This document shows, in pieces, positions 1-62,873 of a DNA stretch of 62,873 nt. The DNA comes from a virus: positions 1 through 62,873 of IMG/VR virus record IMGVR_UViG_3300009154_000059; one strand, given 5' to 3'. The notes beneath the pieces were generated by a model. It was given only the letters and a program-made list of their open reading frames with translations. It was not told the DNA's origin and searched no databases. The number at the start of each line of letters is the position of its first letter. Position 1 is the first letter of the stretch. Position numbers and translations under genes: made by a program.

Positions 1-3000
1 AAAACAGAAGGTCTAAAATCTGTATAATATTCTGATGCTCTATATCCATCTCCATAAAGATTTATTTGTTTATATACATGTGCTCCTTTTTCATTAGTTA
101 AAGGAATTTTATTTCCTTTTTCATCTGGATAAGGAAGAAACACTTTTTTATATCCATAAACATCATATAGAGAATTATCTCCCTTAGATTTTCTTTGTGC
201 AAATTCTGATTTTGTCACACTCTGTCCTGTTTGCATATTAATATAATCTCCTGCAAATTCATTGTATATAACTTTAGAGATTTTTAAATACTCATCTTCT
301 ATATTATAAGAGTTATATTTTGGATCTAATAATAGTATTCTTCTATCTTTAGATTGTATTCCTATAGATTTTAAATTAGCAAAGTTAGGAGAGTTATATG
401 CATATATTTCATTTCCTAAACTATCTATTGCTATAGGAACAGGAATATCTTCTGATGATCTTGTAGAGCTATCAAAGAATCTAGGAGTGAATGTTGGCAT
501 TATGTCCTCATCTTTAAAGTTGTTTCTTTGAAACATTCCTTCTAAAAATGGATCTAGAGTTTTATCTGTTACTAATTGTTCTATTATAGGAGAAACAATA
601 TTACTATAATCTTCTATTGGAATAATGTTTTTAATAGAAATAGCAGATTGATAATTTCCTTGTAATAATGTAAGAGCTACAATATCTTTATATAGTCCTC
701 TCATTTCAGGATTATAATCTCTAAGTTCTCTCATCATTCCTGTATAGAAATTTTCATCATAAGCTGTCTTTTTATTTACATCCAGTCTAATGCTTTTAGC
801 CCCTCCTTCTATATTAGAAGTTACAGGTTGTAAATGTTTTAATATTTCTATAGAAGGGAATCTTTGTTTAGCTCTTTCTAGTTTAGAAACTACAGAGTCA
901 GCACTACTAACTAATAATTCTTTTACTCTATCATTAACTCCTGATTTTGTTTGTATAATATAATCTAAGAAAGAAGAACGTAGTTTATTAGCAATAGTTT
1001 CAAAACTATCGTTAGATAAAAATTGTTTATTTCCATATTGTCCTAATACAGAGTTTAGATAATATCTAAAAGGAGTGCTATCTAATTTCATAATAGAACC
1101 TATAGCTGAAGCTGATTTAGATAGTAGATTTTCTTTTTCTCCTATAAATGTAGTATCCATAACTTTCTTTACAGAAGAGAAAATATTGTTATTAATAGCA
1201 TTTTGTGTTCTCCATTGTTTTCTTGTAAATAAATCTACACTACTAAACTGTGTTGTATCATAGTTTGTAGCTTGAGTAAAGTTAAATAAATTCTCTGCCA
1301 TTTTAGCATACTTTAAAAACTCATCAAGTATAAGTTGTTGTTCTGCATTTTCAGATTCTGATAATTTATTTTCACTATATTTAGAAATATTATCCTCTAA
1401 AGAGTTTACATTAATAACACCTTTAGATAAAAACTCTGTTGTTGTTGGAAATGTATTTTTAATAAACTCTATGCTTTTTTTATTAAATAAGTTTTTAGAG
1501 TTTTGAGAATCTAACATTTTTAAATACTCTTCTATAATAGGTTGATTAAGAAACATAATTCCTGTTTCTCCTGCTCCTATAGATTCTAAAAACATAAAAG
1601 TAGATACTACTAAGTCTGATTTTATAACTTTTAATATAAAAGGATCTTTAGCTACATCCACAAATGCTGTAGCATAACCAGAAAGTCTTTGAGAGATTAA
1701 CTGTTTACCATCTGCTGTTTTACTTCCAGAGATAGAAACTCTACCTTCAGAATCTTTATTATGTGTTAAGATAATAGAGCCATTTCCTAATATTTCTTTA
1801 TCTCTAGCAGAAAGGTTTTCAAATTTAGAAGTGTCTAAATATATATTGGATTTTTGTCTAAGAGAAAGATTTGTAATATTAACTGCTGCAATACCAATCC
1901 ATCTTTTACCTGTAACAAAAGCATGTCTTAGAGTTGTCATATAGTTTTTATCTAAGATTCTGTTTTTAATTTTAGACTCATCTGTTCCTCTTAGTACATC
2001 TAATCTATCAGATATGTCTTTTAAACCAGCATCATCTACAGGAGAAATTAATTTTTCAAAGTTTTCTGGTAATTGTAATAGTTCTTGTAAAGAATCAAAA
2101 TATTCATTTTCTAATGCTTTAGAATACATTTTATTAACAAAATCTTTTTTAAGTTCTGCTTGTATGTTTTCATCAGAAAGAGTTTCTAGCTTTCTTTCTA
2201 TAGCATCTCTAAACTCATAAGGAGTTTCATAATCATTTTGAATAGATTTAATATACTCTCCATATTTATTTAATAAATTTTTATTATCTTCTAGTCCATA
2301 AATAAGAGTGTCTACAGCTTCTAATAACTCTGCTTTTTTAAACTGTTTTACAGCTAGAGTTTCATCAAATACTTTTGAGTAAAATTCTTTTGTTGTTTCT
2401 TCAGAGTCATAGTATTTAACTAGTTTTGGTAATCCTGTTTTATCTATATATATTGATTTTAAATATAAATTTAATTTATCAATATCAAAGTCACTTCCTG
2501 CTTTAGTTGTTATTTCAGCAGGAACAATAACTGTTTTACCCATAAATGCTGGTAAAAATCCTTTTACTTTAAAAACTTCTGCAGAAGATAAAGCTTGTGT
2601 AGGAATTCTAAATCCTATTCCATTTAATATTTTTCCTCCATCTGTAGAGTTTAAATATGCTAATAATTCTTCTTCTGTTTTAAATTTAGAAGAAGAAAGT
2701 AGTTTTTCTTTTACCCAAAAAGGAAGTAGTATTTCACAATAAGGATTTTCTTTTGTATAGAATTTTAATGTATCATCTGTTATTACTACAGATTTTTTTT
2801 CTTCTTCTGATAAAGTTTTATATTTATCTTGAGATATTTTTTGCCATCCTGTTGCTGTTTTTTGCATTAAAGCTCTATTCTTTTCAAACATTGTAACTGG
2901 AGCTTGTATATATCCTCCGCCTGTAACTGTAGGAGAGATTAAGGCTTTATTAACAAAAGAGAATAAAATGCTTCTTATTTGTGTATAAGAAGGAGAAGCT

Positions 3001-6000
3001 TCAAAAGGAAGAATAAAGTTTCCTTCTTCATCTGTTTTAATAGTGTCTTTAGCATTATCAGAAAGCTCTCTTCTCATTAGCTCATACATAAGATTTTCAG
3101 ATAATAGTGTACCATCTTCTAATTGAAAATTTGTACCCATATCTACAACTCCTAGTTTAGTTAATAAAAAGTTATACTTATCTTGTTGTAATTGATTTAA
3201 GATTCTATTATTTCTATCATAAGCTCTTTTAACTACTTGTTTTCTTTCTGGTGTTTCTCCTATTGGTTCTCCATTTTCATATAAGTCCATACTTGCCAAC
3301 TTAGTTAACTGAGAGCCCATAGTTCCTTCAGAACTAGTAGAATCTGTATCTACCTGTATTCCTAAAGATTTCCAACTAACTTTAATAGGGTTGATGAAAG
3401 GAGATTCATTAAAACTACCATCTTGGTTATATAATGAATTTGTTTCTTCTATACCAACTTTTCTACCTGACTCCATAACAGCATATCCAATATTTTCATT
3501 GAACATTTTATTATATAGTTTTTCAAGATTGGTTCCTTGCACCATTTTATAATATATAGGAAACAAAGAGTCTTTATCTAGTATTAAATCTATATTATTA
3601 GAACCATATTTAGAACCTGTTGCTATAGGTTTAAGTATGGCTAATGTATAAGAAGGTTCAGGAGTTTCTAAGAGTTTTTCATCTTGTTCTTTTAACTTTG
3701 AATTTGTGTATTCATACCCTGGCATATTTTGTCTTGTATATGCCATTTGCCATTGATGCCAAGTTTCTGCTTCATCACTCCATCTATATCCATCTTTAAG
3801 TTTAAGTTCTTTATACTTACTATCTATAATCCAGGCAGCAGCATCTGCCACTTCTGTTTTAGCATAAGCATCTCTAATTTTTTTAGGAACAGATTCATTA
3901 AAAGCAATAGACCCTACAACCACATCTGCTTTTAAAGTTATAGTTGGTATATAAGAATCATAAGTATTGTATCCTGGGTCTTTAGGAGATAGTTTTATTT
4001 CTCCTGCTTTGTTATATTGTGTATTTAAGAAATTATTAAACTCTGGAGAATCAATCATTGTTCTTCTTGGAGAAAAGAAAGAAGGAATTCTTTTTGTTTG
4101 ATCTAATTGATTTCCTTTTATTTTAAATTGATAAGGGTCTCCAAAGTATATTTTATGATATTCTATATTATTAATAACATGATTTATGTTAGTAAAGTTT
4201 AATATATTATCCAGCTCTTGTTCTGTTAAATTATTTTTATCTAGGTTTTGAGTTTTCTCAAAATTACCATCTAAAGTTTTAAAAGAAAATTTTCCATCTA
4301 ATTCTGTTATTTTATTGTTTTCTTTTAATATACTTTTAGTTACTTGAGATATAGGAGTTAAATAATTTTTAACATCTTCATTAATCTCTGTTTGATTAGA
4401 GGTTATATATTCTTTAATAGCTTCTAATGTAGAGCCATCCTCTATCATTTCATCTATTTTATTTAAATGTTTATCTCTAAGAATATCTTTAAAGAATCTA
4501 AGTTCTTTAGCTTTATTCCCTACATTAGCTAAATGAGCTCTATTATCAGCATCTAAAGCTAAGAGTATATCATCTTCTAAATATCCATTAAATATATCAT
4601 ATATTTTATTCCAGCCTTTTGTTGTTTCTAAATCTTTATAAGAAATAAAGTTTCCAAGATTGGACATCCATTCTGTAGATTTATCAGCATTAATAACTAC
4701 ATAATAATTACCATTAAGGTTTTGATTTATTTCTGTAGTAAATCTATCAGCTAAAGAGAGTTTAGCTGTAACAGTTCCTTTATTATTATCTTTATTACTA
4801 GTTCCTTGTATGTAAGAAGTTTTTAAAGATTTTATTCTATTACCTACTTTACTAAAAAAGTTTCCTCCTTGTTTTAATACTAAAGAGTTTGTAGAAAACA
4901 CATCATTTAATTCTGGTCTTGTTTGTTTTAATTCTTCTAAATCTTCAGACTCATTAAATTCATTTTCAAAAACAGATATATAGTTGTTTTCTGTATAAGC
5001 TCCTACTCTTTGTCCTTCTACTCCAAAGTATGTAGAGTCTTGATTAGGATTAGTTTTTTTATTATATAATTCTGCTAGTTTTTTTAAAGAAGAGTTTATA
5101 TCTAACACTTTACCTTTAACAGACATTATATCATTATTCTTTCCTAAATATGTTTTAATAGTGGAAACAGCTTTATTAAATTGTTCTCTTTCTGATTCTC
5201 TATTATTTCTTCCTTCAATTTTTAAAGATTTATATACATCCAATGGAAAATCAATACCAATTTCTTTTAAGAAGTTAATCATGTCTATAGGTTGTTTTAT
5301 AGGCATATTTTTTAACTTATCAGAATCAATTCTATATGTTTTAGTTGGCTGATTATATTTAATAAAAGAGTCATCAGATTGAGCCAATGCTTTCATATTC
5401 TCAATCCAATTTTGTTTTGTTTGCTCTATACTATTATATAAATTAGCAGGAGCTGTATAATATTCTCCATCAGCATTATACTGTATAAGAGCATCTGGTT
5501 TTTGTTTTGTAAATACTTGTATAAATTGTGTAAACAATCTCCAATCATCTTTTCCAAAGTTACTAGGATTAAAAGATATTGTTCCAGATTTCCAATCTCC
5601 ACCAAGTCTAGAGAATAAACTAATATAATTTACATCTCCTTTATAAAGCTCTACTAGTTTATCTATAGCTTCAGATGTTTTTGTTGTATTAGAAAGTTTA
5701 TCTAATAGAGTTGCAAATGTTTTACTAAAGTTTAATAATTTAAAACCACCTATAGAAGATAGTACTTCTTTAGGAAAATCTAAAGAAACTAAATTATCAA
5801 AATTGGTTGGTTCTCTTTCTAACATAGTAGCTAGAGTAAATCTAATAGCAAAAGAAGATTTATCAGATATAGAAAAAGGATTAGGAATATAATCATTTTT
5901 ATTAGCTCCTTCAGAGTTAATATCTACTTTATCTTCTTCATTAAAAGTTATACCAAGAGTTCTAAGATAGTCTTTTGTTTTTTCTTTTAATTCTTGCCAT

Positions 6001-9000
6001 GATTTATCTGATAATACATCTGATAAACCTGAAGCATCATATTCTTCTTTTATTTGAGAAAATAATTCTTCACTTGTTATTCTTTGTGGAGAAAACAATG
6101 TACCTTTATCTTTTTCATCAAATAATATACCTGCAGTAAGTCCAACCATATCTTGAACATACTCATGTGTTTGTTGTTCTGTTAAGTTTTCTACTGCTCT
6201 ATATTCTGGACCTGTAGGAGTAAGTTTATCTGTAACATTTTCTTTAAATCTTCCAGCATCAATTGCTTTAAACAGTTCTTCTTTTAATGATGGTTTAACC
6301 ACAAAAGATTTGAAGAAGTCCATAATAGATTTAAAGAACTTTCTAATATATTCTCCAAGAGTTCTAGCAGGAAGTTTACCAAGTCTATAATCAGCAAAAT
6401 CATCAGCTATTCTTTCTTTGACCATATTATCAGTTATAGTTTCATCACTATAACTATATTCTTTTCTAGAAGCTCTATCTGTGAATTTTCCTTTTTTATT
6501 TCTAAACTCTTCTAATATATTATTCTTTTCTTCTTCAGATAAAAAGTCTTTCCATATTCCTTCAAATACTTCATGATATTCTGTTCCTCTTAATCCTCCT
6601 TTAACAAATTTAGCAACTCCATCTTCAAATACTCCCCATGCTTTTTCTCCATCATGTGTTGTAATTATATTTTCTAATACTTCATAAGGAATACCAGGAA
6701 CATTTTTAGCATGCCATTCTTTGAATGTTTCTAAATCAGAGTCTGTCATTCTTCCTTCTTCTCCATTTGCTTTTAATCTAGTTCTACTAGCTCTATTTCT
6801 TAATGAAGTTTTTGGTTTAGGAGTTTCTTTATTTTCTAAAGCATCTAGTTCTGCATCAATTTTAGATTGATTTTTAATATATCCTTTAACATCCATTAAT
6901 ATTCCAACTACTCCCCAAGGGTTATTTGTACCAGTTTCTACTATTTTTCCATCTTTATAAATACCTGTTCTTTCTTTTTCTGCAAAAAAAGTAATTCTAT
7001 CACCATTATTAAATTGTAACTCATCATCTAAAAATTCAGTTTTGCCATCTGCTGTTTTACCACCAAAAATAGGAGTGCCTTTTGGTAATACTTTCATTTG
7101 AGTAGCTCTTGTAAAAGTATTTCTTCTTTCTATATCAGCTTTTTTAGCTTCTATATCTGTGACAGGATTTTTTTTATTTTCTAAAGTAGTTAGTTCTGTG
7201 TCATATCCACCTTTTCTCCAAGCAGCAAAAGATTGTTTATTATTACCTATTTCTGGAGCATCTGTAGTTCTATCTTTAATATATTGTAAAAGCATTATAT
7301 TCTCATTAGCTAAAAGTTTATACTTATATTGTATAAAATTCATAGCCTGATCAATTGTTATCTCTTTATTTAATATTTTTTGAATAATAGTTTCAATTTC
7401 CTTTTCTGCTTTTATTGCATCATTGCCAGATAATACACCATCTTGTTCTGTGCGTATTGGGATAAAACCTTTGTTATCTCCTCTAGTGGCTTCAGCTTCT
7501 GCTTCTTTTATATCTTTACCAAGTTGTTGCCATTCAGCCATGTTTTCTTTTGGTACAACTCCATCAGATCCTCTTAAAGAATTTCTTTTATCTTTTAAAT
7601 CTTGAACATTTTTTTCAAGTAATGCTTGTTTTTCTATATTATCTTTCTTATCTATATCTGTAATAGGTTCTTTTGTTTCTTCTACTGTGGGAGTTTCTTG
7701 TTGTTGTTTTTCTAATTCAACTATTTGTGCTGCTATTTTTTGGCTTATAAAGTTTATAACATCTTGTTTACCTACTGTGTCTGTAGAAAGAATTTGTTTT
7801 ATTACTTCTACAGATTTAGGGTTTTCTAAAACTTTATCTATTGTTTCTGTATTATTAGATTCTTTTACTATTATATCTCCATCTTTAGAAAGAGTAAATA
7901 ATATAGGACCAGAGCTTACTCCTGTATATGTATTCTCTGTTACTCCATCAGCTATATAATCTCCTATTTTAGAGGCTTCTTCTTTTGGTGTTATGGTTTC
8001 TTGTTTAGCTATAGGAGTTTCTACATTAGGGAATTCTAATGTTAATTGTAATGTAGCATATTTACCTGTAAAAGAATATGGTTTTATTTCTGTAGGTTTA
8101 GCTATAGAAGTAGTTAGAGGTGTATTATCTGTTGATCTTTTTGAAGAGTCTGGGTTAACAGAAGATAATAAATAAGTTTGGTAATTTTTCCATTCTATTG
8201 GTGTAATATTACCTTCTTTATCTGCTGTATATTCTATAAAGGGTTCATTAAAGTTTTGAGTTAATGATTTATTATTTACAGATAAATAAGCTTCTTTTAT
8301 ATCATTAAGGAGTTCTTGTTTATTAGATTCTAATTCAGAAAGAGCATAAGAGTTCTTTCCAATATTAAAAGTCATTTTATTAGTATCTATTCCTATTTGA
8401 TTAGGGGAGATTGTATCTGATTTAGATTTCCAATAAAATATATTCTCTAAAAAAGAAGAAAGTTTTTTGTTTATAACTACTTTTCCTTTTTCAGAGTTTG
8501 TAATAATTTCATCTGCTATAGATTTTATAACATAATAAATAGAGTTAGCTTCTTTATCATTAAACTTTCTATTGTTTAAAAACTCAAGAACATCTTCATT
8601 TTTAATAATAGGAACTCCTTTAGGGTATTTTAATAACTCTCCATTATGAGAAATGGTTTCTGTTGTATTAAGAGTTATAAGTCCTTGTGTATTTTCTATT
8701 TCTTCTTGAGTTGCTAATATTCCTTCTATATGATTAGATTCTCTTTTTCCTTCTACTGTATTTTTAATACCTCTTCCTTTTGATACTACAAAAGAATAAG
8801 GAGCAGTAGGATTTTCTTTTTGAAAATAGTTTTCTCTAAATGCTTTATACCCTGCTTGATTTTTTTCTGCTAGTTCTTGTTGTTGTAATCTAAATCTAGG
8901 TTGACCACTCTCTTCATAAAATAAAGAAGTGGTGGGCATAGTTTCTACTACTAGTTCATTTATATCTACAGGTTCTCCAACTTTACCTATTCTCTCTCCT

Positions 9001-12000
9001 TTAGAGTTAATATAGTATTGTTCTTTTCCTTTTACTTCAATATATAATTGAGCAAGGAATCCTTTATTAACATCATTTACATCTGGAATATCATTTACAT
9101 CAGAGTCTATTTCTCTTCCATACATAGATTGTATTAATCCATTAAGTTGTAATGTTTCTACAATTTTAGGAGTAATAAGAAGAGCTCTTATATTAAGTTT
9201 ATTTGGAAGATTTCTAAAATTATTAAATAATACTCTAGCTCTTACAACATGTGGATTTGTAATACTTTCTTCAGCAGGAGATGTAGAGGAGATAAACAAT
9301 CTATCAGCATCTTTTAACTCTCCTTGAGATTCTATTCCTTCTTTTATAATTTGTTCAGGAGAAATTGTAGGAACTACAGAAGTGTTTAATTCTATTTCTC
9401 TTTGTTGAGCATCTAGTGTTTCTTTAAACTTAGCTAATTTTTCTTCTGGAGTTTGTACTTTAGAATATCCTTGTAATCTATCAGGAGGAATATTTAATAT
9501 ATCTCCATTAATATCTTGTATTTTTACTGTACCATCCTCATTAATAGAAATTACTTTTATTTTTTCAAGATTTTTATTTTCTTTATCTAAATCTTCTGCT
9601 TCTTTTAATGCTTCTTCTTTAGAGTTTGAATAAGATACTTCTCCGTTTGATGAAGTTATTTTATATCTACTATCTTCTAGTTTTTCAACCTTTGCTTTTT
9701 TAATAAAAGAAGAAATATATTCTCTACCTTCTTCTACATTTTCTTTTTCTTTTTGTTTGTTTTTAAATACAGGTGTTTCTGTTTCATTAGAAACAGTTCT
9801 TTCATCAATATCATTATTTTCTAATTCTTTTTCTTGTTCAAAAAATCTTTTAAAACCTTTTTCACCAGAAAGAAAAGAAATAAAATCTGCTGTTTTTTGT
9901 TTAGCACTAGTAATTTTATTTATATCTGTACCATATTCTAGTAACTGCTTAATATTTCCTATATTAACAGTATCTTTACTTGTAGCATAATTTCTATTTA
10001 ATTCATAATTAAACAAATCTACTTTACCTGCAAGAGTTGGAGATTTTAACTCTAAATTAATTTTCTCAGAAGCTGTTCTTAAAGATTTAACTTCATCTTT
10101 TATAGATTTTTTAGTTTCATAAGAAGAGCTATCATTAATTGTGTTTAATAAACGTAGTGCTTCTTGTTCATATGTTTTTGATAATTCTTTTAATTGGTCT
10201 TCATTAGTAAGTTTAGAAAGCATTTCAGAGTTAATCAATGGATTAATTTTCATTAAATCCAAATCTATAGAAGAAAGTCTTTCTTTCCAATTATTTATTT
10301 GACTTGTAGAATGTATTAAGTTTAATTTATATTCTTCAAAAGTATCATGTCCTTTATTAATTAAAAAATCATCCTCTGTTTTTGGGTTAATTACAGATTT
10401 AAAAGGATTAATAAATGTAGAACTAATACTATCATGCATTTCTTTAATTTGATTAGCATGAGAAATTAAACTATTTACATATTCATTAACTGTAGATTTA
10501 TTAGATTGTGATAACTCTAAACCAAAAGTTTTTTCAAATTCATCTTTTGGAAGTTCTTTTAACAAATTTAACTGCTCTATTGTAACATCATGCATATTAG
10601 AAGGAATTCTAGAATACACAAAATTAAAAAAAGCATCATGTTGTAAATTTTTATATTTAAATACATTCCCAGATTTAGCTGCTTCTTTCATTTCTAAAGC
10701 TATACCTAATGAGTTTAATGTATTATCATATTTATTAGCAAGTATACCTGTTAATCCATATCTATTTAAAACATTTATAGACTCATTTATTTCTTTAGAA
10801 ACTCCTTCTCCTGTTTTTCTATCATAAACATTTTTACCTACATGTCCTAATAAAGCTGTAATAGCACCTGCTATCATATTTTCAGCACCCTCTGTTGTAT
10901 TAAACTGATCGTGCAATCCTTTTAATGTAGAAGTTGTCACCTCTTTTAAAGTGTTCCAATTTTCTAAATTATTTTTATTATCAGGATTTTTATATTTTCT
11001 AGTATAATAATCATAAGTTCCTCTTTCTACAGCATATTGTCCACCCTCTTCAAAAACTCCTTCAGAAAATAATTCAGGAATAACTGGTTTTGCTACATCC
11101 CATATTTTACCATAAATAGAAGAGGGTGTCTTTTTTTCAAATTCATTTAAAGAACCTTCTTTAAGTCCTATTTTACCAGATTCTGCTATTTCTCTAGATA
11201 AAGAACCTTCTACCCCTTTATTTGCACCTACAATAGATTTAAATAAGTTATCAAATTGTACAGCATTAGAAACAGTAAGCAATGCCATGTTAACACCAAA
11301 TCTAACATTCATTGCATCTGTAGCATAGTTTTCTATTTTTTGTAAATCTTCACCAATTGGTTCTTCTCCATAATGAGAACTTTTATAAGAGTTTATTAAC
11401 TCTTCTCTAACTTGTCTATAACCATCTCTAGATTCTGTACCAGATTCTGTTTGTGATGCTCCCCAAGTAACCATTCCATATCTAAGACCTGTAGTTACTT
11501 TTTGTGCAGCAGCTAAGTTTGCTAATTTTTGTATCCTATTTAAACTCTCTTCTGATTTTCCAGCAAGTTGAGCTAGTTCTAATATTTTATCTACCTTATT
11601 TGTTCCTCCTGCTAATTTATTTAAATATAAGGAAGCTTTTCCTATTTGTTCTGCTATTAATGGAAACTCACCTATACCTCCTGTAACTGCTCCTACAGCT
11701 AAATCTGTAACAGCAGAACCAAGTATAGCTCCTCCCATAAATCCTAAATTTTTAATAACAGACTCTCCCCAAAAGTTTGCAGATCCTGGAGCAAAAGGAA
11801 TTATTCCTAAATAAGGATGTGCTTTTTCTTCTCTAGAAACATAATTAGGAAGAATGTCTTCAAAGTTTTTTACCCAGTTATCTATAGTTCCTTCATAACC
11901 ATTAGGGTCTCCCGAGAGTTTAGAAACATCTCCATTTTTAATAGCAGAAATAGTGTTAGGAATATCTGTCAAAGATTGAGCAAATGTACCAACTAAATTA

Positions 12001-12359
12001 ACTCCTAGTTTTGCTAAACTATGACCCCATTGAGTCCAAGCAGATTGTTGTAATCCATATATATTTTCAAGGTCTACACCTCTTTCATACATGGGATAAC
12101 GTTTATTATCTAATAATTCTTTTCTAGAAACGGAACTAAAACTTAAATCATTTGAAGGTGCATTTTCTGATTGTAATCCTAATTCATCTAAATTAACTCC
12201 TGTTAATTGTTGTTTAGAATTATCATATAAATCCAACCCACCAAAAGAAGATAAATGTGTGTCTACTTCTGGTAAATTAGGAGTTTCTAAATAAAGATTT
12301 GGTTTTGGATTTGATCTATCTACAGATGCACCTAAAATTTCATCATCAAAAATTGGCAT
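1..12359 (-). CDS. giant virion RNA polymerase polyprotein, 3' end cut by window
   Basis: The frame is open from the ATG at 12359 to the left edge, at least 4,119 codons with no stop seen. At about residues 3251-3294 it has RIPTQ, then a stretch ending in AGSDFDIDKL. DFDID (residues 3290-3294, bases 2478-2492) is the metal-binding signature of the crAss-like phage virion RNA polymerase, a relative of two-barrel polymerases; the preceding RxPT resembles the cellular beta-prime pattern before its NADFDGD motif. Known biology: this enzyme is packaged, ejected with the DNA and transcribes early genes. The N-terminal ~900 residues have hydrophobic Gly/Ala-rich stretches (about residues 145-185), and a zincin-like segment lies near residue 1929. 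It is last in the block of cargo genes, consistent with a packaged polyprotein. Whether it is cut into separate proteins cannot be seen. Confidence 0.9.
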   Translation of the reverse strand, partial: MPIFDDEILGASVDRSNPKPNLYLETPNLPEVDTHLSSFGGLDLYDNSKQQLTGVNLDELGLQSENAPSNDLSFSSVSRKELLDNKRYPMYERGVDLENIYGLQQSAWTQWGHSLAKLGVNLVGTFAQSLTDIPNTISAIKNGDVSKLSGDPNGYEGTIDNWVKNFEDILPNYVSREEKAHPYLGIIPFAPGSANFWGESVIKNLGFMGGAILGSAVTDLAVGAVTGGIGEFPLIAEQIGKASLYLNKLAGGTNKVDKILELAQLAGKSEESLNRIQKLANLAAAQKVTTGLRYGMVTWGASQTESGTESRDGYRQVREELINSYKSSHYGEEPIGEDLQKIENYATDAMNVRFGVNMALLTVSNAVQFDNLFKSIVGANKGVEGSLSREIAESGKIGLKEGSLNEFEKKTPSSIYGKIWDVAKPVIPELFSEGVFEEGGQYAVERGTYDYYTRKYKNPDNKNNLENWNTLKEVTTSTLKGLHDQFNTTEGAENMIAGAITALLGHVGKNVYDRKTGEGVSKEINESINVLNRYGLTGILANKYDNTLNSLGIALEMKEAAKSGNVFKYKNLQHDAFFNFVYSRIPSNMHDVTIEQLNLLKELPKDEFEKTFGLELSQSNKSTVNEYVNSLISHANQIKEMHDSISSTFINPFKSVINPKTEDDFLINKGHDTFEEYKLNLIHSTSQINNWKERLSSIDLDLMKINPLINSEMLSKLTNEDQLKELSKTYEQEALRLLNTINDSSSYETKKSIKDEVKSLRTASEKINLELKSPTLAGKVDLFNYELNRNYATSKDTVNIGNIKQLLEYGTDINKITSAKQKTADFISFLSGEKGFKRFFEQEKELENNDIDERTVSNETETPVFKNKQKEKENVEEGREYISSFIKKAKVEKLEDSRYKITSSNGEVSYSNSKEEALKEAEDLDKENKNLEKIKVISINEDGTVKIQDINGDILNIPPDRLQGYSKVQTPEEKLAKFKETLDAQQREIELNTSVVPTISPEQIIKEGIESQGELKDADRLFISSTSPAEESITNPHVVRARVLFNNFRNLPNKLNIRALLITPKIVETLQLNGLIQSMYGREIDSDVNDIPDVNDVNKGFLAQLYIEVKGKEQYYINSKGERIGKVGEPVDINELVVETMPTTSLFYEESGQPRFRLQQQELAEKNQAGYKAFRENYFQKENPTAPYSFVVSKGRGIKNTVEGKRESNHIEGILATQEEIENTQGLITLNTTETISHNGELLKYPKGVPIIKNEDVLEFLNNRKFNDKEANSIYYVIKSIADEIITNSEKGKVVINKKLSSFLENIFYWKSKSDTISPNQIGIDTNKMTFNIGKNSYALSELESNKQELLNDIKEAYLSVNNKSLTQNFNEPFIEYTADKEGNITPIEWKNYQTYLLSSVNPDSSKRSTDNTPLTTSIAKPTEIKPYSFTGKYATLQLTLEFPNVETPIAKQETITPKEEASKIGDYIADGVTENTYTGVSSGPILFTLSKDGDIIVKESNNTETIDKVLENPKSVEVIKQILSTDTVGKQDVINFISQKIAAQIVELEKQQQETPTVEETKEPITDIDKKDNIEKQALLEKNVQDLKDKRNSLRGSDGVVPKENMAEWQQLGKDIKEAEAEATRGDNKGFIPIRTEQDGVLSGNDAIKAEKEIETIIQKILNKEITIDQAMNFIQYKYKLLANENIMLLQYIKDRTTDAPEIGNNKQSFAAWRKGGYDTELTTLENKKNPVTDIEAKKADIERRNTFTRATQMKVLPKGTPIFGGKTADGKTEFLDDELQFNNGDRITFFAEKERTGIYKDGKIVETGTNNPWGVVGILMDVKGYIKNQSKIDAELDALENKETPKPKTSLRNRASRTRLKANGEEGRMTDSDLETFKEWHAKNVPGIPYEVLENIITTHDGEKAWGVFEDGVAKFVKGGLRGTEYHEVFEGIWKDFLSEEEKNNILEEFRNKKGKFTDRASRKEYSYSDETITDNMVKERIADDFADYRLGKLPARTLGEYIRKFFKSIMDFFKSFVVKPSLKEELFKAIDAGRFKENVTDKLTPTGPEYRAVENLTEQQTHEYVQDMVGLTAGILFDEKDKGTLFSPQRITSEELFSQIKEEYDASGLSDVLSDKSWQELKEKTKDYLRTLGITFNEEDKVDINSEGANKNDYIPNPFSISDKSSFAIRFTLATMLEREPTNFDNLVSLDFPKEVLSSIGGFKLLNFSKTFATLLDKLSNTTKTSEAIDKLVELYKGDVNYISLFSRLGGDWKSGTISFNPSNFGKDDWRLFTQFIQVFTKQKPDALIQYNADGEYYTAPANLYNSIEQTKQNWIENMKALAQSDDSFIKYNQPTKTYRIDSDKLKNMPIKQPIDMINFLKEIGIDFPLDVYKSLKIEGRNNRESEREQFNKAVSTIKTYLGKNNDIMSVKGKVLDINSSLKKLAELYNKKTNPNQDSTYFGVEGQRVGAYTENNYISVFENEFNESEDLEELKQTRPELNDVFSTNSLVLKQGGNFFSKVGNRIKSLKTSYIQGTSNKDNNKGTVTAKLSLADRFTTEINQNLNGNYYVVINADKSTEWMSNLGNFISYKDLETTKGWNKIYDIFNGYLEDDILLALDADNRAHLANVGNKAKELRFFKDILRDKHLNKIDEMIEDGSTLEAIKEYITSNQTEINEDVKNYLTPISQVTKSILKENNKITELDGKFSFKTLDGNFEKTQNLDKNNLTEQELDNILNFTNINHVINNIEYHKIYFGDPYQFKIKGNQLDQTKRIPSFFSPRRTMIDSPEFNNFLNTQYNKAGEIKLSPKDPGYNTYDSYIPTITLKADVVVGSIAFNESVPKKIRDAYAKTEVADAAAWIIDSKYKELKLKDGYRWSDEAETWHQWQMAYTRQNMPGYEYTNSKLKEQDEKLLETPEPSYTLAILKPIATGSKYGSNNIDLILDKDSLFPIYYKMVQGTNLEKLYNKMFNENIGYAVMESGRKVGIEETNSLYNQDGSFNESPFINPIKVSWKSLGIQVDTDSTSSEGTMGSQLTKLASMDLYENGEPIGETPERKQVVKRAYDRNNRILNQLQQDKYNFLLTKLGVVDMGTNFQLEDGTLLSENLMYELMRRELSDNAKDTIKTDEEGNFILPFEASPSYTQIRSILFSFVNKALISPTVTGGGYIQAPVTMFEKNRALMQKTATGWQKISQDKYKTLSEEEKKSVVITDDTLKFYTKENPYCEILLPFWVKEKLLSSSKFKTEEELLAYLNSTDGGKILNGIGFRIPTQALSSAEVFKVKGFLPAFMGKTVIVPAEITTKAGSDFDIDKLNLYLKSIYIDKTGLPKLVKYYDSEETTKEFYSKVFDETLAVKQFKKAELLEAVDTLIYGLEDNKNLLNKYGEYIKSIQNDYETPYEFRDAIERKLETLSDENIQAELKKDFVNKMYSKALENEYFDSLQELLQLPENFEKLISPVDDAGLKDISDRLDVLRGTDESKIKNRILDKNYMTTLRHAFVTGKRWIGIAAVNITNLSLRQKSNIYLDTSKFENLSARDKEILGNGSIILTHNKDSEGRVSISGSKTADGKQLISQRLSGYATAFVDVAKDPFILKVIKSDLVVSTFMFLESIGAGETGIMFLNQPIIEEYLKMLDSQNSKNLFNKKSIEFIKNTFPTTTEFLSKGVINVNSLEDNISKYSENKLSESENAEQQLILDEFLKYAKMAENLFNFTQATNYDTTQFSSVDLFTRKQWRTQNAINNNIFSSVKKVMDTTFIGEKENLLSKSASAIGSIMKLDSTPFRYYLNSVLGQYGNKQFLSNDSFETIANKLRSSFLDYIIQTKSGVNDRVKELLVSSADSVVSKLERAKQRFPSIEILKHLQPVTSNIEGGAKSIRLDVNKKTAYDENFYTGMMRELRDYNPEMRGLYKDIVALTLLQGNYQSAISIKNIIPIEDYSNIVSPIIEQLVTDKTLDPFLEGMFQRNNFKDEDIMPTFTPRFFDSSTRSSEDIPVPIAIDSLGNEIYAYNSPNFANLKSIGIQSKDRRILLLDPKYNSYNIEDEYLKISKVIYNEFAGDYINMQTGQSVTKSEFAQRKSKGDNSLYDVYGYKKVFLPYPDEKGNKIPLTNEKGAHVYKQINLYGDGYRASEYYTDFRPSV

Positions 12360-12370
12360 AAAGGTTTTAT

Positions 12371-15073
12371 TTATTTTATTTGACTAACTGTTTTTGTTCC
12401 TATATTTTGTAAAGCAACTTTTATTCCTGCTTCATTTATCCATTCATTTGTATCTGCATATTTCCAAGAATTACCATCATATCTATAAAGCCTCAAACAA
12501 TAAGTATCATTAGCAGAGTTTCCATCATTAGATGGATGTCCTATAATATTAATTCTAACATTATCTTGAAATTGTGTATTTCTTAATCCAGGAATATCAT
12601 TTCCAGAGAAAAAAGCTTTAACTGCTTCTGCTCCTCTATCTGTTCTATTAGTTGGTCCAGAACATTTGTCAGCAGAAGTTCTAATTTTTGTTAAAGCATC
12701 ATCTAAAATATTCTTTTTAACATAATTAGGAAATGCCTCATTTAACATTGATGCAGGTATTTTAATTACCTGTTGACTGTCTTTTTTATCATTTGTAATA
12801 TATAATTCTCCAGAACCATCACTATATTTATTTCTTAATGTAAATGTAGTACCTGGTGTAGAAAGTAATTTATTTAAAGTTTCTATATTTCCTTGAGAAG
12901 ATTTTTGAGTATCAGGTCCTCCTAATTCTAGTTGATTAGACTTTGCTAAACTTAATATTTGTCTAACCATTTCAGTATCATGGTAAGAGGGATCATTTGC
13001 AGATGCATTTGGTTTATAAGTCAAACCTCTTTCTTTGTATTGTCTTTCAGGAGATAATTTATTAACTATTTCAGAAGTTTTTTCTTCAATTTTCTTAGAA
13101 GCTTCTTTTGCTTTTGGAGCTACCATTGAATAAATTTCATTTGCTCTATTTATAGCTACCTTTGCATTGAGAGAAATTTTTTGACCAAAATAATCATTTA
13201 CAAATGCTCTTGCTATGCCTTCTTTTGAAGTGCCTTTATATTTATTTATAAAATCATCAAATGGTGATGTTTTACTAAATTTATCAAAAGATTGTGGTAC
13301 AGGTACAACCCCACCTACAGAAGGTAAAGCTGTACTTATTTGTTTACTTAAACTATTTCCAAATTCGTTTTTCATAGTATAAAGATCTTCTGCAGTAACT
13401 AACTCTTTAGTTCCTGATGCATCTAAAACTCCTTTTAATTTTCCTATATATTGTTTTACTTCTTTATTAGCTTGTAAAATTTCTTTATCAGAATTAACAG
13501 AGTTTAATATTCCTTTTTGAGTATCAATTCTTCTTTCTAAATCTAATCTATTTCTTAAATATTCTTTTGTGTTTTTATCTGTATTTTTAGATTCTAAAAT
13601 AGAAGGATTAACTAAAAATTTATTATATAAACCATTATAATACTTATCTATTGCTTTACCTCCTTGATTAATTATTTCTTGAGGTACAACAGAATGTAAA
13701 TACTTTTCATCTAATTTTTGTTTTTCTCCTGGAGTTATTAATTCTCCATTTTTACTATACTCTCCTTCTAAAGAATTTAAATTTTTATTTATATTATCTA
13801 AAGTTAAAGGATTAACTTCTGTTGATATAGCACCAGATACTGTTAATTTTGGTGTTGTATTTTTATTAGGATCTTTTAAATCTAATTCTCTTTCTTTTTG
13901 AAAATAAGAAAGTTGAAATTCTTTAGCATCTTGATTTAATTTATCATATTTAAATTGTAGTTCTTTAGACTTATCTATTTCTTGTTGATAAGGATTTTCT
14001 TTTAATGTTTTTTTAATATCTTCATAAGCTAAGTCTTTAGATAGATTATCCAAAGTTTGGTGTGTATAAAGTTGAAATTTTAAACTATCTAAATCAGATA
14101 CACTATTAAGTTGTTCTAATTCTTTATATTTTAATTTTTCTATTTCCCCACTTTTTAAATAATCATTAGCATCTTTTACAGATGCAGATAACCTAGCTAT
14201 TTCTGATTTGGTTAAATTTTTATTTGTAGCAATTTCTAGAGCCACATCATTTATTTTATTTTGAGTATTTTTAATAGTGGATTCATATTTATTATTAATA
14301 TCATTAATAAAATCATCTCTTGTTTTATCTTTAAAGTGATAAGCACTACTTATTCTTAATTGTTGAATATCTTTTTCATCTAAAGAATCTTTAAAAGTAG
14401 AAAATAATTTAGAAGCTGACTTTCCTTTTGTATTTAACTCAAGCATAGCTTGATCTACAATAGGGTTTCCATTAGCATCTCTTTGTAATTCCATTGAATT
14501 TCCTATTCTTTTATAAGGAATATCAATAGTATTATCGTACTCATGTATTTTATCTGCAATATCTCTTAATTTTTTATTGATATCTGTATATTCTACATAT
14601 TGACCATTAAAAGATGCTTTTAAATTTTTATCATTTGCATAATTATGTACTTGTTGAGAATAAAACCAATCATTATCTGGAGAAGATTTTCCATCTTTCT
14701 TTGCTGCTTCCATATCAGCAAATCCTTTTTTTACTTTAGCTGTAGAACTAACAGCATTTAATACATTTTGATCTTTAGCTAATTGATTAGTCATTCCATT
14801 AACAGAATTGACTAATTGAAAATCAGAAAAATCTCCTGCTCCCACCCATTTTAAATTATTACCAAGTTCATTAAGTTTAGATTGTAAATATTGTTTATCT
14901 ACATCTCTATATACATCTAGTCCTGCTACATTGTCTATTGTAGATTGTATTCTTTGAATCCCTTGTTCATATTGTTGTTGTTTAGCCATTCCAACTTTGA
15001 GAGCTAAATCATTGTTTATCTCTGGAATGTACTGTGAGAATTGTATTGGGGAATTTTCGGAAAATCCAGCCAT
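12371..15073 (-). CDS. crAss-like virion cargo protein (900 aa)
   Basis: A 900-residue, largely helical, Lys/Asn/Gln-rich protein without signal peptide or membrane segment. Long coiled-coil-like stretches cover roughly residues 250-560. It lies immediately upstream of the RNA polymerase polyprotein with only 11 bases between them, and an 85-base gap with a host-type promoter box precedes it. In crAss-like phages the genes between the large tail protein and the polymerase encode internal cargo proteins ejected with the DNA, so this role is inferred from position and size. No enzymatic motif was recognised. The C-terminal ~100 residues contain two Cys and look like a compact domain. Confidence 0.72.
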   Translation of the reverse strand: MAGFSENSPIQFSQYIPEINNDLALKVGMAKQQQYEQGIQRIQSTIDNVAGLDVYRDVDKQYLQSKLNELGNNLKWVGAGDFSDFQLVNSVNGMTNQLAKDQNVLNAVSSTAKVKKGFADMEAAKKDGKSSPDNDWFYSQQVHNYANDKNLKASFNGQYVEYTDINKKLRDIADKIHEYDNTIDIPYKRIGNSMELQRDANGNPIVDQAMLELNTKGKSASKLFSTFKDSLDEKDIQQLRISSAYHFKDKTRDDFINDINNKYESTIKNTQNKINDVALEIATNKNLTKSEIARLSASVKDANDYLKSGEIEKLKYKELEQLNSVSDLDSLKFQLYTHQTLDNLSKDLAYEDIKKTLKENPYQQEIDKSKELQFKYDKLNQDAKEFQLSYFQKERELDLKDPNKNTTPKLTVSGAISTEVNPLTLDNINKNLNSLEGEYSKNGELITPGEKQKLDEKYLHSVVPQEIINQGGKAIDKYYNGLYNKFLVNPSILESKNTDKNTKEYLRNRLDLERRIDTQKGILNSVNSDKEILQANKEVKQYIGKLKGVLDASGTKELVTAEDLYTMKNEFGNSLSKQISTALPSVGGVVPVPQSFDKFSKTSPFDDFINKYKGTSKEGIARAFVNDYFGQKISLNAKVAINRANEIYSMVAPKAKEASKKIEEKTSEIVNKLSPERQYKERGLTYKPNASANDPSYHDTEMVRQILSLAKSNQLELGGPDTQKSSQGNIETLNKLLSTPGTTFTLRNKYSDGSGELYITNDKKDSQQVIKIPASMLNEAFPNYVKKNILDDALTKIRTSADKCSGPTNRTDRGAEAVKAFFSGNDIPGLRNTQFQDNVRINIIGHPSNDGNSANDTYCLRLYRYDGNSWKYADTNEWINEAGIKVALQNIGTKTVSQIK

Positions 15074-15096
15074 TGTAAGTTATTTTAATAGGTTAG

Positions 15097-15104
15097 CAAA
15101 TATA
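15097..15104 (-). promoter_or_regulatory. putative host-type -7 box for cargo gene
   Basis: The minus strand reads TATATTTG, an exact TAnnTTTG match, 23 bases before the cargo-gene ATG at 15073. It sits in an 85-base gap, unusual in this tightly packed block. No clear TTG is present at the expected -33 distance, so it is a candidate only. Confidence 0.4.
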
Positions 15105-15158
15105 ACACAAATTGTTATAAGTATAAAGTTTTTAAATGATTGACAATAATTAATGTAA

Positions 15159-18100
15159 TTAGAAAGTTTTAAATGCTTTAACAATATTTCCATTTACATT
15201 TTTCTTTTTAATTGTTTTTCCTTCTTGAGATTCTTCTTTTTTCTTTTTCATTCCTTCAACTGTACCATCTTCATTATAATAATATTTAAATCCTTCTGGA
15301 GCTTGTTGTTTTTTAGAAGTATTAGAAGCCATTTTTCCAGTTACATCAAAGTCTACATATCTAGGGAGTTTAATAACTCTACCATCAGGACCAAATGTAA
15401 AATCTGGATGAAGAGCCATTCCCATGTTATAATCCATATTCTCTCTTTCATTTTGAGCTTCTTTTGCTCCCATAGATTGTAAAGCATATATTTTATCTCT
15501 TTCTGTATTAGCATCAGCCATAGATTTAAGTTTAGCTGCTTCAAAGTTATTAGCAACATTTCTAACATTAGCATCATTGAAAGAGTTAATGTTTCTATTA
15601 TATACTCCTTGATACCCTTGTTGATTAATGTTATATTCTTTACTACTCACTTGCCCTAATATATCAGCCATTTGAGCAGCAATAGCAGCTTGAGCAGCAG
15701 GGTTATTTCCTGCCATTTTAGAAGCTTGTCTTCCTTGAGAAAGAATAGCATTTCTTTCTGCATCTGCTGAATACTTATATGGAGTTTCTTGCATAGGATT
15801 TATTTTCCCTACAGTAGGAGAATAAGGTTGAGAGTTTAAAGCCATTATTTCTCCTGTTAGTTGTGTAGGAGAAAGCCCTTTATGATAAGCTGGTTGAAAC
15901 CCTCTTATAAGATTAGTAGCTAAAGATTCCCAAGGGAATTTTTGTTTAACAGGTATTTGCTCTAGCTCTGTATTATCTACTGGTTTTGCTGCAGGGGTAG
16001 CAGGTTTATTTTCTGCAGAAGTATTATATATATCATTTATCTTTGCCCAATATTGTTCTGTTCTTGGTCCAAAATAACCTTCCTCATTACTTCCTAATAT
16101 TTTAGTTGTATTTTCTCCTTTTTCTAATTCTTCTGGAGTTAATCCTAATTTTTTACCTTGATCTGTTATACCTCTATTTTTTCCTTCTTTTTGAATTATA
16201 CTAACAGCTTCTTTTGGAAAATATTGATGGAATTTTTTTTGAAACTCTTTAACATCATTTCCTTTTCCTTGTGCTTTGGCTTTTATATATTCATTCATTA
16301 ATTCTTGATATTGTTCTTTAGTTAACTTAGAACCATCAGCACCTCCACCCTCTGCTGCTTTTTTTATTGTTTTACCATTCTTAGCATTTTTAGGAAGTTC
16401 TCCTTTAGCTAATGTATGGCTTATCTCTCCATTCTTTGCAAACTTTTCTTGAGAGACTTCTTTTCCTAATAGATTGGAAAGATAGTCTGTTGTTTGGTGT
16501 ATATGGTCTTGATATGCTGCTAGTTTTTCTTTGTCTTCTGCTAGTGCTTTTAGTTTCATTGTGAGTCCTAAATGTTGTGCTTCTTTTGTTTTATCTGAAA
16601 GTGCTCCAAATACTGTATTAGAGTTAGGAGTTGTAGAAACTATTTTTTCTAACTCTTTTGTATATTTTTGTTCTTTAGGAACAATAGTTTTATTAACAAT
16701 ATTTTTTACTTTTTGATTAGCATATTCTTCTGGTAAATCAAATGATTTTAATAAATCTTTATTTGTATTAAGATTACCATATACAACTGCACCATCTTGT
16801 GTTACAGAAATAGGTTCTTGTTTTTCTATCTCTACATCTGCTTCTGGAGAATAACCACCATCTTGCATTACAGAAAGACCTATTCCTGTTCTTCCTTGAT
16901 GGTCTTTTTCAAAATGAGAATTACCATATGCATTATATGTTAATCCTTTTCCTGGAGAGAAAGGATTATAAGAAACTGGTTCTACTTCTCCTCCCCAATG
17001 AGTTTGTAGCTCTCCTCCTGTTTGATAAGTTTTTAAACCTGATTCTGATACTGGTGTATATTCTAAATCTTTTAAATGTCCTCCTGATCTATAACTAGGC
17101 ATATCTTCATGTGCATAATCATAATAGTCTTTAGCTGTATGGTCTCCAAATTTAGTTATTAATTGAGGAGTCCAATCATTAGATACATATCCTCCATCTT
17201 TCATATAACTATTATTTTGTTCTTGTATTTGTTTTCCCATAGAGTTTTGAAATATTCTATTTTGTTTTCCTTTTAAACTTCTACTAAGTCTATTAATATC
17301 TCCTGCATTACCAAATGCTTGATCTGCTGCCCCTCCTATAAAACCTGTTATTGGTTTTACAAATGTACTAGAACCTGGTACAATAAAATCTGAAAACTGT
17401 CCTGCAAACTCTCCAGCTTGATAACCTGCATTATTATTATATGCACTTCCTATAGCTGTATTACCTATATTAGCTAAAGGAGAAGCCACTGAAGAAAATC
17501 CTCCCCCATCTTGATAAGTTTTTATATTATCTGTAGAGCCAAAAGGCACATATCCTTGGTCTGAATATATATCATACATAGGACCAAAGTTATTTATTCC
17601 ATCTTGAGCTATTGGAATATATGCTCCATCTTTTGCTGCTCTTAGTATATCATATCCTGTTCCTTGAGAAGGAAATACAGAGTTAGTAGAAATAACATTA
17701 TCAAATCTTTCTTTTCTTCTTTTCTTATCTACATCTGTAGATTGACTTAGCATCTCTTGTACTCCTGCTATTCTATCTTGTTGTTGGAGTTTTTTCTTTT
17801 GTTGTTTTTCTGAATCAAAAGCATTTACAAGAGAAGGAATTTGATTAATAGCCCCAGCTAACATAGCAGGATTAAAACTGGAAGAAGAGCCAGAACCTAT
17901 TGGTGTTTCTCCTATAGTTTGTTGATTTTGACTTATAGTAAAATTAGAATCAAAATTATTATTATAAGTGGGTAACCCAGACTCTAAAGTAGGATTATAA
18001 ATAGGTTCATTAATATTTGCTCCAGGAATAGTTAATAATGCATTATCAGGACCATATTGAGGAGTTTGTAATATATTAGGTATACCTACACCACTCTGAG

Positions 18101-18221
18101 CTTTTTTAATTAATTTTTTAGCTTCAGGGTGAGCAGAGAAGAATTCTTTTTCTGTTTTATATTTTTTGTAAAAAGCAGCTTCTGATTTAACTCCTGCAAT
18201 TTTAAGAAATTGATCTTTCAT
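15159..18221 (-). CDS. crAss-like virion cargo protein with GG repeats (1020 aa)
   Basis: A 1,020-residue protein that starts MKDQFLKIAGV and has a short helical N-terminus (to about residue 45). A long low-complexity region follows with recurring (D/S/T)GG elements, often after Tyr-Gln or Met-Lys: residues about 238-240, 342-344, 379-381, 401-403 and further on. Gly/Ala-rich segments around 244-300 could interact with membranes. The C-terminal third (about 820-960) is Ala/Gln/Asn-rich and helical, and the tail is strongly basic (KKKK, TIKKK). It is the middle of three cargo genes between the tail proteins and the polymerase. By analogy with crAss-like virions it is probably packaged and ejected; no enzyme motif was found. 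The same GG elements occur in the next gene upstream. Confidence 0.7.
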   Translation of the reverse strand: MKDQFLKIAGVKSEAAFYKKYKTEKEFFSAHPEAKKLIKKAQSGVGIPNILQTPQYGPDNALLTIPGANINEPIYNPTLESGLPTYNNNFDSNFTISQNQQTIGETPIGSGSSSSFNPAMLAGAINQIPSLVNAFDSEKQQKKKLQQQDRIAGVQEMLSQSTDVDKKRRKERFDNVISTNSVFPSQGTGYDILRAAKDGAYIPIAQDGINNFGPMYDIYSDQGYVPFGSTDNIKTYQDGGGFSSVASPLANIGNTAIGSAYNNNAGYQAGEFAGQFSDFIVPGSSTFVKPITGFIGGAADQAFGNAGDINRLSRSLKGKQNRIFQNSMGKQIQEQNNSYMKDGGYVSNDWTPQLITKFGDHTAKDYYDYAHEDMPSYRSGGHLKDLEYTPVSESGLKTYQTGGELQTHWGGEVEPVSYNPFSPGKGLTYNAYGNSHFEKDHQGRTGIGLSVMQDGGYSPEADVEIEKQEPISVTQDGAVVYGNLNTNKDLLKSFDLPEEYANQKVKNIVNKTIVPKEQKYTKELEKIVSTTPNSNTVFGALSDKTKEAQHLGLTMKLKALAEDKEKLAAYQDHIHQTTDYLSNLLGKEVSQEKFAKNGEISHTLAKGELPKNAKNGKTIKKAAEGGGADGSKLTKEQYQELMNEYIKAKAQGKGNDVKEFQKKFHQYFPKEAVSIIQKEGKNRGITDQGKKLGLTPEELEKGENTTKILGSNEEGYFGPRTEQYWAKINDIYNTSAENKPATPAAKPVDNTELEQIPVKQKFPWESLATNLIRGFQPAYHKGLSPTQLTGEIMALNSQPYSPTVGKINPMQETPYKYSADAERNAILSQGRQASKMAGNNPAAQAAIAAQMADILGQVSSKEYNINQQGYQGVYNRNINSFNDANVRNVANNFEAAKLKSMADANTERDKIYALQSMGAKEAQNERENMDYNMGMALHPDFTFGPDGRVIKLPRYVDFDVTGKMASNTSKKQQAPEGFKYYYNEDGTVEGMKKKKEESQEGKTIKKKNVNGNIVKAFKTF

Positions 18222-18233
18222 TGTTATAATTTT

Positions 18234-21077
18234 TTATTGTGAATATTTTTCTAACCATCCTCCTTTTTGTGGAGTGTTGTAATTAGTCCAGTTAGTAAGT
18301 TGGTCTAGGTTAACTAATCCTTTTTGTTCTTGTCTTATTCCATTTTGAGCTAAAGGAGTTTCAATAACATTTTTTGTTCCTTTGCCAAATTTAATACTTT
18401 TTTGTCCAGGTTTCATTAATTTAGTTTCTCCTGTTTCTTTTGATGTTCCTATTAATGGTTCATATACTCCTTCCATTGTAATAAATGAATTAGGGTTTGA
18501 TAGGTTTATTTCTACTTGCTTTCCCCAATTATCAGGATTCCAATATCCATTATTATCTTTAATAATACTTCCTTCTTGAGAAATAGATTTAGGTTTCCAA
18601 TCAAGTCCTTCTTGATAGTATTTCATCTCTCCTCCATTCTGAAATTGTTTTCCTGTATTCTGATAATATTCTGCTTCTCCTTCTATTGAATTAAGATTAG
18701 AATATTGCATAGGATCTACAAACTTTTTAAATATTAATTCATTTGGTACTAATGAAAATTGAGGATTAATCTCTTTAAATCTTTGTACATCAATATCAGC
18801 TTCTCGTTGTTTTCTATTATGATAATTATTAAACACTTCTTCTGTAGAAGTAATCTCTGGTCTTTTTTTCAATCTTTCTTGAAAAGCATAATCAGGATTA
18901 TGTACTATATCAAAGTTAGTTCTGTTATTAGCAAATTGCCAAGCATGTCTATTTTCATGTGCTAGCGTTTTATCTTTTTCTTCTTGAGATTGTATATAAG
19001 GCATATCATATCCAAAATTAATCTCATTAGTTCTTGGATTATAATTTGTTCTTTTTATAGATTGATCATATTTTAAATTAGCAAGAATAGGGTTATTATA
19101 CATATCAATACCATTCTGTGCACTGGCTTTTGTTTTCTTTGCATACTTACCATTACTAGGGGCAGGACTATTTGTTCTTGCATATGTAAATCCTACAGCT
19201 CCTGGCATAGACATCCCTCCTTGTGCTATAGGTTTGTAAGCTACTGGATAAACATATCCTCCCATTTGATAATGAGGAGTCATTGTTCTTGTGTTATATG
19301 GCTCAAGAGCTAAATTTTGTAATGTAGATTCTCCATTAGCAGGATACCACTTATAACTTGTTTCACTTCCTCCTAGATTTTGATTCACTCTATCTGTTAC
19401 ATCATAATATTTAGGAGCAACAAACTTATCTGGAAATATAGGTAAATCAGCTTGTATATTATTGTCAGCATTATATACTACTCCTTCAGGATTTAAATCT
19501 TCTATATTATGTATATTTCTTTTTTGTAAAGGAGGTGTAGGATTATTAAAATTAATATTAGGTTTTACTATTACTGGTTGTTCTGGTTTTTTATTTTTAT
19601 TTAAATAACTTTTAGGAACACCATCCATTCCATATTGTTTAACTCTTTGTATCTTCTCTTTTTCTGTAAGTAAATCAAAAGGTTTATTTGCTATATTGTT
19701 ATAAGAGCCAAAGTTAACTATATCTGAATTTTTTACAATAGTTTTTGAAGTTTTTGGTAAAATTCTTCTGTCAAATAATTGCATAGGAGCATCAATATTT
19801 ATAGCTCCATATGCAATTTCTCTTTGAATATATTTATTTTTATCAATATTTTTTCTATAATCATTTTTTGAAATATTAATATCATACCAATTACCTCCTA
19901 TTATTTTAGAATTGCTATTAAAGTTATTAAAAGCTTTATCATTTTCTTTATGTGTATCTTCAGGTTTAATATTAAAGCTTGATAATCTTGGATAAGATTT
20001 ATACCCTTGTTTTGTTATATAAAAATCTTCTACTTTTTTACTATTATTATATAAAGCAAGACTGTCTTGTCTTGTAGCTTTTCCTCCATTTTGAAATTGT
20101 CCTCCCCAAGCTGGAGATTTCCATTGAGGACCATTAATAGTTCCTTCTCCTACAAATCCTGTAGGAAAACTTACTTGAGAATTATTATAATTTTCTTGAT
20201 GTTCTTGCATTGTTCCACCATCAGCATGTTGCTCTAACCAACCACCATTTTTTTGTTTAGGAATATCCATATATGTTTCAGCCCCAAGTGCTCCTAATAG
20301 TGCTCTATTATAATTTACTCCTGCTATTGTAGAAGGAGCAATTGCATGTGGTAATAAAGTTAATGGAATATAATTACCGCTTCTATTACCTAATGAAGCT
20401 ATTTTATCTGCTATACTACCTGGATTTGTATTATACATATTTCTTGTATAACCTGCATTCTCAATAAACCCAGGACCTATAGCACTCATAGCATTTATTG
20501 TTCCAGAACCATAATTTCCTTCAGAAAAATCATCAGCAGCTTGGTAAGCATCAATACCAGCACCTGCAATATTTCCTATTTCTCCAATTGCTTGAGCATA
20601 TGGGTGAGGAATAAAATTACCTATTTGCATTAAATCTGTAACTACATCTAGTGGAGTTAATACATTTTTTTTAAATTGTTTTTTTACTTCTTTAGCTTTT
20701 CCTTTTTCATCATCATATTTTTTTACAGCTTCAGATCTATTATCTTGAGTTACATAAGTTTGTCTTTTAGCTAAATCTTTTTGTTCATTTTTAAAAGCAA
20801 TAGATTTAGGATGTTTATTAATTCCAGTAGTATGAAATTTTTTTTCATCTTCTTGCTCTTTTTTTAATTCTTGAAGCTGTAACTCAATTCCTTTTTTTTG
20901 TCTAGAGTTTATAGTTTGTGTTCCTTCTTGAACCTGTAAAATATTATCTAGCCATCCTCCATGTTGCATATTAACATCACTCTTTCCACAATTATGACAT
21001 ATATGCATATCTTTCTGACTAGAATCAGATTTATTCCATGTGTGTCCACAACTTTGGCATGTTACTTTTTCTTTCAT
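18234..21077 (-). CDS. cargo protein with zinc ribbon and HExxH metallopeptidase motif
   Basis: Counted from the ATG at 21077 this is 947 residues. That start is preferred over an in-frame ATG at 21125 because it lies just after the upstream stop and begins directly with the zinc ribbon. CxxC pairs at about residues 7/10 and 27/30 form a treble-clef or ribbon. GGWL-type elements occur near the N-terminus, in the middle and at the very C-terminus (GGWLEKYSQ), with several QxGG elements between. Residues 707-711 read HENRH, a match to the HExxH zinc metallopeptidase signature, in a helical context, followed about 50 residues later by an Asn/Arg/Glu/Asp-rich helix (READ) that could supply a third ligand. 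PGAVGFTYAR near residues 625-634 repeats a motif at the capsid protein N-terminus. Probably packaged; peptidase activity is inferred. Confidence 0.7.
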   Translation of the reverse strand: MKEKVTCQSCGHTWNKSDSSQKDMHICHNCGKSDVNMQHGGWLDNILQVQEGTQTINSRQKKGIELQLQELKKEQEDEKKFHTTGINKHPKSIAFKNEQKDLAKRQTYVTQDNRSEAVKKYDDEKGKAKEVKKQFKKNVLTPLDVVTDLMQIGNFIPHPYAQAIGEIGNIAGAGIDAYQAADDFSEGNYGSGTINAMSAIGPGFIENAGYTRNMYNTNPGSIADKIASLGNRSGNYIPLTLLPHAIAPSTIAGVNYNRALLGALGAETYMDIPKQKNGGWLEQHADGGTMQEHQENYNNSQVSFPTGFVGEGTINGPQWKSPAWGGQFQNGGKATRQDSLALYNNSKKVEDFYITKQGYKSYPRLSSFNIKPEDTHKENDKAFNNFNSNSKIIGGNWYDINISKNDYRKNIDKNKYIQREIAYGAINIDAPMQLFDRRILPKTSKTIVKNSDIVNFGSYNNIANKPFDLLTEKEKIQRVKQYGMDGVPKSYLNKNKKPEQPVIVKPNINFNNPTPPLQKRNIHNIEDLNPEGVVYNADNNIQADLPIFPDKFVAPKYYDVTDRVNQNLGGSETSYKWYPANGESTLQNLALEPYNTRTMTPHYQMGGYVYPVAYKPIAQGGMSMPGAVGFTYARTNSPAPSNGKYAKKTKASAQNGIDMYNNPILANLKYDQSIKRTNYNPRTNEINFGYDMPYIQSQEEKDKTLAHENRHAWQFANNRTNFDIVHNPDYAFQERLKKRPEITSTEEVFNNYHNRKQREADIDVQRFKEINPQFSLVPNELIFKKFVDPMQYSNLNSIEGEAEYYQNTGKQFQNGGEMKYYQEGLDWKPKSISQEGSIIKDNNGYWNPDNWGKQVEINLSNPNSFITMEGVYEPLIGTSKETGETKLMKPGQKSIKFGKGTKNVIETPLAQNGIRQEQKGLVNLDQLTNWTNYNTPQKGGWLEKYSQ

Positions 21078-21078
21078 A

Positions 21079-21945
21079 TTATTTGTAAGAGATTTGAGTT
21101 TCTTGGGTGAGGAATTGGCTGACAAGATGAATGTCAGATTTGTCGTCTAAAATGTGTCTGACTCTAGAATCTTTAGCTCTAAGAGGAGATTTTTTAAAAC
21201 TTCTAGTAGAGTAGTCCATATTACTTTGATTTACTACTTTATCTATAGATAAAGATTCACAAGATGTATTAAATAATGGTACTTGTGCAGATTTATTTAG
21301 TGCCCAGAAAGTGTTATACTGGTAAAAATTATCTGATTTAGTAAATGTTATTGTTTTAGAATCTGTGTTATATATAGGGTAGAGATTATAAGCTTGTAGA
21401 TTATTTAGAGGTTTAGCTACAAGATTAAGAACTCCTGTTGATTGTTGATTATTATATACAATAGCTTTATTAAAATAATCTGTATTTGTCTCCACTTTTG
21501 TATTATAATTAAATACTCCATCTGGTATAGAAAGATATTTAAATGCTTTTGTATAGTCTTTTACAGAGTGAAGAATCTCATCTTGATATTGATAAGAAAA
21601 TGGGTATTCTATAATATAAGGTTCTATTGTACCATAATATTTATTATAGTTTTGTATATCTGTTAAATGTCTCCATAAACATGCTGTTTGAGCTTGTACA
21701 TATTTAGCTTCTGCATAGTCTGTTATAGTAAAGGATGCTAATGGAAATGTTTTAGATGTTTTACATTTACCTGTAGAGGTAAGAGTAATTGTAGTTACAT
21801 CTTGATTTACAGAATATCCTTGTCCTAAAATTAATTGTTTTTTAGAAACATTAGTAGCTAAAGTGACATTAGTATTTGTTGTAATGTCAAAAGGTCCTGC
21901 TTGAGGACCTGCTTTAGTTAGCTTTATTACAATTTGTTTTGACAT
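21079..21945 (-). CDS. tail-associated structural protein (288 aa)
   Basis: This 288-residue protein has an N-terminal beta-rich module of about 75 residues (pattern LTxAGxxxGPF ... C) resembling the 81-residue protein at 32715-32960. A Tyr/Asn-rich domain follows that begins near FTITDYAEAKYVQAQ. It overlaps the upstream Thr-tract gene by one base (stop and ATG shared). The C-terminal 50 residues contain a basic segment (RSFKKSPLRAKDSRVRH). Position after the large tail protein and the shared module suggest a tail or fibre component. No catalytic motif is visible. Confidence 0.6.
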   Translation of the reverse strand: MSKQIVIKLTKAGPQAGPFDITTNTNVTLATNVSKKQLILGQGYSVNQDVTTITLTSTGKCKTSKTFPLASFTITDYAEAKYVQAQTACLWRHLTDIQNYNKYYGTIEPYIIEYPFSYQYQDEILHSVKDYTKAFKYLSIPDGVFNYNTKVETNTDYFNKAIVYNNQQSTGVLNLVAKPLNNLQAYNLYPIYNTDSKTITFTKSDNFYQYNTFWALNKSAQVPLFNTSCESLSIDKVVNQSNMDYSTRSFKKSPLRAKDSRVRHILDDKSDIHLVSQFLTQETQISYK

Positions 21946-23417
21946 TATACTGTTGTTGTGGTAGTAGTGGTTAATGGTATTTCAGAGGAGAAACAAGTAG
22001 ATATTTGAGATAGAGTATCTGGTATATGAGCTAGTGTTATTCCTTCTACTAATGTATATGGAGAGTTTTTATCTAAACTCCATAGTTTACCTGTATCATC
22101 TATAATAAATATTGCACAATTACATTCATATAAATTACTAGGAGTTATAGTGGAAATAGTTATATCATATTCTATTGTTCCTGTTGGGTAATCATATTGA
22201 GTTAAATAATATATATTTGTGTTTGTATCTAAGTTTAAGAGAATAAGTTTTTTAGTTCCTGTATATATTAAATTACCAATAGGAACTCTATTCTCTGTTA
22301 TAGTAAATTTAGGAGTAACTGTAGATGTTGTAGTGTTGATTTCAGAAACCATTATTCCTGTATTATTAACAACTATAATTGTATCATCATCTTTTGCTAC
22401 TATTCCTGATGTTATTACTACTCCTGAAGGTATAGATATAGATCTATTAAATGTAGCTGAGAATGGTTTAATGTTTATATCCCAAATATTTATTGTAGAA
22501 GTTATACTCCATAAATAATTAGAGGTAAATGCTAAAGCTGTAGCACTTGTAAATCCTGGAATAGTAATAGAGTTCATTATTGTATCATTAGTAAAATAAT
22601 ATACATTATTATCTGTAGCAGATATTGCATCACAACAATCTGTTAATACAGGAGCAGAAGTTGTGGTGGTTGTTGTAGTATTACAATCACATGTAGCTTT
22701 TTCTACTATAACTCCTCCTTGTATATGTAATACAAATCCATTATAAACTCCTTCTTCTGTAAAATACCAACCATCTTCTACTAATGTGCAATCTGTAGAG
22801 TATTGGTCTTTATATATTATACTATTAACATTATAAGAAGCTGCTTGTACAGAGAATCCTTGAGGTACAACTTCTATAGGACCTGCTGCTTTAATTAATG
22901 TAGCTGCATTACAAGCTTCTGTAAAGTTTATAAAAGTTGTAGTAAGTACTCCTGATATTTTATATCCTGTATATAGATAGTTAAATATAAGATTAAAAGG
23001 TCTTTGGCATATAGTTGTAGTTGGTGTAGGAGGCACTGTCATAATAGCTGTAGCTTCTAAGTTGCAACTTGTTTGTATAACTGTTGCAGTTAAGTTACAA
23101 TTAGGGTTTAATGTTGTAGTTGTAGTAGTTATTGGAGGTATTATTCTTTGTGTTGTAGATGTAGTGGTTGTAACTTGTTTATTAGTATCTCCAACTAATG
23201 CTGTAAAATTACCTTCTATATCTGTACAACAACCATTAAGCCCTGAATAAAAGAAATTATTCTCTGCTATATAAAAATTAGGAATATAACTATGGAAAGA
23301 ATTCCAAGATTTTGTATTAACTCCATAAGATATAGTCCAAGACTTATTACAAAAAAAGTCTGGATCTGTTAAATAAACTTGTGTTCTAGTTTTTACTTCT
23401 ATTAAATTATCTTCCAT
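21945..23417 (-). CDS. tail protein with poly-Thr linkers (490 aa)
   Basis: A 490-residue Thr/Ile/Asn-rich beta protein. It is divided by threonine tracts: about residue 80 (TTTTSTT), about 95-103 (TTTTTT before a Cys pair), about 250 (TTTTTTT) and a C-terminal TTTTTTTV. Between tracts lie short Cys-containing domains, and the last (about 260-480) has repeated beta-strand phrases of the kind seen in propeller or WD-like folds. It directly follows the 1,688-residue tail protein. The architecture suggests a modular tail-tip or adhesion protein with flexible linkers; the family is not recognised beyond crAss-like structural proteins. Confidence 0.6.
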   Translation of the reverse strand: MEDNLIEVKTRTQVYLTDPDFFCNKSWTISYGVNTKSWNSFHSYIPNFYIAENNFFYSGLNGCCTDIEGNFTALVGDTNKQVTTTTSTTQRIIPPITTTTTTLNPNCNLTATVIQTSCNLEATAIMTVPPTPTTTICQRPFNLIFNYLYTGYKISGVLTTTFINFTEACNAATLIKAAGPIEVVPQGFSVQAASYNVNSIIYKDQYSTDCTLVEDGWYFTEEGVYNGFVLHIQGGVIVEKATCDCNTTTTTTTSAPVLTDCCDAISATDNNVYYFTNDTIMNSITIPGFTSATALAFTSNYLWSITSTINIWDINIKPFSATFNRSISIPSGVVITSGIVAKDDDTIIVVNNTGIMVSEINTTTSTVTPKFTITENRVPIGNLIYTGTKKLILLNLDTNTNIYYLTQYDYPTGTIEYDITISTITPSNLYECNCAIFIIDDTGKLWSLDKNSPYTLVEGITLAHIPDTLSQISTCFSSEIPLTTTTTTTV

Positions 23418-23418
23418 T

Positions 23419-26400
23419 TTAAGCTATTGTAAAATCACATAGTTCAAACCATGTAGACAAACTATTATTATCTGTATTTACTCCTAATACTTCTCCTTTT
23501 ATTTTTAATGTAGTGAATGGATTATCACTAGAGAGAGTTATAACTCCACTACCATTATTTGTACTCAATCCATTAGGTAGGTCTAATAAACAAGTTAATG
23601 TATTACCAGATATTACAGATTGACAAGCATCACAATTTATTATATTACAAGCTATACCATTTGTAGTGAATGTAAATAACTCTTGATATTCTAAATGTGG
23701 GTATGGTGTTCTAGGAAATACACTAGCATCTTGCTCATAGTATACACTATAATTAACTAGCCTTAGTTTAACATTATTTACAGGAACTGCAAAATTTAAT
23801 GTAAAATCTGCTTGTACATCTCCTGTAGCATTTTTACCCATATATAATGTATTAGGTCTATAAGAAGGTAAACAAGCTGGTGTTACATTAGAACCTGGGT
23901 GTAATATAACTAATTTATTAGCATCTGTAGATGTTACATTAATACTTATACCATTAACAGTAAAAGAGTTTGTAGGTAGTGGTATATTATGTACAGTTGT
24001 GCAACATTGTGAAGGTGATTGTGTTGTAGAACTAGTTGTTGTAGTTGTAGGAGTTTGTGGTCCTGGTATATATGTTGTTGTTTCTATATAAAATTCATTA
24101 GTAGATGGATCATATTTAATGTTTGGATCTAATGGAATATAATCTAATTTAGTTATAATAACTCTATCAAATTTAGAATCATAAACTCCATGTAATCCTA
24201 TACCAGTAAAATGATTGTCTATAGGCACATTAGGGAACCATCTAAGTATTTCAAAAGCTAAATGGTCAGTAAAGAATCTATTCATTCCTGATCCCATTTG
24301 AGATAGGTCTTCTATTTGTGTTCCTCTTACTAAAAATACTTGTCCTCTTTTAGCATCTATTGTTATTTGTCCTTGAGGAATTTTTAATAAAAATTTATTT
24401 TGAGAACCTACAAATCCTAAATCTGTTTCTGCAAAATCTACAGGAGGAGTATCTCCAAATATTTTAGTACCTCCTAAATAAGCAGCTTTAGGGTTAGTAG
24501 AATTCATTGTTAATAAAACATTATACAATAATGATTTATTTTCAAATCTAGCTAATATTGTTTTGTTCTCTATACCATCTAAAGATGTTAGTTTTCCATT
24601 GTTTTGAGGAAAATCAAAAAAAGCTGTTGGAGAATAACTTAACCAATTATTTACTCTTACATCTGCATTTTGATCTTGTGCATCTGAGTATATTGCTCTA
24701 AAAGGATAATTAGTGTAACATAGTTTAGACTGCCAGTCTAATGGAAGATGGGAGAAATAATTTTCTTTATTTTGTTTAGAGAAAGTTGGGTTGTAGTGAT
24801 AGGTGTTATCAAAATTAATAGATACAAAATTTTCTTGTACCCAATCATCAGGAATACCTGTTGTAACATGTGGCCAAAAATCCCCTTCTTTATTATTAAA
24901 TGCTTGTCTTAAATCTGTATTATAAGAACTCTCACAATAGAAATTAGGAATACCATAAGCAAATAAGTAAAACTTACCATCATAAAATGTACCATAAGTT
25001 CCTGCTATACCATCAGCATTAGAGTTTGCTATTGTTGCAGGATCTGATGGACAATCAAAATTATGAGCTTTTATAGATATTAAATTCTTAAAGTTTCCAG
25101 AACCTGTCACATAATCAAATAAAATAGATCTAGAAGAATGCCAATACTTAGGATAACCAATATTTCCTAACTCATCATAAAATATTTCTGCATCATCTGC
25201 TGCTCCCACTTTATTATCTGTAAAGAAAGGAACTTTTGTTTTAAATGCAAATCTTGATATATATGTATCTCCTCCAAATGCTGTAAACTCTGGTTTGTAT
25301 GTTGCAGAGTCAAATATTTGTTGTGCTCCTGTATCTATAGTTTGATAAGAGTATATTTGCCCCCATTGATTTGTAATTATATTTTTTAAAGAAGCATAGT
25401 AAGAAACTACTGTTATATCTTTTTGTCTCTCTGGTGTTGTACAATAATTTGCATCAGATATTGTATATCTTGATTTATCCTCTATATAGGGAGTTGCTCC
25501 ATTTTGTAAAGAAGGAGTTTGATTAGGATATAATAGAGCACTTACAGGATTATTGTTTCTAGTTTGTTTTGTTTTTAGATATACAGAAGTTTCTCTTTGA
25601 TAATTGTTCATAGGATTTGCTTCTCCTACAGACTGTATAGCTGAAACAATATATTGTTTATAATCTAACTCTCTTTGTTTATTTCCACTATTAGTAATAT
25701 CTGCAGAGTAGTCATAACTAGCTGTAGAGTTAAAAGAATATGCATAATTCTTTCTTGTAATACCATTAATATATATTTGAAGATATGTTTGGTAGGTTGT
25801 AAACATAGCTGTCAAACTAAAATCAGAAGTAATTGAAGCTATCTCATAAGAAGATTTTAAAGCTACTTGTTGTGCTTCTTTTGTTATAAGTCTATATTTA
25901 GCATTATTTTTAACTTCTACATGATGTCCAAACCCTCCTCCATACATTACATTCTCTAGTTTTAAAACATTTCCTAAAAAAGGTTGTCCAAAAGAAGTTT
26001 CTGGAGAATTAAATATTTGTCTATATGGTTTATTAATACTAGAATTAAAAGAATCTATTGGTGTTTCTTTACTACAATCTAATAAACTTCTTCTACCTAC
26101 TGTAGGATTTAAAAAATCTCCCCCAGGACCCCAATCAGGTGATGTTATACTACTAGAGGTTGTTTTTGTATGATAACTTTCAACAGTGCCTGGGCAAGGG
26201 TTAAAATACCCTTCTTGATGATTATTATTAAATCCTCCGCCCACATCTACTCTAATTTCTCTTCCACAACCTTTAAAACCTGGTAAACCTGCAACAAACC
26301 ATCCTGTTCCACATAAATAATCATTTTTTGGTATATATGTAGTGTTATTATTAGTACTAGGATCTTGCCAGTCTATGTTAAACCCAGAGCAATTAGTTGA

Positions 26401-28485
26401 ATTTACTCTTATAACATCATAATTACCTGGACATACATACATTGTATCAGGATAATTAGAAGTTGGTCTTGTTGGAGAACAAATTTCTCTATATTCATTT
26501 AAATGCATAGGAAAACTAGCGGTTATTCTTCCATTCTCTGCACTTGTATAATTATATGTAGGTTCTGTTCCATCTGGATTTAATTTATAACACCATATAA
26601 TCCAAGGTTTAGATTCTTGTATCCAAGCATTATTATTAGAATCTATAAAAGGATCTACACTTAAATCATTATATGGATAGTTAGGATAATAATAGTCTTG
26701 TTCTTGTCTTTTGTATGTTCCTACATTTCTAAGAATACCTTTTGCTACAATAGATTTATTTGTTCCTCTATCTCCTCTTATTAGTTTAAATCCAACTATA
26801 TCCTCTTTTTGAGATTCTGTTAAGGAAGAAGAATTAATAAGAGATTTTATTTGGTTAGAATCTACTTTTACTCCTAATGGATATACAGCATTATTTTGTG
26901 GAGATACAATATATTTACCATTTACTATTTGAGGTGTTGCACTTTCAAATGCAGGACTAACTAGTATATCTGGAAATTTATGATGTCTTATAGGTTGGTT
27001 AATTAAATCTCCCCATATATCTACAGTACAAGGATAGGTTTCTTCTGATTCCCAATAAGAAAATTCTCCATATTCAAATGGAGTTGCATTTCCTATAGGA
27101 GTTCCTTGAGCTTGTCCTAGTGAATATGCTGTATTATATATTTTCCAATAGGGAGCAGAAGTTCCACTTCCTATATAATCATCATTAGTATTATTAACAA
27201 TAGACAGGTCATTAGGTTGAGGAAGTCTTCCTGGAATATGAAAACCATCTGTTTGTTTTCCATTTCTTAAAAGAAATACAATTTCAAATGCATACACCTC
27301 ATCTCTTAAATAACCTTTAAGATTTGTAGCATTAAATTCATTAGCATAATTTTCATCAGCAGGGAGTCTATAAGACTGCCATTGTAAATGTATTTGAGAT
27401 GCTATTTGTTGATAGTTTATTCTATCTATAGATGTAAGATTATCCCAAATAAGAACATCCTGTACTGCTGTTAAATCTTGTGCTATTTCATAGTAGGGAT
27501 ATTTTTCAGATATATCTCCTAGATTTAATTTTATTGTTGTAACATCCTCTCCTGTATATGTTATTGTTTTAGAAGGAGAAGTTATAGAATATGTACCTAC
27601 TAAATCTACAGATGTAGAAGCATTAACAGTTTTAATTACTGCTAAATTAAAATATCTAAATTCTGCTGTAGTATCTAAATTATCTATTTTTACCACTACA
27701 GATTTTCCAACTTCATAATCAAAATTAAAATCTGTAATATGTGTATCTGCTATAGGGCAAGGATTTGTTACAGAATAAAAAGATGTATATCCATTTCCAG
27801 AAACATCTGAGTATTGAATAGCAAATTGTACTGTACCAGCTTTTAAGTTTCCTCCTGATACAACTTCTATAACAGATAACTCTGGAATAGTAAAGTTAGG
27901 TTGGAGTTTTATTTTATTACAATCTAGATTACCTACATCATATATAGGATTACATAAAGAAGAATTAGGTTGTAATTTCCAAGGAAGATTCTCAGGAGTG
28001 ATGTCCATATATCTTCTAGGATTATAACCATCTGTCCAATATATCTCTGTTGCACAATTACTAATTTTATGTACAGCTTTATGTATTGGATGGTTTATAT
28101 TAAAGTTTAAACACTTAGAAGAAACTAGTGTATGATAGATACAATCATTATTATCCATATATCCAATCTCACTATCTCCTGTAGTAGGATTAGTTATAAA
28201 GAATATATGTTTATTTTGTTCTGCTATAAAATGATTACCTATAAGAAAGAATCCATTAGGAAAAGATAAACAAAACTCATTAGATGGTTCATTTTGATAA
28301 GAAATAGAGTTATTATCAAAGTTCTCAACAGCTGCATTAAGAGCATAACTCACTTGACCTTTTTTAATTTGGTTAATAGAGTTATCCATATTCATACCAT
28401 AAGAAGCTACAGTATAATCTATATTACTGTTGCTTTTATCCCCATCTATGATATTTTTAATTTTATTTAACTTATCGTCAGTCAT
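23419..28485 (-). CDS. large crAss-like tail 'muzzle' protein (1688 aa)
   Basis: At 1,688 residues this is the largest complete gene in the window. The N-terminal ~85 residues (IKKGQVSYALNAAVENFD, then YQNE, then FPNGFFLIGNHFI) match the start of the large conserved crAss-like tail protein that forms the tail muzzle. The body is beta-rich, with many Tyr/Asn/Pro and scattered Cys, as in virion proteins. Near residue 1480 a Thr/Ser tract (TTTTTSSTT) joins a C-terminal domain of about 200 residues with Cys pairs, probably a separate adhesin-like or jelly-roll domain. It follows the ring-protein genes and precedes tail accessory and cargo genes, as expected. Residue-level family details are inferred from memory of the family, not from a search. 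Confidence 0.8.
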   Translation of the reverse strand: MTDDKLNKIKNIIDGDKSNSNIDYTVASYGMNMDNSINQIKKGQVSYALNAAVENFDNNSISYQNEPSNEFCLSFPNGFFLIGNHFIAEQNKHIFFITNPTTGDSEIGYMDNNDCIYHTLVSSKCLNFNINHPIHKAVHKISNCATEIYWTDGYNPRRYMDITPENLPWKLQPNSSLCNPIYDVGNLDCNKIKLQPNFTIPELSVIEVVSGGNLKAGTVQFAIQYSDVSGNGYTSFYSVTNPCPIADTHITDFNFDYEVGKSVVVKIDNLDTTAEFRYFNLAVIKTVNASTSVDLVGTYSITSPSKTITYTGEDVTTIKLNLGDISEKYPYYEIAQDLTAVQDVLIWDNLTSIDRINYQQIASQIHLQWQSYRLPADENYANEFNATNLKGYLRDEVYAFEIVFLLRNGKQTDGFHIPGRLPQPNDLSIVNNTNDDYIGSGTSAPYWKIYNTAYSLGQAQGTPIGNATPFEYGEFSYWESEETYPCTVDIWGDLINQPIRHHKFPDILVSPAFESATPQIVNGKYIVSPQNNAVYPLGVKVDSNQIKSLINSSSLTESQKEDIVGFKLIRGDRGTNKSIVAKGILRNVGTYKRQEQDYYYPNYPYNDLSVDPFIDSNNNAWIQESKPWIIWCYKLNPDGTEPTYNYTSAENGRITASFPMHLNEYREICSPTRPTSNYPDTMYVCPGNYDVIRVNSTNCSGFNIDWQDPSTNNNTTYIPKNDYLCGTGWFVAGLPGFKGCGREIRVDVGGGFNNNHQEGYFNPCPGTVESYHTKTTSSSITSPDWGPGGDFLNPTVGRRSLLDCSKETPIDSFNSSINKPYRQIFNSPETSFGQPFLGNVLKLENVMYGGGFGHHVEVKNNAKYRLITKEAQQVALKSSYEIASITSDFSLTAMFTTYQTYLQIYINGITRKNYAYSFNSTASYDYSADITNSGNKQRELDYKQYIVSAIQSVGEANPMNNYQRETSVYLKTKQTRNNNPVSALLYPNQTPSLQNGATPYIEDKSRYTISDANYCTTPERQKDITVVSYYASLKNIITNQWGQIYSYQTIDTGAQQIFDSATYKPEFTAFGGDTYISRFAFKTKVPFFTDNKVGAADDAEIFYDELGNIGYPKYWHSSRSILFDYVTGSGNFKNLISIKAHNFDCPSDPATIANSNADGIAGTYGTFYDGKFYLFAYGIPNFYCESSYNTDLRQAFNNKEGDFWPHVTTGIPDDWVQENFVSINFDNTYHYNPTFSKQNKENYFSHLPLDWQSKLCYTNYPFRAIYSDAQDQNADVRVNNWLSYSPTAFFDFPQNNGKLTSLDGIENKTILARFENKSLLYNVLLTMNSTNPKAAYLGGTKIFGDTPPVDFAETDLGFVGSQNKFLLKIPQGQITIDAKRGQVFLVRGTQIEDLSQMGSGMNRFFTDHLAFEILRWFPNVPIDNHFTGIGLHGVYDSKFDRVIITKLDYIPLDPNIKYDPSTNEFYIETTTYIPGPQTPTTTTTSSTTQSPSQCCTTVHNIPLPTNSFTVNGISINVTSTDANKLVILHPGSNVTPACLPSYRPNTLYMGKNATGDVQADFTLNFAVPVNNVKLRLVNYSVYYEQDASVFPRTPYPHLEYQELFTFTTNGIACNIINCDACQSVISGNTLTCLLDLPNGLSTNNGSGVITLSSDNPFTTLKIKGEVLGVNTDNNSLSTWFELCDFTIA

Positions 28486-28487
28486 TA

Positions 28488-29192
28488 TTAATTGTTTAAA
28501 TATTTTAAAAAATATTTATTATCTATATTTTTTCTTAGTTTAGCTGTTAAAAAACTATAATTAATGTTATATTTTTCCGCAGCATCTTTAGCACAATCAA
28601 AAATTTCTTGTGTATTTAAATTAATTACTTTTTTAGCACTTTGATGCTTTCCTCTTTTGATTCCAAACATAGGGTGTTTTTCTCCTGTTCTACCATAATT
28701 AGGGTTTTTTTCACCAGTAGATCCAAATCTAGGATGAAGTTCTTTTGGTTTTCCTTTCCAAAATCCTATATTACCATAAGCAGGATGGTCTTTACCAAAT
28801 TTACCAAACATAGGATTATTTTTTCCAGATAAAGCTAAACTTTGTTTTTTTCTAGTCTCTTCAGAAGCTAAACCATTACTCCCAGGAAATCTAACATTTA
28901 GCATATTAAAACCTAATTCTTTAAAATATTTCCAATAATAAATTTCTTTATTATTTAATTCTTCTTGTGTTATATCTCTAGTAAAACATTCTAAAATTTC
29001 TATTTTATGGTTTTCATAACCATATTTTATTAAAGATCTATATATTTTTATTTGTTCTTCACATTTTAAATTTTTATATTTACTTTTTCTACTAGCCCAA
29101 TCTCTACTTTGTCCAATATATATTTTATTACTAGGGCTTATTATTTTATATATAACAACTAATTTTTTAGTATCTATATTTTTTGTTTCCAT
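28488..29192 (-). CDS. GIY-YIG homing endonuclease with NUMOD3 repeats
   Basis: The N-terminal GIY-YIG nuclease domain shows VIYKI then IYIGQS and a following Arg-rich helix. A central region has tandem NUMOD3-type DNA-binding repeats (KNPMFGK, HPAYGN, HPRFGS, KNPNYGR, HPMFGI). The C-terminus resembles a NUMOD1/HTH segment (VINLNTQEIFDCAKDAAEKY). The frame is open from an ATG at 29213, but the ATG at 29192 has the ATTATG context usual here and gives 234 residues. It overlaps the 3' end of the ring-protein gene by about 26 bases. Free-standing mobile gene inserted between two essential tail genes. Confidence 0.88.
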   Translation of the reverse strand: METKNIDTKKLVVIYKIISPSNKIYIGQSRDWASRKSKYKNLKCEEQIKIYRSLIKYGYENHKIEILECFTRDITQEELNNKEIYYWKYFKELGFNMLNVRFPGSNGLASEETRKKQSLALSGKNNPMFGKFGKDHPAYGNIGFWKGKPKELHPRFGSTGEKNPNYGRTGEKHPMFGIKRGKHQSAKKVINLNTQEIFDCAKDAAEKYNINYSFLTAKLRKNIDNKYFLKYLNN

Positions 29193-30102
29193 AATATCCA
29201 TTTTGTAATTCATATTTATTAAACCTATTTAGTTCTTCCACTATTTTATTTTGTTTTTGGTAAACTGTAGATTTTTTTATTTCTATATCTGCAAGGATAT
29301 ATGCTTCATCAGAAAGTTGTTTATAGTATTGTAGTTTTTTCTCTAACTGATTAAATGTTTCATCATTAGTTTGGTTAGTTAGCATTTCAAATAATTTATA
29401 TTTAATAAATGCTTCTACATATTCTTTTATTCTATAGTTATCAGGGATTAATTGATTCTGTACTTCATCATATTCTGTTACATACATTAATAAATGAACA
29501 ACTCCACATCTAAAATTAGTTACAAATTTATTATCTCTAATATCAAAAGAATCTAAAGAAGATGCATTAGGAACATAATTATGATTATTATATTCTACAG
29601 TACAATGTTGTTTAGCTGATATATTTCCTGGTTTTAATAAAAACTCTCTTCTATATGCTCTAGGAGTAGTGTTATTAGTTTTATATACAGCTTGTATTAC
29701 TTCAGGTTGACACATTCCATCACATTGTGGATTTGTACATTGAGGATTATTACAAGGTTGCCCTCCTACAGTCATAGGAGAAACTTGTATTATATTAGTA
29801 GAAGTTTGTGTATAAAAAGAGTTAGCATCTTGATAAGAAGTTAAAGGAATCTCAGAACACATCCAAGCTTCTCTAACAGCAAAAAAGTTATCAGGAAGTC
29901 TAGCTTCAAAATCTTCAACATATAATGTTTCTTGAGATATAACATAAGAAGATCTTCCCAGCTTTCTTAAACACTTGTCTAAGTAAGTAGGTAGCATTAA
30001 ATCATCTATTGCTCCTGTATCAAAGTAACTTTTAAGTTCCTCTTTTATTATAGAGTAAATAGGTTCAGGAGAAATAAAATTATATTTATAGTAGTATGAC
30101 AT
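29167..30102 (-). CDS. tail ring/connector protein (311 aa)
   Basis: This 311-residue protein has a helical N-terminus (IYSIIKEELKSYFDTGAIDDL), a central Cys-containing insertion (CNNPQCTNPQCDGMC, about residues 117-131) and a long helical C-terminal part ending in a basic Tyr-rich tail. It lies between the IHF-like gene and the large tail protein, the place occupied in crAss-like phages by a ring protein of the short tail. The CxxxxC/CxxxC cluster could bind a metal. Assignment is by position, length and resemblance to crAss-like connector proteins. Its 3' end is overlapped by a homing endonuclease gene. Confidence 0.68.
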   Translation of the reverse strand: MSYYYKYNFISPEPIYSIIKEELKSYFDTGAIDDLMLPTYLDKCLRKLGRSSYVISQETLYVEDFEARLPDNFFAVREAWMCSEIPLTSYQDANSFYTQTSTNIIQVSPMTVGGQPCNNPQCTNPQCDGMCQPEVIQAVYKTNNTTPRAYRREFLLKPGNISAKQHCTVEYNNHNYVPNASSLDSFDIRDNKFVTNFRCGVVHLLMYVTEYDEVQNQLIPDNYRIKEYVEAFIKYKLFEMLTNQTNDETFNQLEKKLQYYKQLSDEAYILADIEIKKSTVYQKQNKIVEELNRFNKYELQNGYYGNKKYRY

Positions 30103-30106
30103 AGTG

Positions 30107-30592
30107 TTATTCTTTTATATTCCAAGTACTGTATATGTGTTGGTATTTTTCATCAGATTTTAAATATTTTGCTAGTTCTCTTTTAGTAGTTCTAGTAGGT
30201 TGAAAAAGCCATAAATCTGAAAATTTAAACATTGCTTTATATCTAAACCATTTCCATCCAAAAAAATATCCTTCAGTATGGTGATTAAAGTTATATATTT
30301 TTTTACCTTTTTCTTTAGATTTTTTCCAATCAACAGGGAGATTAATTCTCTCTATCCCATTTGTAACAACAAGTTTTTTTCTTTTTCTTTTAACTATAGA
30401 AAATTCTCCAAAACCAAAAGGCATTTTTATTTTCTCTCCTGTTTCTAATATATAGTTTCTAAATTCTAAATTAAAACTATATAATATTTCTTTCCATTCT
30501 TTTGATGTTAGAGTAGAAGAAGGGTGTTTCTTTTTAAAGTCTAAATAAGCCTTTCTTCCTGCTGTTCTAAAGTCTATTGGAGATCTTGACAT
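30107..30592 (-). CDS. IHF/HU-like tail protein (161 aa)
   Basis: The first 75 residues follow the HU/IHF plan: helices, then EIKMPFGFGEFSIVKRKRK-like strands where cellular IHF has a Gly-Phe-Gly turn (here residues EKIKMPFGFGEF). The C-terminal half is extra: basic and aromatic (WKKSKEKGKK, FFGWKWFRYK). Proteins with this fold have been annotated as IHF subunits in crAss-like genomes next to tail genes, and a structural role in the tail is more likely than host-style DNA bending. It sits between two ring-protein genes with 3-4 base gaps, so it should be co-expressed with them. Confidence 0.65.
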   Translation of the reverse strand: MSRSPIDFRTAGRKAYLDFKKKHPSSTLTSKEWKEILYSFNLEFRNYILETGEKIKMPFGFGEFSIVKRKRKKLVVTNGIERINLPVDWKKSKEKGKKIYNFNHHTEGYFFGWKWFRYKAMFKFSDLWLFQPTRTTKRELAKYLKSDEKYQHIYSTWNIKE

Positions 30593-30595
30593 TTT

Positions 30596-31318
30596 TTATT
30601 CTGTTGGTTTTGTATTTGGAGCTTGGCCATCTATACCATCTGAAGTTTGATCAGTCTTTAATCTATAATAAGTGTTAAGGAGTTTTTTAGATGTAATTTC
30701 CAATGCTTGATTAATTAAATATCCTGGGAGAGCAAACTCTTTATCTAATGGATTTTTACATATATCATCTAAAGAATACTCTTTACCACAATCACAATCT
30801 GGATACATTATCTCATTAGGAACATCTTCTTCAAAAAAAGCAACAAATCTTATAGCTTGTAATTGTGGATTAGAAACATATAAATATCCATTACTAATCC
30901 AGTAATATGCTTCTTTTTTTATTATAGGGAGTTTTAAAAGATTTAAATATCTATTAACAGTTATTTCTTTTAGTTTAACTCCTTTACCTCCCAAAGCATT
31001 AATAGAGTAAACTCCTTGTATTACATACTGATAATTTCCTTCTGATATTCTAGGGAGTTTATATTTACTTCTAGCAACAGTACAATCATCAACATAATCA
31101 CAACATTCTGATATAGGCACTTCACACATTTCCAAACAAGGAATAGTAGTAAAGAGTGTATCAGTAGCCCAAAGCTTTCTAAGATTTGTTTCTCTTTTAA
31201 CTAATAAAAGAGCATTATTTCTTATCTCAGCTAGTATGGCTCTATCTGTTATTAAATTGTCAGAAGATAAAAGCTTGTGTGTACTTCTTACATCTGATAC
31301 TAATTGTCTACCTGTCAT
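30596..31318 (-). CDS. tail ring/stabilisation protein (240 aa)
   Basis: A 240-residue protein with an N-terminal helix pair containing a conserved-looking TGRQLVSDVRSTHKLLSSDN start and RETNLRKLWATDTLFTTIPCLEM. A beta-rich middle carries Cys clusters (ECCDYVDDC, CDCGKEY), and a C-terminal helix is followed by an Asp/Thr/Pro-rich tail. It starts the ring-protein group (this gene, the IHF-like gene, the 311-residue gene). In crAss-like phages this place holds a tail ring or stabilisation protein; the call rests on synteny and overall pattern, not on a catalytic motif. Confidence 0.65.
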   Translation of the reverse strand: MTGRQLVSDVRSTHKLLSSDNLITDRAILAEIRNNALLLVKRETNLRKLWATDTLFTTIPCLEMCEVPISECCDYVDDCTVARSKYKLPRISEGNYQYVIQGVYSINALGGKGVKLKEITVNRYLNLLKLPIIKKEAYYWISNGYLYVSNPQLQAIRFVAFFEEDVPNEIMYPDCDCGKEYSLDDICKNPLDKEFALPGYLINQALEITSKKLLNTYYRLKTDQTSDGIDGQAPNTKPTE

Positions 31319-31329
31319 AATAAATTATT

Positions 31330-32541
31330 TTATATTCTGCTTTCAAACTCTCCTATTTTTCCATATATATTATGGTATATAAGAACAAGTCCTGCTCTAA
31401 CATTGTTAACAAAGTTATTGTCTAAATGCCATCTATCTGTACCAGATAAGCTAGGCATTTGTTGTATTCTTACTCCTTTTACTTCTTTAGCCATGTAATG
31501 ATGTTTATCACCTGTATGTACTTCTCTGTATACAGCATTTCCAAACTGAGAAGAAGAATTATTATTAGTAGCAAATAGTAAGGGCAAATCATCTATTTTA
31601 CAATTACCATGATGGTATCCAATAAATGTATTCCCTAACACTGTATGTTTTGTAACAGAGTGTTGTCTTTGAAAGACAACTTTATTATTATTATTAAAAA
31701 ATACTTCTAAAGCATGTGCTAAATAAAATGATTTAGTTCTATCATGGTTTCCTTGTACAAGAATAACTTCAAGTTTATTACTTACTGTTTGTAAATAATT
31801 AATAGTTGTAACTAATAAATCAAATCCTTCTTCATATTCATTATCATATGATGTAAGAACATCTTGAGGGGTTAAGTTTGTAGTTTGGTTTTGGTAGTTA
31901 TCTGTATGAAAAAAATCATTTGATATAGGAAAAATTATTTTATTTATTTTATAAGAATTTCTAACCTTTTCTACTAAATCTCTAACTACTCCTAAATATT
32001 GATTTTTCTTTTCTTGTATAGTTTCTCCTTCTAGAGTTTTTTTAGCTAAATGAAAATCAGCTATTGAAACCTCTATATCCACTTCTTCTTTTTCCAACTC
32101 TCCATATACACTTCTTACAATTAACTCTGCTGGTTTATAGTTTTCTAAAAATTTAGCAAAGTCTTCAGGAGAATAATCTTTTGGTTGTTTTAATGTAGCA
32201 AATACAGAAGAAATAAAAGAACCATTAGGTTTTTGTTTTGTCCAATAATTAGAGATTTTATATTTCTTTAAATTTATTTTATGAAGTTTAGCTAGTTCTA
32301 TATCATCTTTAGGTTCAAAGCTACATTCTGTAGTAGATTTTAATGTACCTTTATCATTATTGATTTCTTTAGTTAATTCTGAAGAAAAAGTAAGTTCTTC
32401 TTGACTTAGGTTTTTTCTTTGTTCTTTTAGTTCTTTTCTAAGTGATTCAACTTCTTGTTCTGTAATTCCCAGTTTTTCAGCATAATACTGATTTGATTTT
32501 TTGTGGTGTAACAGACTTTGTAATTCTTTTAATAAATCCAT
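31330..32541 (-). CDS. calcineurin-like metallophosphoesterase with N-terminal HTH
   Basis: All metal-ligand motifs of the calcineurin-like superfamily are present in order: DxH at residues 162-164 (ADFHLAKK), an Asp/Asn pair in PISNDFFHTD (208-209), GNHD at 264-267, a His pair in GYHHG (308-312) and GDKHH at 344-348. The first 45 residues (YYAEKLGITEQEVESLRKEL) look like a helix-turn-helix and are followed by a charged linker. The reaction is probably hydrolysis of a phosphodiester or phosphomonoester; the substrate cannot be told. A phosphoesterase within the structural module is a known crAss-like feature. It lies downstream of a strong terminator, so it may have its own promoter or rely on readthrough. 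Confidence 0.85.
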   Translation of the reverse strand: MDLLKELQSLLHHKKSNQYYAEKLGITEQEVESLRKELKEQRKNLSQEELTFSSELTKEINNDKGTLKSTTECSFEPKDDIELAKLHKINLKKYKISNYWTKQKPNGSFISSVFATLKQPKDYSPEDFAKFLENYKPAELIVRSVYGELEKEEVDIEVSIADFHLAKKTLEGETIQEKKNQYLGVVRDLVEKVRNSYKINKIIFPISNDFFHTDNYQNQTTNLTPQDVLTSYDNEYEEGFDLLVTTINYLQTVSNKLEVILVQGNHDRTKSFYLAHALEVFFNNNNKVVFQRQHSVTKHTVLGNTFIGYHHGNCKIDDLPLLFATNNNSSSQFGNAVYREVHTGDKHHYMAKEVKGVRIQQMPSLSGTDRWHLDNNFVNNVRAGLVLIYHNIYGKIGEFESRI

Positions 32542-32652
32542 ATTGATAAAGTTGGTTAAAAAATATTGTAAAGGTAAGGAATTTATTTTTTATAAAACAA
32601 ATTTTTTTAATTAGAGTTATAATTTATTATAATTAAACGTATTAAAATAAAA

Positions 32653-32678
32653 AACTCCCCAAGAAAACTTAGGGAGTT
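32653..32678 (-). terminator. intrinsic terminator after the Thr-tract gene
   Basis: AACTCCC (32653-32659) pairs with GGGAGTT (32672-32678). One mismatch and an inner AAG/CTT stem close a four-base loop. On the minus strand the stem is followed by a run rich in U (TTTTATTTTAAT). It ends the fibre-gene group. A weak promoter-like TTG-N18-TACGTTTA on the minus strand overlaps it and could restart transcription for the phosphoesterase gene. Confidence 0.8.
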
Positions 32679-32714
32679 AAAATCTACAATTTAAAACCAA
32701 CAAAAAATTATAGA

Positions 32715-32960
32715 CTATCTTGTAGTAGTTGTTGTAGTTGTAACTACAGCAACATTTATATAATTTGTACATAAAGTACTTTCAGATTGTATTCTTATTG
32801 TATTAGTATAGTCTGGTACTAAAGAAGAGGAATATCCTGCTAGTAATGTTGATTTTGATACAGATGTTTCAAATGGAGTTACATATCCATCTAAATCAGA
32901 ATATAAATTAAATGGTCCAGAATCAGAACCTGCTGCTGTTAATGTTATAAATACTGTCAT
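32715..32960 (-). CDS. small beta-module protein with poly-Thr tail (81 aa)
   Basis: The body is a single beta-rich module of about 72 residues (ITLTAAGSDSGPF ... GY ... TIRIQSES ... C) that resembles the N-terminus of the 288-residue tail protein at 21079-21945. It ends in TTTTTTTR, the same threonine tract that links domains in other tail genes here. Its ATG overlaps the upstream stop by one base. It looks like a fibre module that stands alone or has lost a downstream domain. Function unknown. Confidence 0.6.
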   Translation of the reverse strand: MTVFITLTAAGSDSGPFNLYSDLDGYVTPFETSVSKSTLLAGYSSSLVPDYTNTIRIQSESTLCTNYINVAVVTTTTTTTR

Positions 32961-33457
32961 TAGTTATATACTATTATTTCTAAGTAAAGAGCATTAAATC
33001 CTGGAGAATTAGTTCCATCAGGCCTTGTTACAGTGAAGTCTATTGTATTAGCATTTCCATTATGTATAGAAAAGAATTTATTTATAGAAGAAGAAACTGT
33101 TACAAATGTTTTAGATGTTGGAAAAGCTCCTGTTAATGTAAAATCAAATGTACCAATTCCTGTAACTGTAGCTACAGGAGTTCCTCCTAAATTATTTTCT
33201 AACTCACTTATAGTAGGAGTAGCATTTTCATTTTGATGTAATACTGCTCTATAAATTTTATAATTAGGAGTTAAAGAACATATTTTGGTTTCTATTTTTT
33301 GTAATGCTACTGTTAGTGTATCTAAATTATTTATTGTAGAACAAGGAAGATTAGGTCCAATATATTGTATTGTATTAGATGGATAAGTAACACATGTTTG
33401 GCATCCACATCCATTTGAATCAGGGTTAGTACAACTTGTATAATAATAAGGCCACAT
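32960..33457 (-). CDS. putative fibre/structural protein with Cys-rich N-terminus (165 aa)
   Basis: The N-terminal ~55 residues are Cys-rich (CTNPDSNGCGCQTC) and continue with IQYIGPNLPCSTINNLDTL. This is the same plan as the collar-fibre protein encoded just upstream (CxxC, YTGPNI, then a helix). The C-terminal ~90 residues are a beta domain with TFVTVSSSINKFFSIHNGNAN, typical of trimeric fibre ends. It is probably a second fibre sharing an anchoring domain with its neighbour. No enzyme motif. Confidence 0.55.
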   Translation of the reverse strand: MWPYYYTSCTNPDSNGCGCQTCVTYPSNTIQYIGPNLPCSTINNLDTLTVALQKIETKICSLTPNYKIYRAVLHQNENATPTISELENNLGGTPVATVTGIGTFDFTLTGAFPTSKTFVTVSSSINKFFSIHNGNANTIDFTVTRPDGTNSPGFNALYLEIIVYN

Positions 33458-33469
33458 AGTTTTTTTATT

Positions 33470-34564
33470 TTAAGAAGGTACGTACATGATGTAATAACAA
33501 CCATAAGAAGGTTGATAATTAGCATGTGCAGAGTTTGTTGTTGAGTTATTAGATATTGTTGTTGCTACTGTAATACCTGTAGTAGAATTACTAGAAGTTG
33601 CAGTAACAAGAGGACCATCTGGATGATTATCTGCATTACCACTAGCACTACCATTTGCTGCTGGTTTTGTATATGTATGTGTATGTCCAGGATCTGTAAC
33701 TGTAGAAGTAGCAGCATGTGTATGTGCTGGTATTTGATTAGAAGTTAATTGTACTGTGTTAGTTCCATAAGCATAATTTAGTGGAATAGTAGGATTACCA
33801 GGAACTCCAGGATCTACTGCAGGATTAAATGCTCCTCCATTCATTGCTGTAGAACCTACAAGAGTTCTTCCTCTTAAATCTGGAACAAAAGAATTAGCAC
33901 CATTACATAAATAAATATCTATCCAATCTCCTGTTCCTGCTCCTGATAAATCAAAATTTGGAGAACCAGGTCCAGATAATGCTCCAAAATAAGGAACAGC
34001 TACATAAGGAATCATTTTATTCTTTACTAAATTTGTATTTGGTAAAGAAGCTAAATATGCAGCTATATAACTATTAATATTAGATATAGCTACATATGTT
34101 GCAGGAATAGAACTTATTAATGATGATAGTGAAGAATCTACAGAACATAGTTTTGTAATTACAGCTTGTAATATAGCATGTGTTCCAGAGTTTGAAGAAA
34201 CTCCTGTCAAACACCCTATAGTGTAATTACCATTTAATGTGGTTAGTGTAGAGTTAATAGAATTAACTTGTGTTTGTAAACTACAAGTTGCTTGTATTAT
34301 AGCAGTTAAAATATCATTTAAATTTAACTCTGGTTTATCTGGAAAATAATTACTAACTAAAGAACATATAAGATTTTCTGGAATTATAGGAATAATACCT
34401 GTACTATCTAATGTGGAAGTTAAAAATGTAAATATAGCTGTCTCTACTGTTAATAAGGAATCTCCTGTATTAATTCCTAAAGCTGATATATTTGGACCTG
34501 TGTATTTTACACATTGATCAGAGACTGTCTCTGTACAACCATTAAAGCAATTATTGCAACTCAT
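33470..34564 (-). CDS. collar-domain tail/head fibre protein (364 aa)
   Basis: It has a Cys-rich N-terminus (SCNNCFNGC), a helical/beta spacer (about 30-180), then a phage collar domain: IPYVAVPYFGALSG, then LCNGANSFVPDLRGRTLVGS and IPAHTHAATSTVTDPGHTHTY. The PDLRGR phrase and the paired HxH elements are the hallmarks of the short-tail-fibre collar domain, where the histidines bind a metal within the trimer. It is therefore likely to be a receptor-binding or head fibre. It starts one base before the end of the 88-residue gene's frame (shared base 34564). Confidence 0.75.
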   Translation of the reverse strand: MSCNNCFNGCTETVSDQCVKYTGPNISALGINTGDSLLTVETAIFTFLTSTLDSTGIIPIIPENLICSLVSNYFPDKPELNLNDILTAIIQATCSLQTQVNSINSTLTTLNGNYTIGCLTGVSSNSGTHAILQAVITKLCSVDSSLSSLISSIPATYVAISNINSYIAAYLASLPNTNLVKNKMIPYVAVPYFGALSGPGSPNFDLSGAGTGDWIDIYLCNGANSFVPDLRGRTLVGSTAMNGGAFNPAVDPGVPGNPTIPLNYAYGTNTVQLTSNQIPAHTHAATSTVTDPGHTHTYTKPAANGSASGNADNHPDGPLVTATSSNSTTGITVATTISNNSTTNSAHANYQPSYGCYYIMYVPS

Positions 34565-34830
34565 TATTTAAATTTTAAGATTTTAATTCTTGAAGCAATA
34601 CTATTTATACTAAAATTTCCAGCATAATTAGGATTGCAAGTTTTATATTGTAATATTCTTTTATAGTTTAATAGATCTAAAATAGCTGTAGAAGGAACTG
34701 ATTTATTTAACATAAATACAATGTTATTGTATAAATCAGAACTCAGCTCTGCTAGTTTACAATCTATCTCTTTTATAAGAGAAGGTATATCCTCACATTG
34801 AGGACAATTAGTTAATCTAGGATTTAACAT
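34564..34830 (-). CDS. small Cys-containing structural protein (88 aa)
   Basis: This 88-residue mostly helical protein begins with a Cys pair (NCPQCEDI) and a helix (PSLIKEIDCKLAEL) and ends in a basic tail. It is translationally coupled to both neighbours through one-base overlaps. The CxxC phrase matches those of neighbouring fibre genes. Function unknown; position suggests a small head or fibre attachment component. Confidence 0.55.
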   Translation of the reverse strand: MLNPRLTNCPQCEDIPSLIKEIDCKLAELSSDLYNNIVFMLNKSVPSTAILDLLNYKRILQYKTCNPNYAGNFSINSIASRIKILKFK

Positions 34831-34928
34831 TATTGTCTAGGTTTATTAGCACATGAAGTACATAATCCATTTGATAGCTGACAAGGACAACCATATTGTA
34901 CTCCACACTCAATACAATTTGCTTTCAT
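34830..34928 (-). CDS. 32-residue Cys-rich microprotein
   Basis: The frame runs from the ATG at 34928 to TAA at 34830-34832. It shares one base with the upstream stop (TAATG) and one with the next ATG, so it is translationally coupled on both sides. Of 32 residues, 6 are Cys, in CIEC, CPC and CTSC arrangements, a compact zinc-knuckle-like pattern. The couplings and Cys arrangement argue for a real gene despite its size. Function unknown; possibly a virion zinc microprotein. Confidence 0.6.
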   Translation of the reverse strand: MKANCIECGVQYGCPCQLSNGLCTSCANKPRQ

Positions 34929-35491
34929 TAGTAAAAGTTATTTATATAATTAGTACCTGAACATCCACAATCATTTTTCATAAAATGTGATAACATTTTA
35001 TCTGCTTGATTGTATAGTTTGTTAGCTTCTACAATAGCACAATTATTAGCTGCTGCTATTGCTCCTTGTATAAAGAAATAAATAGTATTTAAGTCAACTT
35101 TAGATTGTGTTTTAATAGCTCTATCACATTCCATCATATCTAGTTTCATAAAAGCTTCATCAAATTTCTCTTGTAATTTATCTACTCTTATAATAGACTT
35201 CTCTACAAAGTTTACATATGCAGGAGCTATTGAATATTTAATATGATATACTCCATCAGGAAGAGGTTGTGAAACTCCAGAAGCAGTTATATTTAATGTA
35301 GCTGATGTAATTACATTGTAATCATCTACTGTAAATGGAATTACTGCTGTGTTAAATCCAGGAGGAGTTATCTCTAATGTAGGACTAGTTACAATAGGAG
35401 GAGTATTAGGATAAGTTGATGTATCAATTATTCCTAATGTTAAAGTATTATAAGTTGGAACTACTAAAAAATCTAAATGTAATGTTGGCAT
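34928..35491 (-). CDS. structural protein with Ig-like domain (187 aa)
   Basis: The N-terminal ~95 residues are beta-rich with TSPTLEITPPGF and LPDGVYHIKYSIAP, an immunoglobulin-like pattern. The C-terminal ~90 residues are helical (KLQEKFDEAFMKLDMMECDRAIKTQ, written here as the region 105-130) and end CGCSG. It follows a strong terminator and starts a coupled run of fibre-related genes. A capsid accessory or fibre-base role is inferred from position. Confidence 0.55.
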   Translation of the reverse strand: MPTLHLDFLVVPTYNTLTLGIIDTSTYPNTPPIVTSPTLEITPPGFNTAVIPFTVDDYNVITSATLNITASGVSQPLPDGVYHIKYSIAPAYVNFVEKSIIRVDKLQEKFDEAFMKLDMMECDRAIKTQSKVDLNTIYFFIQGAIAAANNCAIVEANKLYNQADKMLSHFMKNDCGCSGTNYINNFY

Positions 35492-35514
35492 ATTATTTTT
35501 TATTTAATAAAAAA

Positions 35515-35542
35515 AGAGGGAGGAATAAAATTCCATCCCTCT
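35515..35542 (-). terminator. strong intrinsic terminator after the 379-aa structural gene
   Basis: AGAGGGA (35515-35521) pairs with TCCCTCT (35536-35542), with an inner GGAAT/ATTCC stem and one bulged A. On the minus strand the stem is followed by seven T. It lies 25 bases past the stop of the 379-residue gene, which suggests that gene is a high-level transcript with its own 3' end. Confidence 0.88.
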
Positions 35543-35566
35543 AGTTTATTTAAAATTAGTTTATTA

Positions 35567-36706
35567 CTAAGCTGAAGTAGTACTACTTGTTGTAGTGATA
35601 CAAGCAGCTGAATCATTAGGAATAGTTCCTAAAGCAGCAGCTAAAATAGAACCTACTAGTGATGATTCTGTTGATAAAGATTCTGCAGCTATAATAACTA
35701 TAGAGTTCATTGGAATATAATCTCCCCAAACATAGTTATCATTTCCATACTCATTAAATTTAATATAATAAGTATCATAAGCAGTACCTGGAGTTACATA
35801 GCTTTCAAAGTTTTCATTGTATCCTCCCATTCTATATAAATGTTTCAAATACCCTGCTTGGTAGCTATAAAAGTTTTTCTCTAATTGAGAAATCTCTGCA
35901 CTAGTTCCTCTAGCATAGTTAGAGGTTTGTGTAATTGCTGCTGTTGCTACAATGTTACAATTATCTGCTACAATAAAGTCTGCTGTAGTAGCTGGACCTG
36001 AATATACAAAAGTATCAAATCTTAATTTGTCATACTCTTGTGGAAAAGCAGCAACATCACATGGTTGTCCATAAATTGTTAATGGTTTTCCTTCTATTCT
36101 TAGTTTAGCATTAGCATCATTACCAACTCTTGTAAATGTATAGAATTGAGTTAAGTAAATATTGTCTGGGTTTGTACCAGGAGCATGTGCACTTAATTTA
36201 GCAATAAAAGCATCAATTAAAGCAGGTACATCTACTGTAGTACAAGGAGAACCACCACAATCACAACAAGGAGCTTTTACTGTTACTGAACGTGTAAATC
36301 CATTAAAGTATAATGTATTTAAATAAGAAGAAAATCCTCTTATTGTCAATGTTACAACATCTCCACAATATACATTCCATCCTGATACATCTGTTATTTG
36401 ATTAACTGGAGTAGGACATCCTGTTACTTTATAGAAATCTGTTACATTTGTTTTACAAGCAGCACCAGAAATACAACCAGCAATCTTATCAGATCTTTTT
36501 GATCCTTGTAAATAACGATTAGCTAAAGCTCTACCTTGAGCTACATAAAAATATGGAGAAGCAGCAATATTACCAGCAGTTGCTACAGTATAGTCGCTTT
36601 TAAAAAAGCCTACTTTTCCTGGGGTTAAATCTTGTGGAGATCCTGAGTTAGCAATACTAACACTAACAGGCACCACAAAAAGAGAGGTTAATGAGAAATC
36701 TGACAT
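35567..36706 (-). CDS. putative capsid auxiliary/structural protein (379 aa)
   Basis: A 379-residue beta-rich protein (Ala/Thr/Tyr-rich, several Cys pairs such as CCDCGGSPC) with a C-terminal Thr/Ser tract (TTTSSTTSA). It starts MSDFSLTSLFVVPV. It is three genes after the capsid protein and has a strong terminator right behind it, as expected of an abundant virion protein. In crAss-like phages an auxiliary capsid protein is encoded in this position; the assignment is by synteny and composition. Confidence 0.58.
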   Translation of the reverse strand: MSDFSLTSLFVVPVSVSIANSGSPQDLTPGKVGFFKSDYTVATAGNIAASPYFYVAQGRALANRYLQGSKRSDKIAGCISGAACKTNVTDFYKVTGCPTPVNQITDVSGWNVYCGDVVTLTIRGFSSYLNTLYFNGFTRSVTVKAPCCDCGGSPCTTVDVPALIDAFIAKLSAHAPGTNPDNIYLTQFYTFTRVGNDANAKLRIEGKPLTIYGQPCDVAAFPQEYDKLRFDTFVYSGPATTADFIVADNCNIVATAAITQTSNYARGTSAEISQLEKNFYSYQAGYLKHLYRMGGYNENFESYVTPGTAYDTYYIKFNEYGNDNYVWGDYIPMNSIVIIAAESLSTESSLVGSILAAALGTIPNDSAACITTTSSTTSA

Positions 36707-36734
36707 TTTATATTTGTTTTAAAGTTTATAATTT

Positions 36735-37463
36735 TTATTCGTTTGTTTGTATTCTATATGTTGCATTTTGTACAGCAGATTGATTTTCTGTATACATGGC
36801 AAGATTTTGTACTGTTAAATCTAAAAGTTCATCTTCTAGATAATTTTTTAATTCACAATCTTGATCCTGAGATGGAGAACCATCAAATCTTACATATCCT
36901 GTTTTATCTATTCTTAAAGGGTATCTAAGATAAGATAGATAAAGATATTTTGGTGTAAATGTTCCATCTGTAAATATAGATATATTATCGGATGAAATAA
37001 AGTTAAAAGTTTCTTGGTATTCAAAAGATGGTTTATAATTTTCATTGTTTAAACAAAATTGTAAATCACCATGCTTTGCAAGATCTCTATTAATCCATAT
37101 TTTTCTGTCTTTACATCTTCCTTTATCAGCAGTTATATAACTGTCAATATAGAACATGTATCCTGGACTAATATTAACTAATGTTGCTCCCCATTTATTT
37201 AATTGTGAATCTTCTAGTATTAATGGCAATGCATGGTTTTCATAAGGTTCTACAAATTTTTGTAAATCTTCATATCTCTTTTTAAAAGAGTCAAGCCCTA
37301 AGCCATTTGCTGTAGCACCATCCAGTTTTTGTTTTATCAACTTTATCTGAGCTTCATTTAGAGCTAAGATTTTATCTTCTAACTGAATTTGTTGGTGCTC
37401 ATTAGTTGATAGTTTATTTAACCTTTGGTCTATTTTATATAATAAACTATCTACTGAAATCAT
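36735..37463 (-). CDS. conserved structural/connector protein (242 aa)
   Basis: This 242-residue protein has an N-terminal coiled coil (IDQRLNKLSTNEHQQIQLEDKI, about residues 11-50, continuing to KQKL). A mixed domain follows with a Lys/Arg-Cys-rich stretch (ADKGRCKDRKIWINRDLA) and aromatic strands (YLYLSYLRYPLRID). The pattern LSYLRYPxxIDxxGY near residues 180-195 is shared by crAss-like virion proteins. It sits second after the capsid protein. Probably a head-tail connector or ring component. Confidence 0.55.
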   Translation of the reverse strand: MISVDSLLYKIDQRLNKLSTNEHQQIQLEDKILALNEAQIKLIKQKLDGATANGLGLDSFKKRYEDLQKFVEPYENHALPLILEDSQLNKWGATLVNISPGYMFYIDSYITADKGRCKDRKIWINRDLAKHGDLQFCLNNENYKPSFEYQETFNFISSDNISIFTDGTFTPKYLYLSYLRYPLRIDKTGYVRFDGSPSQDQDCELKNYLEDELLDLTVQNLAMYTENQSAVQNATYRIQTNE

Positions 37464-37472
37464 GTTTTATAT

Positions 37473-38441
37473 TTATGTTGAAGCTATTTTTTTAACTTTT
37501 AATTTTTGTTCAAGAGTAATTAAATCTTCTTGGTTATCATCATCCATTAAGAATTTAATTAGTTCTTCTTCATCATGGGCAACTTCATATTCTCCTTCAT
37601 AAATTTTACCATTAGGTTTAGCTCTATATATAGAATGTGATACAGCTTGTTTTACTAAATCTTTTACATGTAGTAAATCATCTTTCATATCTGCAAATCT
37701 ATTAAATACCTCTACAGGATTTAATGAAGCATATTTACCAGATTTAAACTCAGTTTGTTTTAATAAATTATCTACTAAGTTATATACTACTTCTTCTTTA
37801 GTATCTTCTGTTACAGAGAGTCCTAATACTCTAGCTATTTTCTTTTTCTTGTCAGGAGACATACTATCAAACTTAACAATAGCTTTGTTAATCAATTGTT
37901 TCTTTTTAAACACAACTGCATTTTCAATATCTTCATCCACTACATAATATTGTGTATCTGCTGGATATTCTCCTCTTTCCCATGCTTGGTAAGAAGATGC
38001 AATTGTTGGGTGTACTCTAAGCCAAGAAAAAGCTATTTCTTGAAAAGGAATAGATAAATCAAAAAAGTTATCTCCATCTAAAAGTTTATATGGTTGAACA
38101 TGTGTTTCATCTGTTGTAGATGTAGAAAGTCCATAATTCCAAAATTTAGATCTAGGACCTAAATCAATATCTCCTAAAAGTGATTCTAGTTTTTCACGAA
38201 GTTTTGTAACTCTTTCAATCTCTAGTTGTCTTTCTGTTGGATCTTGAATTCTCTTAATATAAGAAGCATTAGCATCTAACCCTGTTCTATATTGACCATC
38301 AACTTCTTTATAAGGATATTTAATTACTCCTGTACCAGGAATTCTTGTCATACCTTCTCTAGCTAAATTGCTGTCCATTGTTTGCAATTGTGAGCTATTA
38401 AATTCTCTTTTGATAGTGGAAATTTTTCCTAATTTTGCCAT
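37473..38441 (-). CDS. conserved structural protein downstream of capsid gene (322 aa)
   Basis: A 322-residue soluble, highly charged protein. The N-terminal 60 residues include RIPGTGVIKYPYKEVDGQYR. The middle has a Trp-rich stretch (FSWLRVHPTIASSYQAWERGEYP) and a Lys-rich helix (SPDKKKKIARVLGLS). The C-terminus is acidic then basic (DDDNQEDL to KLKVKK). It is the first structural gene after the capsid protein once the HNH insertion and the non-coding segment are passed over. No known enzyme motif. A virion or assembly role is inferred from position. Confidence 0.55.
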   Translation of the reverse strand: MAKLGKISTIKREFNSSQLQTMDSNLAREGMTRIPGTGVIKYPYKEVDGQYRTGLDANASYIKRIQDPTERQLEIERVTKLREKLESLLGDIDLGPRSKFWNYGLSTSTTDETHVQPYKLLDGDNFFDLSIPFQEIAFSWLRVHPTIASSYQAWERGEYPADTQYYVVDEDIENAVVFKKKQLINKAIVKFDSMSPDKKKKIARVLGLSVTEDTKEEVVYNLVDNLLKQTEFKSGKYASLNPVEVFNRFADMKDDLLHVKDLVKQAVSHSIYRAKPNGKIYEGEYEVAHDEEELIKFLMDDDNQEDLITLEQKLKVKKIAST

Positions 38442-38461
38442 GATTTAGTTAATTTATTTTT

Positions 38462-38630
38462 GGTTTATAATTTGCAGAGTGTTCCCATTGAAAGGAATGC
38501 AATACAGACATGTAGTCTAATATTCATCACTCTAATTTTGAAAAGAACCCCTCTTAGGTGGGAGAGAGGATTGGGTTCAGAGGGGGAGTCTTTTCAGGAA
38601 TTGTTTGTTATTTTTATTATTAGAATAATA
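38462..38630 (-). other. structured non-coding segment between HNH gene and next gene
   Basis: About 170 bases without a convincing ORF. Three hairpins lie in series: TTGCA/TGCAA with TTCC/GGAA inside (38472-38502), AGAC/GTCT around 38507-38519, and a long one with GAAAAGA+CCCCTCT (38540-38554) pairing with AGAGGGG+TCTTTTC (38579-38595). The last is more G+C-rich than the rest of the genome. It may be a terminator or processing site, or the remnant of a mobile intron brought in with the HNH gene. Confidence 0.5.
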
Positions 38631-39104
38631 TTATTTCTTTATTAGATTTACTACACGTTTTACATGAGTCATATCCATTTGAGGATTATGTAATTCTCTG
38701 TGACAATTAGAACATAAAAGCATACATTTTAAAGCTTCATTTAGAATTTCATCATCGTTTTTATATTTTAGCATTTGAACTTTAATTTCAAAACTTTTTT
38801 CATCAGGGTTTATATGATGAAAATCAAAAGCTGCTATATTTTTATCATATCCACATTTTTCACATTTTCCTCCAAATAATTCTATTAATTCTAGTTTCTT
38901 TTGGATTCCTTTGATTGTATATAGATTAAGACCATGAATATCTTTAAATGCTTTATTATTTTTAGAAGACTTTTTATATTTAGCAGCATCATGACATTTC
39001 TGATCACAAAACTTTTTATCTCTTCTAAAGTTTTTCTTACCTTCTTTTTGCTCAAGTTTTTTATTACAAAACTCGCAGTATTTATCTTCTAAAGAAGTTT
39101 CCAC
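38631..39104 (-). CDS. HNH homing endonuclease with zinc motifs
   Basis: This 157-residue protein has an N-terminal CxxC zinc motif (CEFC ... CDQKC), a basic helix (AAKYKKSSKNN), then a second zinc knuckle (CEKCGYD) leading into the HNH core: FDFHHINP, then CMLLCSNCHRELHNP. It starts with GTG, overlapping the capsid stop codon by one base (TAGTG). Such enzymes cut DNA and spread between phages; it is free-standing, placed directly after the capsid gene without disrupting it. Confidence 0.88.
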   Translation of the reverse strand: METSLEDKYCEFCNKKLEQKEGKKNFRRDKKFCDQKCHDAAKYKKSSKNNKAFKDIHGLNLYTIKGIQKKLELIELFGGKCEKCGYDKNIAAFDFHHINPDEKSFEIKVQMLKYKNDDEILNEALKCMLLCSNCHRELHNPQMDMTHVKRVVNLIKK

Positions 39105-40663
39105 TAAAATTGTGGAATCTCTTCTATCAATACTGTTCTAGATAAATCTTCAATGAATACATCACATCTGTCTTTCATCCAGATTTCATATCCAGGGAAT
39201 TTATTAGCTGAACTCATACCTTGAGATTTAGCAAATCCTAAGTGATGTCTTGTACCATCAATATAACCCCATGTCATTGAAGGAGCACCTTTCATTCTAA
39301 CTTCTCTAATGTTATTAACCATAGATCCATCAGACATTGGAGACACATCAAATACAAAGAATACAGGAGTTGATTTTTTGTTTTGTCCAAACTCTAAATT
39401 AGTTTGTGGTAAATCTAATTCTTTTAAGTGAACTAATTCAACTCTACCTGTTTCTCTTGTAACCATTGCATCAAATGCAAAGTTATAAGTGATGTGTTGT
39501 CCTTCTCCTTGCATATATCTGTTTCCAGAATCTGCCATGAAAGTTAAACCAGAGTTTAATGCATCATTTTTTAAAGCTTGTTGGAATACATCAAAACCTG
39601 CCTCATTAGTGTACATTTTAACTCGTCTATCTTTAACATCTACTCTTCTATAGAATAAATCTCCAAATACTGAACGAATTAAGTTAGCAGAAAATTCACC
39701 TCTATTATATTGTACTAAGTTACCATTGTTTCTCATTCTATGGTAAACACCAGCAGATGTACGTTTTAAGTTTTGTTGAGAACCATTAGTTTTAACTGTA
39801 GCTGGTTTAGCCCAGATCATACGTTTAACTTTTAATTCTAACATTGATTTTCTCATCCAGAATTCCACAAATGGCTCCCATTTAACATCATTACGAGTTA
39901 AAGGTAATTGGTTTCTTCTTTGTGGAGCATACACTAAAATATCTAGTGGTTTTCCAGAAGCATCAACCATCATTTTATCATCTGCCCATTCAGTGATTTT
40001 GTGCTCATAACCATATCCTGAACCTAATGATTCAAACATAGTAATTTGCTCACCTAATCTTGGAAGTCCTAATAAGTCTTGGTCAAACTCTCCAATTGCA
40101 GCATCTACTAATTCTAACTCTACTCCTACTTTCAAGAATGGAGAATTTGTTGGTAAATAATCAACAGTTGGATTATCTGTTAGAAGAGTGAATGTATATA
40201 AGAATCCCATGTTCCATGGTTGAGGATCTTTAATTACATAAAGTCTTGGACCATATTGTCTAGTTCCTACTGATACAATTGCATTTTTAGAAAACTCATT
40301 AGAGTCAATTACTAATGTAAACTCTTGTCCATCAATTCCAATTCTAGAATTATTAAAAGTGGAATTAGGAATATCAATAATTTTAGGGAACTTGTAAGGA
40401 ACAGCAATTTGCCATTTCCAAGCATCACTATTATTATCAATGTAATAAGGAGTTGACTTATTAATCATGTCTAAAAAGTCATTGCTATACAATGAACTTT
40501 GTGTGTACAAGCTGATTATTTTTTTATCATAGTCAGCTGGTTCTGTAGAGTGAAAAGACTCTAAGTGATTTGAGTCAGTTAATTTTCCTACTGCACGCTT
40601 ATCCATAGAGGCTACTCTTGCGTAGGTAAAACCAGTTAACCCTGGAATAGTTTGAATACTCAT
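39104..40663 (-). CDS. major capsid protein
   Basis: At 519 residues it is close to the usual size of crAss-like HK97-fold capsid proteins. Its start (TIPGLTGFTYARVASMDKR) and body match the crAss-like capsid pattern: a FHSTEPADYDKKI segment, VGTRQYGPRLYVIKDPQPWN, then LGLPRLGEQITMFESLGSGYG. It follows the scaffold-like gene and portal in the usual order. Phe/Asn/Gly-rich strands and a conserved-looking C-terminus (DRCDVFIEDLSRTVLIEEIP) argue it is intact. The N-terminal PGxxGFTYAR element recurs in one cargo protein. Confidence 0.88.
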   Translation of the reverse strand: MSIQTIPGLTGFTYARVASMDKRAVGKLTDSNHLESFHSTEPADYDKKIISLYTQSSLYSNDFLDMINKSTPYYIDNNSDAWKWQIAVPYKFPKIIDIPNSTFNNSRIGIDGQEFTLVIDSNEFSKNAIVSVGTRQYGPRLYVIKDPQPWNMGFLYTFTLLTDNPTVDYLPTNSPFLKVGVELELVDAAIGEFDQDLLGLPRLGEQITMFESLGSGYGYEHKITEWADDKMMVDASGKPLDILVYAPQRRNQLPLTRNDVKWEPFVEFWMRKSMLELKVKRMIWAKPATVKTNGSQQNLKRTSAGVYHRMRNNGNLVQYNRGEFSANLIRSVFGDLFYRRVDVKDRRVKMYTNEAGFDVFQQALKNDALNSGLTFMADSGNRYMQGEGQHITYNFAFDAMVTRETGRVELVHLKELDLPQTNLEFGQNKKSTPVFFVFDVSPMSDGSMVNNIREVRMKGAPSMTWGYIDGTRHHLGFAKSQGMSSANKFPGYEIWMKDRCDVFIEDLSRTVLIEEIPQF

Positions 40664-40700
40664 TTTGTTATACTTTTTGTTATTATTAAATTAAGATTGT

Positions 40701-41933
40701 TTATTGTAAAAACCAAGATGTTGGATTTGTTTTATTATTAGAAGTAAAAGATTTATCTTTTGAAGTTTGTCTAGCCACTTCAGAAAATAATGTATCTGTT
40801 TTTTTAGTTACTCCTGTTTTTTGTATAGTTGATAATGTTGGGTCTTTTTCTAAAATTTTTAATAAAAGTCCAACTTTAACTTTTAGAGCATGGTTTTCTG
40901 GTTTCTTTAAATCTAAAATAGTTCTATCAAAATCAGAAAGAGTTTCTCCTGTTGGAGTTTTCCATTTGTCTACTAAAAGAAAATCTTGCAATTCATTTAC
41001 AAGTTTAGGATTTAATGGAATACCATCAAATTCTTTTGCTTTAAGTTTATCATTCAATACTTCTTGTACATTTTTAATGTATTGACTTTTAACTTGCATT
41101 TTATATTGTAATTCTGCTTCTGCTTTTTGTTCTAAGTCTTGAAGTTTTTCTGCTTCTTTTTTAACTAAAACTTTATGGTGTTTTGTAGCTACAGTTTCAA
41201 GGTCTCCATAATTTTGAATTCTTTCTACTTCTGTATCTATGTCTTCAGGATCAAATCCTTGATTAGCTAAAGCTTGTTTTACTACTTTAATTTGATTTGC
41301 TTCTTGGGATAAATCCATTTCAGCAAAATTTACTATTTGATTATAAGTATTAAAGTATTCTTTTGGATTAGCTCCTTTTACAAATATGGCATCAAATGCA
41401 TTTTGATAATCTTCTCCAAATTGTGAAATAAAGTTTTGTACTATTTCAGAAGCTCCTTTTTTCTTTTCTTGATTAAATCTTTCTAAGAATTCTTCAGGAG
41501 TTGTAATGTTTATACTTTCTTCATCTTCTTCTTTATTAAATACTCCTAGTTTAAATAGGTCATTTGCTAAAGCAGTAAATTGAGTTCCTTGAGAAGTTTC
41601 CTCTTCTTCTGTTGTTTGTGAAACAGGAGTTTGTTTAGTTTCTTCCTCTTCTTCTTCATCATCATTACCTAAAAAATCTTTTAATGCTGCTTGATCTTTT
41701 TGTTTATCATCAGCATTCTCTGGTAGAGGAGTAATCTCTTTTCCTTTAGGTTTATCTGTAACAGGAGGAGTTACTTGTTCTGCTTCTTTAATAATAGGAG
41801 TGATTTCTTCTGGAGATGTTGTAGAAGTTTCAGGAGCAAATAAATCATTTAATAATTCAGCATTTCCTGCACCATATTCCATAGTATCTTGAATACTAAA
41901 TCCATTTGAAGGGATTTCAATATTATCAGCCAT
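40701..41933 (-). CDS. putative capsid scaffold/assembly protein (410 aa)
   Basis: A 410-residue very charged protein without Cys. The first 130 residues are low-complexity, Pro/Thr/Glu-rich with an acidic run (NDDEEEEEETK). The rest is helical and coiled-coil-like, including KKEAEKLQDLEQKAEAELQ around residues 255-275. Placement between portal and capsid protein, an acidic N-terminus and a helical body are typical of tailed-phage scaffolding proteins. No protease motif is visible. Confidence 0.65.
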   Translation of the reverse strand: MADNIEIPSNGFSIQDTMEYGAGNAELLNDLFAPETSTTSPEEITPIIKEAEQVTPPVTDKPKGKEITPLPENADDKQKDQAALKDFLGNDDEEEEEETKQTPVSQTTEEEETSQGTQFTALANDLFKLGVFNKEEDEESINITTPEEFLERFNQEKKKGASEIVQNFISQFGEDYQNAFDAIFVKGANPKEYFNTYNQIVNFAEMDLSQEANQIKVVKQALANQGFDPEDIDTEVERIQNYGDLETVATKHHKVLVKKEAEKLQDLEQKAEAELQYKMQVKSQYIKNVQEVLNDKLKAKEFDGIPLNPKLVNELQDFLLVDKWKTPTGETLSDFDRTILDLKKPENHALKVKVGLLLKILEKDPTLSTIQKTGVTKKTDTLFSEVARQTSKDKSFTSNNKTNPTSWFLQ

Positions 41934-42072
41934 AATTTAGTTTGTATTAATATTTTGGTTTATTTTCTTTGTAAAATTATATAAGATATATTTAACTACA
42001 AAATTTTATTTTGTATTTTAAAAAAGTTTTTGAGATATATATAGCATTAAGTGTTTTTCTTATTAAAGTTTG

Positions 42073-44649
42073 TTACAACTTTTTAGGTCTTTGTCTTAGT
42101 TTTGCTATTTCTAAGTCATTTGCCATCTTCTCTCTTTCTGCTTCTATCTTATCTTGTTCAATAGCAATTTTAGAATCAAATTGTTTATTTTTAGATTGCA
42201 TATCTGCCATTTTTAATTGATAGTCTTTTGTAGCTTTATCTTGTTCATGTGTTAATTTAGAAAGCTCTAATACATCTGGAACTTGATTACTGTTAACATC
42301 TTCAGATTGTACTTTACCATAACCTGTTGCAGATATGATAGCTATCTTCTCTTTAGAATCTCTATCAAGTTGTTTTTGATAATCATCATGTACAAGTTGC
42401 TCTTCATGTTGTTGTTGAGCTTGTTGCATTTGTGTTTGGAATTGTTCATTTTGTTGATCAAGCTCTTGTTGTTTTTGTTGCATTTGTTGTTGTTGAAGAG
42501 CTTGTTGTTTATCTCTAAGATCTCTAAACACTTTCTTCATTTCTCTCATAGATTTAGTAGAGTATAATTCAATAACATCATATAATGATCCACCATTCTG
42601 CATTAAAGGTTGTGCAAGTTGTCTTAGTTCATTAAACATTTGTGTATCCTCTGGTCTATTTGTAGGGAACACTTTTAAATCTCTAAATTTTAAATCTGTA
42701 CCATTCACTTGTATAAATGCTGATTCTCCTTCTGATGTAATATAAGAAAGAGTAGATTGTGGTTTTTGAGATTCTATATATTGTGAAGCATCAATGATAG
42801 CTTGATATAATTGACCCATTGTATAATCATGAGCTACAAATAATGGTTCTGTTTGAGAATAAGATTGTTGTATAGCTGTATTAGTTCCTGTTGCTGTTTC
42901 TGATGCAGAAATAGAACCAAGTCTTTGTTTAGACATACCTACTAACTCCCAACATTCATTTTTCATTTGTTGAGCTAAAGTATATCTAGATTGTATCTCT
43001 TGTGTTCTTGTCATATCAATATCTCTAAATTGATTAAAAGAACTTGGAGATTTAAGATTTTCAGGGCTATCATCTATAAATACAACTCCTCTATTTCTAG
43101 CTTCCATTTCCCACATATCTAATGCATCTTGTGCATCTCCATCTTTAGGAATAGGAATATGTCTAATAGACATAAGTTGTACTTTACCTATTTCTTTTTC
43201 AAGTAGTTTATATAATTGATTCATACAAACATTATATATAACTTGAAAAGGTTTCATCATATCTACTAAGCTTCTTGCTTCTGTATTTTTAACCTCATGG
43301 GTTAGTCCTATTATAGGGCAATAATTAAATAGATTAAATGGTTTAATGTGATAGATGTCTGGACCAATTTTAATACCTTGATACCATTGATTAACCCAAC
43401 CCCATTCTAATGATTGTTGTGTTGGTATTGTTCCTGATTTATAATTCTCATCAACAAGTGTAGATTGTTCATTTCCTAATTCATCAAGGTAGATTAGTTT
43501 TCCTATTTTCTTTTTAGAAATCCAATAGGTTCTAACCACTACATATTTATAACCAAAAGAAGATACATTAGAAGTTAGTCCTAAGAAGTCTTTAAGTCCA
43601 TCATTATTCTCTTTCATTTCTGATTCAATAATCATTCTTGTTTGAAGAACTAATGGATCATATGTATCATATGTAACAGAGTCTATACCTGGTGATATAT
43701 TAGGATTTCCTAAATTAGATTCTCTAACATTAATAAGGCCATAATCTTGTAATGAAGATCTAAGGTGATCTATCTCTTCTTTTGTTAAATCTGGAATTGC
43801 TTCTATTATTTCAGAAAGTTCCATTACTTGTACAGTTCCTGCAGCATAAGCTCCTTGTGCTCTTCCTGTAGGATCTGAAATCCATTTTCTATCTGGAGTG
43901 GTAAGAAAGAAAGTGTTTTTAGGATTAACTACTTCTATATTAAATCCAACCTTAGAGTTATCTTCATATACATGATAGAACTCTCTTCCTGATATAAGTA
44001 AATCTCTAAAAGCATCTTCTCCTTTTTCTTTAAGATTAAAATCTGCTTTATTACAAGTAAGCACTCTATTAGCCCATTTTTCTGCTACAGATGTATAAGA
44101 ATCTAATTGATCCTTAACTTGCTCCATAGTCATTTTCTGTAAATCTTCATCAGAAAGCTCTTGTCCTTGTATAGATGCTTTTTGTATAATCTTTTCCTTA
44201 GCTTGAGCTACAATAAATTGTTGAAGGAGTTCTGTTTTAAATTGTAACTCTTCAGCTTGACTATCTTCATCAAAAGCTTTTACTCTATATGTATCTGGTC
44301 TTTTAGAGACTTCTCCTATTAGTTCATTAATAGGAGTTGTTATAATAGAATAATGTTTTACATATTTAGGGAGTCCTACATTCTGTTCTAATATCTCTGT
44401 AAAAGATTTTACATCTGGTTCTTGGTAAAAATCTTCTTGATCTAATATACCTTTAACCAAATCATAATTTTTAACAAATGTATCTCTATTCTTTACATAT
44501 TCAGCATAAGCTTTATTTGCAAAGTAGTCCATTGTATTTTTTATCCAGCTTTCATCCTTCTTTTCTTTCTCTGTTTTAAATTGATCAGGAAAGATATTAA
44601 GATAGGCATATCTGATTGTTGCATCCTTAGTATATCTAATTATTGGCAT
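42073..44649 (-). CDS. portal protein (858 aa)
   Basis: This 858-residue protein lies directly after TerL, as crAss-like portal proteins do. It has long helices, a central core (about residues 170-470) with WISDPTGRAQGAYAAGTV, and FQVIYNVCMNQLYKLLEKE, recalling the portal clip/stem helices. The last 200 residues contain a Gln-rich coiled coil (QALQQQQMQQKQQ, then further Gln) and a basic end (RQRPKKL). It should form the dodecameric channel at the capsid vertex. A 139-base A/T-rich gap separates it from the scaffold-like gene; I see no clear promoter there. Confidence 0.82.
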   Translation of the reverse strand: MPIIRYTKDATIRYAYLNIFPDQFKTEKEKKDESWIKNTMDYFANKAYAEYVKNRDTFVKNYDLVKGILDQEDFYQEPDVKSFTEILEQNVGLPKYVKHYSIITTPINELIGEVSKRPDTYRVKAFDEDSQAEELQFKTELLQQFIVAQAKEKIIQKASIQGQELSDEDLQKMTMEQVKDQLDSYTSVAEKWANRVLTCNKADFNLKEKGEDAFRDLLISGREFYHVYEDNSKVGFNIEVVNPKNTFFLTTPDRKWISDPTGRAQGAYAAGTVQVMELSEIIEAIPDLTKEEIDHLRSSLQDYGLINVRESNLGNPNISPGIDSVTYDTYDPLVLQTRMIIESEMKENNDGLKDFLGLTSNVSSFGYKYVVVRTYWISKKKIGKLIYLDELGNEQSTLVDENYKSGTIPTQQSLEWGWVNQWYQGIKIGPDIYHIKPFNLFNYCPIIGLTHEVKNTEARSLVDMMKPFQVIYNVCMNQLYKLLEKEIGKVQLMSIRHIPIPKDGDAQDALDMWEMEARNRGVVFIDDSPENLKSPSSFNQFRDIDMTRTQEIQSRYTLAQQMKNECWELVGMSKQRLGSISASETATGTNTAIQQSYSQTEPLFVAHDYTMGQLYQAIIDASQYIESQKPQSTLSYITSEGESAFIQVNGTDLKFRDLKVFPTNRPEDTQMFNELRQLAQPLMQNGGSLYDVIELYSTKSMREMKKVFRDLRDKQQALQQQQMQQKQQELDQQNEQFQTQMQQAQQQHEEQLVHDDYQKQLDRDSKEKIAIISATGYGKVQSEDVNSNQVPDVLELSKLTHEQDKATKDYQLKMADMQSKNKQFDSKIAIEQDKIEAEREKMANDLEIAKLRQRPKKL

Positions 44650-44661
44650 AATTATATTTTG

Positions 44662-46683
44662 TTATGTAAACAGTTTACGTTTTTTGTTATTGAATATTCC
44701 TTTGGAAGGAGTAAATAATGTATTCTTTTTTTGTGAAGAAAACATAGCTGTAACTCTATCATCTTGTTTGCTTCCTATAGATCCATATAAAGGATCCATT
44801 TTCATAGCTAGTGCTATTGCTAATTCTGCTGCTACAATACGGTCAAAGTTTCCTTCTTCATTATATTGTATCATTTCTTCTAATAGTACAGGGTCTAATA
44901 TTTTAGATACTCCTTTTATTTCAGATATAGTTTTTCCTTCTTCATCTGTTTCTTTAAATATAACTCCTTCTGAGTATTTTTTTAAACAACCATGTAAAAA
45001 GTCTCTAATCTTTTCAGCAGACCTGTGTATACCAAATTCTCTCCTCACTGTAGTATTTGGAACTATTTCTGTAAGCCATTGTGGTTGTCTTTCTAAATAA
45101 TGAGAATCTCCTTTTGAAATCATATAATCTATAAAAGATATTTCATCATTCTCACATAGAGTTCTAGCATTATAATATTTAATAAGATAGCGAGCTTGTT
45201 CTTCCCATGTTTCTTTTTTATCTGGTCTAGCACAATAAGAAGCTACAAACATATCTTGGTATTTTTCTCCTGATATAGAATGCATACGCTTATATATATA
45301 AACAGATCCTAATGAGCTTGAATATGCAGACTTACCTTGTCTATAAGGGTCAACTCCTGCTACATATAATCCATAAGGAGGGTTTGCTATAGGAAACTCA
45401 TATATAACTACAGGAGCATCTTTTCTATCTGTATTTTTTAATGGAAAATTAGAAATAGGAAGTTTATCTGTAAACTCATGTTTAACTCCTTCTCCATCAT
45501 CATATAATATAACAGGAGTTCCTGTTTTTTCTTCTGAAAGTAATTTTGATTTTTGTCTTTTAGCAGCTTCTATATCAAAAATGTTTGTATCTTCATTTAA
45601 AAATATATCATCCACTTCTTGAGGATAATACATTTTTTCTTTTAAATAAGCAAGTCTATCTCCTGCTTTTCTAAGTCTTTCTAAATTATCTTCTGTTATT
45701 TTTGTAGCTAATTCTTCATTAGAAACCATCATTTCTACTTGATATAATGAAGAGTTTTTAGGAGCATTTATATAATCACCAAGAGAAGACTTTTCTTTAG
45801 CCTCCATTCTATATTTATGGGAAATAAATAAACCATGAACTTTCTTTTCATCCTTACTGTTATTGTATGTTAGAAAATTAAAGTTATCTACATCAAACAT
45901 TAATGATTTAGCATCCATAAATTTCTTCATATCTCCACCTGTACCAGTAAGTATAGGAGAGCATCCCCAACCAAAGGGAGTTGTAAATCCAGGAACTGCT
46001 GCTTGAAACCCTCTAAGAAAATTACCTTTTCCTATCTCATCAATAATAAGTCTTCTAGGTTTTGTACCTGCAATAGCTTCCTCATTATTTCCTTCATCAA
46101 GGTTACGAATTATTATTTGAGAAAAAGGAATTCTCTCTCCTGATTTTGTTTTAATTCCTAATGTAACTTGGTTCTTCCAATTATCTTCTACTCTCTGCCA
46201 TCTCCAAGCTTTTGGAATAAAGTTTAATCCTTTATCTATTTTATCTGTAATAAGTTTTATATCTGGAGCATTTAATCCTGCTATAATATTCTGTGAGTTT
46301 TCATCAAACGTAGCTCCATGAGCTATATAAGAAGCTTCTATAACACTTTTAGCAAACCTTCTTATACCTAATATAACTAAACCTTTTTTCTCTTTGTGAG
46401 CTCTATCTATTTCATTTGTAACAAGCCATTCATTATCTCTCAATAAAGGATTGGCATATTTTTGGTTTATTCTTCCATACTCATCTACATAATCTACTTC
46501 TGTGTTCCAAAAGTTTAAATGCCACAATAAAAAAGGATTAATATATTGTCCATCCATCATTGCTCCATTAGTACAAAGTTCTTTATGAAAATTAAAGAAT
46601 TGTTTATACTCTAGGGAGGTTTCATCAGGAATTCTTTTTTGATTAATAAACCAATCCTTATACTCTATATTATGTAATTGCAT
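44662..46683 (-). CDS. terL: terminase large subunit
   Basis: The ATPase domain shows a Walker A at residues 106-113 written GIRRFAKS, the Arg-rich variant seen in crAss-like terminases, and a Walker B at 212-216 (LIIDE) followed by Gly-Lys-Gly. The C-terminal RNase H-like nuclease has its first acidic residue in VAGVDPYRQGKSAYSS (Asp445), a second cluster in CENDEISFIDY (511-519) and further Asp near the C-terminus (FDRIVAAELAIALA region). At 673 residues it has the normal length. It cuts and pumps concatemeric phage DNA into the prohead through the portal, whose gene follows. Confidence 0.93.
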   Translation of the reverse strand: MQLHNIEYKDWFINQKRIPDETSLEYKQFFNFHKELCTNGAMMDGQYINPFLLWHLNFWNTEVDYVDEYGRINQKYANPLLRDNEWLVTNEIDRAHKEKKGLVILGIRRFAKSVIEASYIAHGATFDENSQNIIAGLNAPDIKLITDKIDKGLNFIPKAWRWQRVEDNWKNQVTLGIKTKSGERIPFSQIIIRNLDEGNNEEAIAGTKPRRLIIDEIGKGNFLRGFQAAVPGFTTPFGWGCSPILTGTGGDMKKFMDAKSLMFDVDNFNFLTYNNSKDEKKVHGLFISHKYRMEAKEKSSLGDYINAPKNSSLYQVEMMVSNEELATKITEDNLERLRKAGDRLAYLKEKMYYPQEVDDIFLNEDTNIFDIEAAKRQKSKLLSEEKTGTPVILYDDGEGVKHEFTDKLPISNFPLKNTDRKDAPVVIYEFPIANPPYGLYVAGVDPYRQGKSAYSSSLGSVYIYKRMHSISGEKYQDMFVASYCARPDKKETWEEQARYLIKYYNARTLCENDEISFIDYMISKGDSHYLERQPQWLTEIVPNTTVRREFGIHRSAEKIRDFLHGCLKKYSEGVIFKETDEEGKTISEIKGVSKILDPVLLEEMIQYNEEGNFDRIVAAELAIALAMKMDPLYGSIGSKQDDRVTAMFSSQKKNTLFTPSKGIFNNKKRKLFT

Positions 46684-47015
46684 TATTTTCTATTTTTAAG
46701 AAACTCTTCTGCCATACTCCCTAATTGTACATCTCCTCTTATGGCTACAGATTTAGCTTCTTCTTTTTCTCTTAATTTATCTACAACTTCTAATAATTGT
46801 AAATACTTAGTAAGAGTATCTTGTACACATTTAATTTGTGCTTCTTTTGTAGCAGTTACTACCCAAGCATATCCTCCTTTAGGCATTTCTTTTTTACCCC
46901 ATCTATCTTCCACTTTATCTACAGGATTTGCTTCTATATAATCTCTCCATTGTTTTAAAGAGTTTTCTGCAAAATCTAATTCTGCTGATATGTAACTATT
47001 TTTTTTTACTGCCAT
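46683..47015 (-). CDS. putative small terminase subunit (110 aa)
   Basis: A 110-residue helical, charged protein whose TAA overlaps the TerL ATG by one base. N-terminal basic residues (MAVKKNS) precede helices (LDFAENSLKQWRDYIEAN), a Trp-Gly-Lys-rich turn, then a coiled-coil-like helix (TLTKYLQLLEVVDKLREKEEA). Size and position fit a small terminase; crAss-like small terminases are poorly defined, so this is inference. Confidence 0.5.
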   Translation of the reverse strand: MAVKKNSYISAELDFAENSLKQWRDYIEANPVDKVEDRWGKKEMPKGGYAWVVTATKEAQIKCVQDTLTKYLQLLEVVDKLREKEEAKSVAIRGDVQLGSMAEEFLKNRK

Positions 47016-47358
47016 TTTTAGTTAGTTTTAAAAACTTTAACACTTTATATTTAAAGCTAGTTTTATATTTATATTGTCTATAATTATCATATTCAACAAT
47101 ACCAGCCATAATTTTATTATATCTAAGCTGTTCTTCAGAATCTGCAGGAAGTCTATTTGCTAAAGCATATTCTTTATTTTTTTTACGAGTTAATATTTCC
47201 TCATATTCTTTAAGTACCTCTAAATAATAAGGACATATAGATTCTTGCATACCTTCTATATGATAACTTCTTATTGTAAAAAGTTGATTTGGATTATTAC
47301 CTACACCGATTATTCTTTTAGGTTCAATAATTTTTTTACCTTCTTCTGTTGTTTCCAT
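46996..47358 (-). CDS. hypothetical protein (120 aa)
   Basis: This 120-residue protein begins acidic (METTEEGKKI) and contains VGNNPNQLFTIRSYHIEG and CPYYLEVLKEYEEILTRKKNKEYALANRL. The C-terminus is strongly basic (KLTKNGSKKK). It overlaps the next gene by 20 bases and precedes the probable small terminase, suggesting a packaging-related role. The family is not recognised. Confidence 0.5.
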   Translation of the reverse strand: METTEEGKKIIEPKRIIGVGNNPNQLFTIRSYHIEGMQESICPYYLEVLKEYEEILTRKKNKEYALANRLPADSEEQLRYNKIMAGIVEYDNYRQYKYKTSFKYKVLKFLKLTKNGSKKK

Positions 47359-47382
47359 TATGTAGTTAGTTTTATTTTTTTT

Positions 47383-47652
47383 TTATTCTTCTTCTTCTTC
47401 TTCTTCTTCTAAGAGCTTATGAAGATTCATTCCTCCCTCTATTATTTTATCTATATCTTCATCATGCTGAATATCTGAATCTAATTCTGATAAATAGTCT
47501 TGTAGATTTTCATAGAAAGCTTTATCTGAAAGATTCTCTATATTATATTCATTAAAGCTTGTAGAGAGGTGTTTTCCTAATGTTATATTAGGATATTGAA
47601 TATTTAATTTTTTTAATAGAGCTAAACACTCTTTATAATAATTTTTTTTCAT
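47383..47652 (-). CDS. hypothetical acidic protein with poly-Glu end (89 aa)
   Basis: A helical 89-residue protein that begins MKKNYYKECLALLKKL and ends in a run of eight Glu within LLEEEEEEEE. The run is encoded by a TTC/TTCT-type microsatellite on the plus strand, a place where replication slippage would change the length. Its ATG overlaps the upstream stop by 4 bases. Function unknown. Confidence 0.55.
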   Translation of the reverse strand: MKKNYYKECLALLKKLNIQYPNITLGKHLSTSFNEYNIENLSDKAFYENLQDYLSELDSDIQHDEDIDKIIEGGMNLHKLLEEEEEEEE

Positions 47653-47897
47653 ATCAAATCGTCTAAATCTTCTTCTGATAATTTAACATCCGAAGGATTT
47701 TTAGGAAGAACTTCATCTTCTTCTAAAGCCTCTGGAGAAAGATATTCTGGTCTAATAGAAAGATATATTGTGTCTTGATTTCCTTCAGGATCTATTCTTC
47801 CTTTAAAATCTACATAATCATATCCTGCTTCAAATAAAGAATTAAGAATGTCTAACATAGACTCTATAGGAATCATTTTTATTTTTACATTATCCAT
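47649..47897 (-). CDS. hypothetical acidic protein (82 aa)
   Basis: This 82-residue protein contains MLDILNSLFEAGYDYVDFKG and an acidic C-terminus (EEDEVLPKNP then LSEEDLDDLI). It overlaps both neighbours by 4-8 bases, so it is part of the coupled run upstream of TerL. No motif recognised. Confidence 0.55.
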   Translation of the reverse strand: MDNVKIKMIPIESMLDILNSLFEAGYDYVDFKGRIDPEGNQDTIYLSIRPEYLSPEALEEDEVLPKNPSDVKLSEEDLDDLI

Positions 47898-48174
47898 GGC
47901 TATTAAATATTTCGTTGTTTTGTTCTTCTGTTAATTCCTCTTTCCATTTTTCTTTAGGGCAAGAAGAAGAAAGGGATTTTGTTTTTGTTATTAAAGGACA
48001 TCCACAAGATGTACAATGTTCATCCTTTCTCATTGTATTATGTTTGCTAGAATGAAAAGGACATTCTCTACATATAGAAAGTCTATAATTAGACACCTCT
48101 TCTATCTTCTCTTTTAGTTTTTCTGAAGGGAGTAAATGATTTTTCCACCCTTCATATATATGAAATAAATTCAT
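47890..48174 (-). CDS. small zinc-finger protein (94 aa)
   Basis: It starts MNLFHIYEGWKNHLLPS, a helical amphipathic N-terminus, then has Cys at residues 35 and 38 (CREC) and at 54, 57, 59 and 72 (CTSCGCP ... CP), a zinc ribbon pattern. Similar small zinc proteins are common in crAss-like genomes upstream of the terminase. It overlaps the HU/IHF-like gene by 4 bases (ATGA). A regulatory or nucleic-acid-binding role is possible; function is unproven. Confidence 0.62.
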   Translation of the reverse strand: MNLFHIYEGWKNHLLPSEKLKEKIEEVSNYRLSICRECPFHSSKHNTMRKDEHCTSCGCPLITKTKSLSSSCPKEKWKEELTEEQNNEIFNSHG

Positions 48175-48506
48175 AGTAATTTTGGTTTTAATATTTCTAT
48201 TTCTTTTTTTACAGAATCTAGTTTTTTATTTAATGTATTTAATTCTTTTTCTTCTGTAACTTCAGGGAGTCTATTATTATAACTCTCTAATATATTTAAA
48301 TATTTAGCATATAATTTATTTGCTCTAGCTTGAGAAAATTTAAACTTTCCAAATCCAGAAATCTCTACACTATTATACTTAACCATAGCCTCCACTAAAC
48401 TAGAAAATTGATGAACTATAACTTGATCAATAATATGCTCTGAATATTTATCTGAAGCTATTTTAGAAACCAAAAACTCTCTAACAGATTTATTATTGGG
48501 AATCAT
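48171..48506 (-). CDS. HU/IHF-like DNA-binding protein (111 aa)
   Basis: The central part reads VHQFSSLVEAMVKYNSVEIS then GFGKFKFSQARANK. This matches the HU/IHF signature (helices, then Val-Glu-Leu-x-Gly-Phe-Gly-x-Phe and a basic arm with Arg-Ala-x-Lys). The beta-arm is short and the usual Asn-Pro of the arm is not obvious. The C-terminal third is a Lys/Glu-rich helix (NTLNKKLDSVKKEIEIL). It is the second gene of the late block and may bend DNA or control late expression or packaging. Confidence 0.7.
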   Translation of the reverse strand: MIPNNKSVREFLVSKIASDKYSEHIIDQVIVHQFSSLVEAMVKYNSVEISGFGKFKFSQARANKLYAKYLNILESYNNRLPEVTEEKELNTLNKKLDSVKKEIEILKPKLL

Positions 48507-48837
48507 GTAATAATGTAATTACTAAAGAAACATCTTTTTTAAAATTAAGAGAAAGAAGAGGATTGATTTTTATTTTCCCATCCATCTTAACTAACACCTT
48601 AACCTTTTTAAGCTTTGAAATCATATTATTAATAGTGGGAATAGAACTATTATATAAAGAACAAAACTCCTCTTTCAAATGCTTATAAGAAATATTTCCA
48701 TGTAAAGCTGTATAAGCTACTAATTGTATTTCTCTCTCTGTCATTCCCAAATCATTAATAGTAGATATAATACTAAAATATCTCTCAGCTATTTTAAAAT
48801 CCTCTTTAAACTTTTGGTTTATCTTCTGAACTAACAT
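48493..48837 (-). CDS. winged-helix-like regulatory protein, first late gene (114 aa)
   Basis: The pattern TEREIQLVAYTALHGNISYK, then FCSLYNSSIPTINNMISKLKK and VLVKMDGKIKINPLL fits a MarR/winged-helix domain: helix, recognition helix, then a beta wing. It overlaps the HU/IHF-like gene by 14 bases and is the promoter-proximal gene of the minus-strand block, a fitting place for a late or packaging regulator. The exact family is not recognised. Confidence 0.55.
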   Translation of the reverse strand: MLVQKINQKFKEDFKIAERYFSIISTINDLGMTEREIQLVAYTALHGNISYKHLKEEFCSLYNSSIPTINNMISKLKKVKVLVKMDGKIKINPLLSLNFKKDVSLVITLLHDSQ

Positions 48838-48851
48838 GTAATTATTTTTTA

Positions 48852-48859
48852 CAAATGTA
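48852..48859 (-). promoter_or_regulatory. candidate late promoter -7 box
   Basis: The minus strand reads TACATTTG, an exact TAnnTTTG match, 14 bases before the ATG at 48837. Nineteen bases upstream the triplet is ATG rather than the ideal TTG, so the -33 element is weak. It could start the whole late block and may need a phage activator. Confidence 0.5.
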
Positions 48860-49001
48860 TAAATAATATTTTATATAACATATATATAAAATAAAAATTA
48901 TTATATCCCCTAATAATACACCCCACCCACCCTCCAAAATTAGTACATATTTTTTACATAAAAAAATTTTTTTATTTTTATATACTACTTTATACACATA
49001 A

Positions 49002-49043
49002 CCCCCTATACAATAATATAATTATAAGACTCCCCCTATACAA
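49002..49043 (-). repeat. pair of TTGTATAGGGGG elements
   Basis: CCCCCTATACAA occurs at 49002-49013 and 49032-49043 (30 bases apart, start to start). On the minus strand each reads TTGTATAGGGGG, pointing toward the late block. They resemble the TATAGG-type motifs in the early control region on the plus strand. Confidence 0.6.
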
Positions 49044-49112
49044 ATTATTTGGGATTGTTTTTGTTGTGTAGAATTTTATTTTTAAAAATTTTTTATGTAG
49101 AAAGGATCTTTG

Positions 49113-49135
49113 GGGTATGCAACATATACATACCC
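49113..49135 (-). terminator. hairpin at the 3' end of the GIY-YIG gene
   Basis: GGGTATG (49113-49119) pairs perfectly with CATACCC (49129-49135) around a nine-base loop, three bases past the stop codon of the GIY-YIG gene. The following minus-strand sequence (CAAAGATCCTTTC) lacks a clean U run, so termination may be weak or the hairpin may protect the mRNA end. Confidence 0.5.
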
Positions 49136-49137
49136 AA

Positions 49138-49998
49138 CTATGTTATTCTTTTAAAATAACATCCCCTATGTTTATATTTACCATATTCATTATTAATACA
49201 TTTAATAATTTTAGCTTTTAAAAAATATTTAGAAGCCTCTTGTATAGAAGAATAAACCCTTTCTTCTTTTTTCTTTATATCATAAACTAATACTTTTGAT
49301 CTTTTTATATTTCTTTTTTCATAAGGAATAATATCTTCTAGATTTTTTTTAATATATTTTTTATAGTTGTAATCTTTCCAAGTTTTTCTTTTTTCTTTAA
49401 GAACTCTTTTAGTAAAATTAATATAATCAAAATTTGGATTATAATTTTCTTCTTTTATAATTAACCAACTTTTAAAAGATTTTCTAACTTTTTGTAAATC
49501 ATTAGTCCAATAAGAGCAATAATCTGATATTTTATTTATAGGACATTTTGTTATAACATGCACTTCTTTATAAGATTTTGTTTGTATTATTTCTTTAGTT
49601 ATTGAATTAATAACAACGCAACTAATTTCTTTTTTTAATCCCCTTTCTATCCCATTATTAATACTATTATTTTCAACTGTAATAGACCCTGGCAATACTT
49701 TATTATACCCATAGTCTTTTTCTAATGTTTTAAAAAACATTATCCATTTAGTCTCTATTTGTTCAAATTCTTTATTTGTTAAAGAATTGTCTAAATATTC
49801 TAGCATTGTATATTTAAAATTATCGAAACCATATTTATTAAAAGCACTTTGTAGATGTTGATTTGGGTGTATATTTTTCTTTAAATTAAATCTATGATTT
49901 TGCATCCTTCTAATGCAATTTCTAGAATATCCAATATATCTTTTATTATCAATTAAAGATATTATACTATAAACTCCAGGAACTTTTTTATTTGTCAT
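49138..49998 (-). CDS. GIY-YIG homing endonuclease (286 aa)
   Basis: The N-terminal nuclease domain is clear: GVYSIIS, then KRYIGYSRNCIRRMQNH, then LQSAFNKYGFDNFKYTMLEY, with catalytic Tyr and Arg positions as in the family. The rest is basic and includes a C-terminal segment (VLVYDIKKKEERVYSSIQEA) like the NUMOD1/HTH part of homing endonucleases. It stands alone between the two arms with a near-perfect Bacteroidota promoter of its own. It probably cuts phage DNA lacking it and spreads its own gene. Confidence 0.88.
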   Translation of the reverse strand: MTNKKVPGVYSIISLIDNKRYIGYSRNCIRRMQNHRFNLKKNIHPNQHLQSAFNKYGFDNFKYTMLEYLDNSLTNKEFEQIETKWIMFFKTLEKDYGYNKVLPGSITVENNSINNGIERGLKKEISCVVINSITKEIIQTKSYKEVHVITKCPINKISDYCSYWTNDLQKVRKSFKSWLIIKEENYNPNFDYINFTKRVLKEKRKTWKDYNYKKYIKKNLEDIIPYEKRNIKRSKVLVYDIKKKEERVYSSIQEASKYFLKAKIIKCINNEYGKYKHRGCYFKRIT

Positions 49999-50023
49999 TT
50001 TATTTATTTTTTAAATTATTTTA

Positions 50024-50053
50024 CAAATATAAGGGATACTTACCTATTTACAA
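50024..50053 (-). promoter_or_regulatory. Bacteroidota-type promoter for the GIY-YIG gene
   Basis: On the minus strand TTG (50051-50053) is followed after 19 bases by TATATTTG (50024-50031), matching the Bacteroidota housekeeping sigma pattern TTG-N19-TAnnTTTG. The leader to the ATG is about 25 bases. This is the best host-type promoter in the window and supports the host assignment. Confidence 0.75.
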
Positions 50054-50094
50054 AATAAAATTTTAAAATTTTAAAATCTTTTAAGTAGAAAAGT

Positions 50095-50200
50095 ACTTAG
50101 TCCACAGCTCACCAAGACCCCACACACATTTTGGAGGAGTAGGGTACCTCCCTATGGTTAGCTCTGACAACTAGCAATTGTCATCTTCCCAAAACCCTTT
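50095..50200. other. structured G+C-richer non-coding segment
   Basis: It is richer in G+C than the surroundings. A TTTTGG (from about 50133) and CCAAAA (about 50189-50194) can pair and enclose two hairpins: TAGGG/CCCTA with a five-base loop and TGACAA/TTGTCA with the seven-base loop CTAGCAA. Together this looks like a folded RNA or a protein-binding element upstream of the first early gene. No ORF or complete tRNA is present. Confidence 0.45.
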
Positions 50201-50210
50201 TTAACATTTG
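50178..50210 (+). promoter_or_regulatory. candidate promoter for the 129-aa gene
   Basis: TTG (50178-50180), then 21 bases, then TAACATTTG (50202-50210). This resembles the Bacteroidota pattern with one extra base inside the -7 box. It would leave a leader of about 50 bases before the ATG at 50261. Confidence 0.5.
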
Positions 50211-50260
50211 GAGTAAATTAAGCTCAATATATTATTAACAATTTAAAAGTAAAAAAGAAA

Positions 50261-50650
50261 ATGAAAACAAAAACTTTAACAAGTGGAAATTTTAGTGCTA
50301 ATGGTAATTTTAGTGGTTATGATGCACAAGGAGAAAGATGGTTTGTTCACGGTAGAGCAATGGAGGCTTTAGGAATAAAAGCAGACTCTGATTTAAAAGA
50401 TGTTTTTCCATTGTATGCTATGGTAACTGAAAGAGAGATTCAGAGTAGAGATGAAAATGGGGAGTTATCAGATACTATGGTAGTTCGTAAACAAGCTACT
50501 ACAGTATTTAGAACCATTGATGAATTGGTTAAAGCTAAAAATGCTGACATTGCTCTAGAGATTGCAATCAAAGCTGATTTAGAAGCTACAGTTAGTAAAT
50601 CAGGATTGACAGAGGCTTCTGTTAAAGCTCTATTAGAGGCTTCCATCTAA
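50261..50650 (+). CDS. conserved early protein of unknown function (129 aa)
   Basis: This 129-residue protein starts with Asn/Gly/Ser-rich strands (SGNFSANGNFSGYDAQGERW). It continues with FVHGRAMEALGIKADSDL, FPLYAMVTEREIQSRDENGEL and a helical Ala-rich C-terminus. It looks like a small beta-barrel plus helix; a nucleic-acid-binding role is possible but not shown. It is a single-gene transcription unit: promoter ahead, strong terminator directly behind. Its codons are somewhat less A/T-biased than those of the tiny genes to its right, which suggests strong expression. Family not recognised by name. Confidence 0.75.
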   Translation: MKTKTLTSGNFSANGNFSGYDAQGERWFVHGRAMEALGIKADSDLKDVFPLYAMVTEREIQSRDENGELSDTMVVRKQATTVFRTIDELVKAKNADIALEIAIKADLEATVSKSGLTEASVKALLEASI

Positions 50651-50664
50651 TATTAAGGAATAAG

Positions 50665-50696
50665 GAGAGAGTGATTAAGTTTGCTCTCTCTTTTTT
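50665..50696 (+). terminator. intrinsic terminator after the 129-aa gene
   Basis: GAGAGAG (50665-50671) pairs with CTCTCTC (50684-50690) around a 12-base loop, followed directly by TTTTTT. It lies 15 bases after the stop codon. Confidence 0.9.
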
Positions 50697-50704
50697 ATTC
50701 TATA

Positions 50705-50743
50705 TATATGGGTGGGATTTATCCTTAAATCTATAGGGTGGGA
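50705..50743 (+). repeat. direct repeat TATA(T/A)GGGTGGGA
   Basis: TATATGGGTGGGA (50705-50717) and TATAGGGTGGGA (50732-50743) are 26 bases apart. A related CTGTATAGGTGGAAAA lies at 50904-50919, with TATATAGG elements at 50771, 50831 and 50855. The shared TATAGG core resembles initiation sites of phage-encoded RNA polymerases. Confidence 0.6.
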
Positions 50744-50870
50744 AATACTATATCTTTTTATACATATATATATATAGGTATAGAATTTATCTTTTTATAC
50801 CTATATATTATATACTAATATTTATACCTATATATAGGAGTAAATATGTATATATATATAGGAGAATATT

Positions 50871-50993
50871 AAATTCTTACAAAATTGAGAATTTATTGTT
50901 TATCTGTATAGGTGGAAAAGTATATAAAATTGTATTTTTCAAGAAGTATTCTTACAAAAACTGTTAAAATATTCTTTAGAAATTCTTACAAAA
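50871..50993 (+). repeat. three TTCTTACAAAA direct repeats
   Basis: Copies begin at 50874, 50949 and 50983, and two share the longer AAATTCTTACAAAA. Spacings are 75 and 34 bases. Repeated sites of this kind suit iterons or activator sites. Confidence 0.6.
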
Positions 50994-51035
50994 TAAATAA
51001 ATGTATTTATATCTATATATAAGAGTAATCTAATA

Positions 51036-51072
51036 GCATACAAAAATGTATGCAAAAGATACAAAAATGTAT
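51036..51072 (+). repeat. tandem palindrome ATACAAAAATGTAT
   Basis: The 14-base palindromic element occurs at 51038-51051 and 51059-51072, 21 bases apart, i.e. two helical turns. The first copy is extended to GCATACA/TGTATGC (51036-51053). Same-face spacing suggests adjacent binding of a dimeric protein. Confidence 0.65.
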
Positions 51073-51325
51073 ATAGTGAGGTTTTGAGCCTATATAATAT
51101 AAACATATATATTAAGGAGAATACAAATTAATAGTAATATGGAATATATTCAAATAAATTTATCTAAATTGAGTGTAACTTATTGATTTTGTGGAGATAA
51201 TGATGGTAGTATAACACACTATTCCTTCTAAATAGCCTTACATCTTTCCTAAATATCCTTAGATTATTCCTCATTAATTATAGCATTATCCTTAACAAAC
51301 TAACAAACTAACATTTATATATATT

Positions 51326-51565
51326 ATGACTATACCTATTAATGATAATCTATATTCTGGAGATTGTGGATTATGGTATGATGTTATTAAACTAGAGAAT
51401 AATAAAACAATACATTGTGTATGTCCTTATTCTGAGTGTAAATCTTTTGATGATGCTATAGAGTATTATTTTAAGAATTTTCATAGAGAGAATAGTTTTC
51501 CTATTGTTGTAGAGCATCATAAAATATCAAAGAAATCATTAGAAGCACTAGCATTAGCATGTTAA
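51326..51565 (+). CDS. hypothetical early protein (79 aa)
   Basis: This soluble 79-residue protein has a Cys-rich middle (CGLWYDVIKLENNKTIHCVC then CKSFDDAIEYYF) that could bind a metal, and a hydrophobic C-terminal helix (SLEALALAC). The start has the ATTATG context. First gene of the early arm after the control region. Function unknown. Confidence 0.6.
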   Translation: MTIPINDNLYSGDCGLWYDVIKLENNKTIHCVCPYSECKSFDDAIEYYFKNFHRENSFPIVVEHHKISKKSLEALALAC

Positions 51566-51608
51566 AATAACAACACAATTATTAACTAATTAAAAAATTA
51601 ACAACATT

Positions 51609-51857
51609 ATGAAAACTATTAAAGTATTAGTAGAAATTAAAGTAGATGAAGAAAATATAACAGAATTATATCCTAATTATAGTATTAATTATGATGATGT
51701 TGATACATTTATTGAGTCTATTATTAATGATTTAGAAACTCCTATGGAGGAAGATGGTTTACCAACTGATTATTTAAAAGAGTTTGGTTATTCTGTTAGA
51801 GTTTTATCAAGAGAAGATGCTAAACTATTAGATATTGATCTTTTAAATAACAATTAA
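51609..51857 (+). CDS. hypothetical acidic early protein (82 aa)
   Basis: An 82-residue acidic soluble protein with a beta-strand start (KTIKVLVEIKVDEENI) and an acidic middle (DDVDTFIESIINDLE). Start context ACATTATG. The family is not recognised. Confidence 0.6.
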   Translation: MKTIKVLVEIKVDEENITELYPNYSINYDDVDTFIESIINDLETPMEEDGLPTDYLKEFGYSVRVLSREDAKLLDIDLLNNN

Positions 51858-51870
51858 AATCATAAACATT

Positions 51871-52101
51871 ATGAATCAAGTTACAATAAGTATAACATCT
51901 CTATTGATGTATATATTTGGGTTTATTATTATATACTGTCTTGTGTATAAACAATATACAAAAGAAGACTCGGAGTCTTGGAAAAAAGAGAATAAATTAG
52001 GTCTTTTTGTATTTTGTGCTCTTGCTTCTTTAGGTATATTAATTATAATTACAGGATTTATAGAGATATTATTAACAACAAAGTTTATATTTACATTATG
52101 A
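51871..52101 (+). CDS. two-helix membrane protein (76 aa)
   Basis: Two hydrophobic segments (about residues 5-24 and 44-73) are separated by a charged loop (KQYTKEDSESWKKENK). The stop overlaps the next ATG (ATGA), so the two membrane genes are translationally coupled. First member of the tiny membrane-protein array. Confidence 0.6.
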   Translation: MNQVTISITSLLMYIFGFIIIYCLVYKQYTKEDSESWKKENKLGLFVFCALASLGILIIITGFIEILLTTKFIFTL

Positions 52102-52400
52102 AAACAATGTATATTCTTATACCACTTAGTTTTATTATTGCTTTTTTACTTACATTATTATACAAATATATAGATTCTAATTTTTCAGATAAAGGTAGAT
52201 TGATTATATATTCTAGTATATGTTTTATATTAATTATAGTATTAATAGTTTTAATATCAAAACTTAAAATTAAAAAGTATGACTATAAACTCAATCTAAG
52301 AAAAGATTATAGAGTAGAGCTTATAGACTCTGATAATAATATCATACAGACAACAACATTAGATAGTATTCCTTATTATATTAATCAAGATAATAAATAA
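52098..52400 (+). CDS. two-helix membrane protein (100 aa)
   Basis: Starting at the coupled ATG at 52098 (an upstream in-frame start is possible but less likely), it has two membrane segments (about 3-22 and 36-55) and a soluble basic/polar tail with LNLRKDYRVELIDSDNN. The tail probably faces the cytoplasm. Function unknown. Confidence 0.6.
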   Translation: MKTMYILIPLSFIIAFLLTLLYKYIDSNFSDKGRLIIYSSICFILIIVLIVLISKLKIKKYDYKLNLRKDYRVELIDSDNNIIQTTTLDSIPYYINQDNK

Positions 52401-52406
52401 AACATT

Positions 52407-52523
52407 ATGATAACATTATGTATTCTTCCTAATTTTAGAGGAACAAGAAGAGAACATTGTAAAGCATTATTAATCTGTATAGGATTAGATATGTTATATA
52501 TTGTTCCATTATTATTAACATAG
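52407..52523 (+). CDS. 38-residue hydrophobic microprotein
   Basis: Runs from ATG at 52407 to TAG at 52521-52523, with an ACATTATG start context. After a short basic stretch (FRGTRREH) the second half is hydrophobic (LLICIGLDMLYIVPLLL), enough for one membrane span. It sits in line with similar genes. Confidence 0.4.
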   Translation: MITLCILPNFRGTRREHCKALLICIGLDMLYIVPLLLT

Positions 52524-52594
52524 AGAGAATTATTATTATATTTTCTTTAAATTTGTGACAACAATATTATAGCATTAACTAATTTTTTACAATT

Positions 52595-52771
52595 ATGAAC
52601 ACATTATATATTATTATATTTATTGTATTATTCTTTTGTTTATGGAGAATAATATATTTAGGATTGAGAAAATATCCTATAGCTAATGTTACAACAGATT
52701 TAGTTCTCTCTTTCTGTTATACATTAGTAATGTATTTTTTAACAACATTATTAGCATTATTTATTAACTAA
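52595..52771 (+). CDS. two-helix membrane microprotein (58 aa)
   Basis: From ATG at 52595 (AATTATG context) to TAA at 52769-52771. Hydrophobic segments at about residues 4-22 and 37-57 flank a basic polar loop (GLRKYPIANVTTD). Too short for most gene callers; supported by start context and neighbours of the same type. Confidence 0.5.
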   Translation: MNTLYIIIFIVLFFCLWRIIYLGLRKYPIANVTTDLVLSFCYTLVMYFLTTLLALFIN

Positions 52772-52883
52772 CATTATTTTAACAAGTCCTAGAACATCAG
52801 GATGTAGTACATATATGACTTCAAAATATAAAGGGTTTCTTAGAAAGAATAACTACTTAAAATAATTTAACAATTTAACAATT

Positions 52884-52970
52884 ATGAAATACATATTTAT
52901 ATGGATTGTATATGAGTTTGTAAGGAGTAAAATAATAAAACTAATCTATTATATATTAAATAAAAACTAA
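52884..52970 (+). CDS. 28-residue membrane microprotein
   Basis: ATG at 52884 (AATTATG context, after an AATTTAACAATTTAACAATT repeat) to TAA at 52968-52970. A single hydrophobic/basic amphipathic stretch. Weak support by size alone; listed because it sits three bases before the next tiny gene. Confidence 0.35.
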   Translation: MKYIFIWIVYEFVRSKIIKLIYYILNKN

Positions 52971-52972
52971 TT

Positions 52973-53056
52973 ATGAAAAAACCAGAAAAAATAATTATTG
53001 TATGTGCTATTGTATATACAATATGTATATTGTCTTATATTAATTATAACTTTTGA
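52973..53056 (+). CDS. 27-residue single-span microprotein
   Basis: ATG at 52973 to TGA at 53054-53056. A basic start (MKKPEK) and a clear hydrophobic span (IIIVCAIVYTICILSYI) give the positive-inside pattern of a small inner-membrane protein. Start context AATTATG. Confidence 0.4.
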   Translation: MKKPEKIIIVCAIVYTICILSYINYNF

Positions 53057-53060
53057 TATT

Positions 53061-53204
53061 ATGCTAACTATAGAGTATCAAATCATATATTGTAATCTTA
53101 TAATAGATAGACAATATACAATAAAAGAACACGAGGATATGTTAAATACATATAATACAATATATCCTGGACAATTAAAAACTAAAATAATAAATTTATG
53201 TTAG
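53061..53204 (+). CDS. hypothetical small protein (47 aa)
   Basis: The ATG at 53061 (ATATTATG context) is preferred over an in-frame ATG at 52998, because the latter would run through the preceding microprotein. A short soluble protein with a polar end (DMLNTYNTIYPGQ). It overlaps the next gene's ATG by 7 bases. Confidence 0.45.
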   Translation: MLTIEYQIIYCNLIIDRQYTIKEHEDMLNTYNTIYPGQLKTKIINLC

Positions 53205-53398
53205 TAATTTATTTTTTGTCTATTTTAATTAGTAGACAGTTGTGTTTGTTGTTAGTGAATGAGCAGAGAGTGAAAGCTCTCTGTTTTATTCCAATAATAA
53301 ACTTATATTATGTATTAATAATTTATTCTAAACTCTTAATTAAAAAATATGAACAGCAACATTCACAATGTACAAGAAATGGTATTAATTATGTATAA
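53198..53398 (+). CDS. two-helix membrane protein (66 aa)
   Basis: Hydrophobic segments at about residues 2-19 and 27-47 are separated by a short charged turn (NEQRVKA). The C-terminus is polar with Cys (KKYEQQHSQCTRNG). Start overlaps the upstream gene by 7 bases. Function unknown. Confidence 0.5.
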   Translation: MLVIYFLSILISRQLCLLLVNEQRVKALCFIPIINLYYVLIIYSKLLIKKYEQQHSQCTRNGINYV

Positions 53399-53516
53399 TG
53401 TATTACCAGAAGAAGCCTCTTTAGAGCAAATATTAGAAGCTACAAGAGCTTTAATTAAAGAAGAGGATGTTATTCCTCATAGAAGAAAAACAATTGATTG
53501 GGAGGACTTAATTTAA
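53391..53516 (+). CDS. small soluble protein (41 aa)
   Basis: The start at 53391 has the AATTATG context and overlaps the upstream stop by 8 bases; a longer in-frame start at 53349 is possible. A helical acidic protein (EEASLEQILEATRALIKEED) followed by basic HRRKTIDWEDLI. Function unknown. Confidence 0.45.
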   Translation: MYNVLPEEASLEQILEATRALIKEEDVIPHRRKTIDWEDLI

Positions 53517-53528
53517 AAAATAATAATT

Positions 53529-53774
53529 ATGAAAAAAATAAAAATAGCAATAGTAAACTTTTTAACTCCACAACCTGAAATAAAAGAGGATTATGTGGAT
53601 AAAGTAGTTTATCTATTAAGAAGAGATTTTACAACTACAGAGCAAAATGAAATTGTAATATCTATTACAAAAAAGTTAGCAGATTTAAGAGAACAAGATA
53701 TGACTAGAATGTCAAAAGAATATGAACTCTTACAAAATGATCATTTAACTCTTAAACAAGCAATATTATGTTAG
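53529..53774 (+). CDS. hypothetical helical protein (81 aa)
   Basis: An 81-residue soluble helical protein with a basic N-terminus (MKKIKIAIVNFLTPQP) and coiled-coil-like charge pattern (KLADLREQDMTRMSKEYELL). AATTATG start context. Its end overlaps the next ATG by 7 bases. Family not recognised. Confidence 0.55.
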   Translation: MKKIKIAIVNFLTPQPEIKEDYVDKVVYLLRRDFTTTEQNEIVISITKKLADLREQDMTRMSKEYELLQNDHLTLKQAILC

Positions 53775-53932
53775 AATATTGTATAGTTTGTTATCTTGTA
53801 GCATTTGGAATTTTACTAAATGAACATGAAGAATTACATCAATGGACAAACAATGACATTATATGTTTTATATTTGCTCCTTTTTGTATTCCTGTTATAT
53901 TTGGAATGTATTTAAATGATAAAAAGAAATGA
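53768..53932 (+). CDS. two-helix membrane protein (54 aa)
   Basis: ATG at 53768 to TGA at 53930-53932. Hydrophobic segments at about residues 5-17 and 31-48 enclose an acidic loop (NEHEELHQWTNND); the C-terminus is basic (DKKK). The stop overlaps the following ATG (ATGA). Last membrane protein of the array. Confidence 0.5.
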   Translation: MLEYCIVCYLVAFGILLNEHEELHQWTNNDIICFIFAPFCIPVIFGMYLNDKKK

Positions 53933-54105
53933 GAAAAAGAATCCCAGCTAAAATAGTTGTTGGGCAATTAGTAGGCTCCACAAACCCTGTGCAATTATCT
54001 TGTATCAGGGTTTTACACATTGAACATCATTATAATTATACAAATTATAATAGAATAAAAAGATTAGTTAACCATAATAATGACAATTATGAAATTTCAA
54101 AATAG
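53929..54105 (+). CDS. small basic soluble protein (58 aa)
   Basis: ATG at 53929 coupled to the previous stop, ending TAG at 54103-54105. Basic start (MRKRIPAKIV), then a His/Asn/Tyr-rich part. Its codons are less A/T-biased near 53970-54010 (GGCTCCACAAACCCTG), perhaps because of transfer. It overlaps the next gene by 17 bases. Function unknown. Confidence 0.45.
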   Translation: MRKRIPAKIVVGQLVGSTNPVQLSCIRVLHIEHHYNYTNYNRIKRLVNHNNDNYEISK

Positions 54106-55291
54106 AAAAATATGGATAGGAGATAATCCTGATCTATGTAAAAAAGTACAAGAAAAGTTATTTGAATTAGGATGTAAATGGTATAATGGAAAAATAGTAG
54201 ATTTAAAAGCTGTTGTTTTATTCCTTGATGATACTGGTACTTTAACTTTACATAGTAGTCGTGATAAAGATTACTATGTAGGGCATCCTAATCATGAACT
54301 AACACTAGAAGAACTAGGAATAGAAGAAGAAAAAACAGAGTTTGTTGTTGGTAAATGGTACAAGTATAGAGATTGGTATATTAAATATCAAGAAACTAAT
54401 AACAATGGTATTTTTATATCTTCAGAAAAAATTGATAATGACAAAAGATATTATAAAGCTTTTGGTAAATTTGGAGATGATGATTCAAATAAAATATTAT
54501 TAACAGATCTTTCAGAAATTCAAGAATATTTACCTTTAGGACATCCTGATTTAATACTTAAAGAAGAAGAAGATTTAACAGGTAGATATATTAAAGCTCT
54601 TGTTGATAAACCTGATGGAGGAAGTGTTTTAGAAGGAGAAGTAGGTTTAATTACTAGTGAAGAAGATTATATTTATGTAGACTTTTCATCACAAAATTGT
54701 TATGCTATTAGAAAAGAAAACATTGGTTATAGATATGAACTTCTTCCTAAAGATTATTCTCCTGAAGATAGTAGTATACCTGAATATGTAGAGTGTATAA
54801 CAGATGAATTTATTCTTATAGATTTAGGTAAAATTTATGAAACACAACCCAACTCAACTGATACAAGTTATCTCTTGAAAAAAACAGGTGGAAATTGTTA
54901 TAGTCCAGAACATTTTAAACCATCTACTAAAGAGGCATATGAACAACAAAATTCTAAATCAGATATGAAAGCTATTCAAAAAGAATGTAAAAGAAGATTT
55001 CCTATAGGTTGTAAGTATAAAGTTGTAGGATTTAAATATGAATCCATTTTAATAAATGATCATGTTACATATTCTATCCATGGAGATGAAATATACACTC
55101 ATAATGGAGGAGGATGTTTGTATTTAAATGGAGAATATGCAGAATTAGTATCTTTACCTAAAATAACAGAATCATATAATCCTTCATTATCTGAAGAAAA
55201 AGAAACTAAGAAACCATTAATAGAAAAAGTACGGACTATTAATGTTAAACTACGTACAAAAACTAATATTAACACATTAAAATTAAATTAA
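54089..55291 (+). CDS. multidomain early protein, SH3-like repeats (400 aa)
   Basis: The ATG at 54089 has the AATTATG context (one more ATG at 54080 is in frame). The first 85 residues look like a small alpha/beta domain with GHPNHELTLEELGIEEE. Beta-rich SH3/KOW-like units follow (VVGKWYKYRDWYIKYQ; GRYIKALVDKPDGGSVLEGE; YKVVGFKYESILINDHV), separated by acidic linkers. Such proteins are common in phages of Bacteroidota but their roles are unknown. It is the largest gene of this stretch and overlaps the small gene upstream. Confidence 0.65.
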   Translation: MKFQNRKIWIGDNPDLCKKVQEKLFELGCKWYNGKIVDLKAVVLFLDDTGTLTLHSSRDKDYYVGHPNHELTLEELGIEEEKTEFVVGKWYKYRDWYIKYQETNNNGIFISSEKIDNDKRYYKAFGKFGDDDSNKILLTDLSEIQEYLPLGHPDLILKEEEDLTGRYIKALVDKPDGGSVLEGEVGLITSEEDYIYVDFSSQNCYAIRKENIGYRYELLPKDYSPEDSSIPEYVECITDEFILIDLGKIYETQPNSTDTSYLLKKTGGNCYSPEHFKPSTKEAYEQQNSKSDMKAIQKECKRRFPIGCKYKVVGFKYESILINDHVTYSIHGDEIYTHNGGGCLYLNGEYAELVSLPKITESYNPSLSEEKETKKPLIEKVRTINVKLRTKTNINTLKLN

Positions 55292-55292
55292 A

Positions 55293-55643
55293 ATGTCAGT
55301 AAACAAAGCAAAAAGTTTTATTAAAGAATTTGTAAGCATTATTAAAGGTGATGAAGCTGAAGCAACAGCACAAAAAACATTAAGACAAGCTGATTCAGCT
55401 TTTAAAACTCAAATTGCATCTCTTACAGGAGATACAATATCTCATGAAGATAGAGTGGAAGAAGCTAAAGAAGCTTTAAGGCTTGCTAGATTGAATAATG
55501 GTAAACTTATTCAAGATAGAACAACGTACATTGAGAATCTATTAGAGGCTCAAAACTCCTTAAATGAAGCTGAAGAATCTTTAGCTAATCATAATGCTAC
55601 ATTAGAATTCTTAAAACAACAAGCTTCTTTATTAGAAGACTAA
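55293..55643 (+). CDS. coiled-coil early protein (116 aa)
   Basis: Almost the whole protein is a helical coiled coil (EEAKEALRLARLNN, NLLEAQNSLNEAEESL) with a short N-terminal helix (KSFIKEFVSIIKGDE). One base separates it from the upstream stop, and a strong terminator follows. A structural or regulatory role is possible; no motif is recognised. Confidence 0.65.
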   Translation: MSVNKAKSFIKEFVSIIKGDEAEATAQKTLRQADSAFKTQIASLTGDTISHEDRVEEAKEALRLARLNNGKLIQDRTTYIENLLEAQNSLNEAEESLANHNATLEFLKQQASLLED

Positions 55644-55664
55644 TAAAAAACCAAATTTTATTAT

Positions 55665-55698
55665 AAAGCTCTGGTATTAATTTATCAGAGCTTTTTTA
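55665..55698 (+). terminator. intrinsic terminator after the coiled-coil gene
   Basis: AAAGCTCTG (55665-55673) pairs with CAGAGCTTT (55686-55694), nine perfect base pairs around a 12-base loop, followed by TTTT. It lies inside a run of rightward genes, so downstream genes need readthrough or another promoter. Confidence 0.9.
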
Positions 55699-55726
55699 TT
55701 TAACAACAAATACAATAGAAAAAAAA

Positions 55727-55879
55727 ATGAAAACATTAGAATTAGAACCAACAGCATTTGTTTTGTTTAAGCAAAGAGCTCATGAATTTAGAATCTCCTT
55801 TATGTGTGCTCTCCAAAAAGGAATATATAAAATAGAAGCACAAAAAGAAGATTTAGAAAAATTAGGTTATGTTGATTAA
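55727..55879 (+). CDS. 50-residue early protein between two terminators
   Basis: ATG at 55727 after a run of A, ending TAA at 55877-55879. A soluble helical protein with a single Cys (FRISFMCALQKGIYKIEAQK). It is bracketed by two strong terminators only about 30 bases from its ends, so it may form its own short transcript. No promoter is evident in the 28-base gap. Confidence 0.5.
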   Translation: MKTLELEPTAFVLFKQRAHEFRISFMCALQKGIYKIEAQKEDLEKLGYVD

Positions 55880-55887
55880 TTAGTTTG

Positions 55888-55930
55888 AAATTAGCTCTCT
55901 TTATTCATATATTTGAGAGCTAATTTTTTT
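55888..55930 (+). terminator. intrinsic terminator after the 50-aa gene
   Basis: AAATTAGCTCTC (55888-55899) pairs perfectly with GAGAGCTAATTT (55915-55926) around a 15-base loop, followed by more T. This is the longest perfect stem among the terminators in the window. Confidence 0.92.
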
Positions 55931-55944
55931 AAAATTATATTATT

Positions 55945-56043
55945 ATGAAAATAACAAACGAAGAAAAAGATATACTATTATCAGCTCTTTCAAAACTTGA
56001 AGAGTATTATGATGAAAAAGAAAAAATACTTAAAGAATTATAA
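55945..56043 (+). CDS. 32-residue helical microprotein
   Basis: ATG at 55945 (ATTATG context, 15 bases after the terminator) to TAA at 56041-56043. A charged amphipathic helix (LSALSKLEEYYDEKEKILKEL). It precedes the exonuclease gene by 13 bases. Small, so moderate support. Confidence 0.4.
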   Translation: MKITNEEKDILLSALSKLEEYYDEKEKILKEL

Positions 56044-56056
56044 AAATTTAAAAAAT

Positions 56057-56578
56057 ATGAGTTATATAGTAGTAGATGTAGAATCAGATGGTCCTTTATT
56101 AGGAGTAAATTCAATGGTATGTTTTGGTGCAGTATTAATAGATAAAGAAGGTAAATTAGAAAAAACTTTTTATGGACAAATAAAACCAATAAGTAAAGAA
56201 TATAATCCAGAAGCATTATCTATTAGTGGTTTTACAAGAAAAGAGCATGAAAATTTTGAAGAACCTGAACAAGTTATGACAAGATTTGCAGATTGGTTAG
56301 AAAATAATTCAGAAAATAGTCCTGTTTTATTATCTGATAATAATGGTTATGATGCAAGTTGGATTAACTATTACTTTTTAAGATTTTATGGTAAAAATCC
56401 TTTTGGATGGTCATCTAGAAGAATAGGAGATATGTTTTGTGGATTTTTTAATAATGGAAAATATTCTTGGAAAAAACACAGGAAAACTTCTCACACACAT
56501 CATCCAGTTGATGATGCAAAAGGAAATGCAGAGGCATTGCTTTATTTGATTAATCAAGGATATAAACTAAAATTATAA
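56057..56578 (+). CDS. DEDDh 3'-5' exonuclease (DnaQ-like)
   Basis: The ATG at 56057 is chosen because the protein then begins directly with the fold (MSYIVVDVESDG); an upstream in-frame ATG adds only a Lys-rich stretch. Exo I is DVE at residues 7-9, Exo II is around GYD (residue 99) and Exo III is HHPVDDAKGN (149-153), as in DEDDh enzymes. At 173 residues it is a stand-alone exonuclease domain. It may proofread or process DNA or RNA during replication, or degrade nucleic acid. Its stop overlaps the next ATG (TAATG). Confidence 0.85.
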   Translation: MSYIVVDVESDGPLLGVNSMVCFGAVLIDKEGKLEKTFYGQIKPISKEYNPEALSISGFTRKEHENFEEPEQVMTRFADWLENNSENSPVLLSDNNGYDASWINYYFLRFYGKNPFGWSSRRIGDMFCGFFNNGKYSWKKHRKTSHTHHPVDDAKGNAEALLYLINQGYKLKL

Positions 56579-56922
56579 TGAAAAATAAAGAAACACTTGA
56601 AGAAACTGCTGAAAAACAGGCACAATTATCTTATTATGGAGATGAAGTAAATGCTTTTGTTAGGGGTAGCGTATTTGGTGCTAAATGGCAAAAAGAACAG
56701 TACACAATAGAAGAACAGCACGTTGGACATACTATTGATGAACTTAGTAAAGAATATATTAAAGGATTTAATGAAGGTTCAGCTTGGCAACAAGAAAGAA
56801 GTTATAGTGAGGAAGAAGTAAGTGAATTGGTTTATAATATCATTGGACAATATGCTAATCAAGTTAACATTATGATTGATGGAGATATAATTAATAGGTT
56901 ATTTGAACAATTTAAAAAATAA
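56578..56922 (+). CDS. hypothetical early protein (114 aa)
   Basis: A 114-residue acidic helical protein with two similar phrases, FVRGSVFGAKWQKEQYTIEEQ and YIKGFNEGSAWQQERSYSEEE (each FxxGxxxGAxWQxE). This repeat is a common element of small phage proteins of unknown role. It is coupled to the exonuclease gene and may come from an internal duplication. Confidence 0.6.
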   Translation: MKNKETLEETAEKQAQLSYYGDEVNAFVRGSVFGAKWQKEQYTIEEQHVGHTIDELSKEYIKGFNEGSAWQQERSYSEEEVSELVYNIIGQYANQVNIMIDGDIINRLFEQFKK

Positions 56923-56925
56923 GTT

Positions 56926-57231
56926 ATGAAAACAGCAATAGAACATTTAGTAGAGCAGTTGAAAGAGCAAATTCACAAATCTTTAAATAATGAATTAGGA
57001 ACTCAAAGAACAGGAGATTATAGAATTGGATTAACTAAAGCTATTGAATTAGCTGAACAAGCCAAACAACTAGAGAAAGAGCAGGCAGATAATTTTGCTA
57101 TTGAGTTTGCAGAGTGGTGTACTATAAATTATCCTAATCAAAGAAAGTTTTTATTAAAGCAAGGAAATTTAAAAGGTTTTTATACAACAAAAGAACTATT
57201 AGAAATCTATAAAAAAGAAAAAGAATTATGA
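56926..57231 (+). CDS. hypothetical helical protein (101 aa)
   Basis: A 101-residue helical soluble protein (HLVEQLKEQIHKSLNNELG, KAIELAEQAKQLEKEQADNF), with an aromatic C-terminal stretch (FAEWC near residue 65, NLKGFYTTKELLEIY). It begins MKTAIEHLV, similar to the remnant frame at 57979. Overlaps the next gene by 4 bases. Confidence 0.6.
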   Translation: MKTAIEHLVEQLKEQIHKSLNNELGTQRTGDYRIGLTKAIELAEQAKQLEKEQADNFAIEFAEWCTINYPNQRKFLLKQGNLKGFYTTKELLEIYKKEKEL

Positions 57232-57659
57232 AAAAATACAAACACAAAAAACTAGGATGGGTTGCAGAATTTGACACAGATAATTTTTATACAACTGAAG
57301 ATTATTATATCCCCAAAGAACTAATCGAAAATTCAGAAGATTGGAAAGAAATTAAAGAACCTATTTTAACCACAGAAGATGGAGTAGAATTTTTTGAGGG
57401 GGATCTAGTAATTCCTGTTGAAATAACTGCTTTTAAAATAATGGTAAATTATATTGTTGATGTAAATATTTTTAAAAATCTACCTAATAAGTATTATAAA
57501 TTTTTCGCTAAAATAGAAAACGCAGAAGAATATGTACTAATGAATCAGAAGTTGTTGAGTTTGCAGGATTTGATTGATGTAACAGAATTTAAAGATTTTA
57601 AAGATTATATAGGGTTTTATATGTATAAACAAAAAGCAATTAAAAATAAAGAGATATGA
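57228..57659 (+). CDS. hypothetical early protein (143 aa)
   Basis: A 143-residue protein with an aromatic beta-strand start (KHKKLGWVAEFDTDNFYTTEDYY) and phrases such as DGVEFFEGDLVIPV, a pattern of small phage SH3-like proteins. Related wording (fegd, edyyip) occurs in many phage proteins of unknown function. It overlaps both neighbours by 4 bases. Confidence 0.6.
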   Translation: MKKYKHKKLGWVAEFDTDNFYTTEDYYIPKELIENSEDWKEIKEPILTTEDGVEFFEGDLVIPVEITAFKIMVNYIVDVNIFKNLPNKYYKFFAKIENAEEYVLMNQKLLSLQDLIDVTEFKDFKDYIGFYMYKQKAIKNKEI

Positions 57660-57987
57660 AAACACTAAACAAAACAATGATGCAATATGTGTTGGAAGTA
57701 GAAAAGACGAAATATTTAAAAATGATGGATAAGTTAATTAAAATTAATGATTATGCAAAGTTTATATCTCAACCTCCAACAATAGAAATGTTTATTGGAG
57801 ATAATAAGATTTTTGAAGGGTTTTTAGCTGATGAAGAAGAAACTTGTATCTTTTTAGTAAGTGCAGATTTAGATTTAGTTTATAATAGACCAACAAAAAA
57901 ATTCTACACTTATTCAGATATGCCAATCAATACCCTAGAAGATTTAATACCTTATAATTTAAAATTAAATAAAGAGATATGAAAACA
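57645..57987 (+). repeat. duplicated gene junction AATAAAGAGATATGAAAACA
   Basis: The same 20 bases occur at 57645-57664 and 57968-57987. Each contains the end of one gene (ending Lys-Glu-Ile) and the start of the next (MKT). A duplication or recombination across this junction is likely; the second copy starts a 13-residue frame that ends early. Confidence 0.75.
57656..57982 (+). CDS. hypothetical early protein (108 aa)
   Basis: This 108-residue soluble protein contains YVLEVEKTKYLKMMDKLIK and FIGDNKIFEGFLADEEETC, with a C-terminus rich in Leu, Asn and Lys (IPYNLKLNKEI). Its start lies in the first copy of the duplicated junction. Family not recognised. Confidence 0.6.
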   Translation: MKTLNKTMMQYVLEVEKTKYLKMMDKLIKINDYAKFISQPPTIEMFIGDNKIFEGFLADEEETCIFLVSADLDLVYNRPTKKFYTYSDMPINTLEDLIPYNLKLNKEI

Positions 57988-58020
57988 GCAACAATTGAAA
58001 TTGTAAAAGCTATGTTATGA
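57979..58020 (+). pseudogene. 13-codon remnant at second junction copy
   Basis: ATG at 57979 opens MKTATIEIVKAML then TGA at 58018-58020. Its beginning resembles MKTAIEHLV of the gene at 56926. It is probably the leftover start of a deleted or copied gene, and it may couple translation to the next ATG at 58017. Confidence 0.4.
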
Positions 58021-58196
58021 CAGAATCTCAAATCTTAGAGAAAAGAATATGGAATATATTTAATATGGAGGATATAAAAAAGTCTGATGTTAAGGAGGCA
58101 AATAGTTTAATTAAGAATTGGAAGTTTTTAAATAATCGGGAAGAGGATGATATTTATCCTTTAATAAATGATGTATTAGATAATGAAATAAAATAA
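58017..58196 (+). CDS. hypothetical small protein (59 aa)
   Basis: ATG at 58017 (GTTATGA context) to TAA at 58194-58196. A helical acidic protein (SQILEKRIWNIFNMEDIKKSD, EANSLIKNWKFLNN). It overlaps the end of the remnant frame by 4 bases. Function unknown. Confidence 0.5.
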   Translation: MTESQILEKRIWNIFNMEDIKKSDVKEANSLIKNWKFLNNREEDDIYPLINDVLDNEIK

Positions 58197-58198
58197 TA

Positions 58199-58606
58199 AT
58201 GTATAAATATGAAGCAGAGCTCTGTTTTAGGAGTTATATTCCTGATAAATTAGAAAAAGGAATGTTATTTATGGAAATGTTATGGAATCAAGAAAAGAGT
58301 TTTTTTAAATTAGAATCTATTCCAGAAGACAAAGAAGAGTTTATGTCTAAATATGGAACTCCTATAGAGCTTTTTATAGCAGATGAAGAAGGAGAAATTC
58401 TTGCTACTCCTAATGAAATAGGATGGATGGAGATTGAAGAAGAAATAAGGGAGATAACAGTTGAAGATTTAAACTATATAGTTAATGTATGTTTAGGATG
58501 GATTGAAATAGAAATATATGAAGAATTTTTTGATGAAGATGAATCTATTATTCCTAATTATATAGAAGAAAAAGTTATAATTAGTTTTTTAGAAGGAGAA
58601 GAATAA
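58199..58606 (+). CDS. hypothetical acidic protein (135 aa)
   Basis: A strongly acidic 135-residue protein, with ADEEGEILATPNEIGWMEIE and VNVCLGWIEIEIYEEFFDED. Two bases separate it from the previous stop. It could be a DNA mimic or regulator because of its charge, but no family is recognised. It ends just before the polymerase promoter. Confidence 0.6.
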   Translation: MYKYEAELCFRSYIPDKLEKGMLFMEMLWNQEKSFFKLESIPEDKEEFMSKYGTPIELFIADEEGEILATPNEIGWMEIEEEIREITVEDLNYIVNVCLGWIEIEIYEEFFDEDESIIPNYIEEKVIISFLEGEE

Positions 58607-58607
58607 T

Positions 58608-58615
58608 TATATTTG
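58608..58615 (+). promoter_or_regulatory. putative -7 box for the DNA polymerase gene
   Basis: TATATTTG (58608-58615), an exact TAnnTTTG match, 20 bases before the polymerase ATG at 58636. The -33 site (about 58585-58588) reads TTT rather than TTG. Fits a host-type promoter. Confidence 0.5.
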
Positions 58616-58635
58616 TTACATAAAAATAAAAACTA

Positions 58636-60654
58636 ATGAATTACATTATAACAAAAAACATTAAGCACTATCAAAAGATAGGAGAATATAATTATTGTAA
58701 ATTAGAAGATATGATTCTTCCTGATTTATTAGCAGTGGATAGTGAAACCACAGGTATTCAATCTAGACATAATGATATGTTTTGTTTACAAATTGGAACA
58801 GGGGAGAATAATTATATAATTGACTTTTATACTAGTGAAGATGCTTATACATTTAAAGATGTTATTCCTTATTTAGAGAATAAAGAATTAATATTTCATA
58901 ATGGAACATTTGATTTACAATTCTTTTATAAGCATGGATTTTATCCTGAAAGAGTTAGAGATACAATGATTGCTTCTAAAATTCTTTATAATGGAGATAT
59001 AGAGAATTTAAAAAATGATTTTGGAACAGTTATGCAAAGAGAGCTTAATGTATATTTAGACAAATATGAACAGAAGAATATACATATAGTTAAACTTTCT
59101 CAAGCTAGTACAATAGAGTACTCTTTTAATGATGTAGATAGGCTTATAGAGTTACATGAAGTGTTGTGTAATAAAATTGATTCTGGAGGTTATAGAGAAA
59201 CATATGATTTACATTGTAGATATATTAGAGCTCTTGCTTATATGGAGAGTTGTGGTCTTCCTATTAGTTCTAAATTATGGAAAGATAAGATGGATGAAGA
59301 TTTAATTAATGCTACTAAATGGAGGAAAAAAATAGAAGAATATATATATGACAATATTCTAAAATTTGCTGATCAACAATTAGATATGTTTGATACAGAA
59401 AAAAGAATATTAGTTAATATAACTTCTCCTATACAAATGGTTAAAGTGTTTAAAGAATTAGGAATTAATACTTGGGATAAAAAAGAAGAAAAAGATAGTA
59501 TTAATGAGTCTATTATATCTAAATCTAAACATGAGTTTGTAAAACTATGGCTTGATTTTCAAGAAGCAAACCACAGAATAAGTACATTTGGTCAATCTAT
59601 ATATGAAAAAATAGAGAAAGAACGTATATATACTAATTTTAATCCTATGGTAGATACAGCTAGACTCTCTACTAGAAAAGGATGTATTAATTTTTTAAAC
59701 TTTCCTTCAGATTCTATTACTAGAAAATGTTTTATTGCTAATAAAGGAAATGTAATGGTTGTATGTGACTATTCAGGACAAGAAAATTTTGTTGCTGCTG
59801 ATTTATCTGGAGATGCTGCTATGACAGCTTCTGTTGTTAATGGAGATGATTTACATTGTGCTTTTGCTAGAGTTTTATATCCAGAGTTAAAAGATTTAAG
59901 TGATGAAGAAATAATTAAAAACCATAAAGCAAAAAGACAAGCAGCTAAAAGTCCTAGATTTGCATTTGCTTATGGTGGTAGTGCATATACTATTCACTTA
60001 AATGAAGGAATTCCATTAGAAGAAGCTTATAAAATAGAAAACTCTTTTAAAGAATTACATGAAGGATTGTATACATGGGGAAATAAAGTATTTGAATTAG
60101 CTATTAAAAAAGGATATATAGAATCTGCTGATGGTTGGAAATTAAAACTCCCTAAGTTTGATAAGTTTGTAGAATATAAAGCTAAAGTGGAAGAACTCTC
60201 TAAAGAAGATTGGCAAATATATAAACAAGGAAAATTAGATTATAAAAAGAAAATCAGTGAAAAAGAAAAAGGAGTAGAATATAACTATGAGTATCCTAAA
60301 TCTGTAAAATTTTATAAATCTAAAAAAGATATAGTTTCTACATTCTTTAAACTTAAATCAGAGTATCAAAGATTAGCACTCAACAACCCTGTGCAAAGCA
60401 GGAGTGCCCACCAATTAAAGCTAGCCACAACTATACTTTTTGATTGGATTTTGGCTAGTAATAATATTAATAAAATTAAAATCGTTAACACTGTACATGA
60501 TGAAATAATTGTAGAATGTCCTGAAGAGTTAGCAGAAATAGCCAAAGAACAAGTTGAAAAAGCTATGTTAGAAGGAGGAAATTATTATTTAACTAATTTA
60601 AAAATCAAAGCAGACGCTAGTATAGGAAATAGCTGGGGATCTGCAAAAAACTAA
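58636..60654 (+). CDS. family A DNA polymerase with 3'-5' exonuclease
   Basis: The N-terminal DEDDy proofreading domain has Exo I DSETTG (D35, E37), Exo II HNGTFDLQFF (D93) and Exo III YSFNDVD (about 162-168). The polymerase core has DTARLSTRKG (about 340-349), motif A VVCDYSGQENFVAADLSGD (D378, E383), motif B KRQAAKSPRFAFAYGG (433-448) and motif C VNTVHDEIIVE (HDE 621-623). It is 672 residues, with a basic, Lys-rich insertion at about 505-565 between motifs B and C. It replicates the phage genome. Family A rather than B polymerases are used by some crAss-like phages. The helicase and initiator-like genes follow. Confidence 0.95.
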   Translation: MNYIITKNIKHYQKIGEYNYCKLEDMILPDLLAVDSETTGIQSRHNDMFCLQIGTGENNYIIDFYTSEDAYTFKDVIPYLENKELIFHNGTFDLQFFYKHGFYPERVRDTMIASKILYNGDIENLKNDFGTVMQRELNVYLDKYEQKNIHIVKLSQASTIEYSFNDVDRLIELHEVLCNKIDSGGYRETYDLHCRYIRALAYMESCGLPISSKLWKDKMDEDLINATKWRKKIEEYIYDNILKFADQQLDMFDTEKRILVNITSPIQMVKVFKELGINTWDKKEEKDSINESIISKSKHEFVKLWLDFQEANHRISTFGQSIYEKIEKERIYTNFNPMVDTARLSTRKGCINFLNFPSDSITRKCFIANKGNVMVVCDYSGQENFVAADLSGDAAMTASVVNGDDLHCAFARVLYPELKDLSDEEIIKNHKAKRQAAKSPRFAFAYGGSAYTIHLNEGIPLEEAYKIENSFKELHEGLYTWGNKVFELAIKKGYIESADGWKLKLPKFDKFVEYKAKVEELSKEDWQIYKQGKLDYKKKISEKEKGVEYNYEYPKSVKFYKSKKDIVSTFFKLKSEYQRLALNNPVQSRSAHQLKLATTILFDWILASNNINKIKIVNTVHDEIIVECPEELAEIAKEQVEKAMLEGGNYYLTNLKIKADASIGNSWGSAKN

Positions 60655-60661
60655 TAAATAT

Positions 60662-60910
60662 ATGAAAGCAAAATTAATATTTGATTTTTCAAAACCAGGA
60701 GATGATTTAATTTATAGAAGAACTAATAAAGCACTTGATTTATCATTAGCTATATTTGATATTCTTCAAATTAGAAGAGAATTAACTAAAGAATGGGAAT
60801 CTAAAGAAGAATTAAATAATGAATATATAAATGGAGTTAATAGATTTTCAGAAGAAATAAAAAATATATTAGAGGCATATAATATAAATATAGATGATTT
60901 AATAGAATGA
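60662..60910 (+). CDS. hypothetical protein in replication cluster (82 aa)
   Basis: An 82-residue soluble helical protein. Its start KAKLIFDFSKPGDDLIYRRTNKALDLS (written as residues 2-28) resembles small phage proteins that lie near the replication genes. The C-terminal half is acidic and helical. Its stop overlaps the next ATG (ATGA). Unknown function. Confidence 0.6.
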   Translation: MKAKLIFDFSKPGDDLIYRRTNKALDLSLAIFDILQIRRELTKEWESKEELNNEYINGVNRFSEEIKNILEAYNINIDDLIE

Positions 60911-60996
60911 ATTATAAAGAAGGAAATAAAACTCTAATTATATCTTTTATAATTAGTATAATAGTAATATGTATTATATATGGACATTTTAATTGA
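60907..60996 (+). CDS. 29-residue single-span membrane microprotein
   Basis: ATG at 60907 coupled to the upstream stop, ending TGA at 60994-60996. A basic start (NYKEGNKT) and one hydrophobic span (LIISFIISIIVICIIYG). Resembles the array of tiny membrane proteins near 52,000-53,900. Confidence 0.45.
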   Translation: MNYKEGNKTLIISFIISIIVICIIYGHFN

Positions 60997-61231
60997 TTGG
61001 GAGTATGAATATAATAAAGATTATATTTATGCTTTAGAAAGACAAAAAGATATTGAAAACTCTTGGAGAGAATTTGAAGAAAGACAACCAGCTAAAATAA
61101 TTATAAATGAAATTAAACCTAGAAGTAGAACATTTTATAGAGCTACAAAAAAAATCTTACAGCTTAGATCACATCTTTTTACTAAAACTAATTCAAGAAC
61201 AATTAGACATAACACAAATATGTTTAGATAG
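60980..61231 (+). CDS. small basic protein overlapping the initiator-like gene (83 aa)
   Basis: The first 45 residues are Glu/Tyr-rich and helical (WEYEYNKDYIYALERQ); the rest is Arg/Lys/Thr-rich (PRSRTFYRATKKILQ). Its last 125 bases lie inside the following gene in another frame, which is unusual for this genome. One of the two may use a later start. Confidence 0.45.
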   Translation: MDILIDWEYEYNKDYIYALERQKDIENSWREFEERQPAKIIINEIKPRSRTFYRATKKILQLRSHLFTKTNSRTIRHNTNMFR

Positions 61232-61709
61232 TGTTAAGATAAATACTCTATATAGTTCTCTTATTAGAAAAGGATTAATAAGTGAGGATAATAAACTAAC
61301 TTTACTGGGAGAAGAAATGTTAGAGTTTATAAATACAGAAGGAGAGAATATTAAACTCAATAAAAAAGTTGTTAATGTAAATGATTTTGATTTGTGGTGG
61401 GAAACATTTCCTTCTAATAATGGATTTGATGTATTTAAAGCTACTAGAACTTTTAAAGTGAAGAAAGATGATTGTAAAACTCTTTTTAATAAATATGTAA
61501 ATGAAAAGAAATATACAGCTAAAGAGATTATAGATGCTACTAAGTATGATGTAGAAATAAGAAAAGAAAACTCTATAAAGAAAAGAGAAAATCAATTAAC
61601 ATTTTTACAAAACTCTCACACTTATTTATATCAAGAATCATTTCAAGGATTTATAGGACTAGAGATAAAAGAAAACAAAAAAGAAGATTATGATGGAATC
61701 AACGTTTGA
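61107..61709 (+). CDS. replication initiator-like / helicase-partner protein (200 aa)
   Basis: The N-terminal ~100 residues resemble a winged helix (LKLIQEQLDITQICL; LIRKGLISEDNKLTLLGEEML). The C-terminal part has FDLWWETFPSNNGFDVFKATR, then KDDCKTLFNKYVNEKKYTAKE and a QLTFLQNSHTYLYQ stretch. This resembles the C-terminal motif of DnaD/DnaC-type phage replisome proteins (FWxxYP ... A/TR). It overlaps the helicase gene start by 20 bases, which supports a partnership in replication, probably helicase loading. The role is inferred. Confidence 0.6.
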   Translation: MKLNLEVEHFIELQKKSYSLDHIFLLKLIQEQLDITQICLDSVKINTLYSSLIRKGLISEDNKLTLLGEEMLEFINTEGENIKLNKKVVNVNDFDLWWETFPSNNGFDVFKATRTFKVKKDDCKTLFNKYVNEKKYTAKEIIDATKYDVEIRKENSIKKRENQLTFLQNSHTYLYQESFQGFIGLEIKENKKEDYDGINV

Positions 61710-62799
61710 TAAACTCAATCAAGATATATTAGATGGAATAGCAGGAAAAAACGAAGGAATACCAATAGGACTTCCTAAACTAGGTAGATATATGAATATT
61801 AGAAAAAATATTCTAACTCTTATATTCTCTACTACTGGTGCAGGTAAATCAGCTATGGTGGATACTATTATTCTTAATGCTTGTGATTATCATATGAGTT
61901 ATAGTTCTAAACTTAAACCAGATTTTCAGTTATTTTCTATGGAGAGAGCTTCTAAAATTAGAATAGCTAAATGGTTATGTTTTATTATATTTAATAAAGA
62001 AGGGGAAGAAATTCAGTTAGCTAAAATGATGGGATGGTGGGATGAAAAACTCTCTAAATCTGAACACTCTCTTATACTTAAATATAAAGACTATATTGAT
62101 TGTTTATTAAATGATTATGTTTCTATACATGAAGGAGCTAAAACTCCAAATGAAGTATTTAAAGCGATGAAAGATCACTTTGAAAATAAAGGAGTGTATG
62201 ATACAAAAATAATAATAGACCCTAAAACAGGGAAAGAGAGAAAAACAAAAATTTATATTCCTAATAATGAAAAAGAAATAGTTATTCCAATATTTGACCA
62301 TGGTAATCTAACTAAAACAACACAAGCTCTTCCTTCTAAAAAAGCAGCTATAGACAAACTAGTAGAAATGGTTCAAGAAATGAGGGATTTAGAATCTTGT
62401 GCTCCTATATGGATAAGTCAAGTTAATAGATCTATTTCTGGAGTTTCTAGACAAAAAGATGGAGAGCATGAATTAACACTAGAAGATGTTAAAGAATCAG
62501 GTGATATAGTAGATGCTTGTGATATTGCTCTAAGTATATTTGATCCTCTTAAATATAAACAAAGCTCTAAAACAGGATATGAACCTATAGACTTTGTAGA
62601 TAAATCTAATGGTAATAATTACTTTAGGAGTGCTCAAATACTTAAATCAAGTTATGGAGCAGACTCAATTAGAATTCCTTTAGCTTTCAATGGTTTTGCA
62701 GGACAATTTAAAGAATTGCCTAAAAGAAATGATATGTCTGAAAAAGAATATAAAGAATTAATAGATGATGTACTAACAAAAAAATACTTTTTAAAATGA
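61690..62799 (+). CDS. DnaB/RecA-family replicative helicase
   Basis: The Walker A P-loop is at residues 47-54 (STTGAGKS). A DnaB-like SMERAS phrase follows (FSMERASKIRIAKW), then the acidic residue of a Walker B in PIFDHGNL and a Gln-containing sensor in WISQVNRS. At 369 residues it consists of only the C-terminal RecA-like motor; the N-terminal DnaB domain is absent, as in several phage helicases. It should unwind DNA for the polymerase and probably works with the preceding gene. Two in-frame ATGs (MM) start it; the stop overlaps the next ATG (ATGA). Confidence 0.88.
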   Translation: MMESTFDKLNQDILDGIAGKNEGIPIGLPKLGRYMNIRKNILTLIFSTTGAGKSAMVDTIILNACDYHMSYSSKLKPDFQLFSMERASKIRIAKWLCFIIFNKEGEEIQLAKMMGWWDEKLSKSEHSLILKYKDYIDCLLNDYVSIHEGAKTPNEVFKAMKDHFENKGVYDTKIIIDPKTGKERKTKIYIPNNEKEIVIPIFDHGNLTKTTQALPSKKAAIDKLVEMVQEMRDLESCAPIWISQVNRSISGVSRQKDGEHELTLEDVKESGDIVDACDIALSIFDPLKYKQSSKTGYEPIDFVDKSNGNNYFRSAQILKSSYGADSIRIPLAFNGFAGQFKELPKRNDMSEKEYKELIDDVLTKKYFLK

Positions 62800-62873
62800 A
62801 AAATAAAATTCAAGAAATTAACGATTACTTTGTAAATAAAATTATAACAAAAGATTATGAAATTGTAAAAACA
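62796..62873 (+). CDS. start of a gene cut by the right window end
   Basis: ATG at 62796 overlaps the helicase stop (ATGA) and the frame is open for 26 codons to the window end. It begins MKNKIQEINDYFVNK, soluble and basic/acidic mixed. Too little is visible to name it; the coupling suggests a replication function. Confidence 0.5.
   Translation, partial: MKNKIQEINDYFVNKIITKDYEIVKT

Follow-up and report, generated by a model that had tools for sequence, protein, structure and literature searches.

Whether a run of very small, hydrophobic reading frames at the head of a phage early arm is a real set of genes, and what such genes might do during infection, is the question raised by this locus. 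CrAss-like phages rank with the most abundant viruses, yet the majority of their early genes lack annotation, and genes for products shorter than 60 aa are easily dropped. The locus lies in a 62.9-kb virus fragment from an IMG/VR record, the whole of which is called the window here. An earlier note on this DNA named eight hydrophobic proteins, interspersed with short soluble ones, and treated them as an early-placed, membrane-associated and undescribed array. Those three attributes all hold, early expression being judged from position alone. Genes are designated by their start coordinates (Table 1).

The phage and its early arm

The window phage is an uncultivated crAss-like phage (Crassvirales), with capsid, portal, tail-ring and terminase proteins of crAss type. 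The major capsid protein is encoded at 39104-40663 (PF23898, E 1.8e-26; phrog_11589, E 1.8e-30), a portal (phrog_6547, E 2e-103) and a tail ring (CrAss_Ring_2, E 2.9e-22) are also present, and TerL resembles those of Cellulophaga phages phi17:2 and phi4:1 and of gut crAss phages. The nearest isolate by terminase is Leptolyngbya phage Lbo-JY46, only 40% identical; Cellulophaga phages come next, with about 31%. A terminase match in GTDB led to one contig binned as Clostridiales UBA4821, an assignment that is distrusted as a guide to the host. Reading with an alternative stop-codon code (table 15) gave no relevant lengthening of the array frames.

Late genes lie on the - strand and run leftward, and early and replication genes lie on the + strand and run rightward. 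The late genes include very large ORFs. The early genes of phiCrAss001 likewise occupy one arm; according to the excerpted account they are transcribed 0-10 min after infection and are thought to depend on a virion RNA polymerase (PMC8375218). The early products listed in that excerpt differ from those of the window: they are a regulator, conserved-domain proteins and a TROVE protein, and a membrane array is not mentioned there (PMC8375218).

The comparison set comprises 80 relatives from a terminase scan (80-100% terminase identity), with genes taken from ORF-based calls made for this analysis rather than from curated annotation. Some contigs in the locus counts are truncated, so absences are soft.

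Table 1. Features of the array, its upstream region and replication genes of the same arm in the window (KD, hydropathy of the best 19 residues; L numbers, comparison loci)
Feature	Position	Strand	Remarks
First early gene, 129 aa, soluble, upstream anchor	50261..50650	+	tblastn matches in 15 loci
Hairpin terminator after first early gene	50662-50693		13 pairs, then T-run
TATAGCATTA element 5' of array, candidate array promoter	51279..51288	+	
Soluble gene, 79 aa, first ORF of array unit	51326..51565	+	no relatives found
Soluble gene, 82 aa	51609..51857	+	57% identity to L076 homologue
Membrane protein, 76 aa, two predicted segments, lineage-specific	51871..52101	+	KD 2.66; no relatives
Membrane protein, 100 aa, C-terminal soluble domain, small family	52098..52400	+	relatives L014, L051/L100
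Core single-helix membrane protein, 38 aa	52407..52523	+	motif MITLCxxPNFxGT...LDxxYxxP
Second TATAGCATTA element, intergenic, within array	52568..52577	+	exact match
Membrane protein, 58 aa, lineage-specific	52595..52771	+	KD 2.64; marginal matches only
ORF, 28 aa, weakly hydrophobic, uncertain status	52884..52970	+	KD 1.30; ATT-ATG start; marginal L002 match, E 2e-4
Putative single-span membrane protein, 27 aa, lineage-specific	52973..53056	+	KD 2.19; ATT-ATG start
Soluble ORF, 47 aa, lineage-specific	53061..53204	+	
Membrane protein, 66 aa, lineage-specific	53198..53398	+	KD 2.26; no relatives
Soluble protein, 55 aa	53349..53516	+	homologues in L102 (39%, E 4e-10) and L076
Soluble protein, 81 aa, directly 5' of 53768	53529..53774	+	60% identity to L014, same arrangement there
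Core membrane hairpin, 54 aa, acidic loop, basic tail	53768..53932	+	motif PxxxPxxxG in second helix
Basic soluble protein, 58 aa, constant 53768 partner	53929..54105	+	
DNA polymerase A gene (polA)	58636	+ arm	
DnaB-like helicase gene	61690	+ arm	

Reality of the array

The tiny membrane-protein gene array is real as a set, its membrane character being a matter of prediction. On the + strand, 51871-53932 holds 12 ATG-initiated ORFs of at least 27 aa that cover 90% of the sequence, against a single ORF and 4% coverage on the antisense strand. Five hundred dinucleotide shuffles average 2.0 ORFs and 10% coverage, and none reaches the observed values. Frames of at least 50 aa number seven against a shuffle mean of 0.14, and frames with a hydrophobic 19-residue stretch eight against 0.34, counts that again no shuffle equals. 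One member of both the 12 and the hydrophobic eight, an out-of-frame ORF at 53820-53915 within 53768, is probably spurious. GC content falls to 22% in the array, the minimum of the window's 2-kb profile; only 15-24% of chance ORFs in the equally AT-rich shuffles are hydrophobic, a share too small for low GC to account for the set.

All the frames named in the earlier note thus exist and exceed chance together, with some corrections to individual members. A predicted membrane segment is found in seven of the eight proteins that it called hydrophobic, as judged by hydropathy and, for the two core proteins only, by AlphaFold2 helices; 52884 is borderline, its hydropathy being under the threshold used, and not a clear membrane protein. 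The soluble gene placed at 53391 starts instead at 53349, as its homologues in L102 and L076 show, and therefore overlaps the end of 53198. Coupling through overlaps, claimed for many of the genes, is seen at 51871/52098, 53061/53198, 53198/53349, 53529/53768 and the edge pair 53768/53929, but true overlaps are few.

Start context sets the array apart. Of the 13 starts that fall within 51326-53768, 11 have ATT immediately 5' of ATG, a context that the earlier note had observed for most of its frames. It is rare elsewhere in the genome: ATT precedes 2/17 other starts of the + arm (Fisher p 1e-4), 3/28 late genes (7e-6) and 6/53 non-start ATGs in the region (7e-7). The context thus marks the array off from the genes downstream of it. 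Repeats such as AACATTATGAAAAC are shared by several array starts. Frames 52884, 52973 and 53061 have lengths within the chance range, and their support is start context and head-to-tail packing only; because the ATT-ATG context is specific to the array, even the frames of 27-47 aa are supported as intended starts.

A conserved element upstream

The first early gene and its terminator are followed by a sequence element that recurs among relatives. In 35 of 39 distinct genomes (window included) the first early gene is followed by a TATAGCATT element, with 0.047 expected per 800 nt. The element's distance past that gene is 189-516 nt in the relatives and 628 nt in the window, and an ATG often stands directly 3' of it. 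Exact TATAGCATTA matches in the window occur only at 42040, 51279 and 52568; the copy at 42040 belongs to the late arm, and such a copy is also present in relatives. The TATAGCATT element may be a phage promoter or leader, and we propose that a new transcription unit, the array, opens at it past the terminator of 50261. An Rfam search over the locus returned one chance-level match only.

A conserved core

Two proteins of the array, 52407 and 53768, represent new, strongly conserved microprotein families under purifying selection. The 52407 family counts 21 distinct sequences, with pN below pS in 209 of 210 pairs and dN/dS of 0.11-0.42 in near pairs. Its invariant positions include the starting MIT, N9, G12, D28, Y31 and P34. 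AlphaFold2 models the protein as one long helix (residues 14-37, mean pLDDT 76), in which the invariant D28 would sit mid-membrane. The 53768 family counts 17 distinct sequences, with pN below pS in 127 of 136 pairs and dN/dS of 0.08-0.31 in the eight closest. Residues Y4, G14, P38, P42 and G46 are invariant, and the model consists of two hydrophobic helices (2-19 and 28-53, mean pLDDT 87.5). The acidic loop and basic tail suggest that both ends are cytoplasmic (N-in/C-in).

Gene order around the core is fixed. The downstream gene 53929 occurs in the same 18 of 18 loci as 53768 and always just downstream of it, and 52407 lies upstream of 53768 in all 10 loci that hold both. The interval between them is 5 nt in L020, 12 nt in L096 and L097, 433-719 nt in five loci, 1244 nt in the window and 1383 nt in L102. 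With some of the loci truncated, about 14 have 52407 but lack 53768 and eight have 53768 but lack 52407, so the two do not form an obligate pair.

Database searches place neither family in a known group. Neither 52407 nor 53768 has a match among isolate phages, and 52407 has no cellular relatives in GTDB genomes. No array protein matches Pfam, PHROG or NCBIfam above cut-off, and comparison with known exclusion proteins gave no convincing sequence match. Foldseek with the 53768 model found nothing significant in BFVD or the PDB. DUF6814 was considered as a relative of 53768 and set aside, the similarity being weak and confined to 2 of 12 members.

Replaceable cargo

The remainder of the array turns over quickly. 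Among its hydrophobic proteins only 52407 and 53768, and weakly 52098, are conserved. The family profile that includes 52098 reaches E 1e-37; a resemblance by eye between its C-terminal domain and a lipoprotein/TM domain in six comparison loci (L088, L090, L083, L029, L032 and L008) was rejected at an hhalign probability of 0.4%. No convincing relatives of 51871, 52595, 52973 or 53198 were found in more than 100 related loci or by a dedicated scan, and in those loci 52884 has only its one marginal relative. A scan for a near relative spanning the whole array found none, and 54080 (403 aa), used as an anchor query, had no matches.

In the window, 51871 and 52098 stand between 51609 and 52407, whereas in L076 the 51609 homologue lies directly 5' of the 52407 homologue and overlaps its start by 4 nt. 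This contact and the variable gaps show that genes have been gained or lost between neighbours that stayed in place. High densities of small membrane genes are seen mainly among the carriers of 53768; the window, with seven in 2.06 kb, is the extreme, L048 and L096 have six, and many other relatives have 0-2. By these comparisons the array is best described as a conserved core with replaceable, lineage-specific cargo. It is indeed undescribed, but to call it a system, as the earlier note provisionally did, is too strong because so few members are conserved.

Relatives also carry tiny lipoproteins. Across the comparison loci there are 26 distinct genes for small lipoproteins, with few exceptions on the early strand; reversed sequence yields 4. 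In L096 and L097 one such gene, encoding 39 aa, lies 3 nt 5' of the 52407 homologue. No lipobox protein is encoded in the window array, and one lipoprotein from a relative had no match among isolate phages.

Possible functions

As a locus description, an accessory locus heading the early arm can be given with high confidence. Early position, membrane location, high turnover and lipoproteins on the same arm fit an action on the host envelope soon after infection, and envelope-directed takeover of some kind is a reasonably probable role. The array proteins would be made soon after injection, to judge from position alone, and would insert in the inner membrane according to their predicted topology. 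There 52407 might bind to membrane proteins of the host or the phage by way of its invariant intramembrane Asp, and 53768 by way of its proline/glycine face. The altered envelope of the infected cell would, as the most likely outcome, block DNA entry by later phages (superinfection exclusion); alternatively, a membrane-linked defence would be countered. Small lineage-specific genes, mostly for membrane proteins in the window, are gained and lost around and between the core genes. Taken whole, the best explanation, which stands at roughly even chances, is an accessory locus of the early arm whose products act on the host envelope, most likely in superinfection exclusion or a related form of takeover.

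Superinfection exclusion in particular is a tentative assignment. Among the functions offered by the earlier note it gains support from the tiny early-strand lipoproteins of relatives, whereas lysis timing becomes less likely. An exclusion protein is often the product of a lone gene and not part of an array, which counts against the exclusion reading. T4 Imm, an exclusion protein of the plasma membrane, has been likened to a holin (PMC6832632), and 53768 resembles one in its modelled topology; unlike T4 Imm/Sp, the window belongs to a crAss-like phage and has an array of many membrane genes, and no sequence or fold match was detected. The small lipoprotein T5 Llp acts from the periplasmic side, where it jams a TonB-dependent receptor (PMC9586334). 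The lipoproteins in the early arm of the window's relatives recall T5 Llp/Cor, but the window array is dominated by predicted membrane helices, and no sequence relationship to Llp/Cor was shown.

A competing explanation, possible though not favoured, is that five or so of the frames (51871, 52595, 52884, 52973 and 53198) are young membrane genes born de novo from AT-rich transcribed DNA, with weak or no function, and that 52407 and 53768 alone are established membrane genes. In yeast, membrane ORFs arise readily from T-rich sequence (PMC7005711), and the window resembles those transmembrane proto-genes in its AT-rich, short, lineage-specific membrane ORFs; the dearth of relatives and the GC minimum of the array agree with such an origin. 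Yet the low hydrophobic share of shuffled ORFs speaks against it, as does the rarity there of frames of 58-76 aa, and the frames fill their strand nearly gap-free and share a start context absent from non-start ATGs. 52407 and 53768 are clearly not proto-genes, as they have homologues and are under purifying selection; the window thus differs from the yeast case in its conserved core and in being a phage.

An anti-defence array is rather unlikely. Under that reading most of the short genes would encode anti-CRISPR-like inhibitors of host defence, and those for membrane proteins would act against abortive systems that operate at the membrane. Anti-CRISPR roles have been suspected for crAss-like phage arrays made up of short, unique genes (PMC7886860), and the strong cargo turnover and several small soluble members of the window array are in keeping with one. 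Such arrays share with the window their short unique genes, but the window encodes mostly membrane proteins and two conserved core families, a membrane character unusual for known anti-CRISPRs, and PADLOC gave no credible match (best E 0.0025, to a ThsA model, overlapping a membrane segment).

Lysis control, with 53768 or another member acting as holin, antiholin or lysis-timing protein, is doubtful. The two-helix model of 53768 and its charge pattern are holin-like, the models of both core proteins are those of small proteins with one to few membrane helices, as expected of a holin, and in the relative G017 the strand that carries the 52407 homologue also has a lysozyme gene, about 5 kb further downstream. 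But endolysin domains, found in the records of 3 of 15 relatives with the window itself a fragment, never adjoin 52407 or 53768, and the array heads the early arm, whereas the holin and endolysin of crAss001 are, in the excerpted account, expressed after the early module with the assembly genes (PMC8375218). Least probable is that the early membrane proteins tether the phage DNA or its RNA polymerase for replication or transcription: the array shares its arm with polA and DnaB, and 53768 has a conserved basic soluble partner in 53929, but replication genes are replaced far more slowly than the cargo, and many crAss-like relatives lack 53768 entirely.

The preferred reading of envelope action can be carried further only speculatively. 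The locus could be a promoter-marked, clade-wide insertion locus of environmental crAss-like phages, in which membrane microproteins gather around the 38-aa intramembrane-Asp protein and the 54-aa hairpin to form an envelope-control module of unknown kind, either a new multi-protein superinfection exclusion or a membrane defence evasion; so specific a proposal is improbable as it stands.

Implications

The two new microprotein families and the conserved upstream element are the solid results. The locus provides two short protein families with clear selection that are absent from the libraries searched, and an element that marks array starts in at least 35 genomes. Because the element marks these starts, it allows a systematic collection of candidate takeover genes, which would be testable in cultured Bacteroidota hosts.

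Small, putatively membrane-associated proteins of the early arm in the window and relatives

The early strand of relatives encodes lipoproteins of 38-62 aa, each with a lipobox and an additional Cys; a search of isolate phages with the L029 lipoprotein returned no match. Centred on the consensus DSIxVxDxxxxVG, one small domain is borne on either a lipoprotein signal or a membrane helix, an apparent anchor swap. L014 and nine other loci carry a 78-82 aa coiled-coil-like protein with a hydrophobic C-terminal helix, which is not present in the window. In L014 and L020, its gene sits between homologues of 53768 (the 54-aa hairpin family) and its soluble partner, 53929.

The hydrophobic ORF at 60907 has an identical copy in the near-identical contig L001 (3980-4069), beyond which no wider family was found. 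The early arm of one relative (L124) includes a gene for a phage lysozyme that starts with a hydrophobic signal at its N-terminus (1351-1920), ~5 kb downstream of the homologue of 52407, the 38-aa single-helix family.

Features of the window and of relatives' loci (L numbers)
Feature	Locus	Position	Strand	Context
TATAGCATTA element, copy 1	window	42040-42049	+	late arm
TATAGCATTA element, copy 2	window	51279-51288	+	ahead of array
TATAGCATTA element, copy 3	window	52568-52577	+	inside array
29-aa hydrophobic ORF	window	60907-60996	+	replication cluster
Homing endonuclease, GIY-YIG with NUMOD1	window	49138-49998	-	arm boundary
Homing endonuclease, HNH	window	38631-39104	-	adjoins capsid gene
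Homing endonuclease, NUMOD3-bearing ORF	window	28488-29213	-	late arm
Tiny lipoprotein	L019	5933-6070		early strand
Tiny lipoprotein	L029	4077-4193		early strand
Tiny lipoprotein	L032	4360-4548		early strand
Tiny lipoprotein	L049	2126-2269		early strand
Tiny lipoprotein	L065	5948-6073		early strand
Tiny lipoprotein	L096	5878-5997		early strand
Tiny lipoprotein	L104	7001-7189		early strand
Coiled-coil-like protein	L014	3416-3652	-	6349-6585 on reverse complement of 1-10000
DSIxVxDxxxxVG domain	L088	516-713		
DSIxVxDxxxxVG domain	L090	4738-4935		
DSIxVxDxxxxVG domain	L083	5915-6109		
DSIxVxDxxxxVG domain	L029	4582-4866		
DSIxVxDxxxxVG domain	L032	4748-4957		
DSIxVxDxxxxVG domain	L008	3623-3856		

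A candidate promoter element

From the terminator of the first early gene to the array, ~630 nt of the window (50694-51325) hold no convincing plus-strand gene. The order of first early gene and then TATAGCATTA element is kept in 35 of 39 genomes, and the distance between the two is smaller in relatives (189-516 nt). In the late arm, the element also adjoins the portal gene. The TATAGCATTA element is a candidate phage promoter, and any mRNAs arising from it may be leaderless.
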